Shown here: positions 1 through 64,000 of the stretch, one piece after another
How the letters are laid out: each line of letters starts with the position of its first letter
Numbering within the stretch: position 1 is the stretch's first letter
DNA from: Paenibacillus apiarius
Lineage (GTDB): Bacteria; Bacillota; Bacilli; Paenibacillales; Paenibacillaceae
Assembly: GCF_017052585.1 (NCBI RefSeq)
Contig: NZ_JAFFHZ010000002.1
Span: 124,001 to 188,000, forward strand
Length of the DNA stretch: 64,000 bases
Direction of reading: 5' to 3'
Made by a program: the position numbers and the translations under genes
Notes under the pieces: model-generated
The model's database searches: none
What the model saw: the letters and a program-made list of their open reading frames with translations, nothing else
Told to the model about the DNA's origin: nothing

Positions 1-999
1 TACAACGGATAATAGTCGTACTTGCCGGATTCCAATGCTTGCTCCTGCAGCCGTCCCATCACTTCCGCAAAGCTCGTCTCCGGTTCGCAGCTGACCCGGA
101 CAGGTATCGTGTTGATGAATAGCCCAATCATCGCTTCGATTCCCGGAATTTCCGCCGGTCTGCCGGATACGACGCTGCCGAACACCGCGTCACGGGTTCC
201 GTTGTATTTCTGCAGAATGATCCCCCATGCCGCTTGCAGCAGCGTATTCAAGGTAACCTGATGCTGCCGGGCCACCCTGCTCATGCGGCCGCTCAATGCA
301 GCGCCCAATTCGCAGGTCAGCTTCTCGGCCGCGTATTCTTCGCCCGGCCCTTGCGCCGATTGTTGCGGCAATGCCGCTTGCTGATCATATCCCGCCAAAT
401 ATTCGGTCCAATATACGGAGGCCGCTGCTTCGTCTTGCCGTTCAAGCCATTCGATATATTGACTGTACACCGGTACGGATGTCTTCTCTTCGGAGGACTG
501 TCCTTGCAAGAGTTCGGAGTATGTCTCGAACAACTCTTTGGCAAGCTGCGGCAAGCACCAGCCGTCCATCAAAATATGATGCGAACTCCAGATCACTTGA
601 TAACTTGTTTCTCCCGTACGCATGACCATTACGCGCATCAGCGCATCCTGCTCCAGATCGAATCCGCGAGCATGATCCTCAGCTGCCGATTTTTCAATGC
701 ATCTGTTCCGATCCGCTGCTTGCAGCTCCCGCAAATCTGCATAAACGAATCCAATTCGCTTATCGCGGAACACGACTTGCACCGGTTCGCCGCTCCAGCC
801 GCTCAGGAAGTTCGTTCGCAGCACGGCGTGATTGTTCGCCAATGCGTCCAAGCTCTTGACGAAGACATCTGTATCGAGCTCACCTTCTATCGTAAACCGA
901 GTCTGTTCATGATACGCCCCCGACTGCCGGTCCATCGCGCTGTGGAACCACATGCCTTTCTGCATTGGCGTCAGCGTATAAATATTTTCGATTTCGCCG
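1..999 (-). other. PbtB module 9: DCL-type C domain, cut by window edge
   Basis: The domain begins at IYTLTPMQKGMWFH and carries HHILMDGW, so it accepts the D-configured chain from E8. The A domain that would define residue 9 (Ile in paenibacterin) lies outside the window. Confidence 0.8.
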
Positions 1000-3900
1000 T
1001 TGCGCCGCGTTTGTTCCGCGATCCGATCAAGCTCCTCCACGCTCAATCCTTGCAGCAAGACATCGCTCGGCGTTAATTCAGGCCGTTCCTTTGCCGCGCA
1101 ATGGTCAATGATCTCCTGCAGGCTCGCCCGCAAACATCCGGCCAACTCTTCGATGGTTTCCTTGCGATATTCCTTGCCGCTGTAGCTCACGTCCAGCGAT
1201 AGCAAGCCATCCACGATCATTCCGCTAATATCCAAACTGTAATTGCGCGCCTGTTCGTCGCTCATATCCGAACCGCTTGAATAAGATGATAGTTCCAGCT
1301 CGTTGCCTTGCAGATCCTGATCGAACTGTCCCAAATAGTTGAAGCGAAGTTCAGGCGTGAACGCTTCCGTCCATGCAGGTTCTTGCGCAGACGATAAATA
1401 TCGGCAGATGCCATACCCGATCCCCTTGTTCGGAATGCGGCGCAAATTCTCCTTCACCTGTTTGATTCGATAAGACAAAGTCTTGTCTGGCTCCGCTTCA
1501 ATCAAAACTGGATATTCGCTTGTAAACCAACCCACGGTGCGCGTAATGTCGATATCGGTCATGATGGACTCCCTGCCGTGACCTTCGAGCGTAACCAGAA
1601 CCCGATCGTGACCGCACCATTTGTGCACGGCCATTCCCAATGCCGCCAGCAAAATATCGTTCATCTCCGTGTTGTACGCCCGGTGAACATGCTTGAGCAG
1701 CCGATCCGTATCCTCCCTGCTCCATTGAACGTTCACGGATTCGCTTTCGCGCTGCAGCAAGCATGCCGCTTCCCAGTCTTTAGGCAGAGGCTCGGCGTCC
1801 ATCTGCGCGATGCGCTGCCAGTATGCCCGTTCATTCTCCAAGGCAGAACTGTGCGCGTACGCTGCGAGTTGCTCCGACCAGATGCGGTAGCTATCGGTTT
1901 TGACCGGAAGACGAATCTCTTGTCCCTTCAACGCTTGCCCGTACCCATCTGCAATGTCTTCAAGCAATATCCGCCAAGAGATGCCGTCTATGACGGCATG
2001 ATGGATGACGATCAATAGGTGATCCCCGTCTGCACAGTGGAACAATCCCGCTTTCACCAATGGACCCGATTGCAGATCGATGCCGCTTTGAATCTCATTC
2101 GCCTTGGCTTCGATCGAACGGCCGCACTCCGGATCTCCCTTGAAGTCCGCCACTTCCAAACTGTAGAGATCGCCTTCGCTGATTCCACGGTTCCATGCCT
2201 TATACCCGCCATGTTCGGTCTTGCGGAATACCATTCGCAGCGCGTCGTGGTGCTCGACGATTTTATGCAGCGTTTTGCGAATCGCCGCTTCGTCGAACCC
2301 TTCCTGCCGGTGCAGCATAATCGATTGATTGAAGTGATGCGGATTCGCGAATTCCTGTTCCATGAACCAGCTTAAGATTGGTGTCAGAGGCATCTCCCCT
2401 GCCACTTCTCCTTGATCGGCCACTCTGGCGACTGGCCGGGCCTGTTGACTTAACTGCGTGATGGTCGGGTATTTGAACAACTCCCGGATTTCCAGCTTGT
2501 ATCCGGCCTGCTGCAGTCGGGAAACGACTTGAATCGATTTGATGGAGTCGCCGCCAAGCTCGAAGAAGTGATCCTTCGTTCCGACCCGCTCGATGCCCAG
2601 CACTGCCTGCCATACCGCTGCGATTGCCTTCTCCACCTCGGTGCGCGGCGCGACATATTCGGTTCCGGTATGGACACTTCCCTCCGGGCTCGGCAGCGCC
2701 TTGCGGTCGATCTTCCCGTTCGCCGACAGCGGCAAGCGCTCCAGCTGCACGAAGTACGACGGAATCATATAGTCCGGCAATTCCAAGGACAGCGCTGCTC
2801 TCAGCTCGCCCGCCATCAGCTCGCTGTCTGCGGCGAAGTAAGCGCACAATGCCTTCTGACCGCTCTCCTCCTCCCGCGCGACGACGACCGTTTCCCGGAT
2901 GGCTGCCACTTGCAGCAGTTGGGCCTCGATTTCGCCAAGCTCGATTCGATACCCCCGAATCTTCACTTGGTGGTCAAGCCGGCCTAAATATTCAATGTTG
3001 CCATCCGGCAGCCAGCGAGCCAGATCGCCCGTCCGGTACATCCGCTCACCAGGCTTGAATGGAATTTCCACGAATTTCTCCGCCGTCAGCTCCGGCCGCT
3101 CCCAGTAGCCTCGAGCCAAGCCTGCGCCCGCGATGCATAATTCCCCGGCTACGCCGATAGGCTGCAGTTGATTCTGCCGGTTCACGATATAGATTTGCGT
3201 ATTGTCAATCGGCTTCCCAATCGGGACACTCGAATACGGTTGCCCCGCCTCGCAATCAAAATACGTCACATCCACGGTCGCTTCCGTCGGCCCGTACAGG
3301 TTGATAAGCCGCGCTCCATTCACCGGCGCAATGCAGCGCTGGAACCGCTCCGCCTGCGAAGCGGTTAGCGCCTCTCCGCTCGCGAACACCTGCCGCAGCG
3401 AAGTGAGGCTGCGCTCCCGTTCCGCGATCGGCTGTCCCTCGACATATTCAAGGAAGGCATTCAGCATGGACGGCACAAAATGCATCGTGCTGATATGCTG
3501 CCGCTCGATCGTATCCAGTATGACGGCCGGGTTCTTCTCCCCGCCGACCGGCAGCAGGCACACTTTGGAGCCAACGAACGCCCACCAGAACAGCTCCCAG
3601 ACAGAGACGTCAAACGTAATCGCCGTCTTCTGCATAATCGTATCGCTCGGACCGATTGGGTATCGTTTCTGCATCCACAGCAAGCGGTTAATGACCGAAC
3701 CATGCTCCACCAGAACGCCCTTCGGTCTGCCTGTCGTGCCCGACGTGTAAATGACATAAGCAGCATCGCTGGCCTGGTTGACCCATTCCGGATTCGCGCC
3801 GTCGCCGGCATAGGAAGTTGCTTCATCCAGATTGACGATGCGGCCTGCAAAGGACACGTCCTCTCCCGCACGGCCCTGAAGCAAGAGCACCTGCGCTCCT

Positions 3901-6900
3901 GAATCCTCCAGCAGGTAGCGGATGCGCTCTTCCGGTGAATCCGCGGCAATCGGCACATACGCCCCGCCAGCCTTCAAAATCGCCATGATGCCAACCATCA
4001 TCTCCAGCGAACGCTCGGCCATGATGCCGACCAGCTGATTCGGCTGCACTCCCAATGACCGCAGCGTCCGAGCCAAGCGGTTCGCGCGTTCGTTCAGTTC
4101 CCCGTACGTCAGCTGTTCCTGCTCGAACAGGACCGCCGCCGCATCCGGGGTTCGTTCGGCCTGTTCTTCGAACATCTGATGGATCGTCTTCTCCCGCGGA
4201 TACTCCGCTGCCGTATCGTTGAACGCAAGCATCAGCTGCATTTTCTCCCTGGCGGTCGCCAGTTCCAGCTCGCCCACGGCCATATGCGGGTTGGCCGTAA
4301 TCTGCTCAAGCACATGCACGAGATGACCCTGCAGCTGCTCTATGCTCTCCCGGTCGAACACGTTGGCGTTATACTCCAAGCGAATCGCCATTTCGTCACC
4401 CGGCATGACGATCAAGTTGAAATCGTAGTTCGTTTGTTCCGCCACCTCGACATCGGCAATCGCCAGACTGCCCCGATCATCGCTTCCCGCTTGCTCCATC
4501 TGTTCTGCCATCGGATAGTTCTCGAATACCATGAGATGGGAGATGAGATCCTGCTTCTGCGCGCACTGCGCTTGAATCTCATACAGCGGGTAATAATCGT
4601 ACCGCCCGGACTCCAATGCTTGTTCCTGCAGCCGTCCCATTACCTCGGAGAAGCTCGTCTCCGCTTCGCAGGCAACGCGAACCGGAATCGTGTTGATGAA
4701 CAATCCGATCATCGATTCGATCCCTGGAATTTCCGCAGGTCTGCCCGACACGACCCCGCCGAACACCACATCGTCCGTGCCATTGTATTTCTGTAAAATA
4801 ATGCCCCATGCCGCCTGAATTAACGTATTCAGCGTCACCTGATGCTGCTTGGCCACCTGGCTCATCCGCCCGGTCAAGGTCTTGCCCAATTCGCACACGA
4901 TATGCTTCGCGGCGTAATCATCGTTTCGTCCTTGTCCCTTCGCTTGCGGCAGTACCGTTTGCTGGTTATAACCAGCCAAGTAATTCGTCCAATACGCGGC
5001 TGCCGCCTGCTCATCTTGTTGTTCCAACCACTCGATATATTGACTGTACGCGGCTGCCGTTGTCCGCTCGAGATGCTGATTCCGGACAAAAGCGGAGTAC
5101 GTGTCGAACCATTCCTGGGTTAGCTGCGGCAAGCACCAACCATCCATCAGAATATGATGGGTGCTCCACAACACCTGATAGCTCTCTTCCGCTGTGCGCA
5201 CCACCGATACGCGCATGAGCGCATCCTGCTCCAAATCGAATCCCCGTATGCGATCCTCTTGTTTCAAAGTCTCGACACGCGCTTTTCGCTCGGCTTCCGG
5301 CAAAGCGCACACATCTTCATAGGTGAATCCAAGCCGCTTGTCTCTAAAGACAATTTGCAGCAGTTCGCCGTTCCAGCCATTATAGAAGTTCGTCCGCAGT
5401 ACGGCATGTTGCTTGGCCAATGCGTCCAAGCTATTGGCGAATATTTCCACATCGAGTTCGCCATGGAGAGTGAACCGCGTTTGTTCAAAATACGCGCCTG
5501 CATGCCGATCCATGGCACTGTGGAACCACATCCCCTTCTGCATCGGCGTAAGTGCATACATATTCTCGATGTCTCCGATGCGCTGTGTCTGCTTCGCTAT
5601 TAGCTCCAAGTCCTCTACGCTCAATCCTTGCAGCAGGATATCGCTCGGCGTCACCTCCGGCCGTTCTTTGGCCGTGCAATGGACGATGATCTCCTGCAAG
5701 CTTTCATATAAATATTGGGATAATTGTTCAATTGTCTCCTGGCGGTATTCCTTCCTGCTGTAACTAAGCTCCAGCGACAATGAGCCGTCCGCAATCATTC
5801 CGTTAATGTCCAGCGCATGGCTGCGGACTAGTTGAAGGCTCACTTCCATGCCGCTTGAATGCGGAGATGCTTCCATCTCATTGTTCTTCATGTCCTGATC
5901 GAACTGTCCCAAGTAATTGAAGCTGATATCCGGCTCCGCGCCTCCCCAGACGGCTTCATCCTCAAGATCGGACATATAGCGGCAGATGCCGTAGCCGATG
6001 CCTTTGTTCGGAATACGCCGCAGGTCTTCCTTCATCTTCTTGATGCGGTAAGACAGGCTCTTGTCCGCTTCCATCTCGAGCAGCACCGGATACTCGCTCG
6101 TAAACCAACCGACGGTACGCGTAATGTCAATGTCCGCCATGATGGACTCCCGGCCGTGGCCTTCCAGCGTTACGAGCACCTTGTCGTGACCGCTCCATTT
6201 GTGCACGGCCATTCCCAGTGCCGTCAGCAAGATATCGTTCATTTCGGTGTTATATGCCCGATGGACTTGCTTCAATAGCTGTTCGGTATCCTCTTGGCTC
6301 CATTGGACAATGACGGATTCACTATCTTGTTGTATGGAGCATTCCGCTTCATAATCCTTGGTCAGAGGCTTCGTTGCCGTCTGCGCGATACCCTGCCAAT
6401 ACAACCGTTCCTGCTGCATGAGAGGACTGCGCGCATACTCGGCGAGCTGTTCGGACCAAGTGCGGTAAGAATCAGTCTTGACAGGCAGACGCAGCGCTTG
6501 GCCCTTGAGCGCTTGTTCGTAGCCTGCAGCGATGTCTTCGAGCAGGATGCGCCAAGAAACGCCGTCAACGACTGCATGATGGATGACGATAAGCAAATGA
6601 TCCCCGTCCGCGGCGTGGAACAGCCCGGCTCTCACCAATGGGCCGCCCTGCAAATCGATGCCGCCCTGTATTTCATTCGCTGCGGCTTCGAACACCTGAT
6701 CACATGCTTCCACCTGCGTGAAGTCCGCCACATACAGACGATAGAGCTCGCCTTCCCCGATCTCGCGATTCCACGCGGCATATCCTTGCTCCGTCTTGCG
6801 GAACACCATCCGCAGCGCATCGTGATGCTCCACGATCTTCTGCAGCGTCTTGCGCAGCGCGGCCTCGTCGTAGCCTTCCTTGCGATATAGCATGATCGAT

Positions 6901-9900
6901 TGGTTATAATGATGCGGCTCGGCGAGCTGCTGCCCGAAATACCAGTGTTGGATCGGTGTCAGCGGCACCGCTCCGCTTACTTCGCCTTGGTCGGCCATTC
7001 TGCCGACAGGCTGGATATGCGGACTGAGCTCCGCGATGGTCGGGTATTTGAACAAGTCCCGGATTTCCAGCTTGTAGCCCGCCTGATGCAGCCGGGAAGA
7101 CACTTGAATCGACTTGATCGAATCGCCGCCAAGCTCGAAGAAGTGATCCCGAATCCCGATCCGCTCTGCGCCCAGCACGGCCTGCCAGACGGCTGCCAGC
7201 GTTTTCTCCGCCTCTGTGCGCGGTGCGGCGTACTCGGTTCCGGTATGCGCGCTTCCTTCCGGGGCCGGCAGAGCTTTGCGGTCGATTTTGCCATTCGGCG
7301 TCAACGGCAACCGCTCCAGCTGGACGAAATACGATGGGATCATGTACCCCGGCAGCTCTGCCGCCAACGCTCCCCGCAGCTCGCTCACCGTCAGCTCGCG
7401 CTCGGCGACGAAGTACGCGCACAATGACTTCTGCCCGCTAACGTCATCCCGCGCGATGACAACCGCTTCACGGATGGACGGCATTTTCAGCAGTTGGGTC
7501 TCCACCTCGCCGATCTCGATCCGGTAGCCCCGGATCTTCACTTGATGATCGATCCGCCCCAAATATTCGACGTTACCGTCCGGCAGCCACCGGGCCAAGT
7601 CGCCTGTCCGGTACATTCGCTCGCCCGGAGCGAACGGATTGTCGACGAATTTCTCCGCCGTCAGGTCCGGCCGCTTCCAATACCCCCGGCCTACGCAAGG
7701 TCCGCCGATATACAGCTCGCCCGTTATCCCCACCGGCAGCAAAGAATGGTGTTCATCCAGAATGTACATCGTCACGCCCGACATTGGCTTGCCGATTGGC
7801 ACCGTCCGCAGCCCTTCCGTGCTCGCCTGCTCGAAGTAGCAGGCATCGATGGTCGTCTCCGTTACCCCGTAGCTGTTGATGATCCTCATGTGCGAACCGA
7901 ATCGTTCCAGCAGCTTCTGGAATTCTTCCTTCGGGCAATGATCCGAACCAACGGCTATCAGCTTCATGCTGCTGATGTCCAAGCGGTTCTCGTATACATA
8001 TTCCATCAGCGGAATGACGAGCGACGGCGTAGAATCGAACATCTGAATCCGATGCTTGCGAATAAGCTCATAGATTTCGGCCGGGTTCGCCCTGGACTCT
8101 TCCGGACATAGAATAAGTTCTCCCCCATGCAGCAGCGCGCGGATCAGGTCTCCCGAGAAGACGTCGAATGAAAAGCTCGCCCACTGCATCCAGCGCATGC
8201 TCTCCTCATGCAAGCGGTATTCGCGTTCCCATGAGATCGACATGACCGCCAGCTGTCTGTGCTCAATCATGACTCCTTTCGGCTTGCCCGTCGTTCCCGA
8301 GGTATAGATAACATAGCTCAGATGCTCCGGCTGATTAACCGGCTCCAGATTGGAACCGTCTGCGTCGTAGAACGCTTCTTCATCCAGCATGATCCTTCTG
8401 CCGGAGAATGCGGCCCGCGCTTGCAGATGACGCTGGGCCAGCAGCACTTGCGCGTTCGAATCGTCCAGCATATAGTGAATCCGGTCCTCCGGATATTTCG
8501 GGTCGATTGGCACATAGGCGCCGCCGGATTTCAAGATGGCCATAATGCCCACGATCATCTCCAGCGAGCGATCGGCCATGATGCCCACCAGCTGTTCGGG
8601 CTTCACGCCCTCCGCCCGCAGCGTGCGCGCCAGCCGGTTCGCCCGTTCGTTCAGCTCCCGGTACGTCAGCTGCTTGTCCTCATGCACGACCGCAATCCGA
8701 TCCGGTGTGCGCTCCACCTGCTCCTCGAACAGTTCCGGCACCGTGTTCTGCTGCGAACGCCCTGCCTCCGCATCGTTGAACACGTGCCGAATCTGCTCCT
8801 CTTCCTCCTCCGTGAGCATGCGGAGCGAGGCCAGCCGCGCCTCCGGCTCGTGCGCAACGGCTTCAAGCAGCCGCCCGAAATGCTTCGCCATTCGTTCTAT
8901 CGATTCCGGTCGGTATAACGCGGTGGCGTATTCCAGACTGCACGCCATCCCTTCCGCGCCTTCCGCCACGTCCAGGCTCAGGTCGAATTTCGCCACCTTG
9001 TATTCAGCCGGGTATGGCTTCAAGCGAAGCCCTGCGAGCTCGAAATCCTTGTCGTCCATATTCTGCAAAGCAAACATCGTATCGAACAGCGGATTGCGGC
9101 TCAAATCTCGCGTGACCTGCAGCTTTTCCACCAGTTCTTCGAACGGGTAATCCTGATTCTCGAAGGCCCCCAAGCTCGTTTCTTTCACTTCCTCCAAGTA
9201 TTCCAGGAACGTCTTCGAGCCGGACGGATAACTCCGGATCGCCAGCGTATTGACGAACATGCCGATAAGCGGCTGCAAATCGCCGTGCGTTCTGCCCGCG
9301 TTCGGCGTCCCCACGATTATGTCTTCCTGGCCCGTATACTTATGAAGCAGAATCGTATAGGCAGCAAGCAGCACCATGTACAAGGTTGTTCCGCTCTCGG
9401 CCGCAACCCCGCGCAGCGCTTCGCTGAGCCGGGAATCGATCGCGAATTCGAAGGTATCCCCTTCATAGCTCTGGACGGAAGGACGCGCATAATCCGCCGG
9501 CAGCTCCAGCACGGGAAGCTCTCCGCCAAACGCCTGCAGCCAATAACTCTCCTGCCGCTTCATGAGCTCCTGCTGCGGCTCGGACTGCTGCCATGCGGCA
9601 TAATCCTTGTACTGAATGCGCAGCGGCGGCAGTTCCTCGCCGCCGTACAAGCGGACGAATTCCTCCACCACAATTCCCATCGACACGCCGTCGGAGATAA
9701 TATGATGCATGTCGTACATCAGAATATGCCGATCCTGGCTCAGCTCGATCAGCCCCACTCGCAGAAGCGGCGGCTTCTCCAGATCGAACGGACGAATAAA
9801 GGAACGGACGGCGGCATCGGCTTCTTCTTCGCTCGCCTGCATCATCTCCACTGCGAAATTCACTTCGCGGCATACACGCTGCACCGGCTCGCCATTCACC

Positions 9901-12636
9901 ATTTCAAAGCCGGTGCGCAGCGTTTCGTGGCGCCCAATCAAGCTGCGGAACGCCTCCTCGAACCGGCTCCGGTCAAGCGGCCCTTCGAGGAGCATCACCC
10001 CCGGCATGTTGTAGCTCTCCTCCGCGCCTTCCAGCTGATGCAAAATGTACAGCCGCTTTTGCGCCGAAGATACCGGGTACCAATCCCTTTCATCCAGCAG
10101 CGGAATCTGTCTGTATTCCTGCCGTTCCATCCCGTCAATGAGACGCGCCAGCTCTTCAATCGTAGGATGGCGGAAGATGTCCCGCAGCGGCAAGCTGACA
10201 TTCATCTCCTTATGCAGCTTCCCGGCGAGCGTCGTCGCACGCAAAGAGTGTCCGCCAATCTCGAAGAAACTGTCCTTCACGCTGACCTTCTCGAGTCCGA
10301 GCACCTCTTGCCACAGTTGCGCCAGCTTGGACTCCAGCGGCGTCCGCGGCGCGACATGCTCTTTTCCGGTCATGATGAGTCCTTCCGGCTCCGGCAGCGC
10401 TCTGCGATCGACCTTTCCGTTCGGCGTCAGCGGCATCTGATCGACCTGCACAAAGTGTGTCGGGATCATATAGGCCGGCAGTTCTTGCGACAGCGCTGCC
10501 CGCAGATCACCCGCCATCAGCTCTGCATGCGCTGTAAAGTACGCGCACAACATCTTCTGGCCGCTTTCGTCTGGCCGCGCGATTACGACTGCGTCCAGCA
10601 CCGCTTCCACTTTCAACAGATGCGCCTCCACCTCGCCAAGCTCAATCCGGTAACCGCGAATTTTCACTTGATCATCGATTCGTCCCACGTATTCGAGCGT
10701 TCCATCCGGCAGCCATCTCGCCAGATCGCCTGTGCGGTAGAGCCGCGTTCCCGGCACGAAGGGGCTGTCCACGAACTTCTCGGCCGTCAGCTCCGGACGA
10801 TTCCAGTACCCTTGGGCCAGTCCGTCTCCTCCGGTGTACAACTCGCCGACCGCTCCTACCGGAAGCAGCTTGCCTGCGCGATCCAGCACGTACACTTGCG
10901 TATTGGCGATCGGGCGTCCGATCGGAATGGAGAGCCGCTCCGTATCAGCGGCCGAAATCTCGTGGCAGCAGGTGAAGGTCGTATTTTCCGTCGGACCATA
11001 TCCATTGATCAGACGAATCTCCGGATACCGATCCAGAACTTTTTTGGCATGGGTCTTCGAGACGACGTCTCCTCCCACCAATAATTGCTGGACTCCTTGC
11101 AAGGCTTGGAGTTGGTTCTCGACCATCACATGGAAGAGTCCCGCCGTTAACCACAGGATCGTCACTTGATGCTGCTCAATGGCCTCTGTCCATTCAGTCA
11201 ACGATACATTCCCCGGAGGCAAAATCGCCAGCGCAGCTCCATTCAGCAAGCTGCCCCAAATCTCGAACGTTGCCGCATCGAACGATATCGTCGAGCCTTG
11301 CAGAAATACGTCCTTGCTGCTGATGTCCACATAATTGGCAGCGGCAACGAGCCGTACCACCCCTCGATGCGTGACGCAGACTCCTTTCGGAATTCCCGTC
11401 GATCCGGACGTATAGATAATGTAGGCCACATCGTCCGCAGTCCCTGCCTCATCCGTCAAGTTCGGCCAGCATCCTTCCAGAGCCGTCTCGGCCGCTGCAT
11501 CGAGCAGGACGGAATCGATGCTGTTCGGCATGCTGGTCTGCAGATGCGCCTGCGTGAGCAGCACGCTGATTGCTGTATCTTCCAGCATGGCGTTAATCCG
11601 TTCCTCCGGATAGGAAGGATCGATTGGAACGTATGCCCCGCCTGCTTTGAGGATTCCCAGCAGTCCGATCACCATCTCCAGGGATCTCTCAGCGCTGATG
11701 CCAACCAATGTGCCCCGTGCTACTCCTCGCTCCCGCAGGAGATGGGCAATGCGATTGGCAGCGGCATTCAGCTCTGCATAGGTCAACCGTTTGTCCTCGA
11801 ATAGAACCGCCACCGCATCCGGCATTCGTTCCGCCTGCTCTTCAAACAATTGACGTATCGTCTTATCCCGCGGAAAGTCTGCTGCTGTATCGTTGAATTC
11901 ATAAAGAAGCTGAGCCGTCTCCTGTTCTGATAGCAGGTTCACGTCTTGCAGCTCTCTTTCCGGGTTATATAAAACCGCGGCAAATAAATAGTTAACATGG
12001 TTCATTATTTGCGTAATGAATGGTTTATCGTATCGATTTTCGTTATAGGTCACATGTAATTGAATCACATCTTGTTCCCATTCAAATTGGAACAGGATAT
12101 CGGAGATTACACTCTGACTGAATTCAACGGTATGTATTTCTTTCATGGAAACCATCGTATTTACGACAGGAACTCCATTTACAGCTTCTAAATGCAAATG
12201 CTCCGTCATCTTCCGAAAAGGGATGTTCTGATGATTGATTGCTGCGGTAAGTGTAGTTTTCAATTCGGTCAACAACGATTTAAATGTACGGTTTGCACTC
12301 AGCTTATTTTTGAGAATCACCACATTGTTGATAGGCCGCCGTGTGTCCTTGGATTTTCTAACGATTGGCATGCCTACGATGACGCTCTCTTCACCTGTAT
12401 ATTTGTAAAGCAAGCATTGGATGCCTGCCAGTAAGATCATATATGCGGCCAGATGGGAACCTCTGCTCATATTAGTAATTCGTTGCGATACGTCGGCAGA
12501 TAAGCTGATGGAATTGGAATGATCGCGAGCTGCAAAGCTGCTTGAGGTTGTGGAGTAAGGCAGGACCGCAGGACTATCTTCCGCATCAAATTGTGCATTC
12601 CAAAAATCGGTTTCCTTTTCAAATGCCAAGTTCATC
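1..12636 (-). CDS. pbtB: NRPS PbtB (partial): half-C-A(Val)-T / C-A(Lys)-T-E / C-A(Ser)-T-E / C...
   Basis: Second paenibacterin-type NRPS subunit; 4,212 codons are in the window and the frame is still open at base 1. The ATG (12634-12636) has a strong site, GAGAGGAG, just upstream. Approximate residue order: C-terminal half of a condensation domain 1-240, A6 258-745 (Val), T6 about 791 (GGHS), C7 850-1285 (HHIISDG, LCL), A7 1298-1785 (Lys-like), T7 about 1831 (GGDS), E7 1890-2345, C8 2355-2805 (HHILMDGW, DCL), A8 2817-3305 (Ser), T8 about 3356 (GGDS), E8 3415-3875, C9 3885 onward (HHILMDGW). It should continue the chain from PbtA with Val6, D-Lys7 and D-Ser8. The order matches paenibacterin as I recall it (Orn-Val-Thr-Orn-Ser-Val-Lys-Ser-Ile-Pro-Val-Lys-Ile). 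Oddity: the protein starts in mid-C domain, lacking the HHxxxDG half. The NRPS call is certain; the product name is inference from residue order. Confidence 0.95.
1000..5582 (-). other. PbtB module 8: DCL-type C, A (D-Ser), T, E
   Basis: The A code read by eye is DVWHFSLVD (Ser). The carrier is GGDS type and an E domain (HHAVIDG) follows, predicting D-Ser8. The E domain opens with LTPILSWFMEQ, differing from the LTPIQ(H/R)W(F/Y)FGQ of E1, E4 and E7. Confidence 0.8.
5583..10120 (-). other. PbtB module 7: LCL-type C, A (D-Lys), T, E
   Basis: The A domain shares the SFDVFSGD core of the Orn domains, but the by-eye code is DVGDAGSID: position 278 is Asp rather than Glu and 299 is Ala rather than Ile. 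That fits a basic residue with a longer side chain, Lys7 in paenibacterin. A GGDS carrier and an E domain (HHAVVDG) follow. Confidence 0.75.
10121..12636 (-). other. PbtB module 6: C-terminal half of a C domain, A (Val), T
   Basis: Residues 1-240 align with the C-terminal lobe of a condensation domain (YKYTGEESVIVGMPI corresponds to the HKYTGQEDIIVGTPI region of intact domains here), but there is no N-terminal lobe and no HHxxxDG. The A code read by eye is DAFWLGGTF (Val). The T domain is GGHS type. Confidence 0.8.
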
Positions 12637-12801
12637 TTCTCCTCTCTCAATCGGGTACAACCAAGCTATTGCTGCTCCTATCCACCGGAGTGTGTGCTAT
12701 TGCCAGAAGTGCGTGTTCAAAAGATCACTGTTTAGGACCGAGAAGGTTGCAACAACGATCTCTATCGCAATAGCGCACACTCGCAACCGGTGAACAGAAG
12801 G
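12637..12801. repeat. Long inverted repeat in the pbtA-pbtB gap
   Basis: The 165-base gap contains arms AGTGTGTGCTATTGC (12689-12703) and GCAATAGCGCACACT (12767-12781), complementary at 14 of 15 positions, with a further CCGG/CCGG extension after a small bulge and a loop of about 63 bases. A competing GGTTGC/GCAACC pairing (12745-12750 with 12783-12788) exists inside it. There is no T-run after it on the minus strand, so it is not a classical terminator. It may process or stabilise the junction between the two very long cistrons. No separate pbtB promoter was recognised. Confidence 0.6.
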
Positions 12802-14166
12802 TTAGAATACAAAATCGATTTCTTCTGCTAAGGACGCCTCCTCCTCTTCCTCTGCATTGCCGTGCAAGTGAATGTCACCTATACGGATAGCAGGCTGCTC
12901 ACAGATCTGAGCCATGATGGACATTAGATCCTCGGCAAAGTTATCGATCATGTTTGTTGTAAACAATCGGGTACAATATTCAAATTGCCCGCTCATTACA
13001 CCGTCTTCCAGCGCAATCTCAAGCGTCAGATCGAATTTGGCGGCGTAGTGATGTTGCGTATACGGTTCTACGGTCAGCTCATCGAAGCGAACGCTCCGGT
13101 TTTCTGTATTTTGCAAGACGAACATGGTGTCAAACAGCGGATTTCTGCTTAGGCTCCAAACGGCCTGCACGCGCTCCACAAGCTCCGCAAACGGATAATC
13201 CTGATTCTCGTAAGCCGCCAAGGTCATTTCCTTAACCTCCTCCAGATAGGAGAGGAATGACTTCTCCCCGCACGGATAGCTGCGCAACGCAAGCGAGTTA
13301 ACGAACATCCCGATGAGCGGCTCCACATCCGCATGCGTTCTTCCCGCAATTGGAGTGCCCACGATGATATCTTCTTGATCCGAGTATTTATGCAGCAAAA
13401 TCGTATAGGCTGCCAATAACACCATGTACATCGTCGTCCCGGTATGCTCGGCGAGCCGCTGCAGCCCCTCGCTCAAGTGCGAATCCAATACAAAATCAAG
13501 AGTGTCTCCTTCATGGCTCTTATGAGCCGGTCTCGCAAAATCGGTTGGCAATTCCAACTGCGGAAGCTCGCCATCCAAGGCGTCAAGCCAGTAGGCTTCC
13601 TGTTGTTTTATCCGTTCACTCTGCACCTCTGATTGCTGCCATGCGGCATAGTCCTTGTATTGGATGCGCAGCGGCGGCAGCTCTTCTCCGCTATACAAGC
13701 GGGCAAATTCCTCCACCAATATGCCCATAGAGACTCCATCGGAGATGATGTGATGCATGTCAAACAACAGAATATGATGTATCCGGTCCAATTCAATCAG
13801 ACCTACACGAAGCAAGGAAGGCTGCTCCAAATCAAAGGTCCGGATGAATTGACCCGCGATTGCTTCAACCTCTTCTTCGCTTGCCTGCATATACTCCACC
13901 GCAAATGCCGCATCCCGATGCACGCGCTGCATCGGCTCGCCGTCCACCATCTCGAAGCTGGTGCGGAACACTTCATGACGCGCGATTAATCCGCGGAACG
14001 CTGCCTCGAATCGATTCCGGTCCAGTTGCCCTCTGAGCGACATCGCTCCCGGCATGTTGTAGCTTAGTTCGGCCCCTTCCAGCTGCTGCAAGATGTACAA
14101 CCGCTTCTGTGCGGAAGACAGCGGATAATACTCGCTTGCTTCGGCCTGCGGAATGGCCTGGAACTC
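12802..14166 (-). other. Terminal C domain and acidic docking tail of PbtA
   Basis: A complete LCL-type condensation domain (starts near EYYPLSSAQKR; HHIISDG at about residue 6313) lies at the very end of PbtA with no A domain after it. The last ~20 residues are rich in Glu and end in hydrophobic residues (EEIDFVF), as in C-terminal docking motifs of NRPS subunits. It should condense Ser5 with the Val loaded by PbtB. Confidence 0.8.
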
Positions 14167-17100
14167 CCGTTGTTCCATTCTGTCGATAGCGAGTGCCATG
14201 TCTTCGAGAATCGAATAGCGGAACACGTCTCTCAAAGGCAGATTGATGTTCAGTTCTTTATTCAGCTTGCTAACCAAGGTAGTGGCGCGCAAGGAATGTC
14301 CCCCGAGTTCGAAGAAGTCGTCCTTCACGCTGACATGTTCCAGTCCGAGCACATCTTGCCAGATTCGCACCAGCTTCACTTCCAGCAGCGAGCGCGGCGC
14401 AACATGTTCCTTGCCGCTGCGCATGCTTCCTCCCGGAGCCGGAAGCGCCTTCCGGTCGAGCTTCCCGTTCGGTGACAACGGCAGTCGCTCCAGCTGCACG
14501 AAGTACGATGGAATCATGTAGCCCGGCAATTCTACAGCCAACGCTGATCTCAGCTCGCTTACCTGCAATTCGCTATCCGCGGCGAAGTAGGCGCATAATG
14601 CCTTCTGCCCGCTCTCATCTTCCCTTGCGACGACGACCGCTTCCCGTATGGCTGCCACTTGCACCAGTTGGGCCTCGATCTCGCCGAGCTCGATGCGATA
14701 CCCACGGATTTTCACCTGATGGTCGATCCGGCCTAAATATTCGATGCTGCCGTCCGGCATCCAGCGGGCTAAGTCGCCTGTCCGGTACATCCGCGCTCCC
14801 GGCTTGAACGGAATCGTCACGAATTTCTCGGCCGTCAGCTCCGGCCGCTTCAAGTAGCCTCGCGCCAAGCCCACACCCGCGATGCATAACTCTCCGGCTA
14901 CGCCAATCGGCTGCAGTTGATCTTGACGATTGACGATATAAATTTGCGTATTGTCAATCGGCTTTCCAATCGGCACGCTCGTATATGGCTGCCCAGCCTC
15001 ACAATCATAGTACGTCACGTCTACGGTCGCTTCCGTCGGCCCGTACAGATTGATCAGGCGCGCTCCACTCGCCGGCGCAATGCAACGCTCGAATCTCTCA
15101 ACTTGCGAGAGGGTCAGCGCCTCGCCGCTTGCGAATACCCGCGAGAGTGCCGCTAAGCTGCGCTCCCGTTCCGCAATAGGCTGCTCCTCGACATATTCGA
15201 GGAAGGCATGCAGCATGGACGGCACAAAATGCATCGTGCTGATATGCTGCTGCGCGATCGTATCCAGAATGACGGCCGGGTTCTTCTCCCCTCCGACCGG
15301 CAGCAGGCACACTTTGGAACCGACGAAGGCCCACCAGAACAACTCCCAGACGGAGACGTCAAATGTGATTGCCGTCTTCTGCATAATCGTATCGTTGGCG
15401 GTGATCGGATATTGCTTCTGCATCCACAGCAAGCGGTTGATGACAGAACCGTGCTCGACCAGAACCCCCTTCGGTTTGCCCGTCGTCCCCGACGTATAGA
15501 TGACATAAGCGGCATCGCTGGCCTGGTTGACCCATTCCAGATTCGATCCATCTTCGGCATAGGAGCTCGCATCGTCCAGATTGACGATGCGGCCTGCAAA
15601 GGACACGCTCTCTCTTGAGCGGTCTTGCAGCAAGAGCACCTGCGCTCCCGAATCTTCCAGCATGTAGTGAATGCGCTCCTCTGGAAAATCCGGAGCAATC
15701 GGCACGTAAGCCCCGCCAGCCTTCAAAATCGCCATGATGCCGACCATCATCTCGAGCGAACGCTCGGCCATAATGCCGACACGCTGATCCGGCTCAACTC
15801 CTTGCGCTCGCAGCGTCCGGGCCAAGCGGTTCACACACTCGTTCAGTTCCCGGTACGTCAGCTGTTCCTGCTCGAACATGACCGCCACCGCATCTGGAGT
15901 TCGTTCAACCTGTTCTTCGAACATCTGATGGATCGTCTTCTCCCGCGGATAGTCCGCTGCCGTATCGTTGAATACATCTACAATTTGCGCTTTCTCCGCT
16001 GCAGTCGCGAGCTCCAGTTCTCCCACCGATATTTGCGGGTTGGCCGTAATTTGCTCAAGCACATGCACCAGATGCCCCTTCAACCGCTCGATGCTCGCTC
16101 TGTCGAACACGCTTCCGTTGAAGTCGAAACGAACGACGAGTTCTTCGCCCGGCACGACCATTAGATTGAAATCATAGTTCGTTTGTTCTGCCACTTCGAC
16201 GTCCGTGATGCTCAGCGTTCCACTGTCCTTGCTTCCGGTTTGCTCCATCTGCTCATCCACCGGATAGTTCTCGAACACCATAATATGGGATATTAACTCC
16301 TGCTTTTGCGCACACTGCGCTTGTATCTCATACAACGGATAATAATCGTATCGGCCAGAGTCCAATGCCTGCTCCTGCAGCCGTCTCATCACCTGAGTAA
16401 AGCTCGTCTCCGCCGCGCAAGCGACGCGCACCGGAATCGTGTTGATGAACAGCCCGATCATCGTTTCAATTCCCGGAATTGCTGCCGGTCTGCCCGAAAC
16501 GACCCCGCCGAACACCACATCGTCCGTGCCGTTGTATTTCTGCAGAATGATGCCCCAGGCCGCCTGCAGCAATGTATTCAGCGTCACTGAATGCTGCTTG
16601 GCCAGTTGGCTCATCCGTCCTGTCAAGGTCTTGCCCAGTTCGCACACGATATGCTCCAGCACGTAAGCTTCGTCTCGCCCTTGCGTCTTCCCTTGCGGCA
16701 GCACCGTCTGTTGGTCGTACCCTGCTAAGTATTCGCTCCAATACCCAGCTGCTGCCTCCTCGTCCTGCTGCTCCAACCACTCGATATACTGGCTATAGGA
16801 CGACTGAGTGTACGCTGGCAGTGCCTGTTCATCGTGATGCTGTTTCATGTAGGCGCTATATGTGTCGAACAGCTCTTGCGTCAGCTGCGGTAAGCACCAG
16901 CCATCCATCAGAATGTGGTGAGAGCTCCAGAGCACGCGGCAGCTGGCTGCTCCCGTGCGCATCAGCGCTACCCGCACCAACGCATCCCGCTCCAAATCAA
17001 ATCCCTTCAGCTTATCTTCCCTTGCGGCGTGCTCGATATGTGCAGTCTGCTCGGCTGCTGGCAGATGGCTTAGATCTTCATAGACGAATGCAATCCGCTT

Positions 17101-20100
17101 GTCCCGGTACACAATTTGCAGTGGTTCGCCGTTCCATCCGCTATAGAAGTTCGTCCGGAGTACCGCATGGCGCTTAGCCAATACGTTCAAACTCATGGCG
17201 AAGACATCCACATCGAGTACTCCCTGTATGGTGAATCGGGTTTGCTCGAAATAAGCGCCCGCCTGTTGATCGATAGCGTTGTGGAACCACATGCCCTTTT
17301 GCATCGGCGTCAACGCATATATATTTTCGATCTCGCCGACGTGCCGCGTTTGCTCCACAATCAGCTCCAATTCCTCGACACTCAATCCCTGCAACAGCAC
17401 ATCGCTCGGCGTCAGTTCCGTGCGCTCTTTCGCCGCGCAGTGCGCAATAATCTCCTGCAAGCTCTCATGCAGGCGCCCGGCCAGCTCCTCCATCGTCTCC
17501 CTGCGGTATTCCTTCCGGCTGTAGCTCAGGTCAAAGGACAACGATCCGTCCGAAATGCCTCCGTTGATGTCCAATGCGTATTGGCGCACTTGCTTGCCGC
17601 TTGTATCCGTGCCGCTCGAATACGGGGACATCTCCATCCCGTTGCTGTTCAGATCTTGATCGAACTGCCCCAAGTAGTTGAAGCTGATCTCGGGTGCTGA
17701 GCCCCACGCCGCGTCGTCCATTGTTCCAGACAGATATCGGCAGATGCCATACCCGATCCCCTTGTGAGGAATTTGGCGCAAGTCCTCCTTCACCTTTTTG
17801 ACGCGATGGGACAAGCTCTTGTCCGGCTCTATCTCAAGCAGCACCGGATACTCGCTCGTAAACCAGCCGACCGTGCGTGAGATATCGACGTCCTCTATGA
17901 TGGACTCGCGGCCGTGTCCTTCCAGATTCACCAGCATGCGATCACGGCCGCTCCATTGCTGGATGGCCATTCCAAGCGCCGTCAACAGAATGTCGTTCAT
18001 GTCGGTGTTGTATGCCCGGTGGACGTGCTTCAGCAGTTGTTCCGTATCCTCCCGGCTCCATTGGACGGTGACAGATTCGCTATCCCGCTGCAAAGAAACA
18101 CTTGCTGTCCGATCTTTCGGCAGCGGCTTCGTGTTCGAATGCGCGATACGCTGCCAATACGCTCGTTCCTGCTCCATGGCCGGACTCTGCGCGTATCCTC
18201 TCAGCTGCTCGGACCAGGTTAGATAGGAGTCCGTCTTCGCCGGCAGACGGATCGCTTCTCCATTTAGCGCCTGCTCGTAACCTGCCGCGATATCCTCCAG
18301 CAAGATCCGCCATGAGACTCCGTCGATAACGGCATGGTGAATGATGATTAACAAATGATGCCCATGCGCGCAAGTGAATAACCCCGCTCTGAGCAGCGGA
18401 CCAGCTTGCAAATCAATACTGCTCTGTATCTCGTTCGCCTTCGTTTCGATTGCCTTGTAGCACGCCGGATCATCCGTGAAGTCCGCCACGTCGAGGCTAT
18501 AGAGCTCGCCTTCTCCGATCCCTCTGTTCCAGGCTGCATACCCGTGCTCCGTCTTGCGGAATACCATCCGCAGCGCATCGTGATGCTCGGCGATCTTCTC
18601 CAGCGTCTTGCGAATCGCCGCTTCGTCGAAGCCTTCCTTCCGGTACAGCATGATCGATTGGTTATAGTGATGCGGGTCGGCGAACCGCTGCCCGAAGAAC
18701 CAGTGTTGAATCGGCGTCAGCGCCGCCTCGCCTGTCACTGCGCCTTGGTTGGCTTTCCTGCCAATCGGCTGAAGATGCGGACTGAGCTCCGCGATAGTCG
18801 GATATTTAAACATGTCGCGTATCTCCAGCTTGTAACCGGCCTGATGCAGCCGGGAAGACACTTGAATCGATTTGATGGAATCGCCGCCCAGTTCGAAGAA
18901 GTGATCCATCAATCCAACCTGCTTCGCACCCAATACAACCTGCCACACGGCTGCCAGTGTCTTCTCTGCCTCGGTTCGCGGCGCGACATACTCTGCTCCG
19001 GTATACGCATTTCCTTCTGGAGCCGGCAGTCCCTTGCGATCAACTTTGCCGTTCGGAGTCAACGGCATGCGCTCCAATTGCACAAAATGCGCAGGAATCA
19101 TATAGTCCGGCAATTGTTGGGCCATCGATGCTCTCAGCTCGCCTGCCGTTAGAGCGCTGTCTGCAACGAAGTATGCGCACAACACCTTATGTCCGCTTCC
19201 ATCCTCCCGCGCAACGACGGCCGCTTCGCGGACGCCTGCCGCTGCCAGCAGCTTAGATTCCACTTCGCCAATCTCAATGCGATACCCTCGAATCTTCACT
19301 TGATGGTCGATCCGGCCCGCATATTCGATGTTGCCGTCCGGCAGCCAGCGGGCCAAGTCGCCCGTCCGGTACATCCGCGCTCCCGGCTTGAACGGATCGT
19401 CTACGAATTTCTCGGCGGTCAAGTCCGGCCGATTCAGATAGCCGCGGCCGACGCCGGCTCCGCCGATATATAATTCACCCGTGAGACCGATAGGCTGCAG
19501 CGAGCGGTTATCATCCAAAATATACATCGTTACAGCCGGAAGGGGTTTGCCAATCGGCAACGTCCGCAACGCATCCGGCGTTGTCCGTTCATAGTAGCAA
19601 GCATCGACGCAAGCTTCAGTCACGCCATAGCTATTCAGTATTCGCATGTGTGAACCGCAGCGCTCGGTCAGCTTATGGAATTCTGCCGCCGGGCAATGGT
19701 CCGAACCCACGATTAACATCTTCAGGCTGCTGATGTCCAAGTCGTTGTCGTACACATAATCCATGAACGGGATGACGAGGGCCGGTGTCGATTCAAACAT
19801 CTGTATCTGATGCTTGCGAATCAACTCCGTGATCGCCGCCGGGTTCGCCCGCGCCTCCTCCGGACACAGAATAAGCTCTCCACCATACAGCAGCGTGCGG
19901 ACCATATCCCCCGAGAACACGTCAAACGAGAAGCTGGCCCACTGCAGCCAGCGGATACCTTCCTCCTCCAGGCGATATTCGCGTTTCCAGGCGTCGGCCA
20001 TGGCCACCAGTTGTCTGTGCTCGATCATGACGCCTTTCGGATTGCCCGTCGTTCCTGATGTGTAGATGACATACGATAAATGCGCCGGCTCATTGAGCGG

Positions 20101-23100
20101 CTTCAAGTTGGTGCCGTCTTCATGATAGAACGCTTCTTCGTCCAGAATCACCCATGTCCCGGCAAACGCTGCGCTTGCTTGCAAATGACGCTGGGCCAGC
20201 AGCACCTGCGCGTGCGAATCGTCCAGCATATAGCGAATGCGATCCTCCGGATATTTCGGGTCGATTGGCACATAGGCTCCGCCGGATTTCAAGATGGCCA
20301 TAATGCCCACGATCATCTCCAGCGAGCGATCGGCCATGATGCCGACCAGTTGCTCAGGCTCCACTCCCTCTGCCCGCAGCGTGCGCGCCAGCCGATTCGC
20401 CCGTTCGTTCAGCTCCCGGTACGTCAGCTGCTTGTCCTCGTGTACGACCGCAATCCGATCCGGCGTGCGCTCCACTTGCTCCTCGAACAATTGAGACACC
20501 GTTTTCTCCTGCGATTGCCCTGCCTCCGCTCCGTTGAACACATGTTGAATCTGATCCTTCTCCACTTCCGTGAGCATGCCGAGCGAAGCCAGCTTAGCCT
20601 CCGGCTGGTTTACAATGGAATGGATTAACTGTTGGAAGTGCTGTGCCATACGTTCTGCCGTGTCCGTCTTATACAAGGCAGTCGCATATTCGAGACTGCA
20701 TTCCAGCCCGTCATTCTTTTCCGACACATCCAAGCTCAGATCGAATTTGGACATCGTGTACTCGCTCGGATACGGCGTTAACCGCAGTCCTTCGAGCGGG
20801 AAATTCCCGGGTTCCGTATTATTCAAGGCGAACATGGTGTCGAACAACGGATTGCGGCTTAAATCTCTTTCGACCCGCAATTGCTGCACCAGTTCTTCAA
20901 ACGGATAGTTCTGGTGTTCATAGGCTCCCAAGGTCGTTTCCTTTACTTCCGCCAGATAGGACAGGAATGTTTTGTCTCCTGCCGGATAATTGCGGATGGC
21001 CAGCGTATTGACGAACATCCCGATGAGCGGCTGCAGATCCCCGTGGGTTCTGCCGGCAATCGGCGTGCCCACGATGACATCCTCTTGGCCCGTATACTTA
21101 TGAAGCAGGATGGTATAGGCCGCGAGCAGCACCATATACAGCGTTGTCCCAGTGTCGGCGGCAATCCGGCGCAATCCTTCGCTCATATGCGGATCGATGC
21201 CGAAAGCAAGCGTGCTGCCAGCATACTGTTGCACGGCAGGACGCACATAGTCCGTCGGCATTTCCAATACCGGAAGTTCTCCGCGAAGCGCGTCCAGCCA
21301 ATATCCTTCCTGCCTCTTCATCCAATCCTGCTGCGCTTCGGAGAGCTGCCATGCGGCATAATCCTTGTATTGGATGCGAAGCGGCGCTAATTCTGCTCCG
21401 GCGTACAAACGGACGAACTCTTCCACCACAATCCCCATCGAGACGCCGTCGGAAATGATGTGATGCATATCATACAAGAGCACATGACGTTCCTTGGCCA
21501 GCTCAAGCAGTCCGATTCGCAGCAGCGGCGGCTTCGCCAAATCGAACGTGCGGACGAAGTCCCGTACGATCGCCTCGACTTCTTCCTCTTCCGCCTGCCG
21601 ATATTCCACCGTAAAATCCACTTTCTCATCTATTCGCTGCACCGGCTCGCCATTCACCATTTCAAAGCCGGTGCGCAATGTTTCATGGCGAGCTACAAGC
21701 CCGCGGAACGCTTGTTCGAGCTTCTCGCGGTCGAGCATTCCTTCAAGGAGCAATACGCCCGGCATATTGTAGCCCTGCTCCGCCCCTTCGATCTGATGGA
21801 GAATATACAGCCTCTTCTGCGCGGAGGATACCGGGTAATACTCTCTTGCTTCAACCGCCGGTATGGACATATACTGGCGCTGCTCCTTCTCGGCAATCGC
21901 GGCGGCCATCTCCTCAATCGTCGCGAAGCGGAAGACGTCCCGCAACGGAAGATTAACCTGCATCTCCTGGTGCACGGTGTTCACCAGTGCAGTTGCACGC
22001 AAGGAATGTCCGCCAAGCTCGAAGAAATTATCTTTCACTCCGATGCGTTCCAGTCCAAGCACATCTTGCCAGATACGCGCCAAGTCGGCCTCCAATGGGG
22101 TCCGCGGCGCTATATATTCCGTTCCGGTATTGACGCTGTCCTCTGGAGCCGGCAGGGCTTTGCGGTCGATTTTGCCATTAGGCGTCAGCGGCATCCGCTC
22201 CAACTGCACGAAATAGGCCGGAATCATATAGGCCGGCAGTTCCTGCGACAGCTCTTGCCTCAATTCGCCCACCGTGAGTTCCCGGGCGGCTACGAAGTAC
22301 GCGCATAGCTGCTTCTCCCCGCGTCCGTCTTCCCGCGCGATGACAATGGCCTCCCGTACAGGCGCCGCCTTCGTCAATTGGGCTTCCACTTCGCCGAGCT
22401 CGATCCGGTAACCGCGAATTTTCACCTGATGATCGATACGTCCCAAATATTCGATATTGCCGTCCGGCAGCCAGCGCGCCAAATCACCCGTTCTGTACAT
22501 TCGTCCGCCCGGCTCGAAAGGACTATCCACGAACTTGTCAGCCGTCAGTTCCGGACGGTGCAAATAGCCGCGCGCCAAGCCATCGCCCGCTACGTACATT
22601 TCTCCGGCAACGCCCACAGGCACGCATTGGCGATTCGCATCCAGCACATAAATTTTCAATGTTGGGATCGGGCGCCCGATATTGCTCTTCGCTTGTTCGA
22701 TTTCCACGTGAGTAATTTCTTTATAAGTGACATGGACCGTCGTTTCGGTTATTCCATACATATTGATCAACTGGGTATGCGGATATTTCGTTTTCCAATC
22801 TTTGAGCAGCTGCGGATTTAACGCTTCTCCTCCGAATATGACTTTTCTCACTTTCAACTCTTGTCCGGGCTCTGTGAGAGCTTCCCGCAGCAGCTGATAA
22901 AAATAAGTCGGTGTCTGATTCAATATGGTCACTTGCTGCTCATGAAGCAGCTGCAGGAACTGCGCCGGATTCTTGGCCGTCAGCTGCGGAACGACTACCA
23001 ATCTGCCTCCGTATAACAGCGCTCCGTACATCTCCCAGACCGAGAAGTCGAAGCAGAAAGAATGGAACAGCGTCCATGTATCGGCTGAATTGAAGTCGAA

Positions 23101-26100
23101 CAGATTTCTGCTGTTGAACAATAACCGTACGACATTTTTATGCTCGATCAAGGTTCCTTTCGGCTTGCCGGTCGTTCCTGAAGTATAGATGACATAAGCC
23201 AGATCGGACGGCGTGTTGTTCGTCCCCGGATTCGAACGGTCTTCAGCGAAGGATTGCTCGTCGTCAAGCATGACGGCTGTCCCTTCAAAGCCTGCTCTGT
23301 CCCGCAAATGATGCTGAAGGAGCAGCACCTGCGCTCCGGAATCCTCCAGCATGTAGCGAATCCGCTCTTCCGGATATTCCGGATCAATTGGCACATAAGC
23401 CCCGCCGGCTTTTAGAATAGCCAGAATGCCGACTATCATTTCCGGAGAACGCTCGGTCATAATGCCAACCAAGCTGTCTGCTTGCACATCTTTTTCCCGC
23501 AGCGTATGCGCCAAACGATTGGCCCGTTCGTTCAATTCCCGATAGGTCAACTGAACATTTTCGCAACTTACAGCCACTGCATCCGGCGTCCGCTCCGCTT
23601 GTTCTTCGAACAACCGGTGGATCGTCTTCTCCCGCGGGTAGTCCGCAGCCGTATCATTGAACCGCTCCACCAGCTGAAGCTTCTCTTCAGCCGTCAACAT
23701 CTCCAGCCTGTCCAACCGGGCCGACGGTTCGACAGCGACGGCAGCGGCCAACTGGCCGAAATGCTGTGCCATGCGTGCGACCGTTTCCCGCTGGAACAAG
23801 GCAGTCGCGTATTCAATGCTGCATGCAAGCCCGTCCTCTTTTTCTTCGATATGGAAGGTCAGGTCGAACTTCGCGATTGGATGTGCTGCCGGGTGCGGCA
23901 ACAGCTGCAGCCCATCGATATCGAACGTTCCCTGCTCCGTATTCTGCAGGACGAAGACCGTATCGAACAACGGATTGCGGCTTGCGTCCCGCGGCACCCG
24001 CACATTTTCCACCAATAGCTCGAATGGATAATCCTGATGCTCGTACGCCCGCATCGTTGTGTCTTTGACTTCCTCCAAGAAGGACAAAAACGTCTTCTCC
24101 CCGGCAGGATAGTTGCGAATAGCCAACGTATTGACGAACATCCCGATGAGCGGCTGCACATCTCCATGCGTTCTGCCTGCAATTGGCATGCCCACGATGA
24201 TGTCTTCTTGCCCTGTGTATTTATGCAGCATGGTCTTATATAGCGCCAGCAGCACCATATACAATGTAGCCCCAGACTCGGCAGCCAATTGCTTGAGGCG
24301 CTTGGCCTCGCGCTGCTGAATCGCGAATTCGAGCGTATTGCCTTCATAGCTCCGGAATAGCGGCCGCGCATAGTCTGTCGGCATTTCCAAGACCGGCAGC
24401 TCACCGCGCAGCGCATCCAGCCAGTACGCTTCCTGCCGCTTCGAGCGTTCCTGCTGCGCTTCGGACAGCAGCCAAGCCGCATAATCCTTGTATTGAATGC
24501 GTAAAGGCGAGAGCTCCTCTCCGTCATACAACCGGACGAACTCTTCGATCAGAATCCCGATCGAGGCCCCGTCGGATATGATATGGTGCATGTCGAACAG
24601 CAGAAGATGGCGCTGCTCCGCAAGCTTGACCAGACCGATTCGCAAGAGCGGAGGCTTCTGCAAATCAAACGCGCGGATGAAACCGCGAACTGCTTCATCA
24701 GCCGCTTCTTCGCTGGCCTGCGCATACTCCACCGCAAAATCCATTTCTTCGTATACCCGCTGCACAGGTTCGCCGTTCACCATTTCGAAGCCGGTGCGCA
24801 GCGTCTCATGCCGCGCAATCAGCTGGCGGAACGCCGTTTCGAGCCGCTCCCGATCAAGGGCTCCCGCGAGCGTCATCACGCCCGGCATGTTGTAGGTCTG
24901 TTCCGCTCCCTCCAACTGCTGCAAAATATAGAGCCGTTTCTGGGCGGAAGACACCGGATAGTATTCTCTCTCGGCGACCCGAGGGATCGCGCTGTATATC
25001 TCTTGCTCCATCCCGCCAATCACTTGAGCAAGCTCTTCGATCGTAGGGAAGCGGAATACCTCGCGCAGCGGCAGGCTGACGTTCATCTCTTGGTGAAGCT
25101 TGCTAACCAGCGTCGTTGCGCGAAGAGAGTGTCCGCCAAGGTCGAAGAAGCTGTCCTTTACGCTTACCTTGTCAACGCCGAGCACTTCTTGCCATATTTG
25201 AGCCAGCTTGGCTTCCAGCGGCGTCCGCGGCGCTACATGTTCCAGTCCGGTGTTCATGTGTCCTTCCGGTTCCGGGAGCGCCTTGCGATCGATCTTTCCG
25301 TTCGGCGTCAGCGGCATCCGCTCCACCTGCACAAAATGCGTTGGGATCATGTACCCCGGCAGCTCTTGCGACAAGGACGCTCTCAACTCGCTTGCCGTAA
25401 GCTCTTTATCCGCTGCATAGTACGCGCACAGCGCCTTCTGGCCGCTGTCGTCCTTCCGCGCGATCACGACCGCGTTCAGAACCGATTCCACCTTCAGCAG
25501 ATGCGCTTCCACCTCGCCAATCTCAATCCGGTAACCGCGGATTTTGACTTGATCATCGATTCGTCCCACGTACTCGATCGTTCCATCCGGCAGCCATCTC
25601 GCCAAGTCGCCTGTGCGGTAAAGCCGTGATGCAGGCGCTATTGGACTGTCCACGAACTTCTCTGCGGTCAGTTCCGGACGGTTCCAGTACCCTTGGGCCA
25701 GTCCGTCTCCGCCTGTGTACAGCTCGCCGACCACCCCTGCTGGCAGCAGCTTGCCCGCTGCATCCAGCACGTATGCTTGCGTATTGCCGATTGGACGACC
25801 AATCGGTATGGATGGACGCTCCACATCCGCTGCAGAAATTTCATGGCAGCAAGTAAAGGTTGTATTCTCGGTTGGTCCATATCCATTGATTAGGCGAATT
25901 CCGTTATACCGCTCCAGAACCTTTTTGGCATGCGTCTTGGAGACGACGTCTCCTCCCACAAGCAATTGCCGAACTCCTTGCAAAGCTTGGAGCTGATTCT
26001 CGACCATGACTTGGAACAGTCCTGCGGTCAACCAGAGGATCGTCACCTGGTGCCGCTCAATGGCCTGCGCCCATTCGGCCAGCGAAACATTGCCTGATGG

Positions 26101-29100
26101 CAACAGGGCCAATGCAGCTCCGTTCAACAAGCTGCCCCAGATCTCGAACGTCGCCGCATCGAATGATATCGTCGAACCTTGCAGAAAAACGTCCTTGCTG
26201 CCGATGTCGACATAATTGGCGGCGGCCGTGAGCCGTACCACCCCTCGATGCGTGACGCACACTCCTTTCGGAATTCCCGTCGAGCCGGACGTATAAATGA
26301 TGTAGGCCACATCGTCCGCAGCCGCCGCAGCCGACACGTTCGGCCAGCTGCCGTCCCGCGCCATCTCTGCTGCCTCATCAAGCAGAACATAATCGATGTT
26401 GTTGTCCGTCAGGGCAGGCAAGCTTGCCTGCAGATGCGCCTGCGTTAGCAGCACGCTTATTGCCGTATCTTCCAGCATGGCGTTCATGCGTTCTTGAGGG
26501 TACGAAGGATCGATCGGAACATATGCCCCGCCGGATTTGAGAATTCCGAGCAATCCAATGACCATGTCCAAGGATCTCTCCGCGCAAATGCCGACCAATG
26601 TTCCTCGTGCCACCCCCCGTTCCCGCAAAAGACACGCAATTCGATTGGCAGCAGCGTTCAATTCCGCATAGGTCAACCGCTTGTCTTCCAATAACACTGC
26701 TACCGCGTCCGGAGTTCGATTCTCCTGTTCCTCGAACAATTGGTGTATCGTCTTCTCCCGCGGGTATTCGACAGCGGTAGCGTTGAACACGTCCATAATC
26801 TGCGCTTTCTCCGCCGCTGTCGCCAGCTCGAGTTCTGCCACCGATATTTGCGGGTCAGCCGCGATTTGTTCCAGCATGTTCACGAAATGGCCTTTCAACC
26901 GCTCCATGCCCGCCCTGTCAAATACGATTCCGTTATAATCCAGACGAATCACGATTTCGTCACCTGGCATGATGACCAAGTTGAAGTCATAGTTCGTCTG
27001 CTCCGTTACCTTGACGTCCTTCAATTTCAGCCCTTTGCCGTCAAGGCTTTGCAATTGCTCGATTTGCTCTTCCATCGGGTAGTTCTCGAATACGACGATA
27101 TGATTGATCAGTTCCTGCTTTTGCGCGCTCTGCGCCTGAATCTCATACAACGGATAGTGATCGTGCTTGGCGGATGCCAGCGCCTCCTCCTGCAGTCTGA
27201 GCATGACATCGGCAAAGCTCTCCCCCGCATCGGCGGTAACGCGAACGGGTATCGTGTTGATGAACAAGCCGATCATCTCTTCAACACCCGGCATGTCCGC
27301 CGGTCTCCCCGATACGACGCCGCCGAAGACGACGTCGCCGGTTCCGTTATACTTCTGCAGCATGACGCCCCATGACGCTTGCAGGAGCGTATTCAGGGTC
27401 ACCTGATTCCGTCTAGCCGCGTCGTTAATCCGCAGGCTCAAGCTCTTGCCCAATGCGCAATCGATATGCTCCGCCGCGTATGCTTCGCTTTGTCCTTGAT
27501 TATTCCCTTGCGGCAGAATCGTGTGCTGGTCGTATCCGGCCAAATACTCCGACCAATAGGCCGATGCCGCTGCTTGATCTTGCTGTTCCAACCATTCGAT
27601 ATATTGACTGTACGCAGGCACCGTTGTCCGTTCGAGAGGCTGATGCCGCACGCGGGCGGAATACGTATCGAACACTTCCTTGGCAACCAGCGGCAAGCAC
27701 CAGCCGTCCATCAGAATATGATGAGAACTCCAGAGCACGTAATGGCTCTCCGGGGCCGTACGAAGCACGAGCACACGCATCAGCTCGTCCCGCTCCAAGT
27801 CGAATCCGCGCCGCCGGTCCTCATTCACGGCGTTCTCGATATGCGCTCTCTGCTCAGCCGGTTCCAGAGCGCTCACATCTTCAAACGCGAACCCGATCTC
27901 CTTGTCGCGGTATACGATTTGCACTGGTTCGCCCTGCCAGCCGCTATAGAAATTGGAGCGCAGCACCGCATGCCGCCCTGCCAATGCGTTCCAGCTCTTG
28001 GCGAAGGCTTCCACATCGAGCGCCCCCTGCAGGGTAAAGCGCGTTTGTTCGAAATATGCGCCTGCTTGCCGATCCAGGGCGCTGTGGAACCACATCCCTT
28101 TCTGCATCGGCGTCAGCTTGTAAATATTTTCAATGTCCCCGATGTGCCGCGTCTGTTCCGCAATCCGCTCCAGATCCTGGGCACTCAGTCCCTGCAGCAA
28201 GACATCGCTCGGAGTTAATTCCGGCCGCTCCTTCGCCATGCAGTGCGCGATGATTTCGCTCAAGCTCTCTTGCAGCATCCCAGCCAGTTCCTCGATCGTG
28301 TCTCTCCGATATTCCTTGCCGCCATAGCTCAGCTCGAGGACTAACGAGCCATCCATAATCATGCCGTTAATGTCCAGCGCGTATTGGCGCGCTTGATTGC
28401 CGCTCGTGTCCGCACCGCTCGGATATGGAGATAATTCCATGCCGTTGTTTTGCAAATCCTGATCGAACTGGCCCAGGTAGTTGAAGCTGATATCCGGACC
28501 GGCCCCCCACGACGCTTCATGCGCAAGCCCGGACATATACCGGCAGATCCCGTATCCTATCCCCTTGTTCGGGACTTGGCGCAGGTCCTCTTTCACCTTT
28601 TTGATCAGGGAGGACAAGCTCTTGTCCGGCTCGATCTCGAGCAGCACCGGATACTCGCTCGTAAACCAGCCTACCGTGCGCGAGATGTCGATATCAGAAA
28701 TAATGTCTTCCCTGCCGTGCCCTTCCAGATTGACCAGCACCCGGCGGCAGCCGCTCCACTTCTGCACGGCCGTCCCCAGCGCTGTCATCAGAATGTCGTT
28801 CATTTCCGTGTTGTATGCCTTGTGTACGTGCTTCAACAGCTGCTCCGTGTCCTCCCGGCTCCATTGGACGATGACCGACTCACTGTCCTTCTGCAAGGAA
28901 CAGTCCGCTTCGTAGTCCTTAGGCAGAGGATTAGCTTCCGTCTGCGCTATGCGCTGCCAATAAGCCCGTTCATCGATTATGGCCGGACTGTCCGCATAAG
29001 CGGCCAGCCGCCCGGCCCAAGTGCGGTAGGCATCTGTTTTGCTTGGGAGACGTATCTCCTCATCGTTCAGCGCCTGCTCGTAACCAATCGCGATATCTTC

Positions 29101-32100
29101 CAGTAAAATCCGCCAAGAGACGCCGTCAATGACGGCATGGTGAATGACGAGCAGCAAATGATCCCCGTCCGGGCATTGGAATAATCCTGCCCGCACCAAT
29201 GGTCCCGTCTCGAGGTCGATCCCGCTTTGAATCTCGTTCGCTTGCGCTGCAATGAGCGGTTCGCAAGCCGGTTCGTTACGGAAGTCCGCCACGTGCAACA
29301 TGTATAGCTCGCCTTCTCCGATTCCCCTGTTCCAAGCGGTGTATCCGGACTCGGTCTTGCGGAATACCATCCGCAGCGCATCGTGATGCTCCGCGATCTT
29401 CTCCAGCGCCTTGCGAATCGCGGCCTCGTTGAAGCCTTCCTTGCGGTACAACATGATCGATTGGTTATAGTGGTGCGGATCGGCGAACCGTTGTCCGAAG
29501 AACCAGCGTTGGATCGGGGTCAGCTCCGCTTCCCCGGCCACTTCGCCCTGGTCGGCGATTCTGCCGGCTGGCTGGATATGCAGGCTCAACTCCGCAATGG
29601 TCGGGTATTGGAACAAATCCCGAATTTCCATTTTGTACCCAGCCTGGCGCAAACGGGAAGACACTTGAATCGACTTGATGGAATCGCCGCCAAGCTCAAA
29701 GAAATGCTCCCTTGCCCCGATCCGCTCTATCCCCAATACAGCCTGCCATACGTCAGCCAAAGTCTTCTCCGCCACGGTACTCGGCGCAACATATTCCGCC
29801 CCGGTATGCGCGCTTCCTTCCGGAGCAGGCAGCCCCTTGCGATCTACCTTGCCGTTCGGCGTCAATGGCATCCGTTCCAGCTGCATGAAATACGACGGTA
29901 TCATGTATCCCGGCAGTTCTTCTGCCATCGTTCCCCTTAGTTCGTTCACTGTAAGCTCGCGGTCCGCCACATAGTATGCGCACAGCACCTTCTGTCCGCT
30001 TCCGTCCTCCCGTGCGGCGACGACTGCCTCTCGAACGGAATCCGCCCTGAGCAATTGAGCTTCAATTTCGCCTATCTCGATCCGGTAGCCGCGAATCTTC
30101 ACCTGATGATCGATCCGCCCCAAGTATTCGATATTGCCATCCGGCAGCCACCGGGCCAAGTCGCCCGTGCGGTACATCATCTCGCCTGGCGCGTACGGAT
30201 TGTCAACGAACTTCTCAACCGTCAAGTTTGGCCGATTCAAGTATCCGCGTCCCACGCAAGCCCCGCCGATATATAGTTCTCCCGTTATCCCGATCGGCTG
30301 CAACGAGCGGTTGCCGTCCAGAATCATCATGGATACGGCCGGCAATGGCTTGCCTATCGGCAGCGTTCGAAGCTCAGCGGAATCCGTCTGTTCGAAATAA
30401 CTGGCGTCGACGCACGCTTCGGTTACGCCATAGCTGTTCAGGATGCGCATCTGCGCTCCGAATCGATCCATCAGCTTCTGGAATTCTTCGGCCGGACAGT
30501 AATCCGAGCCGACGATTAACAGCTGCAGACTGCGAATGTCCATATTGTTGTCGTATATATATTCCATCAACGGGACAACGAGGGCCGGCGTCGACTCGAA
30601 CATCTGGATGCCGTGCTTGCGAATCAACTCGCAGATGGCTTCCGGGTTCGCACGCGCGTGACCGGGACATAGAATAAGCTCTCCGCCATGCAGGAGCGTT
30701 CGTGCCATGTCTCCCGTGAACACGTCGAACGAGAAGCTTGCCCACTGCAACCAGCGAATGCCCGTCTCATGCAACTGATACCGGGATTTCCAAGCGCTTG
30801 CCATGGCCACCAGCTGTCTATGCTCGATCATGACCCCTTTCGGCTTCCCGGTCGTCCCCGATGTGTAGATGACATAGCTCAGATCAGACGGAGCATTGTG
30901 CGATTCAAGGTTGGCGCCGTCCTCGTCATAGAACGAGTTATCATCTAGAATCACCCATGTGCCGGCGAACGCGACCCTCGCCTGCAGGTGACGCTGGGTC
31001 AACAGCACTCGAGCGTTCGAATCATCCAGCATATAGCGGATGCGGTCCTCCGGATATTCCGGATCGATCGGCACGTAAGCTCCTCCGGCTTTCAAGACAG
31101 CGAGAATTCCCACGATCATCTCCAGCGAGCGGTCTGCCATGATGCCCACCAATTGCTCCGGCAGCACGCCTTGGGCTCTCAATGTCCGCGCCAAACGATT
31201 GGCCCGTTCGTTCAATTCCCGATATGTCAGCTGCTTGTCTTCATACACAGCCGCAACATGATTAGGGATGCGCGCCGCCTGTTCCTCGAACAATTCGTGC
31301 ACGGTCTTGTCCTTGGGGAACTCTGCAGCCGTATCGTTGAATTGGCTCAATATTTGATGCGCTTCTTCGTTGTTCAACATGGACAGCTCGTGCAGCGTCT
31401 GGTGCGGATTATGCAGAATTCTATTGACAATGGTAAGCATCTGCTCGATAATTCGAGTGATTTCATGATCTTCGAACAATTGGATCTGATAATCGACATT
31501 GATGACAAGCTGTTGATCGTCCAGCATATCTTCGACATGAACCGCGAAGTCATCGACTTCGTGACCGCAAAAACTGCTCCGCTGCTGAATGCTGAGCTGT
31601 CCATAGCTGGACCAACGAATCGGCATATAGTCCACAGACACGCCATAGAGATCTTGAATATCGCTGTGCTTATGCTCCTTTCTCAAATCCAAAATAAGCT
31701 GGTTGTACGGATATTTCTGATGACGCAAATTCGTCTTTTGCTCTTTGGAGACATTATGTAGGATGGAAATCAGATCTTGGTTGGGATCAAGCGACAATCG
31801 AGTCGCGACTGTGCTTACAAACATGCCCAACATTTCTTTTTCTTGCCTTGATGTCCGGTTCGCGTATGCCGTCCCCACAGCAATATCCAAATTTCCGGTC
31901 GTTTTATATAAAAACATGTAGACCGTTGCCAAAAATAGTGTGAACAGGCTAATGTTGTGTTGCTCGCTGAAGACCTTCAGCTGTTCGTAACGCTCGCCGG
32001 TGAGGGCTACGTACGCTCTTTTCGCCTCGGTGCTTATGGAGTATGGAGGATACGGTTTAATTCCCGTCGTCTCGGGCATGGTTTTGAACTTTTCCAGCCA

Positions 32101-32691
32101 ATATGCCTTATCTTTCTGATAGCGATCGGACTTTTCATATTCCTGCTCCGCATAAATGTAATCGAGATAAGAGTTCTTCTTGTCTTTGGCCGAGAACGTT
32201 CCATTTGTAAGCTCCATATAGGTTTGCACGATTTTATTGCCAATAAGATGTGAAGTTACGCCATCAGCTATAATATGGTTAATTTTTAAGTTAATCCAAT
32301 ATTCTTGATTGTTAACGTTAAATACTGCGAAATGATATAATTTATCATCAAAAATACTGATTGGAATTTGATTGAAACGATGCAACCAGTCTTTAGCTTC
32401 CAAATGGTCATCCCATTCCATATAATCGACTTCCGGGATGATAGCCGCCGATTCGGGCTCGAGCCGCTGCATGGGTTGATTGTCTTGAGTCATGATTCTG
32501 ATTCGGAAAGCATCATGTTCCGTAATTACTTGATAGATAGACTGTTTCAGCGTAGTTAGGTCTACCTCGCCTCGAATGACTAAAGTTCCTGCAACGGTAG
32601 AGACGGTGGTATTCGGATGCATCATTTCCATATACCATATTCTTCGCTGCGCCTGCGTCAATGGAAATAGTATGTTCGGATTCGCGTTCAC
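12802..32691 (-). CDS. pbtA: NRPS PbtA: Cs-A(Orn)-T-E / C-A(Val)-T / C-A(Thr)-T / C-A(Orn)-T-E / C-A(Ser)-T / C
   Basis: Initiating lipopeptide synthetase, 6,629 aa. The start is GTG (32689-32691) with GGGGGGAG five bases upstream. The N-terminal C domain resembles lipo-initiating starter C domains of Paenibacillus lipopeptide synthetases and reads NHIIADG at residues 138-144, so the first His is Asn. Approximate positions: Cs 1-440, A1 462-955, T1 996, E1 1056-1510; C2 1520-1965, A2 1977-2470, T2 2513; C3 2575-3005, A3 3018-3510, T3 3555; C4 3616-4050, A4 4061-4555, T4 4598, E4 4661-5110; C5 5121-5570, A5 5583-6075, T5 6124; C6 6185-6600. Pocket residues predict Orn, Val, Thr, Orn, Ser; E1 and E4 make both Orn residues D. 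The product is an N-acylated pentapeptidyl chain passed to PbtB. The acidic tail ending in EEIDFVF looks like a docking element. Thr3 would supply the hydroxyl for macrolactone closure. Confidence 0.95.
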   Translation of the reverse strand: MNANPNILFPLTQAQRRIWYMEMMHPNTTVSTVAGTLVIRGEVDLTTLKQSIYQVITEHDAFRIRIMTQDNQPMQRLEPESAAIIPEVDYMEWDDHLEAKDWLHRFNQIPISIFDDKLYHFAVFNVNNQEYWINLKINHIIADGVTSHLIGNKIVQTYMELTNGTFSAKDKKNSYLDYIYAEQEYEKSDRYQKDKAYWLEKFKTMPETTGIKPYPPYSISTEAKRAYVALTGERYEQLKVFSEQHNISLFTLFLATVYMFLYKTTGNLDIAVGTAYANRTSRQEKEMLGMFVSTVATRLSLDPNQDLISILHNVSKEQKTNLRHQKYPYNQLILDLRKEHKHSDIQDLYGVSVDYMPIRWSSYGQLSIQQRSSFCGHEVDDFAVHVEDMLDDQQLVINVDYQIQLFEDHEITRIIEQMLTIVNRILHNPHQTLHELSMLNNEEAHQILSQFNDTAAEFPKDKTVHELFEEQAARIPNHVAAVYEDKQLTYRELNERANRLARTLRAQGVLPEQLVGIMADRSLEMIVGILAVLKAGGAYVPIDPEYPEDRIRYMLDDSNARVLLTQRHLQARVAFAGTWVILDDNSFYDEDGANLESHNAPSDLSYVIYTSGTTGKPKGVMIEHRQLVAMASAWKSRYQLHETGIRWLQWASFSFDVFTGDMARTLLHGGELILCPGHARANPEAICELIRKHGIQMFESTPALVVPLMEYIYDNNMDIRSLQLLIVGSDYCPAEEFQKLMDRFGAQMRILNSYGVTEACVDASYFEQTDSAELRTLPIGKPLPAVSMMILDGNRSLQPIGITGELYIGGACVGRGYLNRPNLTVEKFVDNPYAPGEMMYRTGDLARWLPDGNIEYLGRIDHQVKIRGYRIEIGEIEAQLLRADSVREAVVAAREDGSGQKVLCAYYVADRELTVNELRGTMAEELPGYMIPSYFMQLERMPLTPNGKVDRKGLPAPEGSAHTGAEYVAPSTVAEKTLADVWQAVLGIERIGAREHFFELGGDSIKSIQVSSRLRQAGYKMEIRDLFQYPTIAELSLHIQPAGRIADQGEVAGEAELTPIQRWFFGQRFADPHHYNQSIMLYRKEGFNEAAIRKALEKIAEHHDALRMVFRKTESGYTAWNRGIGEGELYMLHVADFRNEPACEPLIAAQANEIQSGIDLETGPLVRAGLFQCPDGDHLLLVIHHAVIDGVSWRILLEDIAIGYEQALNDEEIRLPSKTDAYRTWAGRLAAYADSPAIIDERAYWQRIAQTEANPLPKDYEADCSLQKDSESVIVQWSREDTEQLLKHVHKAYNTEMNDILMTALGTAVQKWSGCRRVLVNLEGHGREDIISDIDISRTVGWFTSEYPVLLEIEPDKSLSSLIKKVKEDLRQVPNKGIGYGICRYMSGLAHEASWGAGPDISFNYLGQFDQDLQNNGMELSPYPSGADTSGNQARQYALDINGMIMDGSLVLELSYGGKEYRRDTIEELAGMLQESLSEIIAHCMAKERPELTPSDVLLQGLSAQDLERIAEQTRHIGDIENIYKLTPMQKGMWFHSALDRQAGAYFEQTRFTLQGALDVEAFAKSWNALAGRHAVLRSNFYSGWQGEPVQIVYRDKEIGFAFEDVSALEPAEQRAHIENAVNEDRRRGFDLERDELMRVLVLRTAPESHYVLWSSHHILMDGWCLPLVAKEVFDTYSARVRHQPLERTTVPAYSQYIEWLEQQDQAAASAYWSEYLAGYDQHTILPQGNNQGQSEAYAAEHIDCALGKSLSLRINDAARRNQVTLNTLLQASWGVMLQKYNGTGDVVFGGVVSGRPADMPGVEEMIGLFINTIPVRVTADAGESFADVMLRLQEEALASAKHDHYPLYEIQAQSAQKQELINHIVVFENYPMEEQIEQLQSLDGKGLKLKDVKVTEQTNYDFNLVIMPGDEIVIRLDYNGIVFDRAGMERLKGHFVNMLEQIAADPQISVAELELATAAEKAQIMDVFNATAVEYPREKTIHQLFEEQENRTPDAVAVLLEDKRLTYAELNAAANRIACLLRERGVARGTLVGICAERSLDMVIGLLGILKSGGAYVPIDPSYPQERMNAMLEDTAISVLLTQAHLQASLPALTDNNIDYVLLDEAAEMARDGSWPNVSAAAAADDVAYIIYTSGSTGIPKGVCVTHRGVVRLTAAANYVDIGSKDVFLQGSTISFDAATFEIWGSLLNGAALALLPSGNVSLAEWAQAIERHQVTILWLTAGLFQVMVENQLQALQGVRQLLVGGDVVSKTHAKKVLERYNGIRLINGYGPTENTTFTCCHEISAADVERPSIPIGRPIGNTQAYVLDAAGKLLPAGVVGELYTGGDGLAQGYWNRPELTAEKFVDSPIAPASRLYRTGDLARWLPDGTIEYVGRIDDQVKIRGYRIEIGEVEAHLLKVESVLNAVVIARKDDSGQKALCAYYAADKELTASELRASLSQELPGYMIPTHFVQVERMPLTPNGKIDRKALPEPEGHMNTGLEHVAPRTPLEAKLAQIWQEVLGVDKVSVKDSFFDLGGHSLRATTLVSKLHQEMNVSLPLREVFRFPTIEELAQVIGGMEQEIYSAIPRVAEREYYPVSSAQKRLYILQQLEGAEQTYNMPGVMTLAGALDRERLETAFRQLIARHETLRTGFEMVNGEPVQRVYEEMDFAVEYAQASEEAADEAVRGFIRAFDLQKPPLLRIGLVKLAEQRHLLLFDMHHIISDGASIGILIEEFVRLYDGEELSPLRIQYKDYAAWLLSEAQQERSKRQEAYWLDALRGELPVLEMPTDYARPLFRSYEGNTLEFAIQQREAKRLKQLAAESGATLYMVLLALYKTMLHKYTGQEDIIVGMPIAGRTHGDVQPLIGMFVNTLAIRNYPAGEKTFLSFLEEVKDTTMRAYEHQDYPFELLVENVRVPRDASRNPLFDTVFVLQNTEQGTFDIDGLQLLPHPAAHPIAKFDLTFHIEEKEDGLACSIEYATALFQRETVARMAQHFGQLAAAVAVEPSARLDRLEMLTAEEKLQLVERFNDTAADYPREKTIHRLFEEQAERTPDAVAVSCENVQLTYRELNERANRLAHTLREKDVQADSLVGIMTERSPEMIVGILAILKAGGAYVPIDPEYPEERIRYMLEDSGAQVLLLQHHLRDRAGFEGTAVMLDDEQSFAEDRSNPGTNNTPSDLAYVIYTSGTTGKPKGTLIEHKNVVRLLFNSRNLFDFNSADTWTLFHSFCFDFSVWEMYGALLYGGRLVVVPQLTAKNPAQFLQLLHEQQVTILNQTPTYFYQLLREALTEPGQELKVRKVIFGGEALNPQLLKDWKTKYPHTQLINMYGITETTVHVTYKEITHVEIEQAKSNIGRPIPTLKIYVLDANRQCVPVGVAGEMYVAGDGLARGYLHRPELTADKFVDSPFEPGGRMYRTGDLARWLPDGNIEYLGRIDHQVKIRGYRIELGEVEAQLTKAAPVREAIVIAREDGRGEKQLCAYFVAARELTVGELRQELSQELPAYMIPAYFVQLERMPLTPNGKIDRKALPAPEDSVNTGTEYIAPRTPLEADLARIWQDVLGLERIGVKDNFFELGGHSLRATALVNTVHQEMQVNLPLRDVFRFATIEEMAAAIAEKEQRQYMSIPAVEAREYYPVSSAQKRLYILHQIEGAEQGYNMPGVLLLEGMLDREKLEQAFRGLVARHETLRTGFEMVNGEPVQRIDEKVDFTVEYRQAEEEEVEAIVRDFVRTFDLAKPPLLRIGLLELAKERHVLLYDMHHIISDGVSMGIVVEEFVRLYAGAELAPLRIQYKDYAAWQLSEAQQDWMKRQEGYWLDALRGELPVLEMPTDYVRPAVQQYAGSTLAFGIDPHMSEGLRRIAADTGTTLYMVLLAAYTILLHKYTGQEDVIVGTPIAGRTHGDLQPLIGMFVNTLAIRNYPAGDKTFLSYLAEVKETTLGAYEHQNYPFEELVQQLRVERDLSRNPLFDTMFALNNTEPGNFPLEGLRLTPYPSEYTMSKFDLSLDVSEKNDGLECSLEYATALYKTDTAERMAQHFQQLIHSIVNQPEAKLASLGMLTEVEKDQIQHVFNGAEAGQSQEKTVSQLFEEQVERTPDRIAVVHEDKQLTYRELNERANRLARTLRAEGVEPEQLVGIMADRSLEMIVGIMAILKSGGAYVPIDPKYPEDRIRYMLDDSHAQVLLAQRHLQASAAFAGTWVILDEEAFYHEDGTNLKPLNEPAHLSYVIYTSGTTGNPKGVMIEHRQLVAMADAWKREYRLEEEGIRWLQWASFSFDVFSGDMVRTLLYGGELILCPEEARANPAAITELIRKHQIQMFESTPALVIPFMDYVYDNDLDISSLKMLIVGSDHCPAAEFHKLTERCGSHMRILNSYGVTEACVDACYYERTTPDALRTLPIGKPLPAVTMYILDDNRSLQPIGLTGELYIGGAGVGRGYLNRPDLTAEKFVDDPFKPGARMYRTGDLARWLPDGNIEYAGRIDHQVKIRGYRIEIGEVESKLLAAAGVREAAVVAREDGSGHKVLCAYFVADSALTAGELRASMAQQLPDYMIPAHFVQLERMPLTPNGKVDRKGLPAPEGNAYTGAEYVAPRTEAEKTLAAVWQVVLGAKQVGLMDHFFELGGDSIKSIQVSSRLHQAGYKLEIRDMFKYPTIAELSPHLQPIGRKANQGAVTGEAALTPIQHWFFGQRFADPHHYNQSIMLYRKEGFDEAAIRKTLEKIAEHHDALRMVFRKTEHGYAAWNRGIGEGELYSLDVADFTDDPACYKAIETKANEIQSSIDLQAGPLLRAGLFTCAHGHHLLIIIHHAVIDGVSWRILLEDIAAGYEQALNGEAIRLPAKTDSYLTWSEQLRGYAQSPAMEQERAYWQRIAHSNTKPLPKDRTASVSLQRDSESVTVQWSREDTEQLLKHVHRAYNTDMNDILLTALGMAIQQWSGRDRMLVNLEGHGRESIIEDVDISRTVGWFTSEYPVLLEIEPDKSLSHRVKKVKEDLRQIPHKGIGYGICRYLSGTMDDAAWGSAPEISFNYLGQFDQDLNSNGMEMSPYSSGTDTSGKQVRQYALDINGGISDGSLSFDLSYSRKEYRRETMEELAGRLHESLQEIIAHCAAKERTELTPSDVLLQGLSVEELELIVEQTRHVGEIENIYALTPMQKGMWFHNAIDQQAGAYFEQTRFTIQGVLDVDVFAMSLNVLAKRHAVLRTNFYSGWNGEPLQIVYRDKRIAFVYEDLSHLPAAEQTAHIEHAAREDKLKGFDLERDALVRVALMRTGAASCRVLWSSHHILMDGWCLPQLTQELFDTYSAYMKQHHDEQALPAYTQSSYSQYIEWLEQQDEEAAAGYWSEYLAGYDQQTVLPQGKTQGRDEAYVLEHIVCELGKTLTGRMSQLAKQHSVTLNTLLQAAWGIILQKYNGTDDVVFGGVVSGRPAAIPGIETMIGLFINTIPVRVACAAETSFTQVMRRLQEQALDSGRYDYYPLYEIQAQCAQKQELISHIMVFENYPVDEQMEQTGSKDSGTLSITDVEVAEQTNYDFNLMVVPGEELVVRFDFNGSVFDRASIERLKGHLVHVLEQITANPQISVGELELATAAEKAQIVDVFNDTAADYPREKTIHQMFEEQVERTPDAVAVMFEQEQLTYRELNECVNRLARTLRAQGVEPDQRVGIMAERSLEMMVGIMAILKAGGAYVPIAPDFPEERIHYMLEDSGAQVLLLQDRSRESVSFAGRIVNLDDASSYAEDGSNLEWVNQASDAAYVIYTSGTTGKPKGVLVEHGSVINRLLWMQKQYPITANDTIMQKTAITFDVSVWELFWWAFVGSKVCLLPVGGEKNPAVILDTIAQQHISTMHFVPSMLHAFLEYVEEQPIAERERSLAALSRVFASGEALTLSQVERFERCIAPASGARLINLYGPTEATVDVTYYDCEAGQPYTSVPIGKPIDNTQIYIVNRQDQLQPIGVAGELCIAGVGLARGYLKRPELTAEKFVTIPFKPGARMYRTGDLARWMPDGSIEYLGRIDHQVKIRGYRIELGEIEAQLVQVAAIREAVVVAREDESGQKALCAYFAADSELQVSELRSALAVELPGYMIPSYFVQLERLPLSPNGKLDRKALPAPGGSMRSGKEHVAPRSLLEVKLVRIWQDVLGLEHVSVKDDFFELGGHSLRATTLVSKLNKELNINLPLRDVFRYSILEDMALAIDRMEQREFQAIPQAEASEYYPLSSAQKRLYILQQLEGAELSYNMPGAMSLRGQLDRNRFEAAFRGLIARHEVFRTSFEMVDGEPMQRVHRDAAFAVEYMQASEEEVEAIAGQFIRTFDLEQPSLLRVGLIELDRIHHILLFDMHHIISDGVSMGILVEEFARLYSGEELPPLRIQYKDYAAWQQSEVQSERIKQQEAYWLDALDGELPQLELPTDFARPAHKSHEGDTLDFVLDSHLSEGLQRLAEHTGTTMYMVLLAAYTILLHKYSDQEDIIVGTPIAGRTHADVEPLIGMFVNSLALRSYPCGEKSFLSYLEEVKEMTLAAYENQDYPFAELVERVQAVWSLSRNPLFDTMFVLQNTENRSVRFDELTVEPYTQHHYAAKFDLTLEIALEDGVMSGQFEYCTRLFTTNMIDNFAEDLMSIMAQICEQPAIRIGDIHLHGNAEEEEEASLAEEIDFVF
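14167..17361 (-). other. PbtA module 5: DCL-type C, A (Ser), T
   Basis: The C domain carries HHILMDGW, consistent with E4 upstream. The A code read by eye is DVWHFSLVD, a Ser code. The T domain is GGHS type and there is no E, so L-Ser5 is predicted. The C-A block closely matches module 8, but module 8 has a GGDS carrier plus E. Confidence 0.85.
17362..21876 (-). other. PbtA module 4: LCL-type C, A (D-Orn), T, E
   Basis: The A code read by eye is DVGEIGSVD (Orn), identical to module 1. A GGDS carrier protein and an E domain follow, so D-Orn4 is predicted. The A-T-E block is highly similar to those of modules 1 and 7, which suggests duplication. Confidence 0.85.
21877..25011 (-). other. PbtA module 3: LCL-type C, A (Thr), T
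   Basis: The C domain carries HHIISDG. The A code read by eye is DFWNIGMVH, the canonical Thr code. The T domain is GGHS type. Thr3 would provide the side-chain hydroxyl for ring closure in paenibacterin. Confidence 0.85.
25012..28146 (-). other. PbtA module 2: DCL-type C, A (Val), T
   Basis: The C domain carries HHILMDGW, as in domains that accept a D-configured donor, consistent with E1 upstream. The A code read by eye is DAFWLGGTF (Val). The T domain is GGHS type with no E. This A domain is closely similar to A6 of PbtB at DNA level. Confidence 0.85.
28147..32691 (-). other. PbtA module 1: starter C, A (D-Orn), T, E
   Basis: The A-domain segment SFDVFTGDM through GVTEACVD gives the by-eye specificity code DVGEIGSVD, a classic ornithine code. 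The carrier protein is of GGDS type, which normally precedes epimerization, and an E domain with HHAVIDG follows. Predicted unit: fatty acyl-D-Orn1. Confidence 0.85.
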
Positions 32692-32696
32692 TTGGA

Positions 32697-32704
32697 CTCC
32701 CCCC
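32697..32704 (-). promoter_or_regulatory. Ribosome-binding site of pbtA
   Basis: On the minus strand GGGGGGAG lies five bases before the GTG start of pbtA. It fixes the GTG as the start and explains why the protein begins with the starter C domain. Confidence 0.75.
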
Positions 32705-33205
32705 TATTAGAAATATTCGTAAACTGTCTAGGTTCACAGCTAATTGAATGCTCTTCTGGATGAGTTAATAAACATCTCCGTATAAAAATTATGTTTGATT
32801 ATAATTGGGCATATCCCGTACTATTGTGTGTAAGCGTAGGTGGCTTGAATGCGGTTCATAAAGGGCAGGTTAGCGTTTCTTGGGGTCATCACAGGTGTGT
32901 GGCCAGGTCAAGGGTTATCTGGCACAGGTGTAGAAAAGCCAAATGGTTGGCGGAAATAGATGAATATTATTCGTCAAATCATCCAGATAAAGATACTTCC
33001 CCCCTTATATGCAATAAAGCGAAGTATTTTAAGGCATTTAAAAGACATCCTTATAAGTTAATTATTACCACCCCGTATTATAGTAGCATTGGTTGTATTT
33101 AACAATATCATTTACTGTAAATTAGTATAATATCTTAAATTTCCGTCATATTAAGCTTGATTTTGTCATAAATATGTCATATATACCCGTTTTTACAGGA
33201 ACGTG
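32705..33205. other. Intergenic region upstream of pbtA
   Basis: About 500 bases without a convincing gene. This stretch should hold the promoter of the NRPS operon, but I found no clear -35/-10 pair with normal spacing; a TATAAT on the minus strand near 32805-32815 lacks a good -35. A plus-strand 36-codon frame (32849-32959) with AGGTGG five bases before its ATG encodes a basic Gly-rich peptide, with nothing else in its favour. Confidence 0.3.
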
Positions 33206-33264
33206 AAAAAGCCCCATTACGTAAGCAGCAGCGCATTTTAAACGCCTCCGTTTATTTAATGGGG
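33206..33264 (-). terminator. Terminator of the ars operon
   Basis: On the minus strand, CCCCATTA and TAATGGGG arms (33257-33264 and 33212-33219) enclose a loop of about 37 bases and are followed by CTTTTT. It lies about 135 bases after the arsC stop codon. The loop is long, so confidence is moderate. Confidence 0.5.
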
Positions 33265-33399
33265 ATAATTATTAATGCCATTATTTAATTGCAGGAGGTT
33301 TTATTTGATAGACACGGTCATTTCCAGTTCTTTGATATACATGACGTGGCGCTTCTCTGTTCAAGTTTACATTTTCATTTACGCTGGCCTCTCCCATTG

Positions 33400-33822
33400 C
33401 TATTTGCCTTCCTGCAAAAATTGTCCAATGCGAGCCTTGATCTCATCTCGAACCTGGCGGAACTCCGCCATAATCTCTTCTTCGGTGCCGGTTGCCTTGG
33501 CCGGGTCGGTAAAGCCCCAATGCCACTTTACTGCATCCTTGTTCAAAATGACGGGACAATGCTCATCCGCATGGCCACAGAGTGTAATGACATAATCTGC
33601 ACGGTTCAGCAGTACGGGGTCAATGACATCCGATGTATGCCGTGAAATATCGACCCCTGCCTCCTCCATCACTTGAACGGCTCGCGGATTAAGCCCGTGC
33701 GCTTCCAGACCCGCGCTCTTCACTTCATAGCGGTCGCCGCCCAAAGCTTTCAACCACCCATCCGCGATTTGGCTCCGGCATGAGTTGCCCGTACATAGGA
33801 AGTAAACTATTTTTTTGTCCAT
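33400..33822 (-). CDS. arsC: Arsenate reductase ArsC, thioredoxin-coupled type
   Basis: Cytoplasmic enzyme reducing arsenate to arsenite, which the upstream Acr3 permease can export. The 140-aa protein has the low-molecular-weight tyrosine phosphatase fold: P-loop C10-TGNSCR with Arg16, and the redox pair C82 and C89 in [10 protein letters not shown]10/C82/C89 is the catalytic triad of the Bacillus/pI258 ArsC family, regenerated by thioredoxin. An ATCATGGACAAA start with GGAGAG upstream supports the chosen ATG. It is the last gene of arsR-acr3-arsC, 23 bases after acr3. Length and motifs are normal for the family. Confidence 0.95.
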
Positions 33823-33845
33823 GATGATGTCTCTCCTTCGATTTT

Positions 33846-34910
33846 CTATTTATGTGTGAATGTTTGCTTATCGAAATATTTTCTCTTAAACCAGTAGGCG
33901 ACATTAACCAGTCCAATCAACACGGGCACTTCAACGAGAGGTCCGATAACGGCGGCAAAGGCTGCTCCGGAATCGATGCCGAATACCCCAATGGCAACCG
34001 CGATGGCCAGCTCAAAGTTATTGCTTGCGGCCGTGAAGGACAAAGAACAACAGATTGGATAGGAGGTCCCGGTTCGGATAGACATGAAGAACGAAAACAA
34101 AAACATGATGACAAAGTAGATAAGCAACGGGATCGCGATACGCACCACATCCAGCGGCAAGGAAACGATCAGGTCCGCTTTGAGTGAGAACATGAGCACG
34201 ATCGTGAACAGCAATGCGACAAGCGTCAGGGGGCTGATTTTAGGAATGAACACTTGTTCATACCATTCCGTCCCCTTCAGCTTTATACCGATGATACGGG
34301 TCAACAGGCCAGCTGCAAATGGAATGCCTAAGTAGATGAATACACTTTCGGCAATCTGTCCCATCGATACATTCACTTCCGCACCTTGAACCCCGAACCA
34401 TCCAGGCAAGACGGTGATAAAGATGTAAGCAAACACGGAATAGAACAAAATCTGAAAAATGGAGTTAAAAGCGACAAGACCGGCGGTATACTCCGGATCA
34501 CCCTTGGCCAGATCGCTCCACACGATGACCATGGCGATACATCGCGCCAGCCCCATCATGATGAGACCTATCATATATTCCGGCATATCGCTCAAGAATA
34601 GGATAGCCAGTAGAAACATGAGGAAAGGCCCGATAATCCAGTTCTGAACCAATGAAAGCAGGAGTACCTTCCAATCTTTAAATACTCTCCCGAGCTTCTC
34701 ATATTTCACTTTAGCAAGTGGCGGATACATCATCACGATTAATCCGATGGCAATGGGAATGGAAGTCGTGCCGACTTGCATTCCTGACAATCCTTCCGAG
34801 AACCCGGGTACCAAGTATCCCAACAGGATTCCCAGCGCCATGGCGCTAAATATCCATAGGGTCAGATACCGATCCAGAAAAGATAACCTCTTCGTCGTTC
34901 CTTGGCTCAT
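33846..34910 (-). CDS. acr3: Acr3-type arsenite efflux permease
   Basis: Inner-membrane arsenite/H+ antiporter of the Acr3 (BART) family, often called arsB in Bacillus annotations. The 354-aa protein has about ten hydrophobic segments and the conserved membrane Cys in GLARCIAMV (about residue 124). The family motif region [21 protein letters not shown] is present near the C-terminus. The ATG is preceded by GGGGAGAG. It lies 14 bases after arsR and 23 bases before arsC, so the three genes form one operon under ArsR control. Length is typical. Confidence 0.95.
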
Positions 34911-34924
34911 GCGAATCTCTCCCC

Positions 34925-35248
34925 TTATTCACAAATCAACGCATTCATTTTCTGCTTGAGGCCATCTTCCAAGGCTGGCAGGTATTTCAGCACATCATGC
35001 AAATGAGGCTTATCTTCAAGCTGCAACGAATAAAAATTCCATTGGCCCCTGCGCTCCTCGCGAACCAGTCCTGCATCTTTTAATTTTCTCAGATGTTGGC
35101 TAATATTCGGCTGTGTCATATCCAGTATTTCCACGAGCTGGCACACGCACATTTCCTGATGATAAAGGATGGATACGATGTTTAATCGGGTACGGTCACC
35201 AAGCAGCTTAAAATGATCGGACATGACTTCAATGCTCACGTTATTCAA
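34925..35248 (-). CDS. arsR: ArsR-family arsenic-responsive repressor
   Basis: Winged-helix repressor that releases DNA on binding arsenite. I chose the TTG start at 35246-35248 because a strong AGGGAGGTG lies six bases upstream; a further-upstream ATG at 35273-35275 would add nine residues but would place the ribosome-binding site inside the gene and has none of its own. The 107-aa product has the metal-site motif MCVCQLVE (Cys34, Cys36) and the recognition helix [18 protein letters not shown]. It heads arsR-acr3-arsC and should bind the repeats at 35275-35306. Confidence 0.93.
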
Positions 35249-35274
35249 GGTTAACACCTCCCTGTTCGAATTCA

Positions 35275-35306
35275 TTATATAAGCAGGTAATTATATAAGC
35301 AAGTAA
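35275..35306 (-). promoter_or_regulatory. ars promoter with tandem ArsR operator repeats
   Basis: Two adjacent 16-base direct repeats, TTATATAAGCAGGTAA (35275-35290) and TTATATAAGCAAGTAA (35291-35306), match at 15 of 16 positions. On the minus strand the same bases form a promoter: TTGCTT, 17-base spacer, TATAAT. Repressor bound to the repeats would cover both promoter elements. Confidence 0.75.
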
Positions 35307-35488
35307 TTATTTGAAATTCTCCTCGAAATCATAAGTGAGTTATTATGTTACCTATTTGCTGGTAAAAATTCGTCATTATAATGTACGGTTGTTGAAAGGA
35401 ATTCTACCTTTGAGGGCTCCAGTAATTACCGCTAACAACTCCTGCATCTCTTTCTTTATACTTATTGAAGAGAGGGGGATTGATTTAG

Positions 35489-36346
35489 ATGGTATATATC
35501 TATCTTGGCACCTTATTGCTTCTGCTCGGTATCTTTTCTTATAAGGGGTACCGAAACACACAGCATGTCGTGGTTAACAAAGTACGTGTCGAACTCAATA
35601 ACCGTCCGTCTGAACGGCTTTTGAATGTGCTGCATATCTCCGATATGCATATGGAACATATATCGATTTCTCCGGAACAGCTTTATGAAAAACTGAAAAA
35701 AGAGAATATTGATTTGATCGCCTTGACAGGAGACTTTTTGGATCGGAAACGCAGTATTCCGAAATTGGTTCCTTACCTCCAAATGTTCAAAAAGCTGAAC
35801 TCGAAATACGGGATTTACGCTATATTCGGGAACCATGATTATGTGTTGAATGACAGAAATTTCGCGATGTTAAAAAAGACGTTGGAAAAGCACGGATGCA
35901 AAACGCTGCAAAATGAACATGATACATTTATGATTGACGGAATACGGATCAATATTATTGGAATCGATGATTTCAGTACACACCGAAGTGATTTATCCGC
36001 TTCGTACAATGGGTTGACACAAGGATATAACTTGGTCCTCACCCATGATCCGAACATTGTTCTGGAAATGAAACCGTTCAAATTTGATTATTTGCTTGCC
36101 GGTCATTTTCATGGCGGACAAATTCATTGGCCTAAACCGTACCATCTGGCAGCCATGGGAAAGCTTGTGAAAATGGATATGTTGAAAGGGCTGCATGTTT
36201 ATCATGGAAAACCATTTTATATTAGCGAAGGCTTAGGGCAAACTGGGATAAACATTCGAATGGGAAGCCGTCCTGAAATCACTCTTCATCAGCTTCAATT
36301 ATCCTCGGCTCAACCTGTAATGAACAAGACTCTAACTGCTGTTTAG
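35489..36346 (+). CDS. Membrane-anchored metallophosphoesterase (YkoQ/YkuE-like)
   Basis: Calcineurin-like phosphoesterase of 285 aa. Residues 3-17 are a hydrophobic anchor, so the catalytic domain likely faces outward or is tethered at the membrane. Metal-binding motifs appear in order: ISDMHME (50-56), TGDFLD, FGNHDY, LTHDP and GHFHGGQIHWP. AGAGGGGG lies upstream of the ATG. Family members act on varied phosphoesters and the substrate cannot be read from sequence. It stands alone between the divergent ars operon and a broken hydrolase gene. A perfect hairpin overlaps its stop codon. Confidence 0.85.
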   Translation: MVYIYLGTLLLLLGIFSYKGYRNTQHVVVNKVRVELNNRPSERLLNVLHISDMHMEHISISPEQLYEKLKKENIDLIALTGDFLDRKRSIPKLVPYLQMFKKLNSKYGIYAIFGNHDYVLNDRNFAMLKKTLEKHGCKTLQNEHDTFMIDGIRINIIGIDDFSTHRSDLSASYNGLTQGYNLVLTHDPNIVLEMKPFKFDYLLAGHFHGGQIHWPKPYHLAAMGKLVKMDMLKGLHVYHGKPFYISEGLGQTGINIRMGSRPEITLHQLQLSSAQPVMNKTLTAV

Positions 36347-36358
36347 CGTTAGAGTCTT
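36326..36358 (+). terminator. Hairpin overlapping the phosphoesterase stop codon
   Basis: AAGACTCTAAC (36326-36336) and GTTAGAGTCTT (36348-36358) are perfectly complementary over 11 bases with an 11-base loop containing the TAG stop. No T-run follows, so it may stabilise the mRNA end rather than terminate. Confidence 0.5.
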
Positions 36359-36633
36359 GACTATAATAGCGAATCGTTTGCATAGGAATCCCGCTTTTGG
36401 AGAATCAGTGACAACACCATCGTCAAAGTAAATGAAAAAGCAATATGGAAATGCGTTGCTATCACGCTTCCCTATTGAATATGCCGAAATCATGTTATGA
36501 ATGTCTCCTCGACTTTATCATCAAGAAGATTAGGGATCATAATCAGCCGCTTATTTTAGCGGGAGATCTAATTCTAAGACCCTCAACGAGATTATGGAAC
36601 TTCTAACCTGATGACGAAGACTAGGAGGGAATC
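36359..36633. other. Intergenic stretch with a doubtful small ORF
   Basis: A 54-codon plus-strand frame (36445-36609 region; internal ATG at 36481, TAA at 36604-36606) includes MPKSCYECLLDFIIKK. It lacks a clear ribosome-binding site. It may be a degraded gene remnant; nothing else was recognised here. Confidence 0.2.
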
Positions 36634-37504
36634 ATGTATAACGATTTCAAGATTAGCACGTTTCGCTTGAAAGAACGTGATTTAAAATTGAATTTTCGCT
36701 TCTGGAGCCCGATTAATCCAAGAGGGCTCTTGATTTTTATCCATGGCGCAGGAGAGAATTCAGGTCAATACTGTGAAATCGGTACGGAAAGTATGAAAAG
36801 GCAGATTGCTTTTGCCGCTCCCGATCTTCGCGGGTTCGGACAATCGGATGGTCAGCGCGGTCATATTCATCGGTTTCAAACTTACTTAGACGACCTGCAT
36901 CAATTGATAGACTACTTTGAAAAACTAAGTTCCAAAAATCCCAATCTATCTCTTTGGCCATAGTTTAGGCGGACTCATCATCATTCGGTATATTCAACAT
37001 TTCACTAAGATAGCCGATAAAGTAGCCGGGGTCATCTTATCGTCACCTGCGTTAGGAATACATATCAGAATTCCCTACTTTTTTCAAAAATGCGCTCAGC
37101 TTTTATCCAGACTAACTCCAAGCTTTCCGCTTGAATTAATCAGATGGAATGAATCCTTAAAAAAGTTGCGTTGGTTAAAAGCGCATTTGCCGAGTTGGAC
37201 CTCTGAACTTTTGAGCAATCCTTCAGCCACGATACAGTACACTCCGCGTTGGATCACGGAGTTATTGCGTCACGAAGCCCGGGCTTTTACTGAAGTGAAT
37301 CAATTTCATGTACCTACTTTGTGCCTGTATGGTTTACACGATTCTGTAGCAGATTCCGATTATATAGAGCAATTTATGAAAGCCATTCCTTCAAGCGATA
37401 AACAATCCGTTTTATTCGCAGATGGTGGACACTGTCCTTTGAATGAACATCGCAAGGATGAAGCGGTTGAATCCATTTTTCAATGGTTAAGTTCCCGTCT
37501 TTGA
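36634..37504 (+). pseudogene. Alpha/beta hydrolase (monoacylglycerol lipase-like), frameshifted
   Basis: The start is well supported (AGGAGGG five bases before ATG). The first 109 codons encode the N-terminal part with the oxyanion-side motif FIHGAGENSG and then stop at 36961-36963. One base later the reading continues to 37504 with the nucleophile elbow YLFGHSLGG (about 36950-36975), the acid in LYGLHDSVAD and the His in DGGHCPLNEH. So all catalytic parts are present but split between two frames; the shift lies around 36930-36945, next to a run of five A. It is either a real one-base mutation or a sequencing/assembly error. Joined, it would be about 290 aa, normal for serine lipases/lysophospholipases of this family. 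The substrate is unknown. Confidence 0.8.
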
Positions 37505-37520
37505 TTGCTCAGAATGGGAG

Positions 37521-37553
37521 AAAAGAAAAACCACGAGAAGCTTGTTCTCATGG
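37521..37553 (-). terminator. Terminator of the dehydrogenase-aldolase pair
   Basis: On the minus strand CCATGAGAA, a CAAGC loop and TTCTCGTGG form a nine-pair stem (one G-U) followed by TTTTTCTTTTC. It lies 23 bases beyond the stop of the class II aldolase-like gene. Confidence 0.8.
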
Positions 37554-37575
37554 ATCAGGATAAATCAAAATGTTC

Positions 37576-38664
37576 CTATGTCATGGGGACTTGCCGGATG
37601 ATTCGCCCCTCTATGCGTTGAAAAATGTCATCAAGATTAGGACCTGTAATCGTTAAACCGTGGTTCTTTAAACCGATAATGGCTCTTGTCGGATCTTCCG
37701 ATCGATTGACCAAATCGGATACGGCTTGTGCCAATTCCCACGTGCCGCAAGGAAAGTTGATTTCTGTAGATGGAATTCCATCCATCCAAGCATGGACATG
37801 GACGATTGCCTCTACTTCAGGATGCTGCATATAAATCATCCAGTGTTCAATGGCATCGACGGATACCCGGTGAGGCTCGATGTTCGCAGGCACATTCAGA
37901 AGCATTGCCGTTCGTTCGGCATTGTAGCCCATTACCAATAGGATATCCCGCCCAATAATTCTCATGTCCCCTTTGTTTACTCCGCTTGCACTCATCCAGA
38001 ATTGCCGGTCATCTTTGCGTGCGCTTAGATTGCCATAACTCAAGCCACCGATTCCGTATAGTCGTTTTACGTGCCGTAAATCTTGAGGCGAGAGGAGTTC
38101 CTCCAAAGGAAAAGGAGCCGGCAAAAGGTTCAGGGCATCCAATTGTTTGCCTGCTCTGTGTATCTGTGCTGTTATCTCGTCGCCATCCCATAAATCTGGA
38201 GGCAGATCGTGGTGGAACTCATTATTAATGACTAACCGGGAGGATGCCAATGGATTTAATCTTTCCATCACCTTCATAAAAAACAATTCATCGTTATCTT
38301 GTTCATACGGCACCAAATAACAACCTTGTTCAAGCGTGATGAAATACGTGTTACAATGTCCGTCAGGAGTATGTATGATATAGATCAAAAGATTGGAAAG
38401 CGTACGAATGAGTATGGGGTAAGCTGACCTCAAAATGTCATGGGGAGGTTCATGTGTTTCGGCAACCGCTACTGAAAATGTAGCTTGTGCTTTCCTGCGA
38501 AAAGGTTTTAAATGATCGGTGTCCACAAAGTTTAAAACAAAACGGATATCATTTACAGGTTCCTCGCAATATTGGTATCCATTATTTATCAACTCTCTTT
38601 TCAATCCCACAGCAAACCATTTCAAAGATGGGCTTCTCCATTCGCCTGCAATGGCAAAATTCAT
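37576..38664 (-). CDS. Class II aldolase/adducin-domain protein with extra N-terminal domain
   Basis: 362 aa. Residues from about 185 to the end match the class II aldolase/adducin fold: GNLSAR (211-216), SGVNKG (227-232), metal-ligand His pair HVHAW (His289, His291) and the distal His335 in KNHGL. Such enzymes are Zn-dependent aldolases or epimerases acting on phosphorylated sugars. The first ~180 residues are not part of that fold, show no recognised motif and have one hydrophobic stretch (ILIRTLSNLLIYII). Usual single-domain members are about 210-250 aa, so this looks like a fusion. The ATG has GGGGGG six bases upstream. It follows the zinc dehydrogenase gene by 15 bases, so the two likely act in one sugar or polyol route. 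Confidence 0.75.
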   Translation of the reverse strand: MNFAIAGEWRSPSLKWFAVGLKRELINNGYQYCEEPVNDIRFVLNFVDTDHLKPFRRKAQATFSVAVAETHEPPHDILRSAYPILIRTLSNLLIYIIHTPDGHCNTYFITLEQGCYLVPYEQDNDELFFMKVMERLNPLASSRLVINNEFHHDLPPDLWDGDEITAQIHRAGKQLDALNLLPAPFPLEELLSPQDLRHVKRLYGIGGLSYGNLSARKDDRQFWMSASGVNKGDMRIIGRDILLVMGYNAERTAMLLNVPANIEPHRVSVDAIEHWMIYMQHPEVEAIVHVHAWMDGIPSTEINFPCGTWELAQAVSDLVNRSEDPTRAIIGLKNHGLTITGPNLDDIFQRIEGRIIRQVPMT

Positions 38665-38679
38665 GTATTTCCCCCCTTT

Positions 38680-39903
38680 TTACAGTTCAAAAACAACTTT
38701 CATTGCCTTCGATTTTCCCTTCCCCGATGCAGTGGCAATGGCATTCCGATATTGATCCAACGGGAATTGGTGGGTCACCAAGGGATCGAGGTCGATTTTG
38801 CCGGAATTCATCAAGTCCAATGCTAACGCATATGTACGCGTTCGCTTCTCCCCGGATTGTTCTGTACTAACCGCAAAGCTTCCTTTTATTTCTAGTTCGT
38901 TCAGCCAGATCGGAGTCCAATCGACTCCACGCGGGAAACTCGCAACTCCCAAGAGCTTCACCTTCCCGCCGCTCTTCGTAAAACGCAACGCGTCATCAAT
39001 GCTTCGATCTTTGCCCACACACTCGTATGTCATATCGGCCCCTCCCTGTATCACCGGTTTTCCGAACAACGGTGTCAACACCTCAGCGCCCATAAGTTGG
39101 GCCAGTTGTTCATAGTAATCGGAACCAGATGTCAATGGAACAATCTCACTGGCTCCATACAGCCGGGCCATTTCCATTTGTAAAGGATGTTTCGCCAATA
39201 CAATGATCCGATTTGAAAAACCAAGTGCACGCAGCGCAGCTAAAACGCATATGCCGATTACTCCTGCGCCAATAATGAGTACCGTATCATTGTCGCCTGG
39301 CGGATCCCGCATAATCGCATGCAAAGCAGTCGCAAATGGATCGGTCATGATCGCATTCCGATCACTGACTTTTGCGGGTACTTTGAGGATCTGACTGTGG
39401 TGAGCGACCAGATACGGGCTCCAGCTCCCCCCCGTATCCCGGCAGGCTCCGATTAGCAGTCCAGGAGAGATGTTTCCCGAAGTCATGCGTTCGCACAGAC
39501 TCAAGTCACCACGTCGGCAAGCAGGACAAGGTTCCTGAAATCCCCTTGCTATACAAGATAAGATCGGATCCACCACCACTCGTTCCCCTGCTTTAATACC
39601 GGACACTCTCTGCCCTACTTCCTCGATTACGCCTACCACTTCATGCCCAATCGTAAAGGGAAAGGAAGCAAATGGAGAGGCAGCCGGGCTGTCGTGAAGA
39701 AAAATAAGGTTAAGATCGCTACCGCAAATACCTCCATACTTTACTTTGACTTTTACCCATTCTTCATCGGGTAATCTTGGCTCCGGAACATTCCGATAGC
39801 GCAAACAAGAAAACCGTCCCAAATAAATGGAAGGAAGCAGCGGCCCAATCGCTTTGCAGACTGCATATTGTGGAATGCCAACATTAAACTGTATCGCTTT
39901 CAA
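38680..39903 (-). CDS. Zinc-dependent medium-chain alcohol dehydrogenase
   Basis: MDR-superfamily NAD(P)-dependent dehydrogenase. Catalytic zinc ligands appear in GGICGSD and GHEVVG; a Cys cluster CPACRRGDLSLC corresponds to the structural-zinc lobe; the Rossmann motif is VLIIGAGVIGICVLA. I prefer the TTG start at 39901-39903 (KAIQFNVG follows, the usual beginning of this family) with GGGGAAAGGA about ten bases upstream. A TTG at 39937-39939 would add 12 residues that look non-family. About 407 aa, slightly longer than typical (340-390). It is first in a two-gene operon with the class II aldolase-like gene. The substrate is unknown; a sugar alcohol is plausible from context. Confidence 0.85.
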   Translation of the reverse strand: MKAIQFNVGIPQYAVCKAIGPLLPSIYLGRFSCLRYRNVPEPRLPDEEWVKVKVKYGGICGSDLNLIFLHDSPAASPFASFPFTIGHEVVGVIEEVGQRVSGIKAGERVVVDPILSCIARGFQEPCPACRRGDLSLCERMTSGNISPGLLIGACRDTGGSWSPYLVAHHSQILKVPAKVSDRNAIMTDPFATALHAIMRDPPGDNDTVLIIGAGVIGICVLAALRALGFSNRIIVLAKHPLQMEMARLYGASEIVPLTSGSDYYEQLAQLMGAEVLTPLFGKPVIQGGADMTYECVGKDRSIDDALRFTKSGGKVKLLGVASFPRGVDWTPIWLNELEIKGSFAVSTEQSGEKRTRTYALALDLMNSGKIDLDPLVTHQFPLDQYRNAIATASGKGKSKAMKVVFEL

Positions 39904-40014
39904 AAATATCGAATCCTTTCCCCAATGGTCTCCCCGCAACAGTAAGATGTTTACTCAAAATCCAACTAAGTTATTACAAAATAAATGATATAGGTTTAGA
40001 ATCGTAGGTTATGC

Positions 40015-40887
40015 TCACTCTCGGATTAAAAGCGGTTTTATTTCAGTAATCACGTCCATTAATGCGTGTGAACATTGCTCATACATCGCCTTTGCCTCTT
40101 TATTCGTTGTTGACAAGCTGAACAATTCTAAATCCGCCTCGCATTTCTTTAATGCGGCAAACACTTCAGCCCCCGGTTTTGACACCACGTTCGTGAGTTG
40201 ATCATCAAACAAATCGATGTATAAGCTCCCGTGGCTGTCAATTTGAGCTAAATATACGTCCTGTATATTCGTTACTCCTAATTTGGACAGCTCTTCCTTC
40301 AACCACACTTCATCTCTTCCGATGGCGGTCATGGGTTGTTCTAATATTTGACCATCCATAATAAGGACTTGTGGTACTTGTTCTGCGGCAACTTTGACAC
40401 CAAGATGATTCGGTGTTAACGGTAAATATTCTCGCTTTAGCAGCACGTTGAGTTCCCCGCTTGGTTCCATTGTCGCGAATTCAACGCCAGACAATTTAAA
40501 CGCGTTTTTGTTCCTTAGCAACATCAGCAATTCGTCTGAATTCAGGCGTTCTTTTTTTAAGTTATCTTGTAATATTTGTCCGTCCTTTATTAATACGGTT
40601 GGTTTGCCTTCAATCCAATTTCTTATCCTCTTGCTTTTTAATTGAACAAATTCAACACCTAGTGAAACGGCGACCCAGACAACTAATGAAATCAATCCTA
40701 TGTACCAATTTGCTTCCAAGTCCAATGATACGTAACCTGCTAAACTCCCGATTGTAATTCCCGTGACGTATTCAAAAACCGACAACTGTGTTATCTGTCT
40801 TTTTCCAAGTAGCTTCGTTATAAGAAAAAGGCTTATCGCTGCTATAAATGTCCGTATTGCGATTTCCAACCAATTTGGCACCTGCAT
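40015..40887 (-). CDS. DUF421 (YetF-like) membrane protein
   Basis: 290 aa. Three hydrophobic segments fill the first ~80 residues (AIRTFIAAISLFLI; VTGITIGSLAGYVSL; GLISLVVWVAVSLGV), followed by a soluble part with the family motifs KLLGKRQI and PTVLIKDGQI. Two similar soluble segments (VLIKDGQILQDNL and VLIMDGQILEQPM) suggest an internal repeat, as in YetF proteins. Some family members affect spore resistance in Bacillus, but a role here cannot be assigned. The ATG is preceded by GAAAGGAGAAG. It appears monocistronic. Confidence 0.85.
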   Translation of the reverse strand: MQVPNWLEIAIRTFIAAISLFLITKLLGKRQITQLSVFEYVTGITIGSLAGYVSLDLEANWYIGLISLVVWVAVSLGVEFVQLKSKRIRNWIEGKPTVLIKDGQILQDNLKKERLNSDELLMLLRNKNAFKLSGVEFATMEPSGELNVLLKREYLPLTPNHLGVKVAAEQVPQVLIMDGQILEQPMTAIGRDEVWLKEELSKLGVTNIQDVYLAQIDSHGSLYIDLFDDQLTNVVSKPGAEVFAALKKCEADLELFSLSTTNKEAKAMYEQCSHALMDVITEIKPLLIRE

Positions 40888-41023
40888 CTTCTCCTTTCAA
40901 TGAAATATCATACATAGTTATGTGCTGAATAATGGTTTAATATTAATTCTCCATACATAATTTGCATGATTCAAACACTTTAGGAGTATAATTTCTCTTC
41001 ATATGCCGGCAGAATGATTTGCA

Positions 41024-41341
41024 ATGCATGACACATTTTTTGTGTACAATTGGCATGAACTAACCGGGGAAGAAGACGACTCTACGGTTGAAGGAGCCTT
41101 TGAAGACTATCTTCTCGTCCGTCCGGATGAAAAGAACACGTTGATGCTGTACAACAAGAAAACGAAGGAAACGACAACGCTCTATAAGGAGCTCTTAAAT
41201 GAGGAAGAACAAAATATAATTGATAATGCTGCCATTAAAGATGCAGACTATCAAGGTGATAAACTGACCTTCGTGAAGAAGGAAGGCGAAATGCTTTATT
41301 TCAAGCATGTCGAATTGATGGCTCGAAGGAAAGCGAATTAA
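41024..41341 (+). CDS. Small acidic protein of unknown function
   Basis: 105 aa, strongly charged (many Glu, Asp and Lys), with no signal peptide, membrane segment or motif that I recognise. An in-frame TGA eight bases upstream fixes the ATG as the earliest possible start. The ribosome-binding site is weak. A TATAAT (40987-40992) lies about 30 bases before the start, with TTGCAT 19 bases further up as a poor -35. A hairpin with a T-rich tail follows the gene (41395-41445), which supports a real transcript. Codon use looks coding. Confidence 0.6.
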   Translation: MHDTFFVYNWHELTGEEDDSTVEGAFEDYLLVRPDEKNTLMLYNKKTKETTTLYKELLNEEEQNIIDNAAIKDADYQGDKLTFVKKEGEMLYFKHVELMARRKAN

Positions 41342-41394
41342 CTTATCGGTTAAAGTGAGGGAGAGAATGATAGGACTCTATTAAATAAATGGCC

Positions 41395-41446
41395 CCCCTG
41401 GATTTGTTCCGCAATGAACCGGGACATGTCCAGGGGTTTCTCTTTA
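41395..41446 (+). terminator. Terminator between convergent genes
   Basis: CCCCTGGA (41395-41402) pairs with TCCAGGGG (41429-41436), followed on the plus strand by TTTCTCTTT. It fits the end of the small gene at 41024-41341 and could also work for the minus-strand serine hydrolase, where the tail is only AT-rich. Confidence 0.55.
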
Positions 41447-42985
41447 CCTTGTTTTTGCAGTGAACGACAGCATGGTGCCGTACCCGAACAAGCTGATGAA
41501 CACGGAAATAAGACTGTATATAGCTAACATAATCGTCGGCGGAGACCATACTGCTATAAATGCCCACGGCATTCCCCCGAGCAATATGCGCGGCAGCGTC
41601 AGAACCAATACGATGCCAGCTGCAGACATGATCAGAAGCAATGCAAATCCAATAAGCCGTCTGCCAAGCAATGCGGTCCAACTGCGCTGCTGCCTTGCCA
41701 GCTTTCTAATCACCCTTGCCGTCAAAAATAAAAACAATGCGATCAGGCCACCTGCAATAAGGATAATCGCCGATGCTGCTTTATCCAACCTTTGCATTCT
41801 ATCAATTTGATAGGGGGCGCCAACATCCGATCCCTTCCATAATTCCATAACTCCCTGGGTAATGGCGGCTGCGGCATCGCTCATCATGTTCGCCATCACT
41901 GCTACCCCAAGCTGATCATCGCGCTGCATTCTGATAAAAGATGAAAATGTCGGATTTGCCCCAGCATGAAGAATCACATTTCCGTCTTGTCCCGCAACGA
42001 TCCATCCACTGGCATAGTAATTGTTGTCACCAAGAGGCGCCACGGACTGATCGGGGACGTGCGAGTCCTGAATCAGTTTCTTATCGAACGTTCCATAGCC
42101 TAATTGAGTGTTCATCCACTTCGCCATATCATTGGCGCTGCTTATGATATAACCTGCTGGTGTATTGCCGCGATAGACAGGCGGTGTGTACGCTCTGGGT
42201 TTCATGAACCCGAGTCTATAGCCGGTTGCCATCTCGCTGGGCGGGTTGTGCTGAAGACCGGCGAACGAATCTTTCATTCCAATCGGCTCCAAAATCTGCT
42301 GCTTTATATAAGCCTCAAAGGACTGCTTCGTCACATTCTCGATCACAAGTCCCAAAACATCGTAATTGATCGTCGCATATTCGAAAGCGCGGCCCGGTTC
42401 ACGATTCAACTGCTGGCTCAACAAAGCCCGCACGGTTAACTCCAGCGAATTGCCAGCATCGCTGGCTGGTATATATCCAATCGATCCGGCGGGTATTCCG
42501 CTTGTATGATACAGCAAATCATTGAGGGTAATCGTTGCAGGTTTTCCGTTATAAACAAGTTCCAGCCATGGTATATATTTTTTAACATCATCCGTCCTTT
42601 TTACCAATCCGTCCTTTTCTAACTGCAGGATGGCCAGCCCTGTAAAAGCTTTGGTCGTTGAACCTATTTCAAATAAAGTATTGCCGGTCACTGGTGTCTC
42701 CGCATCCAGATCCGCGTAGCCGAAGCCTTTTTGCAGCACCGTTCTCCCCTTTTCCACAATGACCAATGACAGGCCCGGGATTTGGCTGCGAATCCTCTCC
42801 GCTTCGACATACTCCTCTATCCGATGTATTTTTTGCTCTAACGTCTGCCCGTTTCCGATAGTACCGGCACGATCACCCGCTTGCGCATAAGCTGCCATTC
42901 CATTTGCCGCCAACACGCATACAAGCAGGAGCATGCAAGCTGTGATTAAAGTGTATCTTCTTGGATATTTCCTTGAAGTTCTCAT
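41444..42985 (-). CDS. Membrane serine hydrolase, beta-lactamase/class C PBP family
   Basis: 513 aa. A signal-type hydrophobic stretch (about 14-34) is followed by a serine hydrolase domain: catalytic STTK (GSTTKAFTG), a YxN-like ATINYD and HAGAN in place of the third KTG/HxG motif. After residue ~400 there are three or four membrane segments, so the enzyme is anchored with its active site outside. Such proteins are D-alanyl peptidases, esterases or peptide hydrolases; the substrate is not readable. Its ATG overlaps the end of the permease gene by four bases, giving the order regulator-kinase-permease-hydrolase, which suggests a role in coping with a cell-envelope agent. Confidence 0.85.
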   Translation of the reverse strand: MRTSRKYPRRYTLITACMLLLVCVLAANGMAAYAQAGDRAGTIGNGQTLEQKIHRIEEYVEAERIRSQIPGLSLVIVEKGRTVLQKGFGYADLDAETPVTGNTLFEIGSTTKAFTGLAILQLEKDGLVKRTDDVKKYIPWLELVYNGKPATITLNDLLYHTSGIPAGSIGYIPASDAGNSLELTVRALLSQQLNREPGRAFEYATINYDVLGLVIENVTKQSFEAYIKQQILEPIGMKDSFAGLQHNPPSEMATGYRLGFMKPRAYTPPVYRGNTPAGYIISSANDMAKWMNTQLGYGTFDKKLIQDSHVPDQSVAPLGDNNYYASGWIVAGQDGNVILHAGANPTFSSFIRMQRDDQLGVAVMANMMSDAAAAITQGVMELWKGSDVGAPYQIDRMQRLDKAASAIILIAGGLIALFLFLTARVIRKLARQQRSWTALLGRRLIGFALLLIMSAAGIVLVLTLPRILLGGMPWAFIAVWSPPTIMLAIYSLISVFISLFGYGTMLSFTAKTR

Positions 42986-44349
42986 GTTACTCTCCTCTTT
43001 CTTTGCCTATCAATTCCGCGCAGCAGGCTATTCACATAATCGTGGCAGGTAATTAGAAAGTAAATCGTTTGCATAAGCAAATAAACGCCGATTACGATGA
43101 ACGAATAGCTCCAATTGGACAGCATCATGAGCTTATCCAGCACTTTCATCGCGATTAGGGCATGGACGATGCCGACAATGCATGGCACGAAAAATAACAT
43201 ACTCATTTGCATAACAACGATGTGTTGAATTTCATCCTCTGTCAGGCCAATTCGGGACAACGCTTCGCACTGCGCCCGATCCTCCCGGAGCTCTGTGAAC
43301 AGCTTAAAATAAATGATGCTGCCCGCTGCAATGAAGAAGAGCAAACTAATGAACATGCCAATAAACATCGTCAAGGCCATCAAGCTCTGCGCATCTTCGT
43401 ATTGCGTCTTATAACCGTCAAACACTGCTTGTCCCATCATATAAACGGCTCCCGAAGCCGTCACAATAACTGCGCTCAGCATGGAGACAATAAAGAGCAT
43501 TCTGGCGTTATTCTTCATCTTATAATTAAGCTGGGCGACGATAATCAGATTCGTTCTTCTGTAGTACAGGCGATGATTGCTCTGAACGGACCGCAGCAGC
43601 ATGATGCTGAACTGCGTGAACAACAGATAGGTGCCAATCGTCACCGTCACCATGACAGACGGTGCCAACAGAACGAAGTTCGCGCCGTTCATGATTAATG
43701 CCATGCCATAAGCGGCGCCCAAGCAGATGACCGCAAGCACGGCAAGCCACCGCGAGAAGACGGGAGGGCTTCCCGGTTCCTTGGAGGCCTTGAGCATATC
43801 CATGATGCCGGCACGCCCCACCCTCCATGCCGTCCATGCGGATATTGCCCCGAACAAGAGAGAGAAGCCTCCTGCCGTGAGCCACAGCGCCTTCAACGGA
43901 ACGGCAAATGCGATAGGTTCGTTCATATGAAGCAGCACTTCAAGCGCCATATAGAACAGCTTGCTGAACGCAATCCCCAGACCAATGCCTGCCCCGATGG
44001 ACAACAACGCAATCGCCCCATTTTCATAAAGGATAAGTGTGCGCAGCTGCATGCGGGTCATCCCGAATAGCGAGAGCAGGCCGAATTCCTGCTGTCTCGT
44101 TTTCAGAAAAGCCGAATTGGAATAGAGCGCAAATAAAAACGAGAAAATGACAATAATATACTGGCAGAACGTCATCCCTTGCGTAACTTTGCCTGCTGCC
44201 ACGATATGACCGTTCGCTACATCGGGATGAATCAAAAATGCGGTGTAGATGTAAAAAATCATGACAGAAAAAACGCTGCTCATAAAAAAAGCGCTGTACG
44301 ATCGCAAGTTGCCGCGAATGTTGCTGAACGCCAGCGTGCGAAGCGTCAT
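42982..44349 (-). CDS. BceB/FtsX-like ABC transporter permease with very short external loop
   Basis: About 455 aa. The N-terminus (MTLRTLAFSNIRGNLRSYSAFF, here split from the alternative ATG at 44355) and FGLLSLFGMTRMQLRTL match BceB-type peptide-resistance permeases. About ten membrane segments are visible. Typical BceB proteins are about 650 aa with a ~200-residue extracellular domain between segments 7 and 8; here that loop (about GQAVFDGYKTQYEDAQSLM) is only some 20 residues. The start at 44347-44349 overlaps a TGA in the ATGA arrangement usual after the ATPase gene, but no ATPase gene is present. It may need an ATPase from elsewhere or be nonfunctional. Confidence 0.8.
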   Translation of the reverse strand: MTLRTLAFSNIRGNLRSYSAFFMSSVFSVMIFYIYTAFLIHPDVANGHIVAAGKVTQGMTFCQYIIVIFSFLFALYSNSAFLKTRQQEFGLLSLFGMTRMQLRTLILYENGAIALLSIGAGIGLGIAFSKLFYMALEVLLHMNEPIAFAVPLKALWLTAGGFSLLFGAISAWTAWRVGRAGIMDMLKASKEPGSPPVFSRWLAVLAVICLGAAYGMALIMNGANFVLLAPSVMVTVTIGTYLLFTQFSIMLLRSVQSNHRLYYRRTNLIIVAQLNYKMKNNARMLFIVSMLSAVIVTASGAVYMMGQAVFDGYKTQYEDAQSLMALTMFIGMFISLLFFIAAGSIIYFKLFTELREDRAQCEALSRIGLTEDEIQHIVVMQMSMLFFVPCIVGIVHALIAMKVLDKLMMLSNWSYSFIVIGVYLLMQTIYFLITCHDYVNSLLRGIDRQRKRRVT

Positions 44350-44402
44350 CGGCATTCCCTCCCGGCATCCATGCCAATCCTATACGCCCGCGGTACAATC
44401 AT
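44346..44402 (-). pseudogene. 18-codon frame in place of the ABC ATPase gene
   Basis: Between the kinase and the permease, where Bce-type loci carry the ATPase, there is only ATG (44400-44402) with GGGGGG eight bases upstream, 17 further codons (reading MIVPRAYRIG then MDAGRECR) and a TGA that overlaps the permease ATG. Start signal and stop/start coupling look intact while the body is gone, as expected after an in-frame deletion of about 250 codons. It could instead be a chance leader peptide. Confidence 0.45.
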
Positions 44403-44521
44403 AATTTGGTCCCCCCTGTGTCCATTATTTATCAATCTCAACAACGCAAGTATAGATCAGGGTGAACATCGAACCCATCGATTTTCATGACAACAGGCTG
44501 CCTGCAAATCTTACAAAATTG

Positions 44522-45625
44522 TCACTTTGCCCGCTTGTCCATATCCGCCTTGCTGCCAAGAATATGAATGCCGCCCGGATTAAAAGTGACCGTCATCGTC
44601 GTGCCCGCACCCAGCTCCGATTCGGCCGACAAAACGTGCCCCAGCCGGTTGCATATTTGCTTTGCCAAATATAACCCCATCCCCGTCGATTCCCCCGCAG
44701 TTCGTCCATTCTCTCCGGTGAAGAACGGATCGAAGATGCGCGGCATTTCGTAGGGCGCGATTCCGCATCCCTCGTCCGTTACGCTCAGCTTGCCGCTGCC
44801 GTCTCCATTCGGCTCAACGCGGAAAACAAGCTGCTTTGCGCCCGGTTTGCTTTTACTGTATTTAATCGCATTGCTGACGAACTGATTCAGAACGACTCTC
44901 ATCCACTTCTCATCCGTTTCCGCCCAAGCTTCACCCTCCATCTGCGGAAAGATGGAATGACGGATACAGAGACGCTTGTGCGCATTGATCACGGAACGAA
45001 TCAAGTCGTGTATGGGTATGCTCCGGATATGAAGATCCATCTCGAATTTGTCGAGACGCGCTGTATACAGCAGCATCTCCAAGCTTCGCATCATGCGGTC
45101 AGCCTCATCCTGCATGCTGACCATGAACCGCTTCTGCTCGTCCTTGGTCAGGGGAAGCTGCTGCAGCGCTTCCTGCACGAGCATATCGATAACCGACACA
45201 GGTGTTTTCATCTGATGAACCCATTGCAGCACGAAATGATTATGCAGCTCCTGCTGGCGGCGATACGTTCCGAGCTCGTTGAGATATGCGCTATGCTGCT
45301 GCTCCAATACACGCGCGACAAGCTGCTGCTCCTCCGTTGCGATGGATTGCACAGTTGCCGCGGCGTGCAAGTCGCCGGTCATTTCGATCGCATGCTTCAA
45401 TTCCCGGTAATAAGCTTTCTGGCGAATATACTCAATGACCAGCCACAGACAGGTAAATAACAGCGCAAGCGCCACAAAATAGGTTATCGTGCCCGTATTT
45501 ATCATTTGCGGGTAATGTGCATGCTCCAACATCATCAATCCGGCACCAAGTCCGATAATGATTCCGCATAGAATCAGATAGGACAGCCGATCACGCAAAA
45601 ATAAAATGGCCGGGGAGCCCTTCAT
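44522..45625 (-). CDS. Intramembrane-sensing histidine kinase (BceS-like)
   Basis: 367 aa. Two membrane segments (about 14-33 and 47-65) are separated by a loop of only ~13 residues, so there is no extracellular sensor domain; kinases of this class sense flux through a partner BceAB transporter. The phospho-acceptor is His137 in WVHQMKTPVS; the ATPase domain has NQFVSNAIKY, DEGCGIAP and GMGLYLAKQ. Its ATG overlaps the regulator stop by four bases. It precedes the permease and serine hydrolase genes, its likely targets. Confidence 0.9.
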   Translation of the reverse strand: MKGSPAILFLRDRLSYLILCGIIIGLGAGLMMLEHAHYPQMINTGTITYFVALALLFTCLWLVIEYIRQKAYYRELKHAIEMTGDLHAAATVQSIATEEQQLVARVLEQQHSAYLNELGTYRRQQELHNHFVLQWVHQMKTPVSVIDMLVQEALQQLPLTKDEQKRFMVSMQDEADRMMRSLEMLLYTARLDKFEMDLHIRSIPIHDLIRSVINAHKRLCIRHSIFPQMEGEAWAETDEKWMRVVLNQFVSNAIKYSKSKPGAKQLVFRVEPNGDGSGKLSVTDEGCGIAPYEMPRIFDPFFTGENGRTAGESTGMGLYLAKQICNRLGHVLSAESELGAGTTMTVTFNPGGIHILGSKADMDKRAK

Positions 45626-46347
45626 GCATTCGGCTCCTCTCTGTCTGCATCGAGGACCAGCTTATATCCTATGCCTCGAACCGTCGCAATCGCCTTGGGG
45701 AGTCCGAGCTCTTCCAGCTTCTTGCGAAGCCTCGTCACATTCACGGTCAACGTATTATCATCAACGAACTGCACATCGTCCCACAGCGCTTCCAGAAGCT
45801 GATCCCGAGAGACCGTCTTGCCTTGGTGGTTCAAGAAGCATTCAGCCAATAGCTGTTCGTTCTTTGTCAGTTCGATCTTCTGTTGATGCCATGTCAGCTC
45901 ATTACGGCTGAGATTCAGCCGTAAGCCATGCACATTCAGCTCAATCTCAGGCGTTGAAGCCAGTCCAGTCGCAACGGCGTAATCGCCGTATACTCTTCTT
46001 AGCACGCTTTTTACCTTGGCGGTTAACAGATCCAACGGAATCGGCTTGGTAATGTAATCATCGCCGCCATTCTCAATCGCCATCACCTGATCCATCTCTC
46101 CCTCCCGCGCCGATATGAAGATAATCGGCATGCTGGAGCATGACCGGATCTGCCTGCACCAATAGTAGCCGTCGAAATACGGCAAGTTAATATCAAGCAG
46201 CACCAAATGCGGCTCATAGGCCTTCAGTTCTGTCATCAGATCGCGAAATTGCGAGGCGCATGAAGCCTCGAATCCGTACTTCTCCATCGTTCTTTTTAGC
46301 ACTGCTGATATTTGCTCGTCGTCTTCCACAATAAAAATGCGATACAT
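45622..46347 (-). CDS. OmpR-family response regulator (BceR-like)
   Basis: 241 aa. The receiver domain has acidic residues D9-D10, phospho-acceptor Asp52 (LLDINLPYFDG) and a conserved Lys in YITKPIPLDLL. The C-terminal winged helix (about 145-235) includes ELTKNEQLLAECFL and VTRLRKKLEELG. TAGGAGGAA lies a few bases before the ATG. It heads regulator-kinase-permease-hydrolase. A TATAAT at 46477-46482 on the minus strand may be its -10 element; no good -35 was seen. Confidence 0.93.
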   Translation of the reverse strand: MYRIFIVEDDEQISAVLKRTMEKYGFEASCASQFRDLMTELKAYEPHLVLLDINLPYFDGYYWCRQIRSCSSMPIIFISAREGEMDQVMAIENGGDDYITKPIPLDLLTAKVKSVLRRVYGDYAVATGLASTPEIELNVHGLRLNLSRNELTWHQQKIELTKNEQLLAECFLNHQGKTVSRDQLLEALWDDVQFVDDNTLTVNVTRLRKKLEELGLPKAIATVRGIGYKLVLDADREEPNA

Positions 46348-46545
46348 GCACTTCCTCCTAAACGCTTAGCTGCGCAAACCCATTGATTCCTCGAATGAAA
46401 AGCGCACAAAGCCCTCTCCTTGTTCAGTGAAAAGCCATGCCAAAAATAATCAACCCTCACTGAATTGACTTTTTTCATTATACACTATAGGTTTACGACT
46501 CGGCTTTACCGCCTTCGTGGATGGTTTCCTCAGTTGAGGCTATAC

Positions 46546-46574
46546 AAAAAGAACCCCGCAATGACGGGGCTCTT
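46546..46574 (-). terminator. Terminator of acuA
   Basis: On the minus strand AAGAGCCCCG, TCATTG loop and CGGGGTTCTT are followed by a T-run (TTTTTG). It lies about 115 bases after the acuA stop codon. Confidence 0.8.
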
Positions 46575-46687
46575 GTCCTGTTTACTGGGGAGAAGCGCAC
46601 ACTATTGCCGGGCTTGTCTCAGCCGATCGGCGTTGCCATCCTGCCGAATATGAAAGGGATAGAGCGAATGCGAATTGCTCTTACTTA

Positions 46688-47320
46688 TTAATACATAAAA
46701 CTCCGCCGAAATCGGATACGATCGAATTGTTCGACGGACGTTAACGGCACATGCTTGCCGATGCGAACCATGAGGCAGTTGGCCGGATGGGAGCAGATTT
46801 CCGGATCATCGGTCGCATACCTTGCCATGTCCACGCATTTCAGCAACTGTTCGGTCATGCTGCGGTAATCCCATACGCTCAGCTTGCTGTTTTTCAAATC
46901 CCAGTACCAATAATATTCGGTCGCAAACACAATCACATTTTCCATCTGTTCTTCGGCAAAAGCAAGCCGCAGCATCTCTTTGCCCAATCCGAGCGAACGG
47001 TACGAATTGGCAACTTCAATTGCGCCGAACTCGATCAGATCCTCCATCTTTCCTGCCGACCAGGGCTCGTTCTCGTCCGGATAATGGAACGTGACATAAC
47101 CGACAATCGTTGCGCCGTCGCGCGCCACAATAATCCTTCCCTCCGGCAATGCCGCAATGTCCACCAGCGCCTCATGCTGTTCCTTAGGCCTGCGGAAAGT
47201 CATCAGGTCTGGATTCATGCGCATATCGAGCAGCTGTTCAGCTGGAACAGGCCCTTCCACAACAATCACTTTCTGGTTTATTTGCAATAATATAGAATGA
47301 TATAACTTCCTATGCTCCAT
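46688..47320 (-). CDS. acuA: Acetoin utilization acetyltransferase AcuA
   Basis: GNAT-family protein acetyltransferase; in Bacillus subtilis AcuA acetylates and inactivates acetyl-CoA synthetase. The start at 47318-47320 has AGGTGG six bases upstream and yields 210 aa, the family length; a longer in-frame frame to 47449 adds 43 non-family residues. Family features include HEALVDIAALPEGRIIVA, EYYWYWDLKNSKLSVWDYR and ATDDPEICSHPANCLM. In B. subtilis acuA is followed by acuB and acuC; here it stands alone, but the divergent gene pair at 47763-48898 also encodes a CBS-domain protein. Confidence 0.88.
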   Translation of the reverse strand: MEHRKLYHSILLQINQKVIVVEGPVPAEQLLDMRMNPDLMTFRRPKEQHEALVDIAALPEGRIIVARDGATIVGYVTFHYPDENEPWSAGKMEDLIEFGAIEVANSYRSLGLGKEMLRLAFAEEQMENVIVFATEYYWYWDLKNSKLSVWDYRSMTEQLLKCVDMARYATDDPEICSHPANCLMVRIGKHVPLTSVEQFDRIRFRRSFMY

Positions 47321-47762
47321 GGCCGACCACCTGTAATAAGTTGAGGTGCTAGTAAGGACACGCCCAGAAATGACCATTCTGAGTCGCATATCATATTTTA
47401 AGCGACATGTAGAATGAATACAATAGATTTGAATGGATACCATTGCCATTTTTTTCGGAATCGAGAGGCATATTTCAGTAAAAGTTCGATTTAATGAACA
47501 TATGTTCGGAAGGAGTTGGTCGTTTTTTGGCGAATATTCGGGTGTTAAGAAGGATTGTGTCGCGACGAACGGGTCTCATTAGGAAAAGTAGCATCTTTTC
47601 TGTAGGTCTTCAGTCAGACCTCAGGAGTGTTCACTGGTAGCTGGTTTCCCAATTTACTGCTTCCAAGCTCAAAGCTGCTCCTAATCGGGGCGGCTTATTA
47701 TTTCCTTTTCTACGAAGTTCCGACGATGTGCAGTCTTACCCGAACATGAAGGAGAAATCAAA
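47321..47762 (+). promoter_or_regulatory. Divergent intergenic region with structured leader before the CBS-GGDEF operon
   Basis: This 442-base gap holds the promoters of acuA (minus) and of the plus-strand pair. Plus-strand hairpins: AGGTCT/AGACCT (47604-47621, six-base loop) and, closer to the gene, AGCTGCTCC/GGGGCGGCT (47673-47695, five-base loop) followed by TTATTATTTCCTTTTC. The second looks like a terminator 65 bases before the start codon, so the leader could be an attenuator. It matches no riboswitch class that I recognise. Confidence 0.45.
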
Positions 47763-48113
47763 GTGCAGGATAAATTTTTTTATTCCAGGAAAGCAACGCT
47801 CTCTTTAAAAATCTCTGAATTTGAAATTCCGCCAATGCAGGATTTATTAATCATCGGGAAAAAGGCGCCCATCGGTCCGGAAGCGGTAAAGCGAATGGCA
47901 CAGGCACTTTCACCAGAACAATTTACAATCATTAAGTTGGAGCATGCCAAGATTGAAGCGGTATTAATTCGAGACTCCCTTCTCCAAATGCTGGATGAAC
48001 GCGTATTGATGCAAATCATTCTGGAAGAAGCGGATCGGTCGATCAGCGACAACATGGTTCTTCGTTCCGAGTTAAAAATATCGATATCCGTTCAGCGGGA
48101 GGTGGAGTTGTAA
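47763..48113 (+). CDS. Unknown protein preceding the CBS-GGDEF gene
   Basis: 116 aa; the GTG start has AAGGAG nine bases upstream. No membrane segment, signal or motif was recognised. The middle part (APIGPEAVKRMAQALSPEQFTIIKLEHAKIEAVLIRDSLLQML) looks like a small alpha/beta domain. Its TAA stop shares one base with the ATG of the CBS-GGDEF gene, so the two are translationally coupled and probably work together, perhaps with this protein as a partner or sensor of the cyclase. No function can be assigned. Confidence 0.75.
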   Translation: MQDKFFYSRKATLSLKISEFEIPPMQDLLIIGKKAPIGPEAVKRMAQALSPEQFTIIKLEHAKIEAVLIRDSLLQMLDERVLMQIILEEADRSISDNMVLRSELKISISVQREVEL

Positions 48114-48898
48114 TGAAGGTGTCAGATTTCATGTCCACCCCGGTTTATTCGGTTTCATCAGAACGAGGCGTCCAGCACGTTTCCGACTTGATGAATGAAC
48201 TTAAAATCGGTTCGCTGATCGTCATGGAATTTGGGAAAGCGGTAGGGATCATTACCTCTCGGGATATCCGTTCTTCCCATCCCAATCGGATTGTGGCCGA
48301 CGCTATGACTCCTAACCCGATCAGCATTTTGCCTGACGATTTTGCTTGGGATGCTTTGGCAACAATGGAACAACATCATATTGAACGCTTGCCTGTCATC
48401 CATGACGAACAAGTTGTCGGAATCGTGACCCGAGAGACGCTTCAAATCAAACTGAATCAAATCGTAGACCCGTTAACTGGTTTGTACCGCGCGCCCTATA
48501 TCCAACAAATTGGCGAGGATTTGCTGAATCAACGCCACAGCTTCCATCTGCTCTTTATCGATCTCGATAACTACGGCGAAATTAACAAATTGTACGGACA
48601 TCCAGTAGGCGACGACATTCTTATCGAGTTTTCCAATCGCCTGCGGGCGGCCACAGATGAAAGGGATTATCTATGTAGATATGCGGGAGACGAATTTGTT
48701 GTAATAACATGCCGCAATGAGAGCGATGCGATGCGTTTAGGGCATGCGATATCCCGACCCGCCACCATTCATAACGTTAAGGTATCCGCATCGGTCGGAA
48801 TTGCAAACGACAATCTCATTTCCGACTTTTTTTCCCATTCCTTTCGAGAATTAATAAGCAAGGCCAGCCTTTCATCAACTGCCCTAAAACAGAGTTAA
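48113..48898 (+). CDS. CBS-pair diguanylate cyclase-like (GGDEF) protein
   Basis: 261 aa. Two CBS motifs occupy about 1-125 (DFMSTPVYSVSSE; DAMTPNPISILPDD), a module that usually binds adenine nucleotides. The rest is a GGDEF domain: DPLTGLYRAPYI, FIDLDNYGEINKLYGHPVGDDIL and the active-site loop as RYAGDEFVV. The signature is AGDEF, with Ala replacing the first Gly; that variant can be active, so this may be a c-di-GMP synthase gated by a nucleotide. The domain is cytoplasmic with no membrane segment. Coupled to the gene upstream and divergent from acuA. Confidence 0.88.
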   Translation: MKVSDFMSTPVYSVSSERGVQHVSDLMNELKIGSLIVMEFGKAVGIITSRDIRSSHPNRIVADAMTPNPISILPDDFAWDALATMEQHHIERLPVIHDEQVVGIVTRETLQIKLNQIVDPLTGLYRAPYIQQIGEDLLNQRHSFHLLFIDLDNYGEINKLYGHPVGDDILIEFSNRLRAATDERDYLCRYAGDEFVVITCRNESDAMRLGHAISRPATIHNVKVSASVGIANDNLISDFFSHSFRELISKASLSSTALKQS

Positions 48899-48922
48899 CT
48901 ATAGGATACGGTATCCTCATTA

Positions 48923-49220
48923 CTAGATATAGGAATATATCTCTACCACATTCTCATCCGGGTCTCGCACGCATACTGAAGTAATCCTGCCGATTGCTCC
49001 CGTTCGAACAACCGGTCCTTACTTAAGCTGGACGCCGCAGAGCACTAAATGGTGAACGACCTGCTCGAGGCGCTCCGGCCCAACCGACCGAATGCCGCAA
49101 AAGCATCCTTGCGAGCCCATTAGCAATAAAGCCACTTCTTCGTCTCCCCTCTCAAGCTTGGCTTCCATCCGTTTAAAAACAATAAAAAGGCTCGCGGGAG
49201 CGCGTGCCTCTTCGGATAAG
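48923..49220 (-). pseudogene. VOC-family (glyoxalase/bleomycin-resistance-like) remnant
   Basis: The minus strand encodes LEQVVHHLVLCGVQLK, then a TAA (49019-49021), then in the same frame GPVVRTGAIGRITSV and RDPDENVVEIYSYI ending at TAG (48923-48925). The two pieces together form the C-terminal half of a VOC-fold metalloenzyme, and the TAA stands where Glu is usual (GAA to TAA). No N-terminal half or start was found; the upstream part runs into the ATPase gene promoter. So the gene is truncated and nonsense-mutated. Confidence 0.65.
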
Positions 49221-49316
49221 TTTTGGACGAAAAAAAGGTGATTATAGTTAACAAAGCTAGAAATAAAGAATATTGTAATATAGAAATTCTGCACATTATT
49301 GAGGAGGCTGAATTCT

Positions 49317-50417
49317 ATGAATCGCAATGCAGAGCATTTTTTTGCAACTGGCAACACAGGGCGGGGGGTGATCAATCATTATGACTCCATGTTCGAAGAA
49401 TTGGACTACCTTTATATTTTAAAAGGCGTCCCTGGAAATGGAAAGTCTACCGTAATGAAAAATATAGGCGAATTCATGCAAAAGGAGGGGTATCATCTTC
49501 AAATGGTTCACAGCGCTTTTAATCCGAAGTCTCTGGACGCGATTATAATCCCGGAATTAGGAATTGGCATAGCAGATGGCTCAGGCCCGCACGTAATTGA
49601 ACCGAAAATCCCAGGTATTTCGGGGGAATATGTGAATATCGGAGAAGCGTGCAATACGGATCAGCTTCGCTTATCTAAAGACCTTATCGCTAAGCTCCAC
49701 AACCAATTTTTCGGCTGCTTTAACACATCCACTTGCTCATTTTCTGAAGCCTTGCAATTACATGATGACTTGGAACATTTTTATATTCAAGAATTAAATA
49801 TTCCCGCTGCCAATCAACTCTCGCAAAATATGATTCAAGAAATTTTCCCCGCTCATAAATTACAAGAGAAAGCCATCATAAAGCATCGTTTTTTCGGCTC
49901 CGCTACTTACAACGGTCCAGTCGATTTTTTGCAAAGTCTTACCGAACACATGCGCACGCGTTATTTTATAAAAGGAAGACCCGGTTCAGGGAAATCCAGA
50001 CTGATGAAAAGCATCATTGAAGCCGCCGAGAAGAAAGGATTCGATGTGGAAGTCTATTACTGTGATTTTGATCCGGACAGCATTGACGTGATTATCATTC
50101 CGGAACTTAGCGTGGCCGCCTTCGACAGCACGCCTCCGCATGAATATTTTCCGGAACGGGAAGGCGATCAGGTCATTGATACGTATTCACTGTTGATTCA
50201 GTCGGGTACGGATGAGAAGTATGAACATCAAATTAAAACAACTACGATTTTATTCGAAGCTAAAATTGAGGAAGCCACACAGCACTTGAAGCAAGCAAAA
50301 AAAGTATATGACGAATTAGAAGCCATCTATGTGGCGGCGGTTGATTTTAATAAAGTGAAAGAAATGGAGCAAGCTTTGTTAGAGAAAATAATGGGGCTGA
50401 GCAACAGACGCATGTGA
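49317..50417 (+). CDS. Tandem P-loop ATPase (PRK06851-like)
   Basis: 366 aa. Two Walker A loops, GVPGNGKST (about residue 38) and GRPGSGKSR (about 220), each head a similar half-protein, and each half has an IIIPEL strand (AIIIPELGIGIADG; VIIIPELSVAAFDS), so it arose by internal duplication. The ATG at 49317 has GAGGAGG nine bases upstream; a TTG at 49299 overlaps that site and is rejected. Cytoplasmic, function unknown; the C-terminus has a helical, probably coiled-coil stretch. It is convergent with khtU and followed by a nested hairpin. Confidence 0.8.
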   Translation: MNRNAEHFFATGNTGRGVINHYDSMFEELDYLYILKGVPGNGKSTVMKNIGEFMQKEGYHLQMVHSAFNPKSLDAIIIPELGIGIADGSGPHVIEPKIPGISGEYVNIGEACNTDQLRLSKDLIAKLHNQFFGCFNTSTCSFSEALQLHDDLEHFYIQELNIPAANQLSQNMIQEIFPAHKLQEKAIIKHRFFGSATYNGPVDFLQSLTEHMRTRYFIKGRPGSGKSRLMKSIIEAAEKKGFDVEVYYCDFDPDSIDVIIIPELSVAAFDSTPPHEYFPEREGDQVIDTYSLLIQSGTDEKYEHQIKTTTILFEAKIEEATQHLKQAKKVYDELEAIYVAAVDFNKVKEMEQALLEKIMGLSNRRM

Positions 50418-50439
50418 GAGGGCTTGGTCTATACCGAGC

Positions 50440-50498
50440 TGCGGAGGAAAGTGCTTCTTCAACGGAATAGTCGCAGCCCCTTCCGTCTCTCCTCCGCA
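50440..50498. terminator. Nested hairpin between convergent genes
   Basis: TGCGGAGGA (50440-50448) pairs with TCCTCCGCA (50490-50498), and inside it ACGGAA (50462-50467) pairs with TTCCGT (50481-50486). No T-run is present on either side. Its place between convergent 3' ends suggests a bidirectional transcription stop. Confidence 0.45.
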
Positions 50499-50556
50499 TG
50501 ATTCGGCCCGCACACGATTCCGGCACATGCAGACATTGCATTTTGATTGTTCACGC

Positions 50557-51783
50557 TCACTCCCCTTCCTTTACAGGCCGGACGTCCACCTTTCCTCGTT
50601 CAAGCCTCAGTACCTTGCTGGCATATTTGTATACCGTCTTGGACTCTTTGGTGAGAAGCGGACCCAAAATGGCCAGAATCAAGACATACAACGCCGCAAA
50701 CGGTTGAATGATTTGAAGCAAACCGCCGGCAAGTCCGAGATTAGCCATGATAATCGAGAATTCTCCGCGCGATACGATGGTCAAGCCGATATTGGAGGAT
50801 GCTCTGGGGGACAATCCTGCATACTTGCCTGCAAGCAGTCCGGCGGAATAATTCCCGAATAGCGTAATAATAACGGCACCTAAAGCAAGCCAGACAGCGC
50901 CGCCTAGTGCAAACGGATCGATTGTGAGACCAAAACTGAAGAAAAATAAAGCGCCAAAAAAATCCCGAAACGGTATGATAAAGTGCTCGATCCGTTTAAG
51001 GTGCTCCGTTTCCGCAAGCACCAAACCGGCAAGCAGCGCTCCGATTGCCTCTGCGACATGAATCGTCTCCGAGAATCCCGCCGTGACGAACAAAAAACCG
51101 AAAATAACAAGCAGAAACAACTCATTGGAGCGCATATTGAGCGCCCGGTTAAGGAGTGGAACTGCCTTACGGCCGATGATGAGAAAGGCGAGCATAAAGC
51201 CTAGCGCGTACAGGGCGGACAGCATGACTCCGCCAAATGAAGTGGAGCCGCTAAGCACAAGTCCGGACAGGATAGAGATGTATACGGCAAGAAACACATC
51301 CTCGAACATAATGATGCCGAGGATCATTTCCGTCTCCGGATTGGCCGTTCGTTTCAAGTCAACGAGAACCTTGGCCACAATGGCACTGGATGAAATGGTC
51401 GTGATGCCAGCCATAACAAGCGTTTCCTCGATTGGAAATCCCAGGGCCAAAGGATAAACAACGCCAAGAGCAAAATTGATGACAATGTAAATTGTGCCGC
51501 CGACAGCGATCGAACGCCCGGATTTGACCAATCTTCCTATAGAAAATTCCAGTCCCAGGTAGAACAGCAAGAACAGGACGCCCAGTCGGCCGAGAAATTC
51601 GATGAACGGCGCGCTCTCGATAAAACGGAAATCAAATACGCCGAGTTTAGGCGCATGCGGTCCGACTGCCATGCCGATCAAGATATAGAAAGGGATGACA
51701 GAAAACCTGAGCTTGGTTGAAACTAGGCCTACAACAGCGACTAGCAGGACCGCAAGTCCAATTTCGAGAACGAGGTGGTCCAT
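50557..51783 (-). CDS. khtU: KhtU-type K+/H+ antiporter subunit
   Basis: CPA2-family cation/proton antiporter, 408 aa with about 12 membrane segments. Typical features include FYLGLEFS near residue 75, the ITTISSSAIVAKVL core and FFFSFGLTID. The upstream gene encodes a TrkA-C regulatory subunit one base away, the KhtTU arrangement of Bacillus in which the pair exports K+ to relieve toxic electrophile or alkaline stress. No khtS-like gene is seen next to them. Other CPA2 members transport Na+, so the ion is inferred from the partner. Confidence 0.85.
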   Translation of the reverse strand: MDHLVLEIGLAVLLVAVVGLVSTKLRFSVIPFYILIGMAVGPHAPKLGVFDFRFIESAPFIEFLGRLGVLFLLFYLGLEFSIGRLVKSGRSIAVGGTIYIVINFALGVVYPLALGFPIEETLVMAGITTISSSAIVAKVLVDLKRTANPETEMILGIIMFEDVFLAVYISILSGLVLSGSTSFGGVMLSALYALGFMLAFLIIGRKAVPLLNRALNMRSNELFLLVIFGFLFVTAGFSETIHVAEAIGALLAGLVLAETEHLKRIEHFIIPFRDFFGALFFFSFGLTIDPFALGGAVWLALGAVIITLFGNYSAGLLAGKYAGLSPRASSNIGLTIVSRGEFSIIMANLGLAGGLLQIIQPFAALYVLILAILGPLLTKESKTVYKYASKVLRLERGKVDVRPVKEGE

Positions 51784-51784
51784 A

Positions 51785-52276
51785 CTACTCCCCCCCGGTT
51801 AACAGCAGTCTCTTCAATGCGCTGATGTGGGGACGTTCACCGGCTACGACGAGGATGGAATCTGGTTTAAGCACAAAATCGGGGCCCGGAATGACGTATT
51901 TATTGTCTTTTTCAACCACGGCAATAATCGTGGTGTCCGTGCGCTGCCGAACATCCAATTCACCAATGGTTCTGCCGATGCACTTCGCGGCGTGATTTAT
52001 TTTGTACCATTCAATCGTAAGGTCATCCAATGCGACTTCGGCCGTCTCCAGAGCCTTAGGCCTATAGGTCATGCCTCCGACAATCGCCGCGATGTGACGT
52101 GCTTCGTCGTCATCCAGCGTTACCATAGAGATGCAGTCGTCCGAGTCTTCATCTTCGAAATGATACATTTCTCTTCGACCGTCGTCATGAACGATGACGA
52201 CGAGCTTGTCTCCTTCACGTGTCGCAACCTGATATTTGCGGCCGATACCCGGCAAATCAATTTCTCTTATATTCAT
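51785..52276 (-). CDS. khtT: KhtT-type TrkA-C regulatory subunit
   Basis: 163 aa from the ATG at 52274-52276, which has AAGGAG nine bases upstream; a longer frame to 52330 begins inside the promoter region and is rejected. The N-terminus [16 protein letters not shown] is characteristic of KhtT; a TrkA-C (RCK-C) domain fills about 85-163 ([35 protein letters not shown]) and binds a nucleotide such as c-di-AMP in Bacillus KhtT. It gates the antiporter encoded one base downstream. Confidence 0.87.
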
Positions 52277-52387
52277 GGATGTATTCTCCTTATACAGGCA
52301 TGCCAAAATAGTCGGTATTGTATGTAACAAAGTTTAACCAAACTTTTGACCGCTTATGCGGAGAACATAATGCTATGCACCGTATCG

Positions 52388-53281
52388 CTACTGCCGTCCA
52401 AACCGTTTAATCAATTCCGATTTAACCAATTTTGCGGGATAACTTAATTCTCTGTTTTTATGAATGATCAACCCATGCATGGAATAGCTTTCTGGACTGA
52501 TGGGCAGCACTTGAAAATGGCCTTCCTCAAGTTCTTTTTTTACCCCGATTTCTGGAACCAACGCAAAACCGATTCCACATATAACGGATTTCTTAATCAT
52601 TTCAAGACTCGGGAGCTCAAGCGCATCCTTCACATAGATACCGGCCTCCTGCAACACTTTGCTGGCATGTGTATGGTACAAGCAAATGGTTCCGAAGCTG
52701 ATCATGACTTCTCTGCTTAATCGATTCAGGCCTTCCGTCTCTACTTCCTTCATCAAGGCGTGTGATGCGATAAAGACTAGCTTTTCTTCTACCAATGGAT
52801 AAAAAATAAGGTCATTTCGTTGCGGATCACGCGGCACAATTCCAAAATCAATTGCATGTTCAAGCACTTGATCCAGAATATCTTGGTGGAAGCCTGATTC
52901 AACCCGCAATTTCACTTCCGGGTATTCCTTAACAAAATGCTGCATAATGGAGGAGATTCGTGTCAAAAAAAAGGACTCTTGCATACGGAGGTAGACCGTG
53001 CCTCTGGGTTGTTCTATCTCATTCATAGCCTCTTCGATAGAAGCCCCCAGATGAACGAATTGATACGCAAATTTCACAAGCTTTTCACCAGCCGCTGTAG
53101 GTTTTACACCGCGAGACAATCGGTGGAACAATTTCTGCTTGCACGCTTGCTCTAGAAACTGGATATGTGTGGTCACAGTAGATTGAACATACCCAAGTTT
53201 ATCCGCGGCCCGGCTAAAGCTTTTTTCTTCCATCACTGCTATAAAGGTTTTGAAGTATCTGCCTTCCAACAACTCAATCAC
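52388..53281 (-). CDS. LysR-family transcriptional regulator
   Basis: 297 aa. The GTG start (53279-53281) has GGAGGGGG about seven bases upstream; an ATG at 53303-53305 would put that site inside the gene. The N-terminal winged helix has FSRAADKLGYVQSTVTTHIQFLE; the effector-binding domain follows with no unusual feature. It is divergent from the DJ-1/PfpI gene with 147 bases between, the usual LysR arrangement, so that gene is its likely target. The inducer is unknown. Confidence 0.9.
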   Translation of the reverse strand: MIELLEGRYFKTFIAVMEEKSFSRAADKLGYVQSTVTTHIQFLEQACKQKLFHRLSRGVKPTAAGEKLVKFAYQFVHLGASIEEAMNEIEQPRGTVYLRMQESFFLTRISSIMQHFVKEYPEVKLRVESGFHQDILDQVLEHAIDFGIVPRDPQRNDLIFYPLVEEKLVFIASHALMKEVETEGLNRLSREVMISFGTICLYHTHASKVLQEAGIYVKDALELPSLEMIKKSVICGIGFALVPEIGVKKELEEGHFQVLPISPESYSMHGLIIHKNRELSYPAKLVKSELIKRFGRQ

Positions 53282-53320
53282 AAGACTTCCCCCTCCTGAT
53301 ATCATGAAATGAAATACATT

Positions 53321-53348
53321 GTATCGCTTAATATCATAACTACGATAC
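53321..53348. promoter_or_regulatory. Candidate LysR operator
   Basis: GTATCG (53321-53326) and CGATAC (53343-53348) form an inverted repeat in the divergent region between the LysR and DJ-1/PfpI genes. The spacing (16 bases) is wider than a classic T-N11-A box, so this is tentative. Confidence 0.35.
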
Positions 53349-53428
53349 CTAATGCTATGCTATCATAATTTGTGTAGTAACGTAAGAAACAGATTCGAAA
53401 ATTCGATATCAATGCAGGAGGAATGTTT

Positions 53429-54097
53429 ATGAGTAAAAAGCAAGGTTTTAGATTAGGAATCTATGTGTTCAAAGATGCTGAAATCGTTGATTATGCAGCG
53501 CCTCACGGAGTTTTCTCGGTCGCACGGAGGTTGGATCCGGAACTGGACGCATTTCTTGTCGCAGATTCGTTAAGACCAGTCCAGACACAAGCTGGCTTTA
53601 CTGTGCATCCCAATTACAGCTTCAACGACATGCCTGATATGGATGCATTTCTGATTCCTGGAGGTTTCGGAACTCGGCAGGAAACATACAATAAACGATT
53701 GCATCAGTTTATTTTGTCTCTGCCTGAAACCACTTTACTAACCAGTGTGTGCACGGGTTCCTGGATATACGGACAAATGGGGCTGTTGGATGGCCTTCCT
53801 GCTACTAGCAGAAAGGAACCAGATCGGCTGGAAGCATCCAATATGGGTAAGGTACCGATAGATCGCCTTGCCGAAATCGCGCCGGCTTGTACGATTAGCA
53901 GAGCCCGAATTGTCGATACCGGCAGAATGATTACTGGAGCCGGTATCGCATCCGGCATGGAAATGGGATTCCATTTGTTGAGACGTGCCGGTTATGATGA
54001 AACTTTCATTTCAGATGTAGCCAGAGTAATGGAGTATTCAGCAGCGTACAACTTTTACAAAGATGATATAGAGTATTTTACTCCAGTTGGAAAATAA
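53429..54097 (+). CDS. DJ-1/PfpI-family protein
   Basis: 222 aa from ATG 53429, seven bases after GGAGG; an ATG six bases earlier is too close to that site. The family's nucleophilic elbow is present as SVCTGSW with Cys108, along with an acidic residue in FKDAEIVDYAAP and the IPGGFGTR turn. The form resembles GlxA/isonitrile hydratase-like members without the AraC DNA-binding domain. Exact reaction unknown; glyoxalase, amidase or hydratase are possible. Controlled probably by the divergent LysR regulator. Confidence 0.85.
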   Translation: MSKKQGFRLGIYVFKDAEIVDYAAPHGVFSVARRLDPELDAFLVADSLRPVQTQAGFTVHPNYSFNDMPDMDAFLIPGGFGTRQETYNKRLHQFILSLPETTLLTSVCTGSWIYGQMGLLDGLPATSRKEPDRLEASNMGKVPIDRLAEIAPACTISRARIVDTGRMITGAGIASGMEMGFHLLRRAGYDETFISDVARVMEYSAAYNFYKDDIEYFTPVGK

Positions 54098-54102
54098 AGA
54101 AC

Positions 54103-54137
54103 AAGAGCCGCCCTTCATACGGGGGCTCTTATTTTTT
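54103..54137 (+). terminator. Terminator shared by convergent genes
   Basis: AAGAGCCGCCC and GGGGGCTCTT arms (54103-54130) with a TTCATAC loop are followed by ATTTTTTATT on the plus strand. The same hairpin read on the minus strand has a TTGTTCTTTATTTT tail, so it may serve the PAP2 gene as well. Confidence 0.85.
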
Positions 54138-54138
54138 A

Positions 54139-54816
54139 TTACAACTTTCGCGCGGTTGACGAGAAGCCTTTCACTGGTTCAGTATCGCGGTGGAACACCC
54201 ATATCATCAGCGCCAACCAGAACCCGCTCGATATCAATCCGCCGATAATGTCGCTTGGATAATGGACGCCAAGATACACTCGGCTCAGACCGATCATCGC
54301 GATCATGGCGCAGCTCGACGCAAGCAGAAACAATCGTCCCGGACGCGAAGCGATATGCCGCCACAACAGAAACGCAAGCGCCCCATATAACGCGATGGCT
54401 CCCATGGTATGGCCGCTAGGAAAGCTGTAACCAGTCTCCTCAATCAAGCGGTGGGCGATCGGTCGTTCCCGGTGGATAACTAACTTTAACAAGAGATTCA
54501 TTGCCGCGGATCCGCCTAATACGAAGCACAAAAAAATCAATTCCATACGGTGTCCAAGCGCGAAGAATAAAAAAAGCATCACGAATACGGCAATGATAAT
54601 GGAAGACTTGGTTGAACCTATGGTGGAGAAAAGCTCCATCACTTTTGTCAGCCCCGGAGATTCGAAGCTTTGTACGTATGCGGCGATGTTCAGATCGAAT
54701 GGATTTAACGGCTGCCGGATGATTGCAATGGCCAACGCGCCAAAACCCGCCAGAAGCAAAAAACCAAAGAACATCCTATAATGATTCGATCGGGGTTTCC
54801 TCTGCGTAAATTTCAA
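54139..54816 (-). CDS. PAP2-family membrane phosphatase
   Basis: 225 aa with about six membrane segments. The three PAP2 motifs are complete: KLVIHRERP, PSGH and SRVYLGVHYPSD, containing the catalytic His and Asp. Members dephosphorylate undecaprenyl pyrophosphate or phosphatidic/phosphatidylglycerol phosphate on the outer face of the membrane. Next to two SEDS cell-wall genes, undecaprenyl pyrophosphate is a reasonable guess but is not readable from sequence. A ribosome-binding site GAAAGAGGG lies before the ATG. Confidence 0.88.
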   Translation of the reverse strand: MKFTQRKPRSNHYRMFFGFLLLAGFGALAIAIIRQPLNPFDLNIAAYVQSFESPGLTKVMELFSTIGSTKSSIIIAVFVMLFLFFALGHRMELIFLCFVLGGSAAMNLLLKLVIHRERPIAHRLIEETGYSFPSGHTMGAIALYGALAFLLWRHIASRPGRLFLLASSCAMIAMIGLSRVYLGVHYPSDIIGGLISSGFWLALMIWVFHRDTEPVKGFSSTARKL

Positions 54817-54857
54817 TTTGTGTCCCTCTTTCGCTTCTAGAATTACTATAATCAGAT

Positions 54858-55985
54858 TTATATCTCCAGCACAATTTCGTCTTTGTGAATATGCACACTT
54901 AGGACCAAGCCAATTGAAATCATATTGGTAAGCAACGAGCTGCCTCCGTAACTGATAAAAGGCAAGGAGATACCCGTCAATGGAACCAATCCAATATGCA
55001 TGCCTATATTCACGAAAATTTGAAAGACCAACATGCCCAAAAGCCCCAACACAAGATAAGAGCCTGCTAACTCCCTGCTATCTTTTACGATGAGTACAAG
55101 CCGATAAACAAGTAAAAAATAGAGCAGCAAAAGCACTGAAGAACCTAAAAATCCATATTTTTCGCCAATTACGACATAGATGGAATCCGAATAGGCGTAA
55201 GGAATAAACCCGCGCCGCAGGAAAAATCCATTGTCCCCGCTTAATCCGCCAGAACCTATCGCACTCATTGCATTTTTAACGTGCCACGACTTATCGGGAT
55301 CGCTGGTCGGATCGAGGAAAGTCTGAATTCTCGACAATTGATGAGGCTTCACAAGCTTGGATAACAAATCATGGTCCGCAAAGTACATCCAACAAATGAT
55401 CCCGACTGCTAGCGCTATGACACTGAAGCACAGCACCATATAAACGGCACGAATATTCCCCATCCACAGCATGCTTAGCATGACTCCAACAAAGACAAGC
55501 GCAGTGCCTAAATCAGGCTGCTTCATAATGATGATGATAGGAATTAAAAAAACGATACAGATCGGCAAAATGTCACGGACCAAACGAAGCTGTTCCCCTG
55601 CCCGCTTGTGCAGCAAGTGGGCGGCTAATACTACCGTAGCTAACTTCATCATTTCGGAAGGTTGAAGCTGAAAGCTTCCAATACTTAACCAACGGACTGC
55701 TCCGTTAATGTTCTCTCCTGTAAACATGACGAGAACCAGCAAAGCAATACCGAGACCATACAAGATATAGGACATCTTTCCGAATAAAATGGTGTAATCC
55801 AATACGGCCACAAGCAGCATCGGAATGCAAAATACAACGAATAGCACCATGTTGTTGATATGGAGTCCGTCCAAATTGGTGCCCGAAGTGGCTCCATGAA
55901 TAGCCACAGTGCCAATGGCGATTAGACAGGCCATGATGAATAAAGTCAATTTATCTAGTTTTTTGAGTTTGCCGAAAAAAATCAT
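54858..55985 (-). CDS. SEDS-family protein, RodA-like
   Basis: 375 aa, about ten membrane segments; peptidoglycan glycosyltransferase family of RodA/FtsW/SpoVE. Conserved stretches include WLSIGSFQLQPSEMMKL, KQPDLGTALVF and PLTGISLPFISYGGSSLLTNM. It lies ten bases after a second SEDS gene and is likely co-transcribed. No class B penicillin-binding protein, the usual partner, is nearby. The short N-terminal and C-terminal tails favour RodA over FtsW, but the distinction is weak. Confidence 0.85.
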   Translation of the reverse strand: MIFFGKLKKLDKLTLFIMACLIAIGTVAIHGATSGTNLDGLHINNMVLFVVFCIPMLLVAVLDYTILFGKMSYILYGLGIALLVLVMFTGENINGAVRWLSIGSFQLQPSEMMKLATVVLAAHLLHKRAGEQLRLVRDILPICIVFLIPIIIIMKQPDLGTALVFVGVMLSMLWMGNIRAVYMVLCFSVIALAVGIICWMYFADHDLLSKLVKPHQLSRIQTFLDPTSDPDKSWHVKNAMSAIGSGGLSGDNGFFLRRGFIPYAYSDSIYVVIGEKYGFLGSSVLLLLYFLLVYRLVLIVKDSRELAGSYLVLGLLGMLVFQIFVNIGMHIGLVPLTGISLPFISYGGSSLLTNMISIGLVLSVHIHKDEIVLEI

Positions 55986-55995
55986 ATAGAAACCT

Positions 55996-57132
55996 CTATT
56001 TCATTCCTTGTGAATTGTTATTTTGTTCTTGCCGCCTTCGATTGTTATCCCGGGATATGCTCAGCAAAATGCCGGTGCTTGCCATGCACAAAATTAAAGA
56101 GGATCCGCCATAGCTGATAAAAGGAAGCGGTACGCCCGTAATAGGCAAACTTCCGGTTACAGCCCCCAGGTTGAGCATCAATTGAATAAATATCATCGTT
56201 ACGATTCCCATTCCAAGCATCACCCCGAATGGATCATTGCTGCGGATTGCCGCAGTAAATCCCCGCCAAAGAAAAAGAAAAAAGACGAATACAAGCAAAG
56301 ATGTGCCGACAAATCCAAATTCTTCTCCGATAACGGCAAAAATAAAATCGGTGTGCGCTTCCGGCAAATAAAAGAGCTTCTGGACACTGCGCCCAAATCC
56401 TGTTCCTGTAAAACCCCCATGCCCTAACGCATAGAACGACTGAATCAGTTGGTACCCGGAGCCGGACTGGTCATCGAACGGATGTAAAAAAGAGATGATG
56501 CGTTCAAGCCGGTAACTTTTGCTGAACGCAAGATAAATAAAGATCGGAATAAGTCCCAGACTAAGCTTGAAAAGATGACGCAAATCGACACCGCCAATCA
56601 CGATGACCGTCATCGAAATAAAAAATAAAAGTAACACGGTGCCGAAATCCGGCTGCAGCATGATAAGCAAGAGGATGAAACCAACCACTGCCAGAATGGG
56701 CAGCAATCCTTGTTTGAAATTCCGGATCCGTTCTCCTTTTTTGCTAATCAGAGCCGCTAAGTATACGATGATGGACAACTTGGTGAACTCGGCCGGTTGA
56801 AAAGTAAAGCCGCCCACGGCAAACCATCTTTTTGCTCCATTGATGTTAACGCCGCCAAGCAGCACCGACACAAGCAGCATTAACGACATCAGCAGCAGGA
56901 AAGGCGCAGCCTTTTTCCATATTCGAAAGGGAATACTCATGAAAAAGAGCATGATAACGAATCCGGCGAAAGCAAACATGCTCTGTTTCGATACGTAATA
57001 CCACGGATTTTCATGTTTCAAGGTGACGATGGGCGAACTGGCGCTAAAAATCATGGCCAAACCAAAGCAGACCAGCAAAACCGTTAAAAACAGCAGCAAA
57101 AAATCCGGACGGCCTTTGATTGTACCTTTCAA
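55996..57132 (-). CDS. SEDS-family protein, FtsW/SpoVE-like
   Basis: 378 aa, about ten membrane segments. Conserved regions: WFAVGGFTFQPAEFTKLS, LQPDFGTVLLLF, the GRSVQKLFYLPEAHTDFIFA loop typical of FtsW/SpoVE, and PITGVPLPFISYGGSS. The C-terminus is hydrophilic and Asn/Gln-rich. It precedes the RodA-like gene. As a glycan polymerase it should act with a class B PBP encoded elsewhere. Two SEDS genes in tandem suggest a sporulation or stress-specific set rather than the essential housekeeping copies. Confidence 0.87.
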   Translation of the reverse strand: MKGTIKGRPDFLLLFLTVLLVCFGLAMIFSASSPIVTLKHENPWYYVSKQSMFAFAGFVIMLFFMSIPFRIWKKAAPFLLLMSLMLLVSVLLGGVNINGAKRWFAVGGFTFQPAEFTKLSIIVYLAALISKKGERIRNFKQGLLPILAVVGFILLLIMLQPDFGTVLLLFFISMTVIVIGGVDLRHLFKLSLGLIPIFIYLAFSKSYRLERIISFLHPFDDQSGSGYQLIQSFYALGHGGFTGTGFGRSVQKLFYLPEAHTDFIFAVIGEEFGFVGTSLLVFVFFLFLWRGFTAAIRSNDPFGVMLGMGIVTMIFIQLMLNLGAVTGSLPITGVPLPFISYGGSSLILCMASTGILLSISRDNNRRRQEQNNNSQGMK

Positions 57133-57222
57133 AGCGGGAAATCACCTCCTGAAAGAGCATGGCTGATTGGACGCCATCCTGTATAACCTGCCTCAGTACC
57201 GATTCTCGCCGATCGCCAAACA

Positions 57223-57249
57223 AAAAAGCTCTCCTGTAAAAGAGAGCTT
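57223..57249 (-). terminator. Terminator after the lipoprotein gene
   Basis: On the minus strand AAGCTCTC, a short loop and GAGAGCTT are followed by TTTTTT. It lies 17 bases beyond the stop of the lipoprotein gene and separates it from the SEDS pair. Confidence 0.85.
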
Positions 57250-57265
57250 GCGGATATCACCTGTG

Positions 57266-57835
57266 CTATTGGACAGACAATTCGCTCTCGCCAAAATCGA
57301 ATTGGCCGCGGTATCCTTTTTTATTCCATAGTTCAACGGCGTTGTTCCTCCACACGTAAACCTCCAGTCCTTTTTCTCCAGCGCCCAAGGTCCATCCCAG
57401 CACGATATCGGAGACGCCGTCCTTGTTAACATCGGCAATTCCTGCGTAGTCCAATCCGTAACCGAAGCCTTTCGTATTCCAGACCATCCGCCATTCTTCA
57501 TCCTCCTGCTTCAATAATGCAGCCTTTAGTCCCCTGTCGTTGCGGGAGTTCTCTTCATATACGATTACCGCCTCATCGATGCCGTCTCCATCCACGTCTC
57601 CAAATGAAATGCCATTGCTCCCTTTGCCGTTAAGCGGGACTAATAGCCTGGAACCTTCAGGCAGCACACTTCGAAGAACGTCGCTGTGGAAATTCCCTTC
57701 CAGTAACGGAGGATGAATCAAGTCGGCTGGAGCAGCAGGCATGCCGCATCCGCCAATCCATAACAACGAAGCTATCATGAGTCTTGTCCACATCTGTTTG
57801 CCCAACATCCCGTTACCCTGCTCCTCGCTTGTCAT
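57266..57835 (-). CDS. Lipoprotein with FG-GAP/VCBS-like repeats
   Basis: 189 aa, or about 180 if translation starts at the ATG at 57806-57808, which has GAGGAG further upstream. A signal peptide ends in a lipobox-like WIGGC. The mature part has two calcium-binding-type loops, DVDGDGIDEAVI and DVNKDGVSDIVL, as in FG-GAP/VCBS repeat proteins that form beta-propeller blades. It is too short for a whole propeller, so it may be a small extracellular binding module. It is followed by its own terminator and precedes no partner; the kinase gene upstream on the same strand is 53 bases away. Confidence 0.7.
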   Translation of the reverse strand: MTSEEQGNGMLGKQMWTRLMIASLLWIGGCGMPAAPADLIHPPLLEGNFHSDVLRSVLPEGSRLLVPLNGKGSNGISFGDVDGDGIDEAVIVYEENSRNDRGLKAALLKQEDEEWRMVWNTKGFGYGLDYAGIADVNKDGVSDIVLGWTLGAGEKGLEVYVWRNNAVELWNKKGYRGQFDFGESELSVQ

Positions 57836-57887
57836 CGTTCTGTTCTCTATTTTATAGGGTTGCCCAAAATAAGAGGTTATGAAAAAG

Positions 57888-59291
57888 TTAAAGTTCCTGC
57901 CCCAGTTGCGCGCGTGGAAGATAAATATGAACCTTCGTTCCTTGTCCCGCCCCGCTGTCTATCTTTAACTGTCCCTGGTGCAGCTTGACGATCTCATAAC
58001 ATATGGATAGTCCCAGGCCGCTTCCTGCAGCGCTGTTGTTCCCCTTGTAAAACTTTTGCAAGACATGCTCGATGTCCTCCTCCGCAATTCCCGCTCCCGT
58101 ATCCTCGACGGCAATGATGATCTGTTCCTGAGTCGAGTGGGCGCGCACGGTAATGATTCCATCAGGACCAGTAAACTTAAGGGAGTTGTCCAATAGATTA
58201 ATGAGCACTTGCTTCAACCGATTTTCGTCAGCGTGAATGACGGGCAATGTCTCGTCTGCCTGCACCTCCAACGAAATGCCCTGTCTGGCAGCTCTTGGAG
58301 CCAGCTGTTTTCCGATATGCCGCAGCAAGTCCGCAAGATGAAGCGGGGTGCGGGACAGCACGATTCGCCCATTGTCCAGCTTGGACAGATCCAGTAATTC
58401 ATCCACCAGCTCGGTCAGCCTGTCTGTTTCTGATTCGATAATGTCAAGCCCGTCTGCAAGCATCGCCTCACCGGCCTTCTTATCCGACTTCAAGGTTACT
58501 ACCCACCCTTTAATGGACGTTAACGGAGTGCGAATCTCATGGGAGACGGATGAAATGAAATCGTTTTTGAGCTGTTCGTTTCGCCGTATTTTGGCCGCCA
58601 TCGCATTGAACGTATCCGCCAGCGTTCCCAGCTCGTCCCGGTACCGTTTTTTTGCTCTTGCCGTGAAATCCCCTTCAGCCATTCGTTCAGCTGCCAGCTT
58701 AAGCTCCGTAATGGAGCCCGTAATTGTCCTCGACAGGAAAATGCCAAGTACGGCAACAATCGCAACCACAACGATACCGACGGAAATAAATAGGACGGAA
58801 ATATAGCGGACGGTTGCCGTCGTGGCGGATAATGATGTGACGAATCTTACCGCCCCCACAGTCATATCCTTAGCCTGCAACGGATAAGATACCGCTAATA
58901 CGGTGTCGTTAGCGGATGGCTCATGTCCCCTCCAGGTTCCGGCGGTGCCGCTGCATGCCTCTTGCACATCCGGATAACCGCTCATATTTTTGCCGGCTGG
59001 GGCGCCGGCAGAGTCCTGAAGAAGCTGTCCGGAAGAACTGATAATCTGCACCTGCGCGGCGGTATTTTGCGAAAAACCGCCTAATAGCCGTTCGGATTGC
59101 TTCTCTAAATCCTCATCGCTGAAATATTGATGAAAAAAAGAAGCGGATATTTCCGCTTGATTCATCAGGGTGCGTTCCACATTGTGATTGTAGTAATAGT
59201 TTACCGACGCAATCAGAAAAATTTCCAAAATAGATACCGTAATTAAAATGACGGCAAAATAACTTCCCACTAATCTTTTTTGGATGCCCAA
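57888..59291 (-). CDS. Sensor histidine kinase with HAMP domain
   Basis: 467 aa. Two membrane segments (about 8-30 and 164-187) flank a ~130-residue extracellular domain of no recognised type. HAMP follows (about 188-240), then His251 in SSVSHEIRTPL and an ATPase domain with DNSLKF, DTGAGI and GSGLGLSI. It resembles PhoR/WalK-class kinases but has no cytoplasmic PAS domain. Its ATG lies four bases after the stop of the regulator gene, so they form a pair. The signal is unknown. Confidence 0.92.
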   Translation of the reverse strand: MGIQKRLVGSYFAVILITVSILEIFLIASVNYYYNHNVERTLMNQAEISASFFHQYFSDEDLEKQSERLLGGFSQNTAAQVQIISSSGQLLQDSAGAPAGKNMSGYPDVQEACSGTAGTWRGHEPSANDTVLAVSYPLQAKDMTVGAVRFVTSLSATTATVRYISVLFISVGIVVVAIVAVLGIFLSRTITGSITELKLAAERMAEGDFTARAKKRYRDELGTLADTFNAMAAKIRRNEQLKNDFISSVSHEIRTPLTSIKGWVVTLKSDKKAGEAMLADGLDIIESETDRLTELVDELLDLSKLDNGRIVLSRTPLHLADLLRHIGKQLAPRAARQGISLEVQADETLPVIHADENRLKQVLINLLDNSLKFTGPDGIITVRAHSTQEQIIIAVEDTGAGIAEEDIEHVLQKFYKGNNSAAGSGLGLSICYEIVKLHQGQLKIDSGAGQGTKVHIYLPRAQLGQEL

Positions 59292-59295
59292 AATC

Positions 59296-60000
59296 TCATT
59301 CGTCCTTTCTCCAACGGTATCCCCGTCCCCAGACGGTTTCGATCAGCCGCGGCTTGGAGCAGTCATCTTCAATCTTTTCTCTCAGCTTGCGAACGTGAAC
59401 ATCAACCGTCTTGGGATCTCCGACAAAATTCACTCCCCAAATAAGGTTCAGCAGGTCGTTTCTGGATAAGGCTATATCGGGATATTCCAAAAACACCTTA
59501 ATCATTTGGTATTCCTTCGGTGTCAATTCGATTAAACAGCCGTCTTTAAATAACTTGTTGGCATCCAGATCAAGCCGGATCGCCCCAGACTCGAGCACCT
59601 TTCTTGGAGGCCCCGCCGCATAGCGGGTACGGCGCAGCACCGTTCTAATCCTCGCGATGAGCTCTAATGGATTGAACGGCTTGACGATGTAATCGTCAGC
59701 ACCGAGCTCAAGCCCCCTGATCTTGTCCAAGTCTTGTCCGCGCGCAGTAAGAAAGACAATGACGATGTAGGGATCGATTTCTCTTAGCTTCCTGCATAAC
59801 TCAAAACCATCTATATCGGGCAGCATGATGTCCAGAACCACTACGTCCGGCCGTGTTGCGGCGAGACTTTGCAGTGCCGCCGCTCCAAGGGCAGACTCCG
59901 TGACCGTGAATCCGCTTCTTTCCAAATTAATTGACACAAAACGTCTTATATTGTCATCGTCCTCAACGATGAGCACATGGTTGCGGTGTGAAGATTCCAT
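59296..60000 (-). CDS. OmpR-family response regulator
   Basis: 234 aa from ATG at 59998-60000, which has GGGGAGG five bases upstream; an ATG at 60030 would add ten residues and lacks such a site. Receiver domain with phospho-acceptor Asp57 (VVLDIMLPDIDG) and YIVKPFNPLELI; DNA-binding winged helix ending VRKLREKIEDDCSKPRLIETVWGRGYRW. Partner of the kinase gene that follows directly. A terminator at 60055-60085 separates it from the M-box transcript upstream, although read-through would make it part of that transcript. Confidence 0.93.
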   Translation of the reverse strand: MESSHRNHVLIVEDDDNIRRFVSINLERSGFTVTESALGAAALQSLAATRPDVVVLDIMLPDIDGFELCRKLREIDPYIVIVFLTARGQDLDKIRGLELGADDYIVKPFNPLELIARIRTVLRRTRYAAGPPRKVLESGAIRLDLDANKLFKDGCLIELTPKEYQMIKVFLEYPDIALSRNDLLNLIWGVNFVGDPKTVDVHVRKLREKIEDDCSKPRLIETVWGRGYRWRKDE

Positions 60001-60054
60001 TGCAGCCTCCCCAAAGCCCGATGAATCCAATTCATTGGGCGAATAATGACGAAT

Positions 60055-60085
60055 AAAAAAAGCTCTCCCTGACGTCAGGGAGAGC
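60055..60085 (-). terminator. Terminator downstream of the small ORF
   Basis: On the minus strand GCTCTCCCTGACGTCAGGGA forms most of a perfect palindromic stem, completed by GAGC and followed by TTTTTTT. It closes the M-box transcript before the two-component system. Confidence 0.9.
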
Positions 60086-60132
60086 CGACTGTATTCATTG
60101 ATCTCGTTCGCTCATTAGGCAAATACGCATAT

Positions 60133-60273
60133 TTAAATAGACCTGCTCTTGCAGTGAGAGCCGCCGGGAATATACGTAAGGGAAACATTCGAGAGCGAAG
60201 AGAACACAGTTCTCCCTTCATGCATGGTAGTAATGATGATTGTAATATTCACTATACTCGGAAGACTATCCAT
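60133..60273 (-). CDS. 46-aa small protein under the M-box riboswitch
   Basis: The minus-strand frame has an ATG at 60271-60273 with GGGGGG about ten bases upstream, and lies between the M-box terminator (60309-60333) and a second strong terminator (60055-60085), so it is the only reading frame of any size on that unit. The peptide begins MDSLPSIVNITIIITTMHEG and ends GGSHCKSRSI: a hydrophobic N-terminal third with no clear membrane helix, then a polar tail. I recognise no family. It may be a small Mg2+-stress protein, or the unit may be noncoding. Confidence 0.5.
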   Translation of the reverse strand: MDSLPSIVNITIIITTMHEGRTVFSSLSNVSLTYIPGGSHCKSRSI

Positions 60274-60308
60274 TCGGAAGTTTCCCCCCTTTTCTAAATA
60301 AAATGAAA

Positions 60309-60333
60309 TACCCTCTAGAATGACTAGAGGGTA
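60309..60333 (-). terminator. Riboswitch-controlled terminator
   Basis: TACCCTCTAG and CTAGAGGGTA are perfectly complementary (ten pairs, five-base loop) and followed on the minus strand by TTTCATTTTATTT. It lies directly after the M-box and just before the ribosome-binding site of the small ORF, the usual place for Mg2+-dependent termination. Confidence 0.8.
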
Positions 60334-60364
60334 AGTAATGAATGCGCACAAAAAAACATCCCGT

Positions 60365-60537
60365 TCCCCCAAGCCGAGTTTTGGCACTATACAACGTAAA
60401 GAGAAGCATTCATCTCTTAGCCACCTTATGAAAAGCCTTAATCCGGCAATCCCTGTTCTACCCATTGGCATCTTTCGATGTTTCCGGGCAGTGGCCTGTA
60501 TTTGTATAGGAGCCTCACCTAACGAGGACATATCTAT
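60365..60537 (-). promoter_or_regulatory. M-box (ykoK leader) magnesium riboswitch
   Basis: The minus strand carries the conserved M-box core in order: CGTTAGGTGAGGCTCCTATA, GGCCACTGCCCGGAAAC, GCCAATGGGT, AAGGTGGCTAA and the 3' element AGTGCCAAAACTC. These match the ykoK/mgtE leader RNA, which folds on binding Mg2+ and terminates transcription. Promoter and terminator are placed as expected. In Bacillus the class controls Mg2+ transporters such as mgtE; here no transporter follows. Confidence 0.92.
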
Positions 60538-60546
60538 TACTTCTGA

Positions 60547-60575
60547 ATCGTATCCCTATCGCTTGCAATTGTCAA
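60547..60575 (-). promoter_or_regulatory. SigA-type promoter of the M-box transcript
   Basis: On the minus strand TTGACA (60570-60575), a 17-base spacer and TACGAT (60547-60552). The start point would fall at about 60540, right at the 5' edge of the riboswitch. Confidence 0.8.
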
Positions 60576-60724
60576 TAGCCAGGGCGAAAATCATAACGAT
60601 TTGACCAAGTGAGTAAATCTCTGTAAAGGAAAGGTTTGCTCTTTATCCTCTTGACGACTGCAAAGAAATAAAGGCCGTCTAATGTCAATATCTTTTACTT
60701 TTACTCTGCCTTACTATTATTTGT

Positions 60725-62797
60725 CTATTGGTAACGAATTCCGAACTTCGTGCCAGCCTCGCCTGCGAATACGACTGTTCCGCTTTGCGGCAGCACGACC
60801 TTGTTCTTGCCGCTGACGACCGTATCGTTCATGCAAGCGCCTTTTTGATCGTATACGGCGAAGGCGCCGGTTTCCGGCATCTCAACCAGCATCGTCTTTC
60901 CTGCGGCTGCCGCAGGAATGCTGTACCATTTGGCGTGCCCATCCGCTTGGACGGTAACGGAAGATTGCTTGCCGGCATAGAGCGGCTTTACAGCCTCTTC
61001 GCGAACATACAAGCTGCCGGCTACATCCAGATATTCTATGCCATTTTTCGTATAGAAGTTGTGTTCCATCGCATCTCTGCTGCCCAGAAACGGGATATGC
61101 AGCTCGCTGACCGCCTTATCCGCCCCTTTTATCTTTTTATTCGCCCAATAGCCAGGAGCGTCTTTAACGGTGGCGACTTGAATGGAAGGCATAGAGATGA
61201 AATACCACATCGATGTATATTTTTCGTTGACTGCATAATATTTCTTGCCTTCACGATTCGCCCATGCCGCAGCCGCATCTGCCGATAATGGATTGGCTTC
61301 AAGCTTCTCGGCAGTATATTGCGACAGCGCCGTCTGTCCAAGGCCCGGCAAGGCGGAATACGTTCTAACCCATAAATAGGTCCGTCCATTGTCCTCTGTA
61401 ACAAAGCTGGCCTTTTCGCTTCCATCCGCATTAACGAAAGAGCCATCAGCGGTATACGTGTATTTCGCAACGGGATATTCAGGCAGCATAATCATGGATA
61501 CGGACAGCTCGCCATCAGCGCTGACTTCTATCTTGGCCAATTGGTTGAAAGCGCCGTAAATGCCTGCGTTCTTCGCGACTTCCTGCGGCATGTTTGCCTT
61601 TACGGGCACGCCATGCGACTTCGCCGGTTTCCGTTCTTTAATAACGCCCTTCTCTTGCAGCGCGCTAAGCAGCATCTCATTCGCAAATACTTGAGCGGTC
61701 ATGCTGTCGCCGCCCGAGGGGAGAACGGCTGCTGCCATGTTATGCTCCGGAAGAACGACCAGCGATGAATGATACAGTATCGTATCGCCGCCTTTCGTGA
61801 GCGCCTTAATGCCGTAATCGCTGAATGGGAACATGTTCACGCTATCCCAGCCGAGCCCGAATGCGAATGACGAATCGGCATCTTCCGGCCACATGCCTCT
61901 TTTGTACTCTTCTTGCTCCATTGCCTTTACCGATTGGTCAGAAAGAATGCCGTCTGCTTGCCCTGTGAAGATCTTTGCAAACGAAGCGATATCTTCGGCT
62001 GTTGAATAAATGCCGCCCGTTCCGATGACATTTACGGTGTCTCTTGGAAGCTGCCCTTCATAAGTTGGATAATAGAGTCCCGCCATCCTGGCTGGATCTA
62101 TCTGCTCCAGCGGCGTCTTCGTATTTGTCATGCCTAAGGGCGCCGTAAAATACTTGTGTATAAATGATGTGAAGTCCATGCCGCTTACTCTCTCAACCAG
62201 AATCTCAGCTAACGTAAAGCCGTCGTTGCAATACACCGAGAACGCGCCCGGATCCGCCTTTAGGCTTTGAACAGCCAGTTGTTCCAATAATGCATCATGC
62301 GCATGGGTATCGTTATCGTCGAACAACATGGCACTTCCAAGTGTTGCTCCGCCAAGACCGGAGGAATGGTTCAACAACATGCGCGGAGTAATTCGTTTGT
62401 AACGATCGTCTTTCATTTTAAAGTCGGATATATAACCTGCTACCGGCGCATCCAAATTCACCTTTCCTTCATCCACCAGCTTCATCACTGCAGCCGCGGC
62501 AAACATCTTGCTCGTAGATCCTACCCCATACATCGTATCGGCAGTCAATCCCGTGTTCCCCTCTTTATCGTTCGTGCCGGAATGGCCTGATACGACGATA
62601 TTGCCGTTATCAATGAGCGCGTACTGCACGCTCGTGATACCGTAAGTCTCCGTTAAAAGCGCGGCCTTCTCAGCGGCTATTTTCCGAGTTTCATCATAGC
62701 CAGGTTCATTGTTGTTGCTTGCCGCCAGCGCCATCATCGGAGCGAGCATGGATAGCACCAGCGCCACTGCCAGCGTCCAAGCCAGTCTTTTTCTCAT
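60725..62797 (-). CDS. Secreted serine hydrolase, beta-lactamase/class C PBP family
   Basis: 690 aa. A signal peptide (basic start, hydrophobic 8-24, cleavage near MALAA-SN) directs export. The beta-lactamase-type domain (about 35-390) has catalytic STSK ([10 protein letters not shown]), YCND as the second motif and KGG ([12 protein letters not shown]) as the third. The remaining ~300 residues form an extra C-terminal region, beta-rich in appearance, with no membrane anchor. Family members are D-amino peptidases, esterases or transacylases. It is unrelated in detail to the membrane hydrolase at 41444-42985. Monocistronic. Confidence 0.88.
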
Positions 62798-62879
62798 TTT
62801 GTTGCCTCCCAGTATTCATTGTGTTAATCATCTATATTACGAATGACGTGCGCCAATCGTTCAATTACTGGTTAATAAC

Positions 62880-62927
62880 AAAAAAGCGTGCAATCTCTGC
62901 ATCTATTGATACAAAGGTTGCACGCTG
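62880..62927 (-). terminator. Terminator after the GNAT gene
   Basis: On the minus strand AGCGTGCAA and TTGCACGCT arms with a loop of about 25 bases are followed by TTTTTT. It lies about 28 bases beyond the stop codon at 62955. Confidence 0.8.
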
Positions 62928-62954
62928 AAAGCCGAGCATACTAGCGGCTCAATG

Positions 62955-63797
62955 TCATTGAACTTCCAACATATTTCTATTCTCATACACCAAGATGTTG
63001 CACACCTCTCTGAATCCGGCACGCCGATATAGGTTTGCGCCTGCCTCTGACGCTTGAAGCACACATAGCCCGTCATAGCTGTTCTTGATCTCTGATAAAA
63101 TAGAGTTGAACATGGCGGAGCCCAGCCCTTTTTTCCGCTGCTCTGGCAGCGTCGCTATATCATAAATTCCAACGCTGCTGTTAGAATACATTGAAGATCC
63201 TATGCATGCTGCCTTTTCATTCATGAACCCGATAAATAATTTCAGATCTGAATGATTGTATAACGTTGATTCTGAAAGGCTATCGTAGTACTTTCTCACA
63301 TTAACGCCTTCCATACTATTCCCGAATAAAGAAGACAAGGCGGCCCCAAATTGTCTTACTTCCATAGGTGAACTGACTCGTCTGACCGAAAAGCCATCCG
63401 GCATTTCCGCGGCGGGGTGCAAGTCCGATGTATATGCATACATGCCGATATTGACTTCGGAGAGAAACAAGCCATGCTTCACGATTGCTTGCCGGGTGCT
63501 ATCTCTTATATTGTCCCAGCACCATAACGACATTGGGAAATTCTTATCCGTAAAATAGTCCACCGTTTCATGAAGCAGACGCTGATCATCTGCGCTATCT
63601 GTGAACAAGACACCGATATTGAACGTATCTGCCGGCATGCCGCAATCTACATATAGGAATTCATCCGTTTCTTTGATGAACATTCCTGTGCTTTTACTTG
63701 CAACATACGAAACCTTGTGTACAAAGTTTTGTTGAATCATTGCAGCCATTTTTTGATCGTTCATGTGAACCTCATCATTGGCATTCTTATATTTCAT
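62955..63797 (-). CDS. GNAT-family acetyltransferase
   Basis: 280 aa from the ATG at 63795-63797, eight bases after AAGGAG; a GTG at 63806 overlaps that site. The C-terminal half (about 135-275) is a GNAT domain: IYDIATLPEQRKKGLGSAMFNSIL is the acetyl-CoA-binding segment and LCVLQASEAGANLYRRAGFREV the following strand and helix. The N-terminal ~130 residues form a second, non-GNAT or degenerate GNAT half. The substrate is unknown. Confidence 0.87.
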   Translation of the reverse strand: MKYKNANDEVHMNDQKMAAMIQQNFVHKVSYVASKSTGMFIKETDEFLYVDCGMPADTFNIGVLFTDSADDQRLLHETVDYFTDKNFPMSLWCWDNIRDSTRQAIVKHGLFLSEVNIGMYAYTSDLHPAAEMPDGFSVRRVSSPMEVRQFGAALSSLFGNSMEGVNVRKYYDSLSESTLYNHSDLKLFIGFMNEKAACIGSSMYSNSSVGIYDIATLPEQRKKGLGSAMFNSILSEIKNSYDGLCVLQASEAGANLYRRAGFREVCNILVYENRNMLEVQ

Positions 63798-64000
63798 TCC
63801 AATCACTCCTTAAAAATGTTGATTTAAGGAATGCAAGTCTGCGTTCTAAACAAGGTAGACAGTCAGAATGAATGTCGGCGATCATTTATTTATCTCCATG
63901 CAACCATCGCCATTTGTTTATCGTGCAGACATTGCATGGAGTTCCGTGAAGATAATAGCCGAAGGAAAAAACATGTACTCGCCTCCCCCTATCATAATTA
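63798..64000. other. Upstream region of the GNAT gene at the window edge
   Basis: No gene, repeat or regulatory structure was recognised; the promoter of the GNAT gene should be here. Confidence 0.3.

Follow-up and report, generated by a model that had tools for sequence, protein, structure and literature searches.

Among metal riboswitches, the M-box is well known, and the literature, in the portions available, treats it as an aptamer that controls one terminator. M-boxes were first characterised before mgtE in Bacillus. Short open reading frames (ORFs) linked to Mg2+ genes are described in the available portions of several papers. In MgtL, the motif EPDP causes the ribosome to drop off at low Mg2+, and mgtA is then transcribed (PMC11282234), while in mgtQ of Salmonella, Asp2 and Glu5 destabilise the ribosome (PMC8092293). 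Intrinsic ribosome destabilisation (IRD) becomes stronger with N-terminal Asp or Glu, and high Mg2+ suppresses it (PMC9718836). The Salmonella mgtCBR leader carries tandem ORF attenuators, mgtM and mgtP, with ATP and proline as their signals (PMC3641672). In Mycobacterium tuberculosis, uORF2 of an M-box, rv1805A, has a conserved N-terminus and a Pro7, and the authors leave its role open (PMC12810186). Other uORFs together with an mgtE motif are reported for Thioalkalivibrio (PMC11109978), and antisense-acting M-boxes have been counted (PMC9943018). For Bacillus subtilis, two papers present mgtE as M-box controlled, and the word "leader" is absent from their main texts (PMC8844918, PMC11567004); in one of them, the full mgtE 5' untranslated region served as a reporter of free Mg2+ in a ribosome mutant (PMC11567004), a setting in which a leader that reads the ribosome would matter. 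Among the open-access papers searched, we recognised none that describes M-boxes of Bacillota as being followed by a leader peptide. Here, we propose that an M-box leader of Paenibacillus apiarius consists of the riboswitch and an MgtL-like leader-peptide attenuator arranged in series, providing two-checkpoint sensing of Mg2+, a reading to which we assign a probability of roughly 0.6.

The stretch of P. apiarius DNA that was analysed, called the window here, is 64,000 nucleotides long. An earlier note on this DNA, made from its letters alone, had described a full M-box core, and an Rfam search placed RF00380 on the minus strand at 60533-60359 with 148.8 bits (gathering score 44; E 7.5e-34), the match covering model positions 1-169, which is the full length. 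This was the sole Rfam family at gathering within the 64-kb window, and around the locus nothing credible besides the M-box was found in the leader at E 1. The promoter described in that note, TTGACA-17-TACGAT at 60575-60547, exists as a site with 10 of 12 consensus bases, but it is no rarer than chance alone would allow, with 2 promoter-like sites found versus 1.6 expected in the region scanned. We consider it a probable promoter because it lies just 5' of the aptamer, which is the main argument for it, and because the related locus L032 has the same promoter sequence. Both intrinsic terminators of the note were recovered, terminator 1 by a hairpin scan at about 60333-60309 and terminator 2 at about 60086-60061, with 4 terminator-like hairpins found in the region scanned compared to 0.6 expected in shuffles. 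The 5' arm of terminator 1 has an alternative pairing with the aptamer 3' strand (-13.6 kcal/mol in silico), and such a predicted strand exchange is what one would look for in the expression platform of an M-box.

The same note had taken the M-box for an orphan whose only target is a small ORF, a description that is ruled out by the genes that follow on the same strand and by the recurrence of M-boxes before regulators. Six co-oriented genes run along the minus strand from 60000 down to 54139: an OmpR-type response regulator (59296..60000; ATG at 60000, Shine-Dalgarno [SD] sequence at 60012-60006), a sensor histidine kinase with HAMP, HisKA and HATPase_c domains (57888..59291), an FG-GAP repeat protein with a weak Pfam match that is lipoprotein-like by eye (57266..57835), two FtsW/RodA/SpoVE family proteins (55996..57132 and 54858..55985) and a PAP2 superfamily protein (54139..54816). 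About 60 nt separate the end of terminator 2 from the response-regulator ATG, and a scan of this interval for sigma-70-like sites, the one promoter type sought, found none. In the reading proposed here, the six genes would form one transcript. The window species is a relative of P. profundus, with 90% identity between the kinases. A search with the kinase gave 31 loci, and among the best 13 of these 31, two carry an M-box by Rfam, L132 of Paenibacillus profundus and L140 of Paenibacillus sp. RC67. The pairing of an M-box with a response regulator and kinase is therefore found in other species, and the link between M-box and kinase is recurrent, not universal. At the RC67 locus, the run read by eye comprises the M-box, a response regulator, a kinase and PAP2-like, CBS-like, MgtE-like and FtsW-like genes, and the regulator operon may there contain a Mg2+ transporter. 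Two further M-boxes (L119 and L120) lie directly 5' of FtsW/RodA-type genes and, by their position, are independent support for putative Mg2+ control of cell-wall SEDS proteins. At the window locus, control by a Mg2+ riboswitch would extend to a two-component system and to FtsW/RodA/PAP2 genes, and this is relevant to the long-standing connection of Mg2+ with the making of the cell wall.

M-boxes were present in 47 of the 394 genomes of the window's own family, Paenibacillaceae, and the analysis covered 79 of the 80 matches listed, the excluded one being below cut-off. The first genes, assigned by tblastn, encode an MgtA-type ATPase at 32 loci, MgtE at 11, a response regulator at 10, a DUF1003 protein at 9, MgtC at 7, an ABC permease at 4, FtsW/RodA at 2 and a CBS/MgtE-domain protein at 1, with none at 3; a Pfam check of these classes covered one representative per class and left out the regulators of other species. 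An MD/ME-type leader was found at five of the 10 response-regulator loci (L092, L100, L101, L124 and L131); L067, L080, L085 and L093 lack one, and L108 has another start. At seven DUF1003-type loci (L078, L079, L097, L099, L106, L107 and L118), the leader contains EPDPEP or EPDPDP, which is close to the destabilising motif of MgtL, and no second terminator was found. In four genomes, M-boxes form divergent pairs with about 150-270 nt between them (L087/L089, L094/L110, L096/L111 and L115/L116), with an MgtC-type gene on one side and an MgtA-type gene on the other.

The small ORF and the ribosome-binding site of the earlier note are both present. The sequence GGGGGG at 60289-60284 is an SD sequence conserved in related loci, and the ORF at 60273-60133 has 46 codons plus a stop and starts MDSLPS, with conservation in frame extending over about the first 6 codons only. 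Since the SD sequence, the start and the first codons are conserved beyond P. apiarius, the ORF is probably translated. The note had suggested that it may encode an undescribed Mg2+-stress small protein, which would be made at low Mg2+, and a good SD sequence, a site under an M-box and conserved first residues agree with this, as does the M. tuberculosis M-box, which in the available portion of its description controls a translated, conserved uORF (PMC12810186). In L032/L100 (P. profundus-like), the nearest relative to have this locus, in-frame agreement is limited to MDSLPS: its leader begins MDSLPSSESYNHQHY... and has 37 codons, that of the window begins MDSLPSIVNITIIITT... and has 46, and indels shift the frame after MDSLPS, with the stop at codon 38 compared to codon 47 in the window. 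The window peptide matched no Pfam or NCBIfam family, and across 39 non-redundant loci the information per base is 0.94 bit in codons 2-6, compared to 0.17 and 0.23 in codons 7-10 and 11-24, respectively. The small protein was rejected on this loss of frame, with in-frame conservation over the whole length not found, and we consider it very unlikely. What is conserved beside M-boxes is the start and not the remainder of the peptide, and the ORF therefore resembles a regulatory leader; it looks like a leader ORF rather than a conserved small protein.

The 39 non-redundant loci used above were drawn from 59 with a start in the zone 66-105 nt after the aptamer, and their starts were partly picked by residue composition, which makes codon 2 biased and uninformative in this set. 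Residue conservation exceeded that of independently shuffled columns at codons 3-5 (P 0.007, 0.0000 and 0.0000) and not at codon 6 (P 0.16). The listing with residue-picked starts was repeated with residue-neutral SD rules, and SD-anchored starts were obtained without any peptide rule at 71 of 79 family loci, a few of them being the main gene itself; residue 2 was Asp in 43, Glu in 6 and Ser in 11, several of the Ser starts being of the MSMDS or EPDPEP type. Leaders of the same family before mgtE, mgtA and mgtC start with MDSSSS, MDGSPS, MDSGPS, MEGSPS and the like. A conserved start could also belong to an RNA element within a non-coding spacer, with plain M-box control, and in favour of this, the conserved stretch is short and lies right beside the SD sequence. 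Against this stand the codon-phase pattern of codons 2-6 in the 39 loci, in which second positions are the most conserved and third positions mostly the least, the synonymous third-base changes, the use of both AGY and TCN codons for Ser, and the different nucleotides with which other families specify similar residue classes (MDSSPE, MEDSS, MDHPDS and EPDPP); we regard this as the least probable of the explanations weighed. A Thr/Ile-rich attenuator of the thrL type, suggested by the stretch ITIIITT of the window peptide, was also rejected, the stretch being absent from the related leaders listed.

The leader ORF is followed by terminator 2, an intrinsic terminator of -20.7 kcal/mol with a T7 run, and the 5' arm of this terminator (60086-60072) can pair with strand A, which comprises codons 18-23 of the ORF (60222-60207; match of -13.3 kcal/mol). 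This candidate antiterminator is called A:A' here. The palindrome GAGAAC-TGT-GTTCTC (60200..60214) overlaps strand A and, judged by its sequence, could compete with the antiterminator. A motif conserved in the alignment, AGGTCTATTTAAATATGCG (60126..60144), overlaps the leader stop codon and stands beside a hairpin of variable sequence (60145..60161). A pause hairpin before AGGTNTATTTAAG gave only a weak signal (mean z -0.59, 38 loci), and a role of 60145..60161 as an RNA polymerase pause hairpin is a weakly supported guess.

A cassette with a leader start such as MDSSPS 66-105 nt past the aptamer and a second terminator is found at 48 of the 79 family loci, where it precedes mgtA, mgtE, mgtC, ABC-permease or response-regulator genes. 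The last sense codon falls at 44-52 in 36 of the 48 and ranges from 32 to 62, with no single place. The best partner of the terminator 2 5' arm was ORF nt 43-58 at 36 of 48 loci. Compared to dinucleotide shuffles, A:A' at single loci was only modestly stronger (mean z -1.31; better at 5% in 17 of 48). When partners were permuted among 29 non-redundant loci, the mean A:A' energy of each leader with its own partner was -13.18 versus -10.08 (sd 0.44) with permuted ones, a value reached in 0 of 20000 permutations (P < 5e-5). An inner helix between ORF nt 63-95 and the 52 nt before terminator 2 gave -21.61 compared to -15.13 when permuted (sd 0.66), and again 0 of 20000 permutations reached the own value. 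Control pairings showed no such fit, with P values of 0.28 and 0.33 when ORF nt 1-33 was set against the one or the other 3' partner, and 0.08 for nt 81-125 with the terminator 2 arm. By these comparisons, a strand in the ORF co-evolves with the terminator 2 5' arm. RNAalifold applied to the alignment of 48 leaders recovered terminator 2 as the only structure, because the registers of A:A' and the inner helix shift between subgroups; the register-free permutation tests were used in place of an alignment-based covariation count. The window leader is predicted to fold into A:A' and the inner arm just before the terminator is completed, with terminator 2 in their place once it is complete. As in leader-peptide attenuators, the ORF thus overlaps, in silico, a strand that excludes an intrinsic terminator, and the leader and attenuator nature of the ORF and terminator 2 is well supported by the compared sequences.

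These pairings also bear on the possibility that the locus is a decaying copy, in which translation would serve only coupling or Rho, hairpin 2 would simply end the transcript and the operon would have its own promoter. The window ORF is frameshifted compared to its sister, terminator 2 is strong, and the window's own genome has another M-box with a leader and a truncated downstream gene. Strand A nevertheless still matches terminator 2 in the window, with 8.5 of 15 nt paired in the simulation described below, the interval before the response regulator is free of sigma-70-like sites, and the link of M-box to regulator is seen at 10 of 79 loci, all of which speak against decay and make it unlikely. 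This other M-box of that genome (L122, G000:C1:1435886-1436061) is followed by a leader ORF, MDSSPGPEPHSKHN..., and a downstream frame that ends after a few codons, and its relative L123 has an intact CBS/MgtE-domain gene at that place. Unlike the window M-box, L122 is possibly a truly orphaned one.

In the two-checkpoint reading that we favour, the first checkpoint would be the riboswitch. With Mg2+ bound, helix P1 would sequester the strand that otherwise pairs with the terminator 1 5' arm, leading to termination, and with Mg2+ absent, the polymerase would read past terminator 1. At the second checkpoint, a ribosome would load at GGGGGG and begin the acidic, Ser/Gly/Pro-rich start, which is MDSLPS here. 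When Mg2+ is sufficient, the ribosome would sweep strand A and the arm behind it, A:A' would not form and terminator 2 would. When Mg2+ is low, the ribosome would fall apart or stall on the first codons, leaving strand A free to form the A:A' antiterminator, and the response-regulator, kinase, FtsW/RodA and PAP2 run would be transcribed. Sequence comparison shows how the leader is built, that this arrangement recurs before Mg2+ genes, that its start is conserved and that its pairings co-evolve; translation, the transcription of the six genes as one unit, the sign of control and the loss of ribosomes on the first codons at low Mg2+ are inferred. Composition, context and precedent point to a Mg2+ dependence of this loss: the start composition fits IRD, with an acid load in the window of one Asp plus a Pro, which is mild compared to proven destabilising runs.

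We simulated the effect of ribosome position by masking a ribosome footprint on the leader and counting the nucleotides of A' paired with A before completion of the terminator, which is an equilibrium proxy and not a measure of kinetics. Mean A:A' pairing was kept with no ribosome or with a ribosome at codons 1-11, was nearly gone at codons 15-23, returned partially at codons 27-43 and dropped again towards codons 49-55. For 21 non-redundant canonical loci, the paired nucleotides numbered 5.59 without a ribosome, 6.22 with one at codon 5, 0.04 at codon 19 and 2.40 at the leader's own stop. The corresponding values for the window locus, out of 15, were 8.5, 7.1, 0.0 and 8.5. Since a ribosome at the stop codon leaves A:A' intact at the window locus, the OFF state would need continuing translation or polymerase timing. 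Less than 1 nt of A:A' (within ORF nt 37-78) was paired even in the ribosome-free state at 21 of the 48 loci, which include all six mgtE loci of the set. The same RNA logic, with an early stall freeing strand A, would also serve classical amino-acid attenuation, in which a shortage of charged tRNA makes the ribosome stall at Ser, Pro or Asp codons and the M-box is the only reader of Mg2+, and Salmonella mgtP responds to proline limitation in the available portion of that work (PMC3641672). The conserved codons are, however, mixed (D, S, G and P) without a long run of a single residue across loci, and most of the targets that were classified are genes for Mg2+ or the envelope rather than for biosynthesis; we consider this explanation improbable, although the least so of the alternatives.

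Across the class Bacilli, M-boxes were found in 132 of 398 genomes, and 100 loci from other families were examined, 40 spanning 26 families and 60 taken from among the matches listed. Under a rule using SD strength only, a short ORF precedes the main gene at 71 of the 99 loci with a recognisable main gene and is lacking at 28; in the window's own family, the same rule gave 70 of 79. Shuffled leaders had an SD-led short ORF at 67 of 99 loci on average, compared to 71 of 99 for the real ones, and the presence of an ORF alone therefore means nothing; only its start is unusual. An acidic residue occurs in positions 2-5 of 50 of the 71 leaders, compared to 7 of the 71 target genes and, among shuffled ORFs, 29%, and an acidic residue plus Pro in positions 2-9 of 34 of 71 leaders, 5 of 71 target genes and 14% of shuffled ORFs. 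With distinct sequences only, acidic starts numbered 46 of 67 leaders versus 7 of 63 target genes (Fisher 9e-12). As a raw count, leaders with an acid in positions 2-4 occur at least once in 17 of 29 families, the window's own among them, and the EPDP motif is also present in leader L200. At one further locus, the M-boxes L244 and L253 (G569:C3:349678-349839 and 349937-350100) point the same way with about 100 nt between them and precede one leader ORF and gene.

The genus of genome G566 is Bacillus-like by its MgtE, as judged by eye. M-boxes are present in 43 of its 44 genomes, and all 30 loci examined have an AGGAGG-type SD sequence and MD[SH]P[HD]S. Two leader sets of this genus gave 95 non-synonymous and 39 synonymous pair differences and 96 and 25, respectively, raw counts that show no sign of purifying selection across the whole peptide and so count against the small protein as well. 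Among the subtilis-like members, the leader ends in a TAG that overlaps the SD sequence after it, and no second terminator was seen by eye, and the output may therefore be translational there. We tentatively extend the reading, at slightly less than even odds, to Bacilli M-boxes in general, including that of Bacillus mgtE: these would be dual sensors in which the aptamer reads free Mg2+ and the leader peptide reads ribosome stability, and a leader with an acidic/Pro/Ser start would be a Gram-positive counterpart of MgtL of separate origin. The uORF behind the M-box of mycobacteria may be a device of this kind too. If many Bacilli M-box leaders are such dual sensors, reporters containing the full mgtE leader respond to free Mg2+ and, at the same time, to the condition of the ribosome, and the ribosome is a second Mg2+ sensor in Gram-positive bacteria, as it is in enterobacteria through an unrelated peptide.

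Elsewhere in the window, also on the minus strand, giant open frames of at least 4216 and 6629 amino acids, NRPS-like by eye, occupy 1-12650 and 12802-32691, and at 33400-35275 lies what looks by eye like an arsenic cluster, a run of genes for an ArsR-like regulator, a membrane protein resembling ACR3 and an ArsC-like protein.

Compared to the systems described above, in the portions of their descriptions available, the window leader resembles several in part. MgtL of mgtA in Escherichia and Salmonella is likewise a short leader ORF before Mg2+ genes with an acidic, Pro-containing start, and its logic is that predicted here, with full translation giving OFF and early loss of the ribosome giving ON (PMC11282234). 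The window leader differs in lying behind an M-box, in having an intrinsic instead of a Rho-dependent terminator, in its start sequence, which is MDSLPS with EPDP absent, and in its phylum, and we file it as a leader that would work like MgtL and not as a member of the MgtL family. Like the window ORF, mgtQ is short, has an Asp at position 2 and belongs to a Mg2+ operon (PMC8092293), but it has eight codons, lies between genes and acts on translation, and its Pro4 is not needed. The mgtCBR leader also places two sensors before Mg2+ genes, both of them ORFs, unlike those of the window. In M. tuberculosis, rv1805A is a conserved uORF 3' of an M-box, as in the window (PMC12810186), but the platform there is translational and involves Rho, and the likeness is drawn from its description. 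With the M-box (ykoK leader, RF00380) itself, the window leader shares the full aptamer and an intrinsic terminator with a 5' arm able to pair with the aptamer 3' strand; to these it adds a second checkpoint, the leader ORF and second terminator, and its target is a two-component and FtsW/RodA run instead of a transporter.
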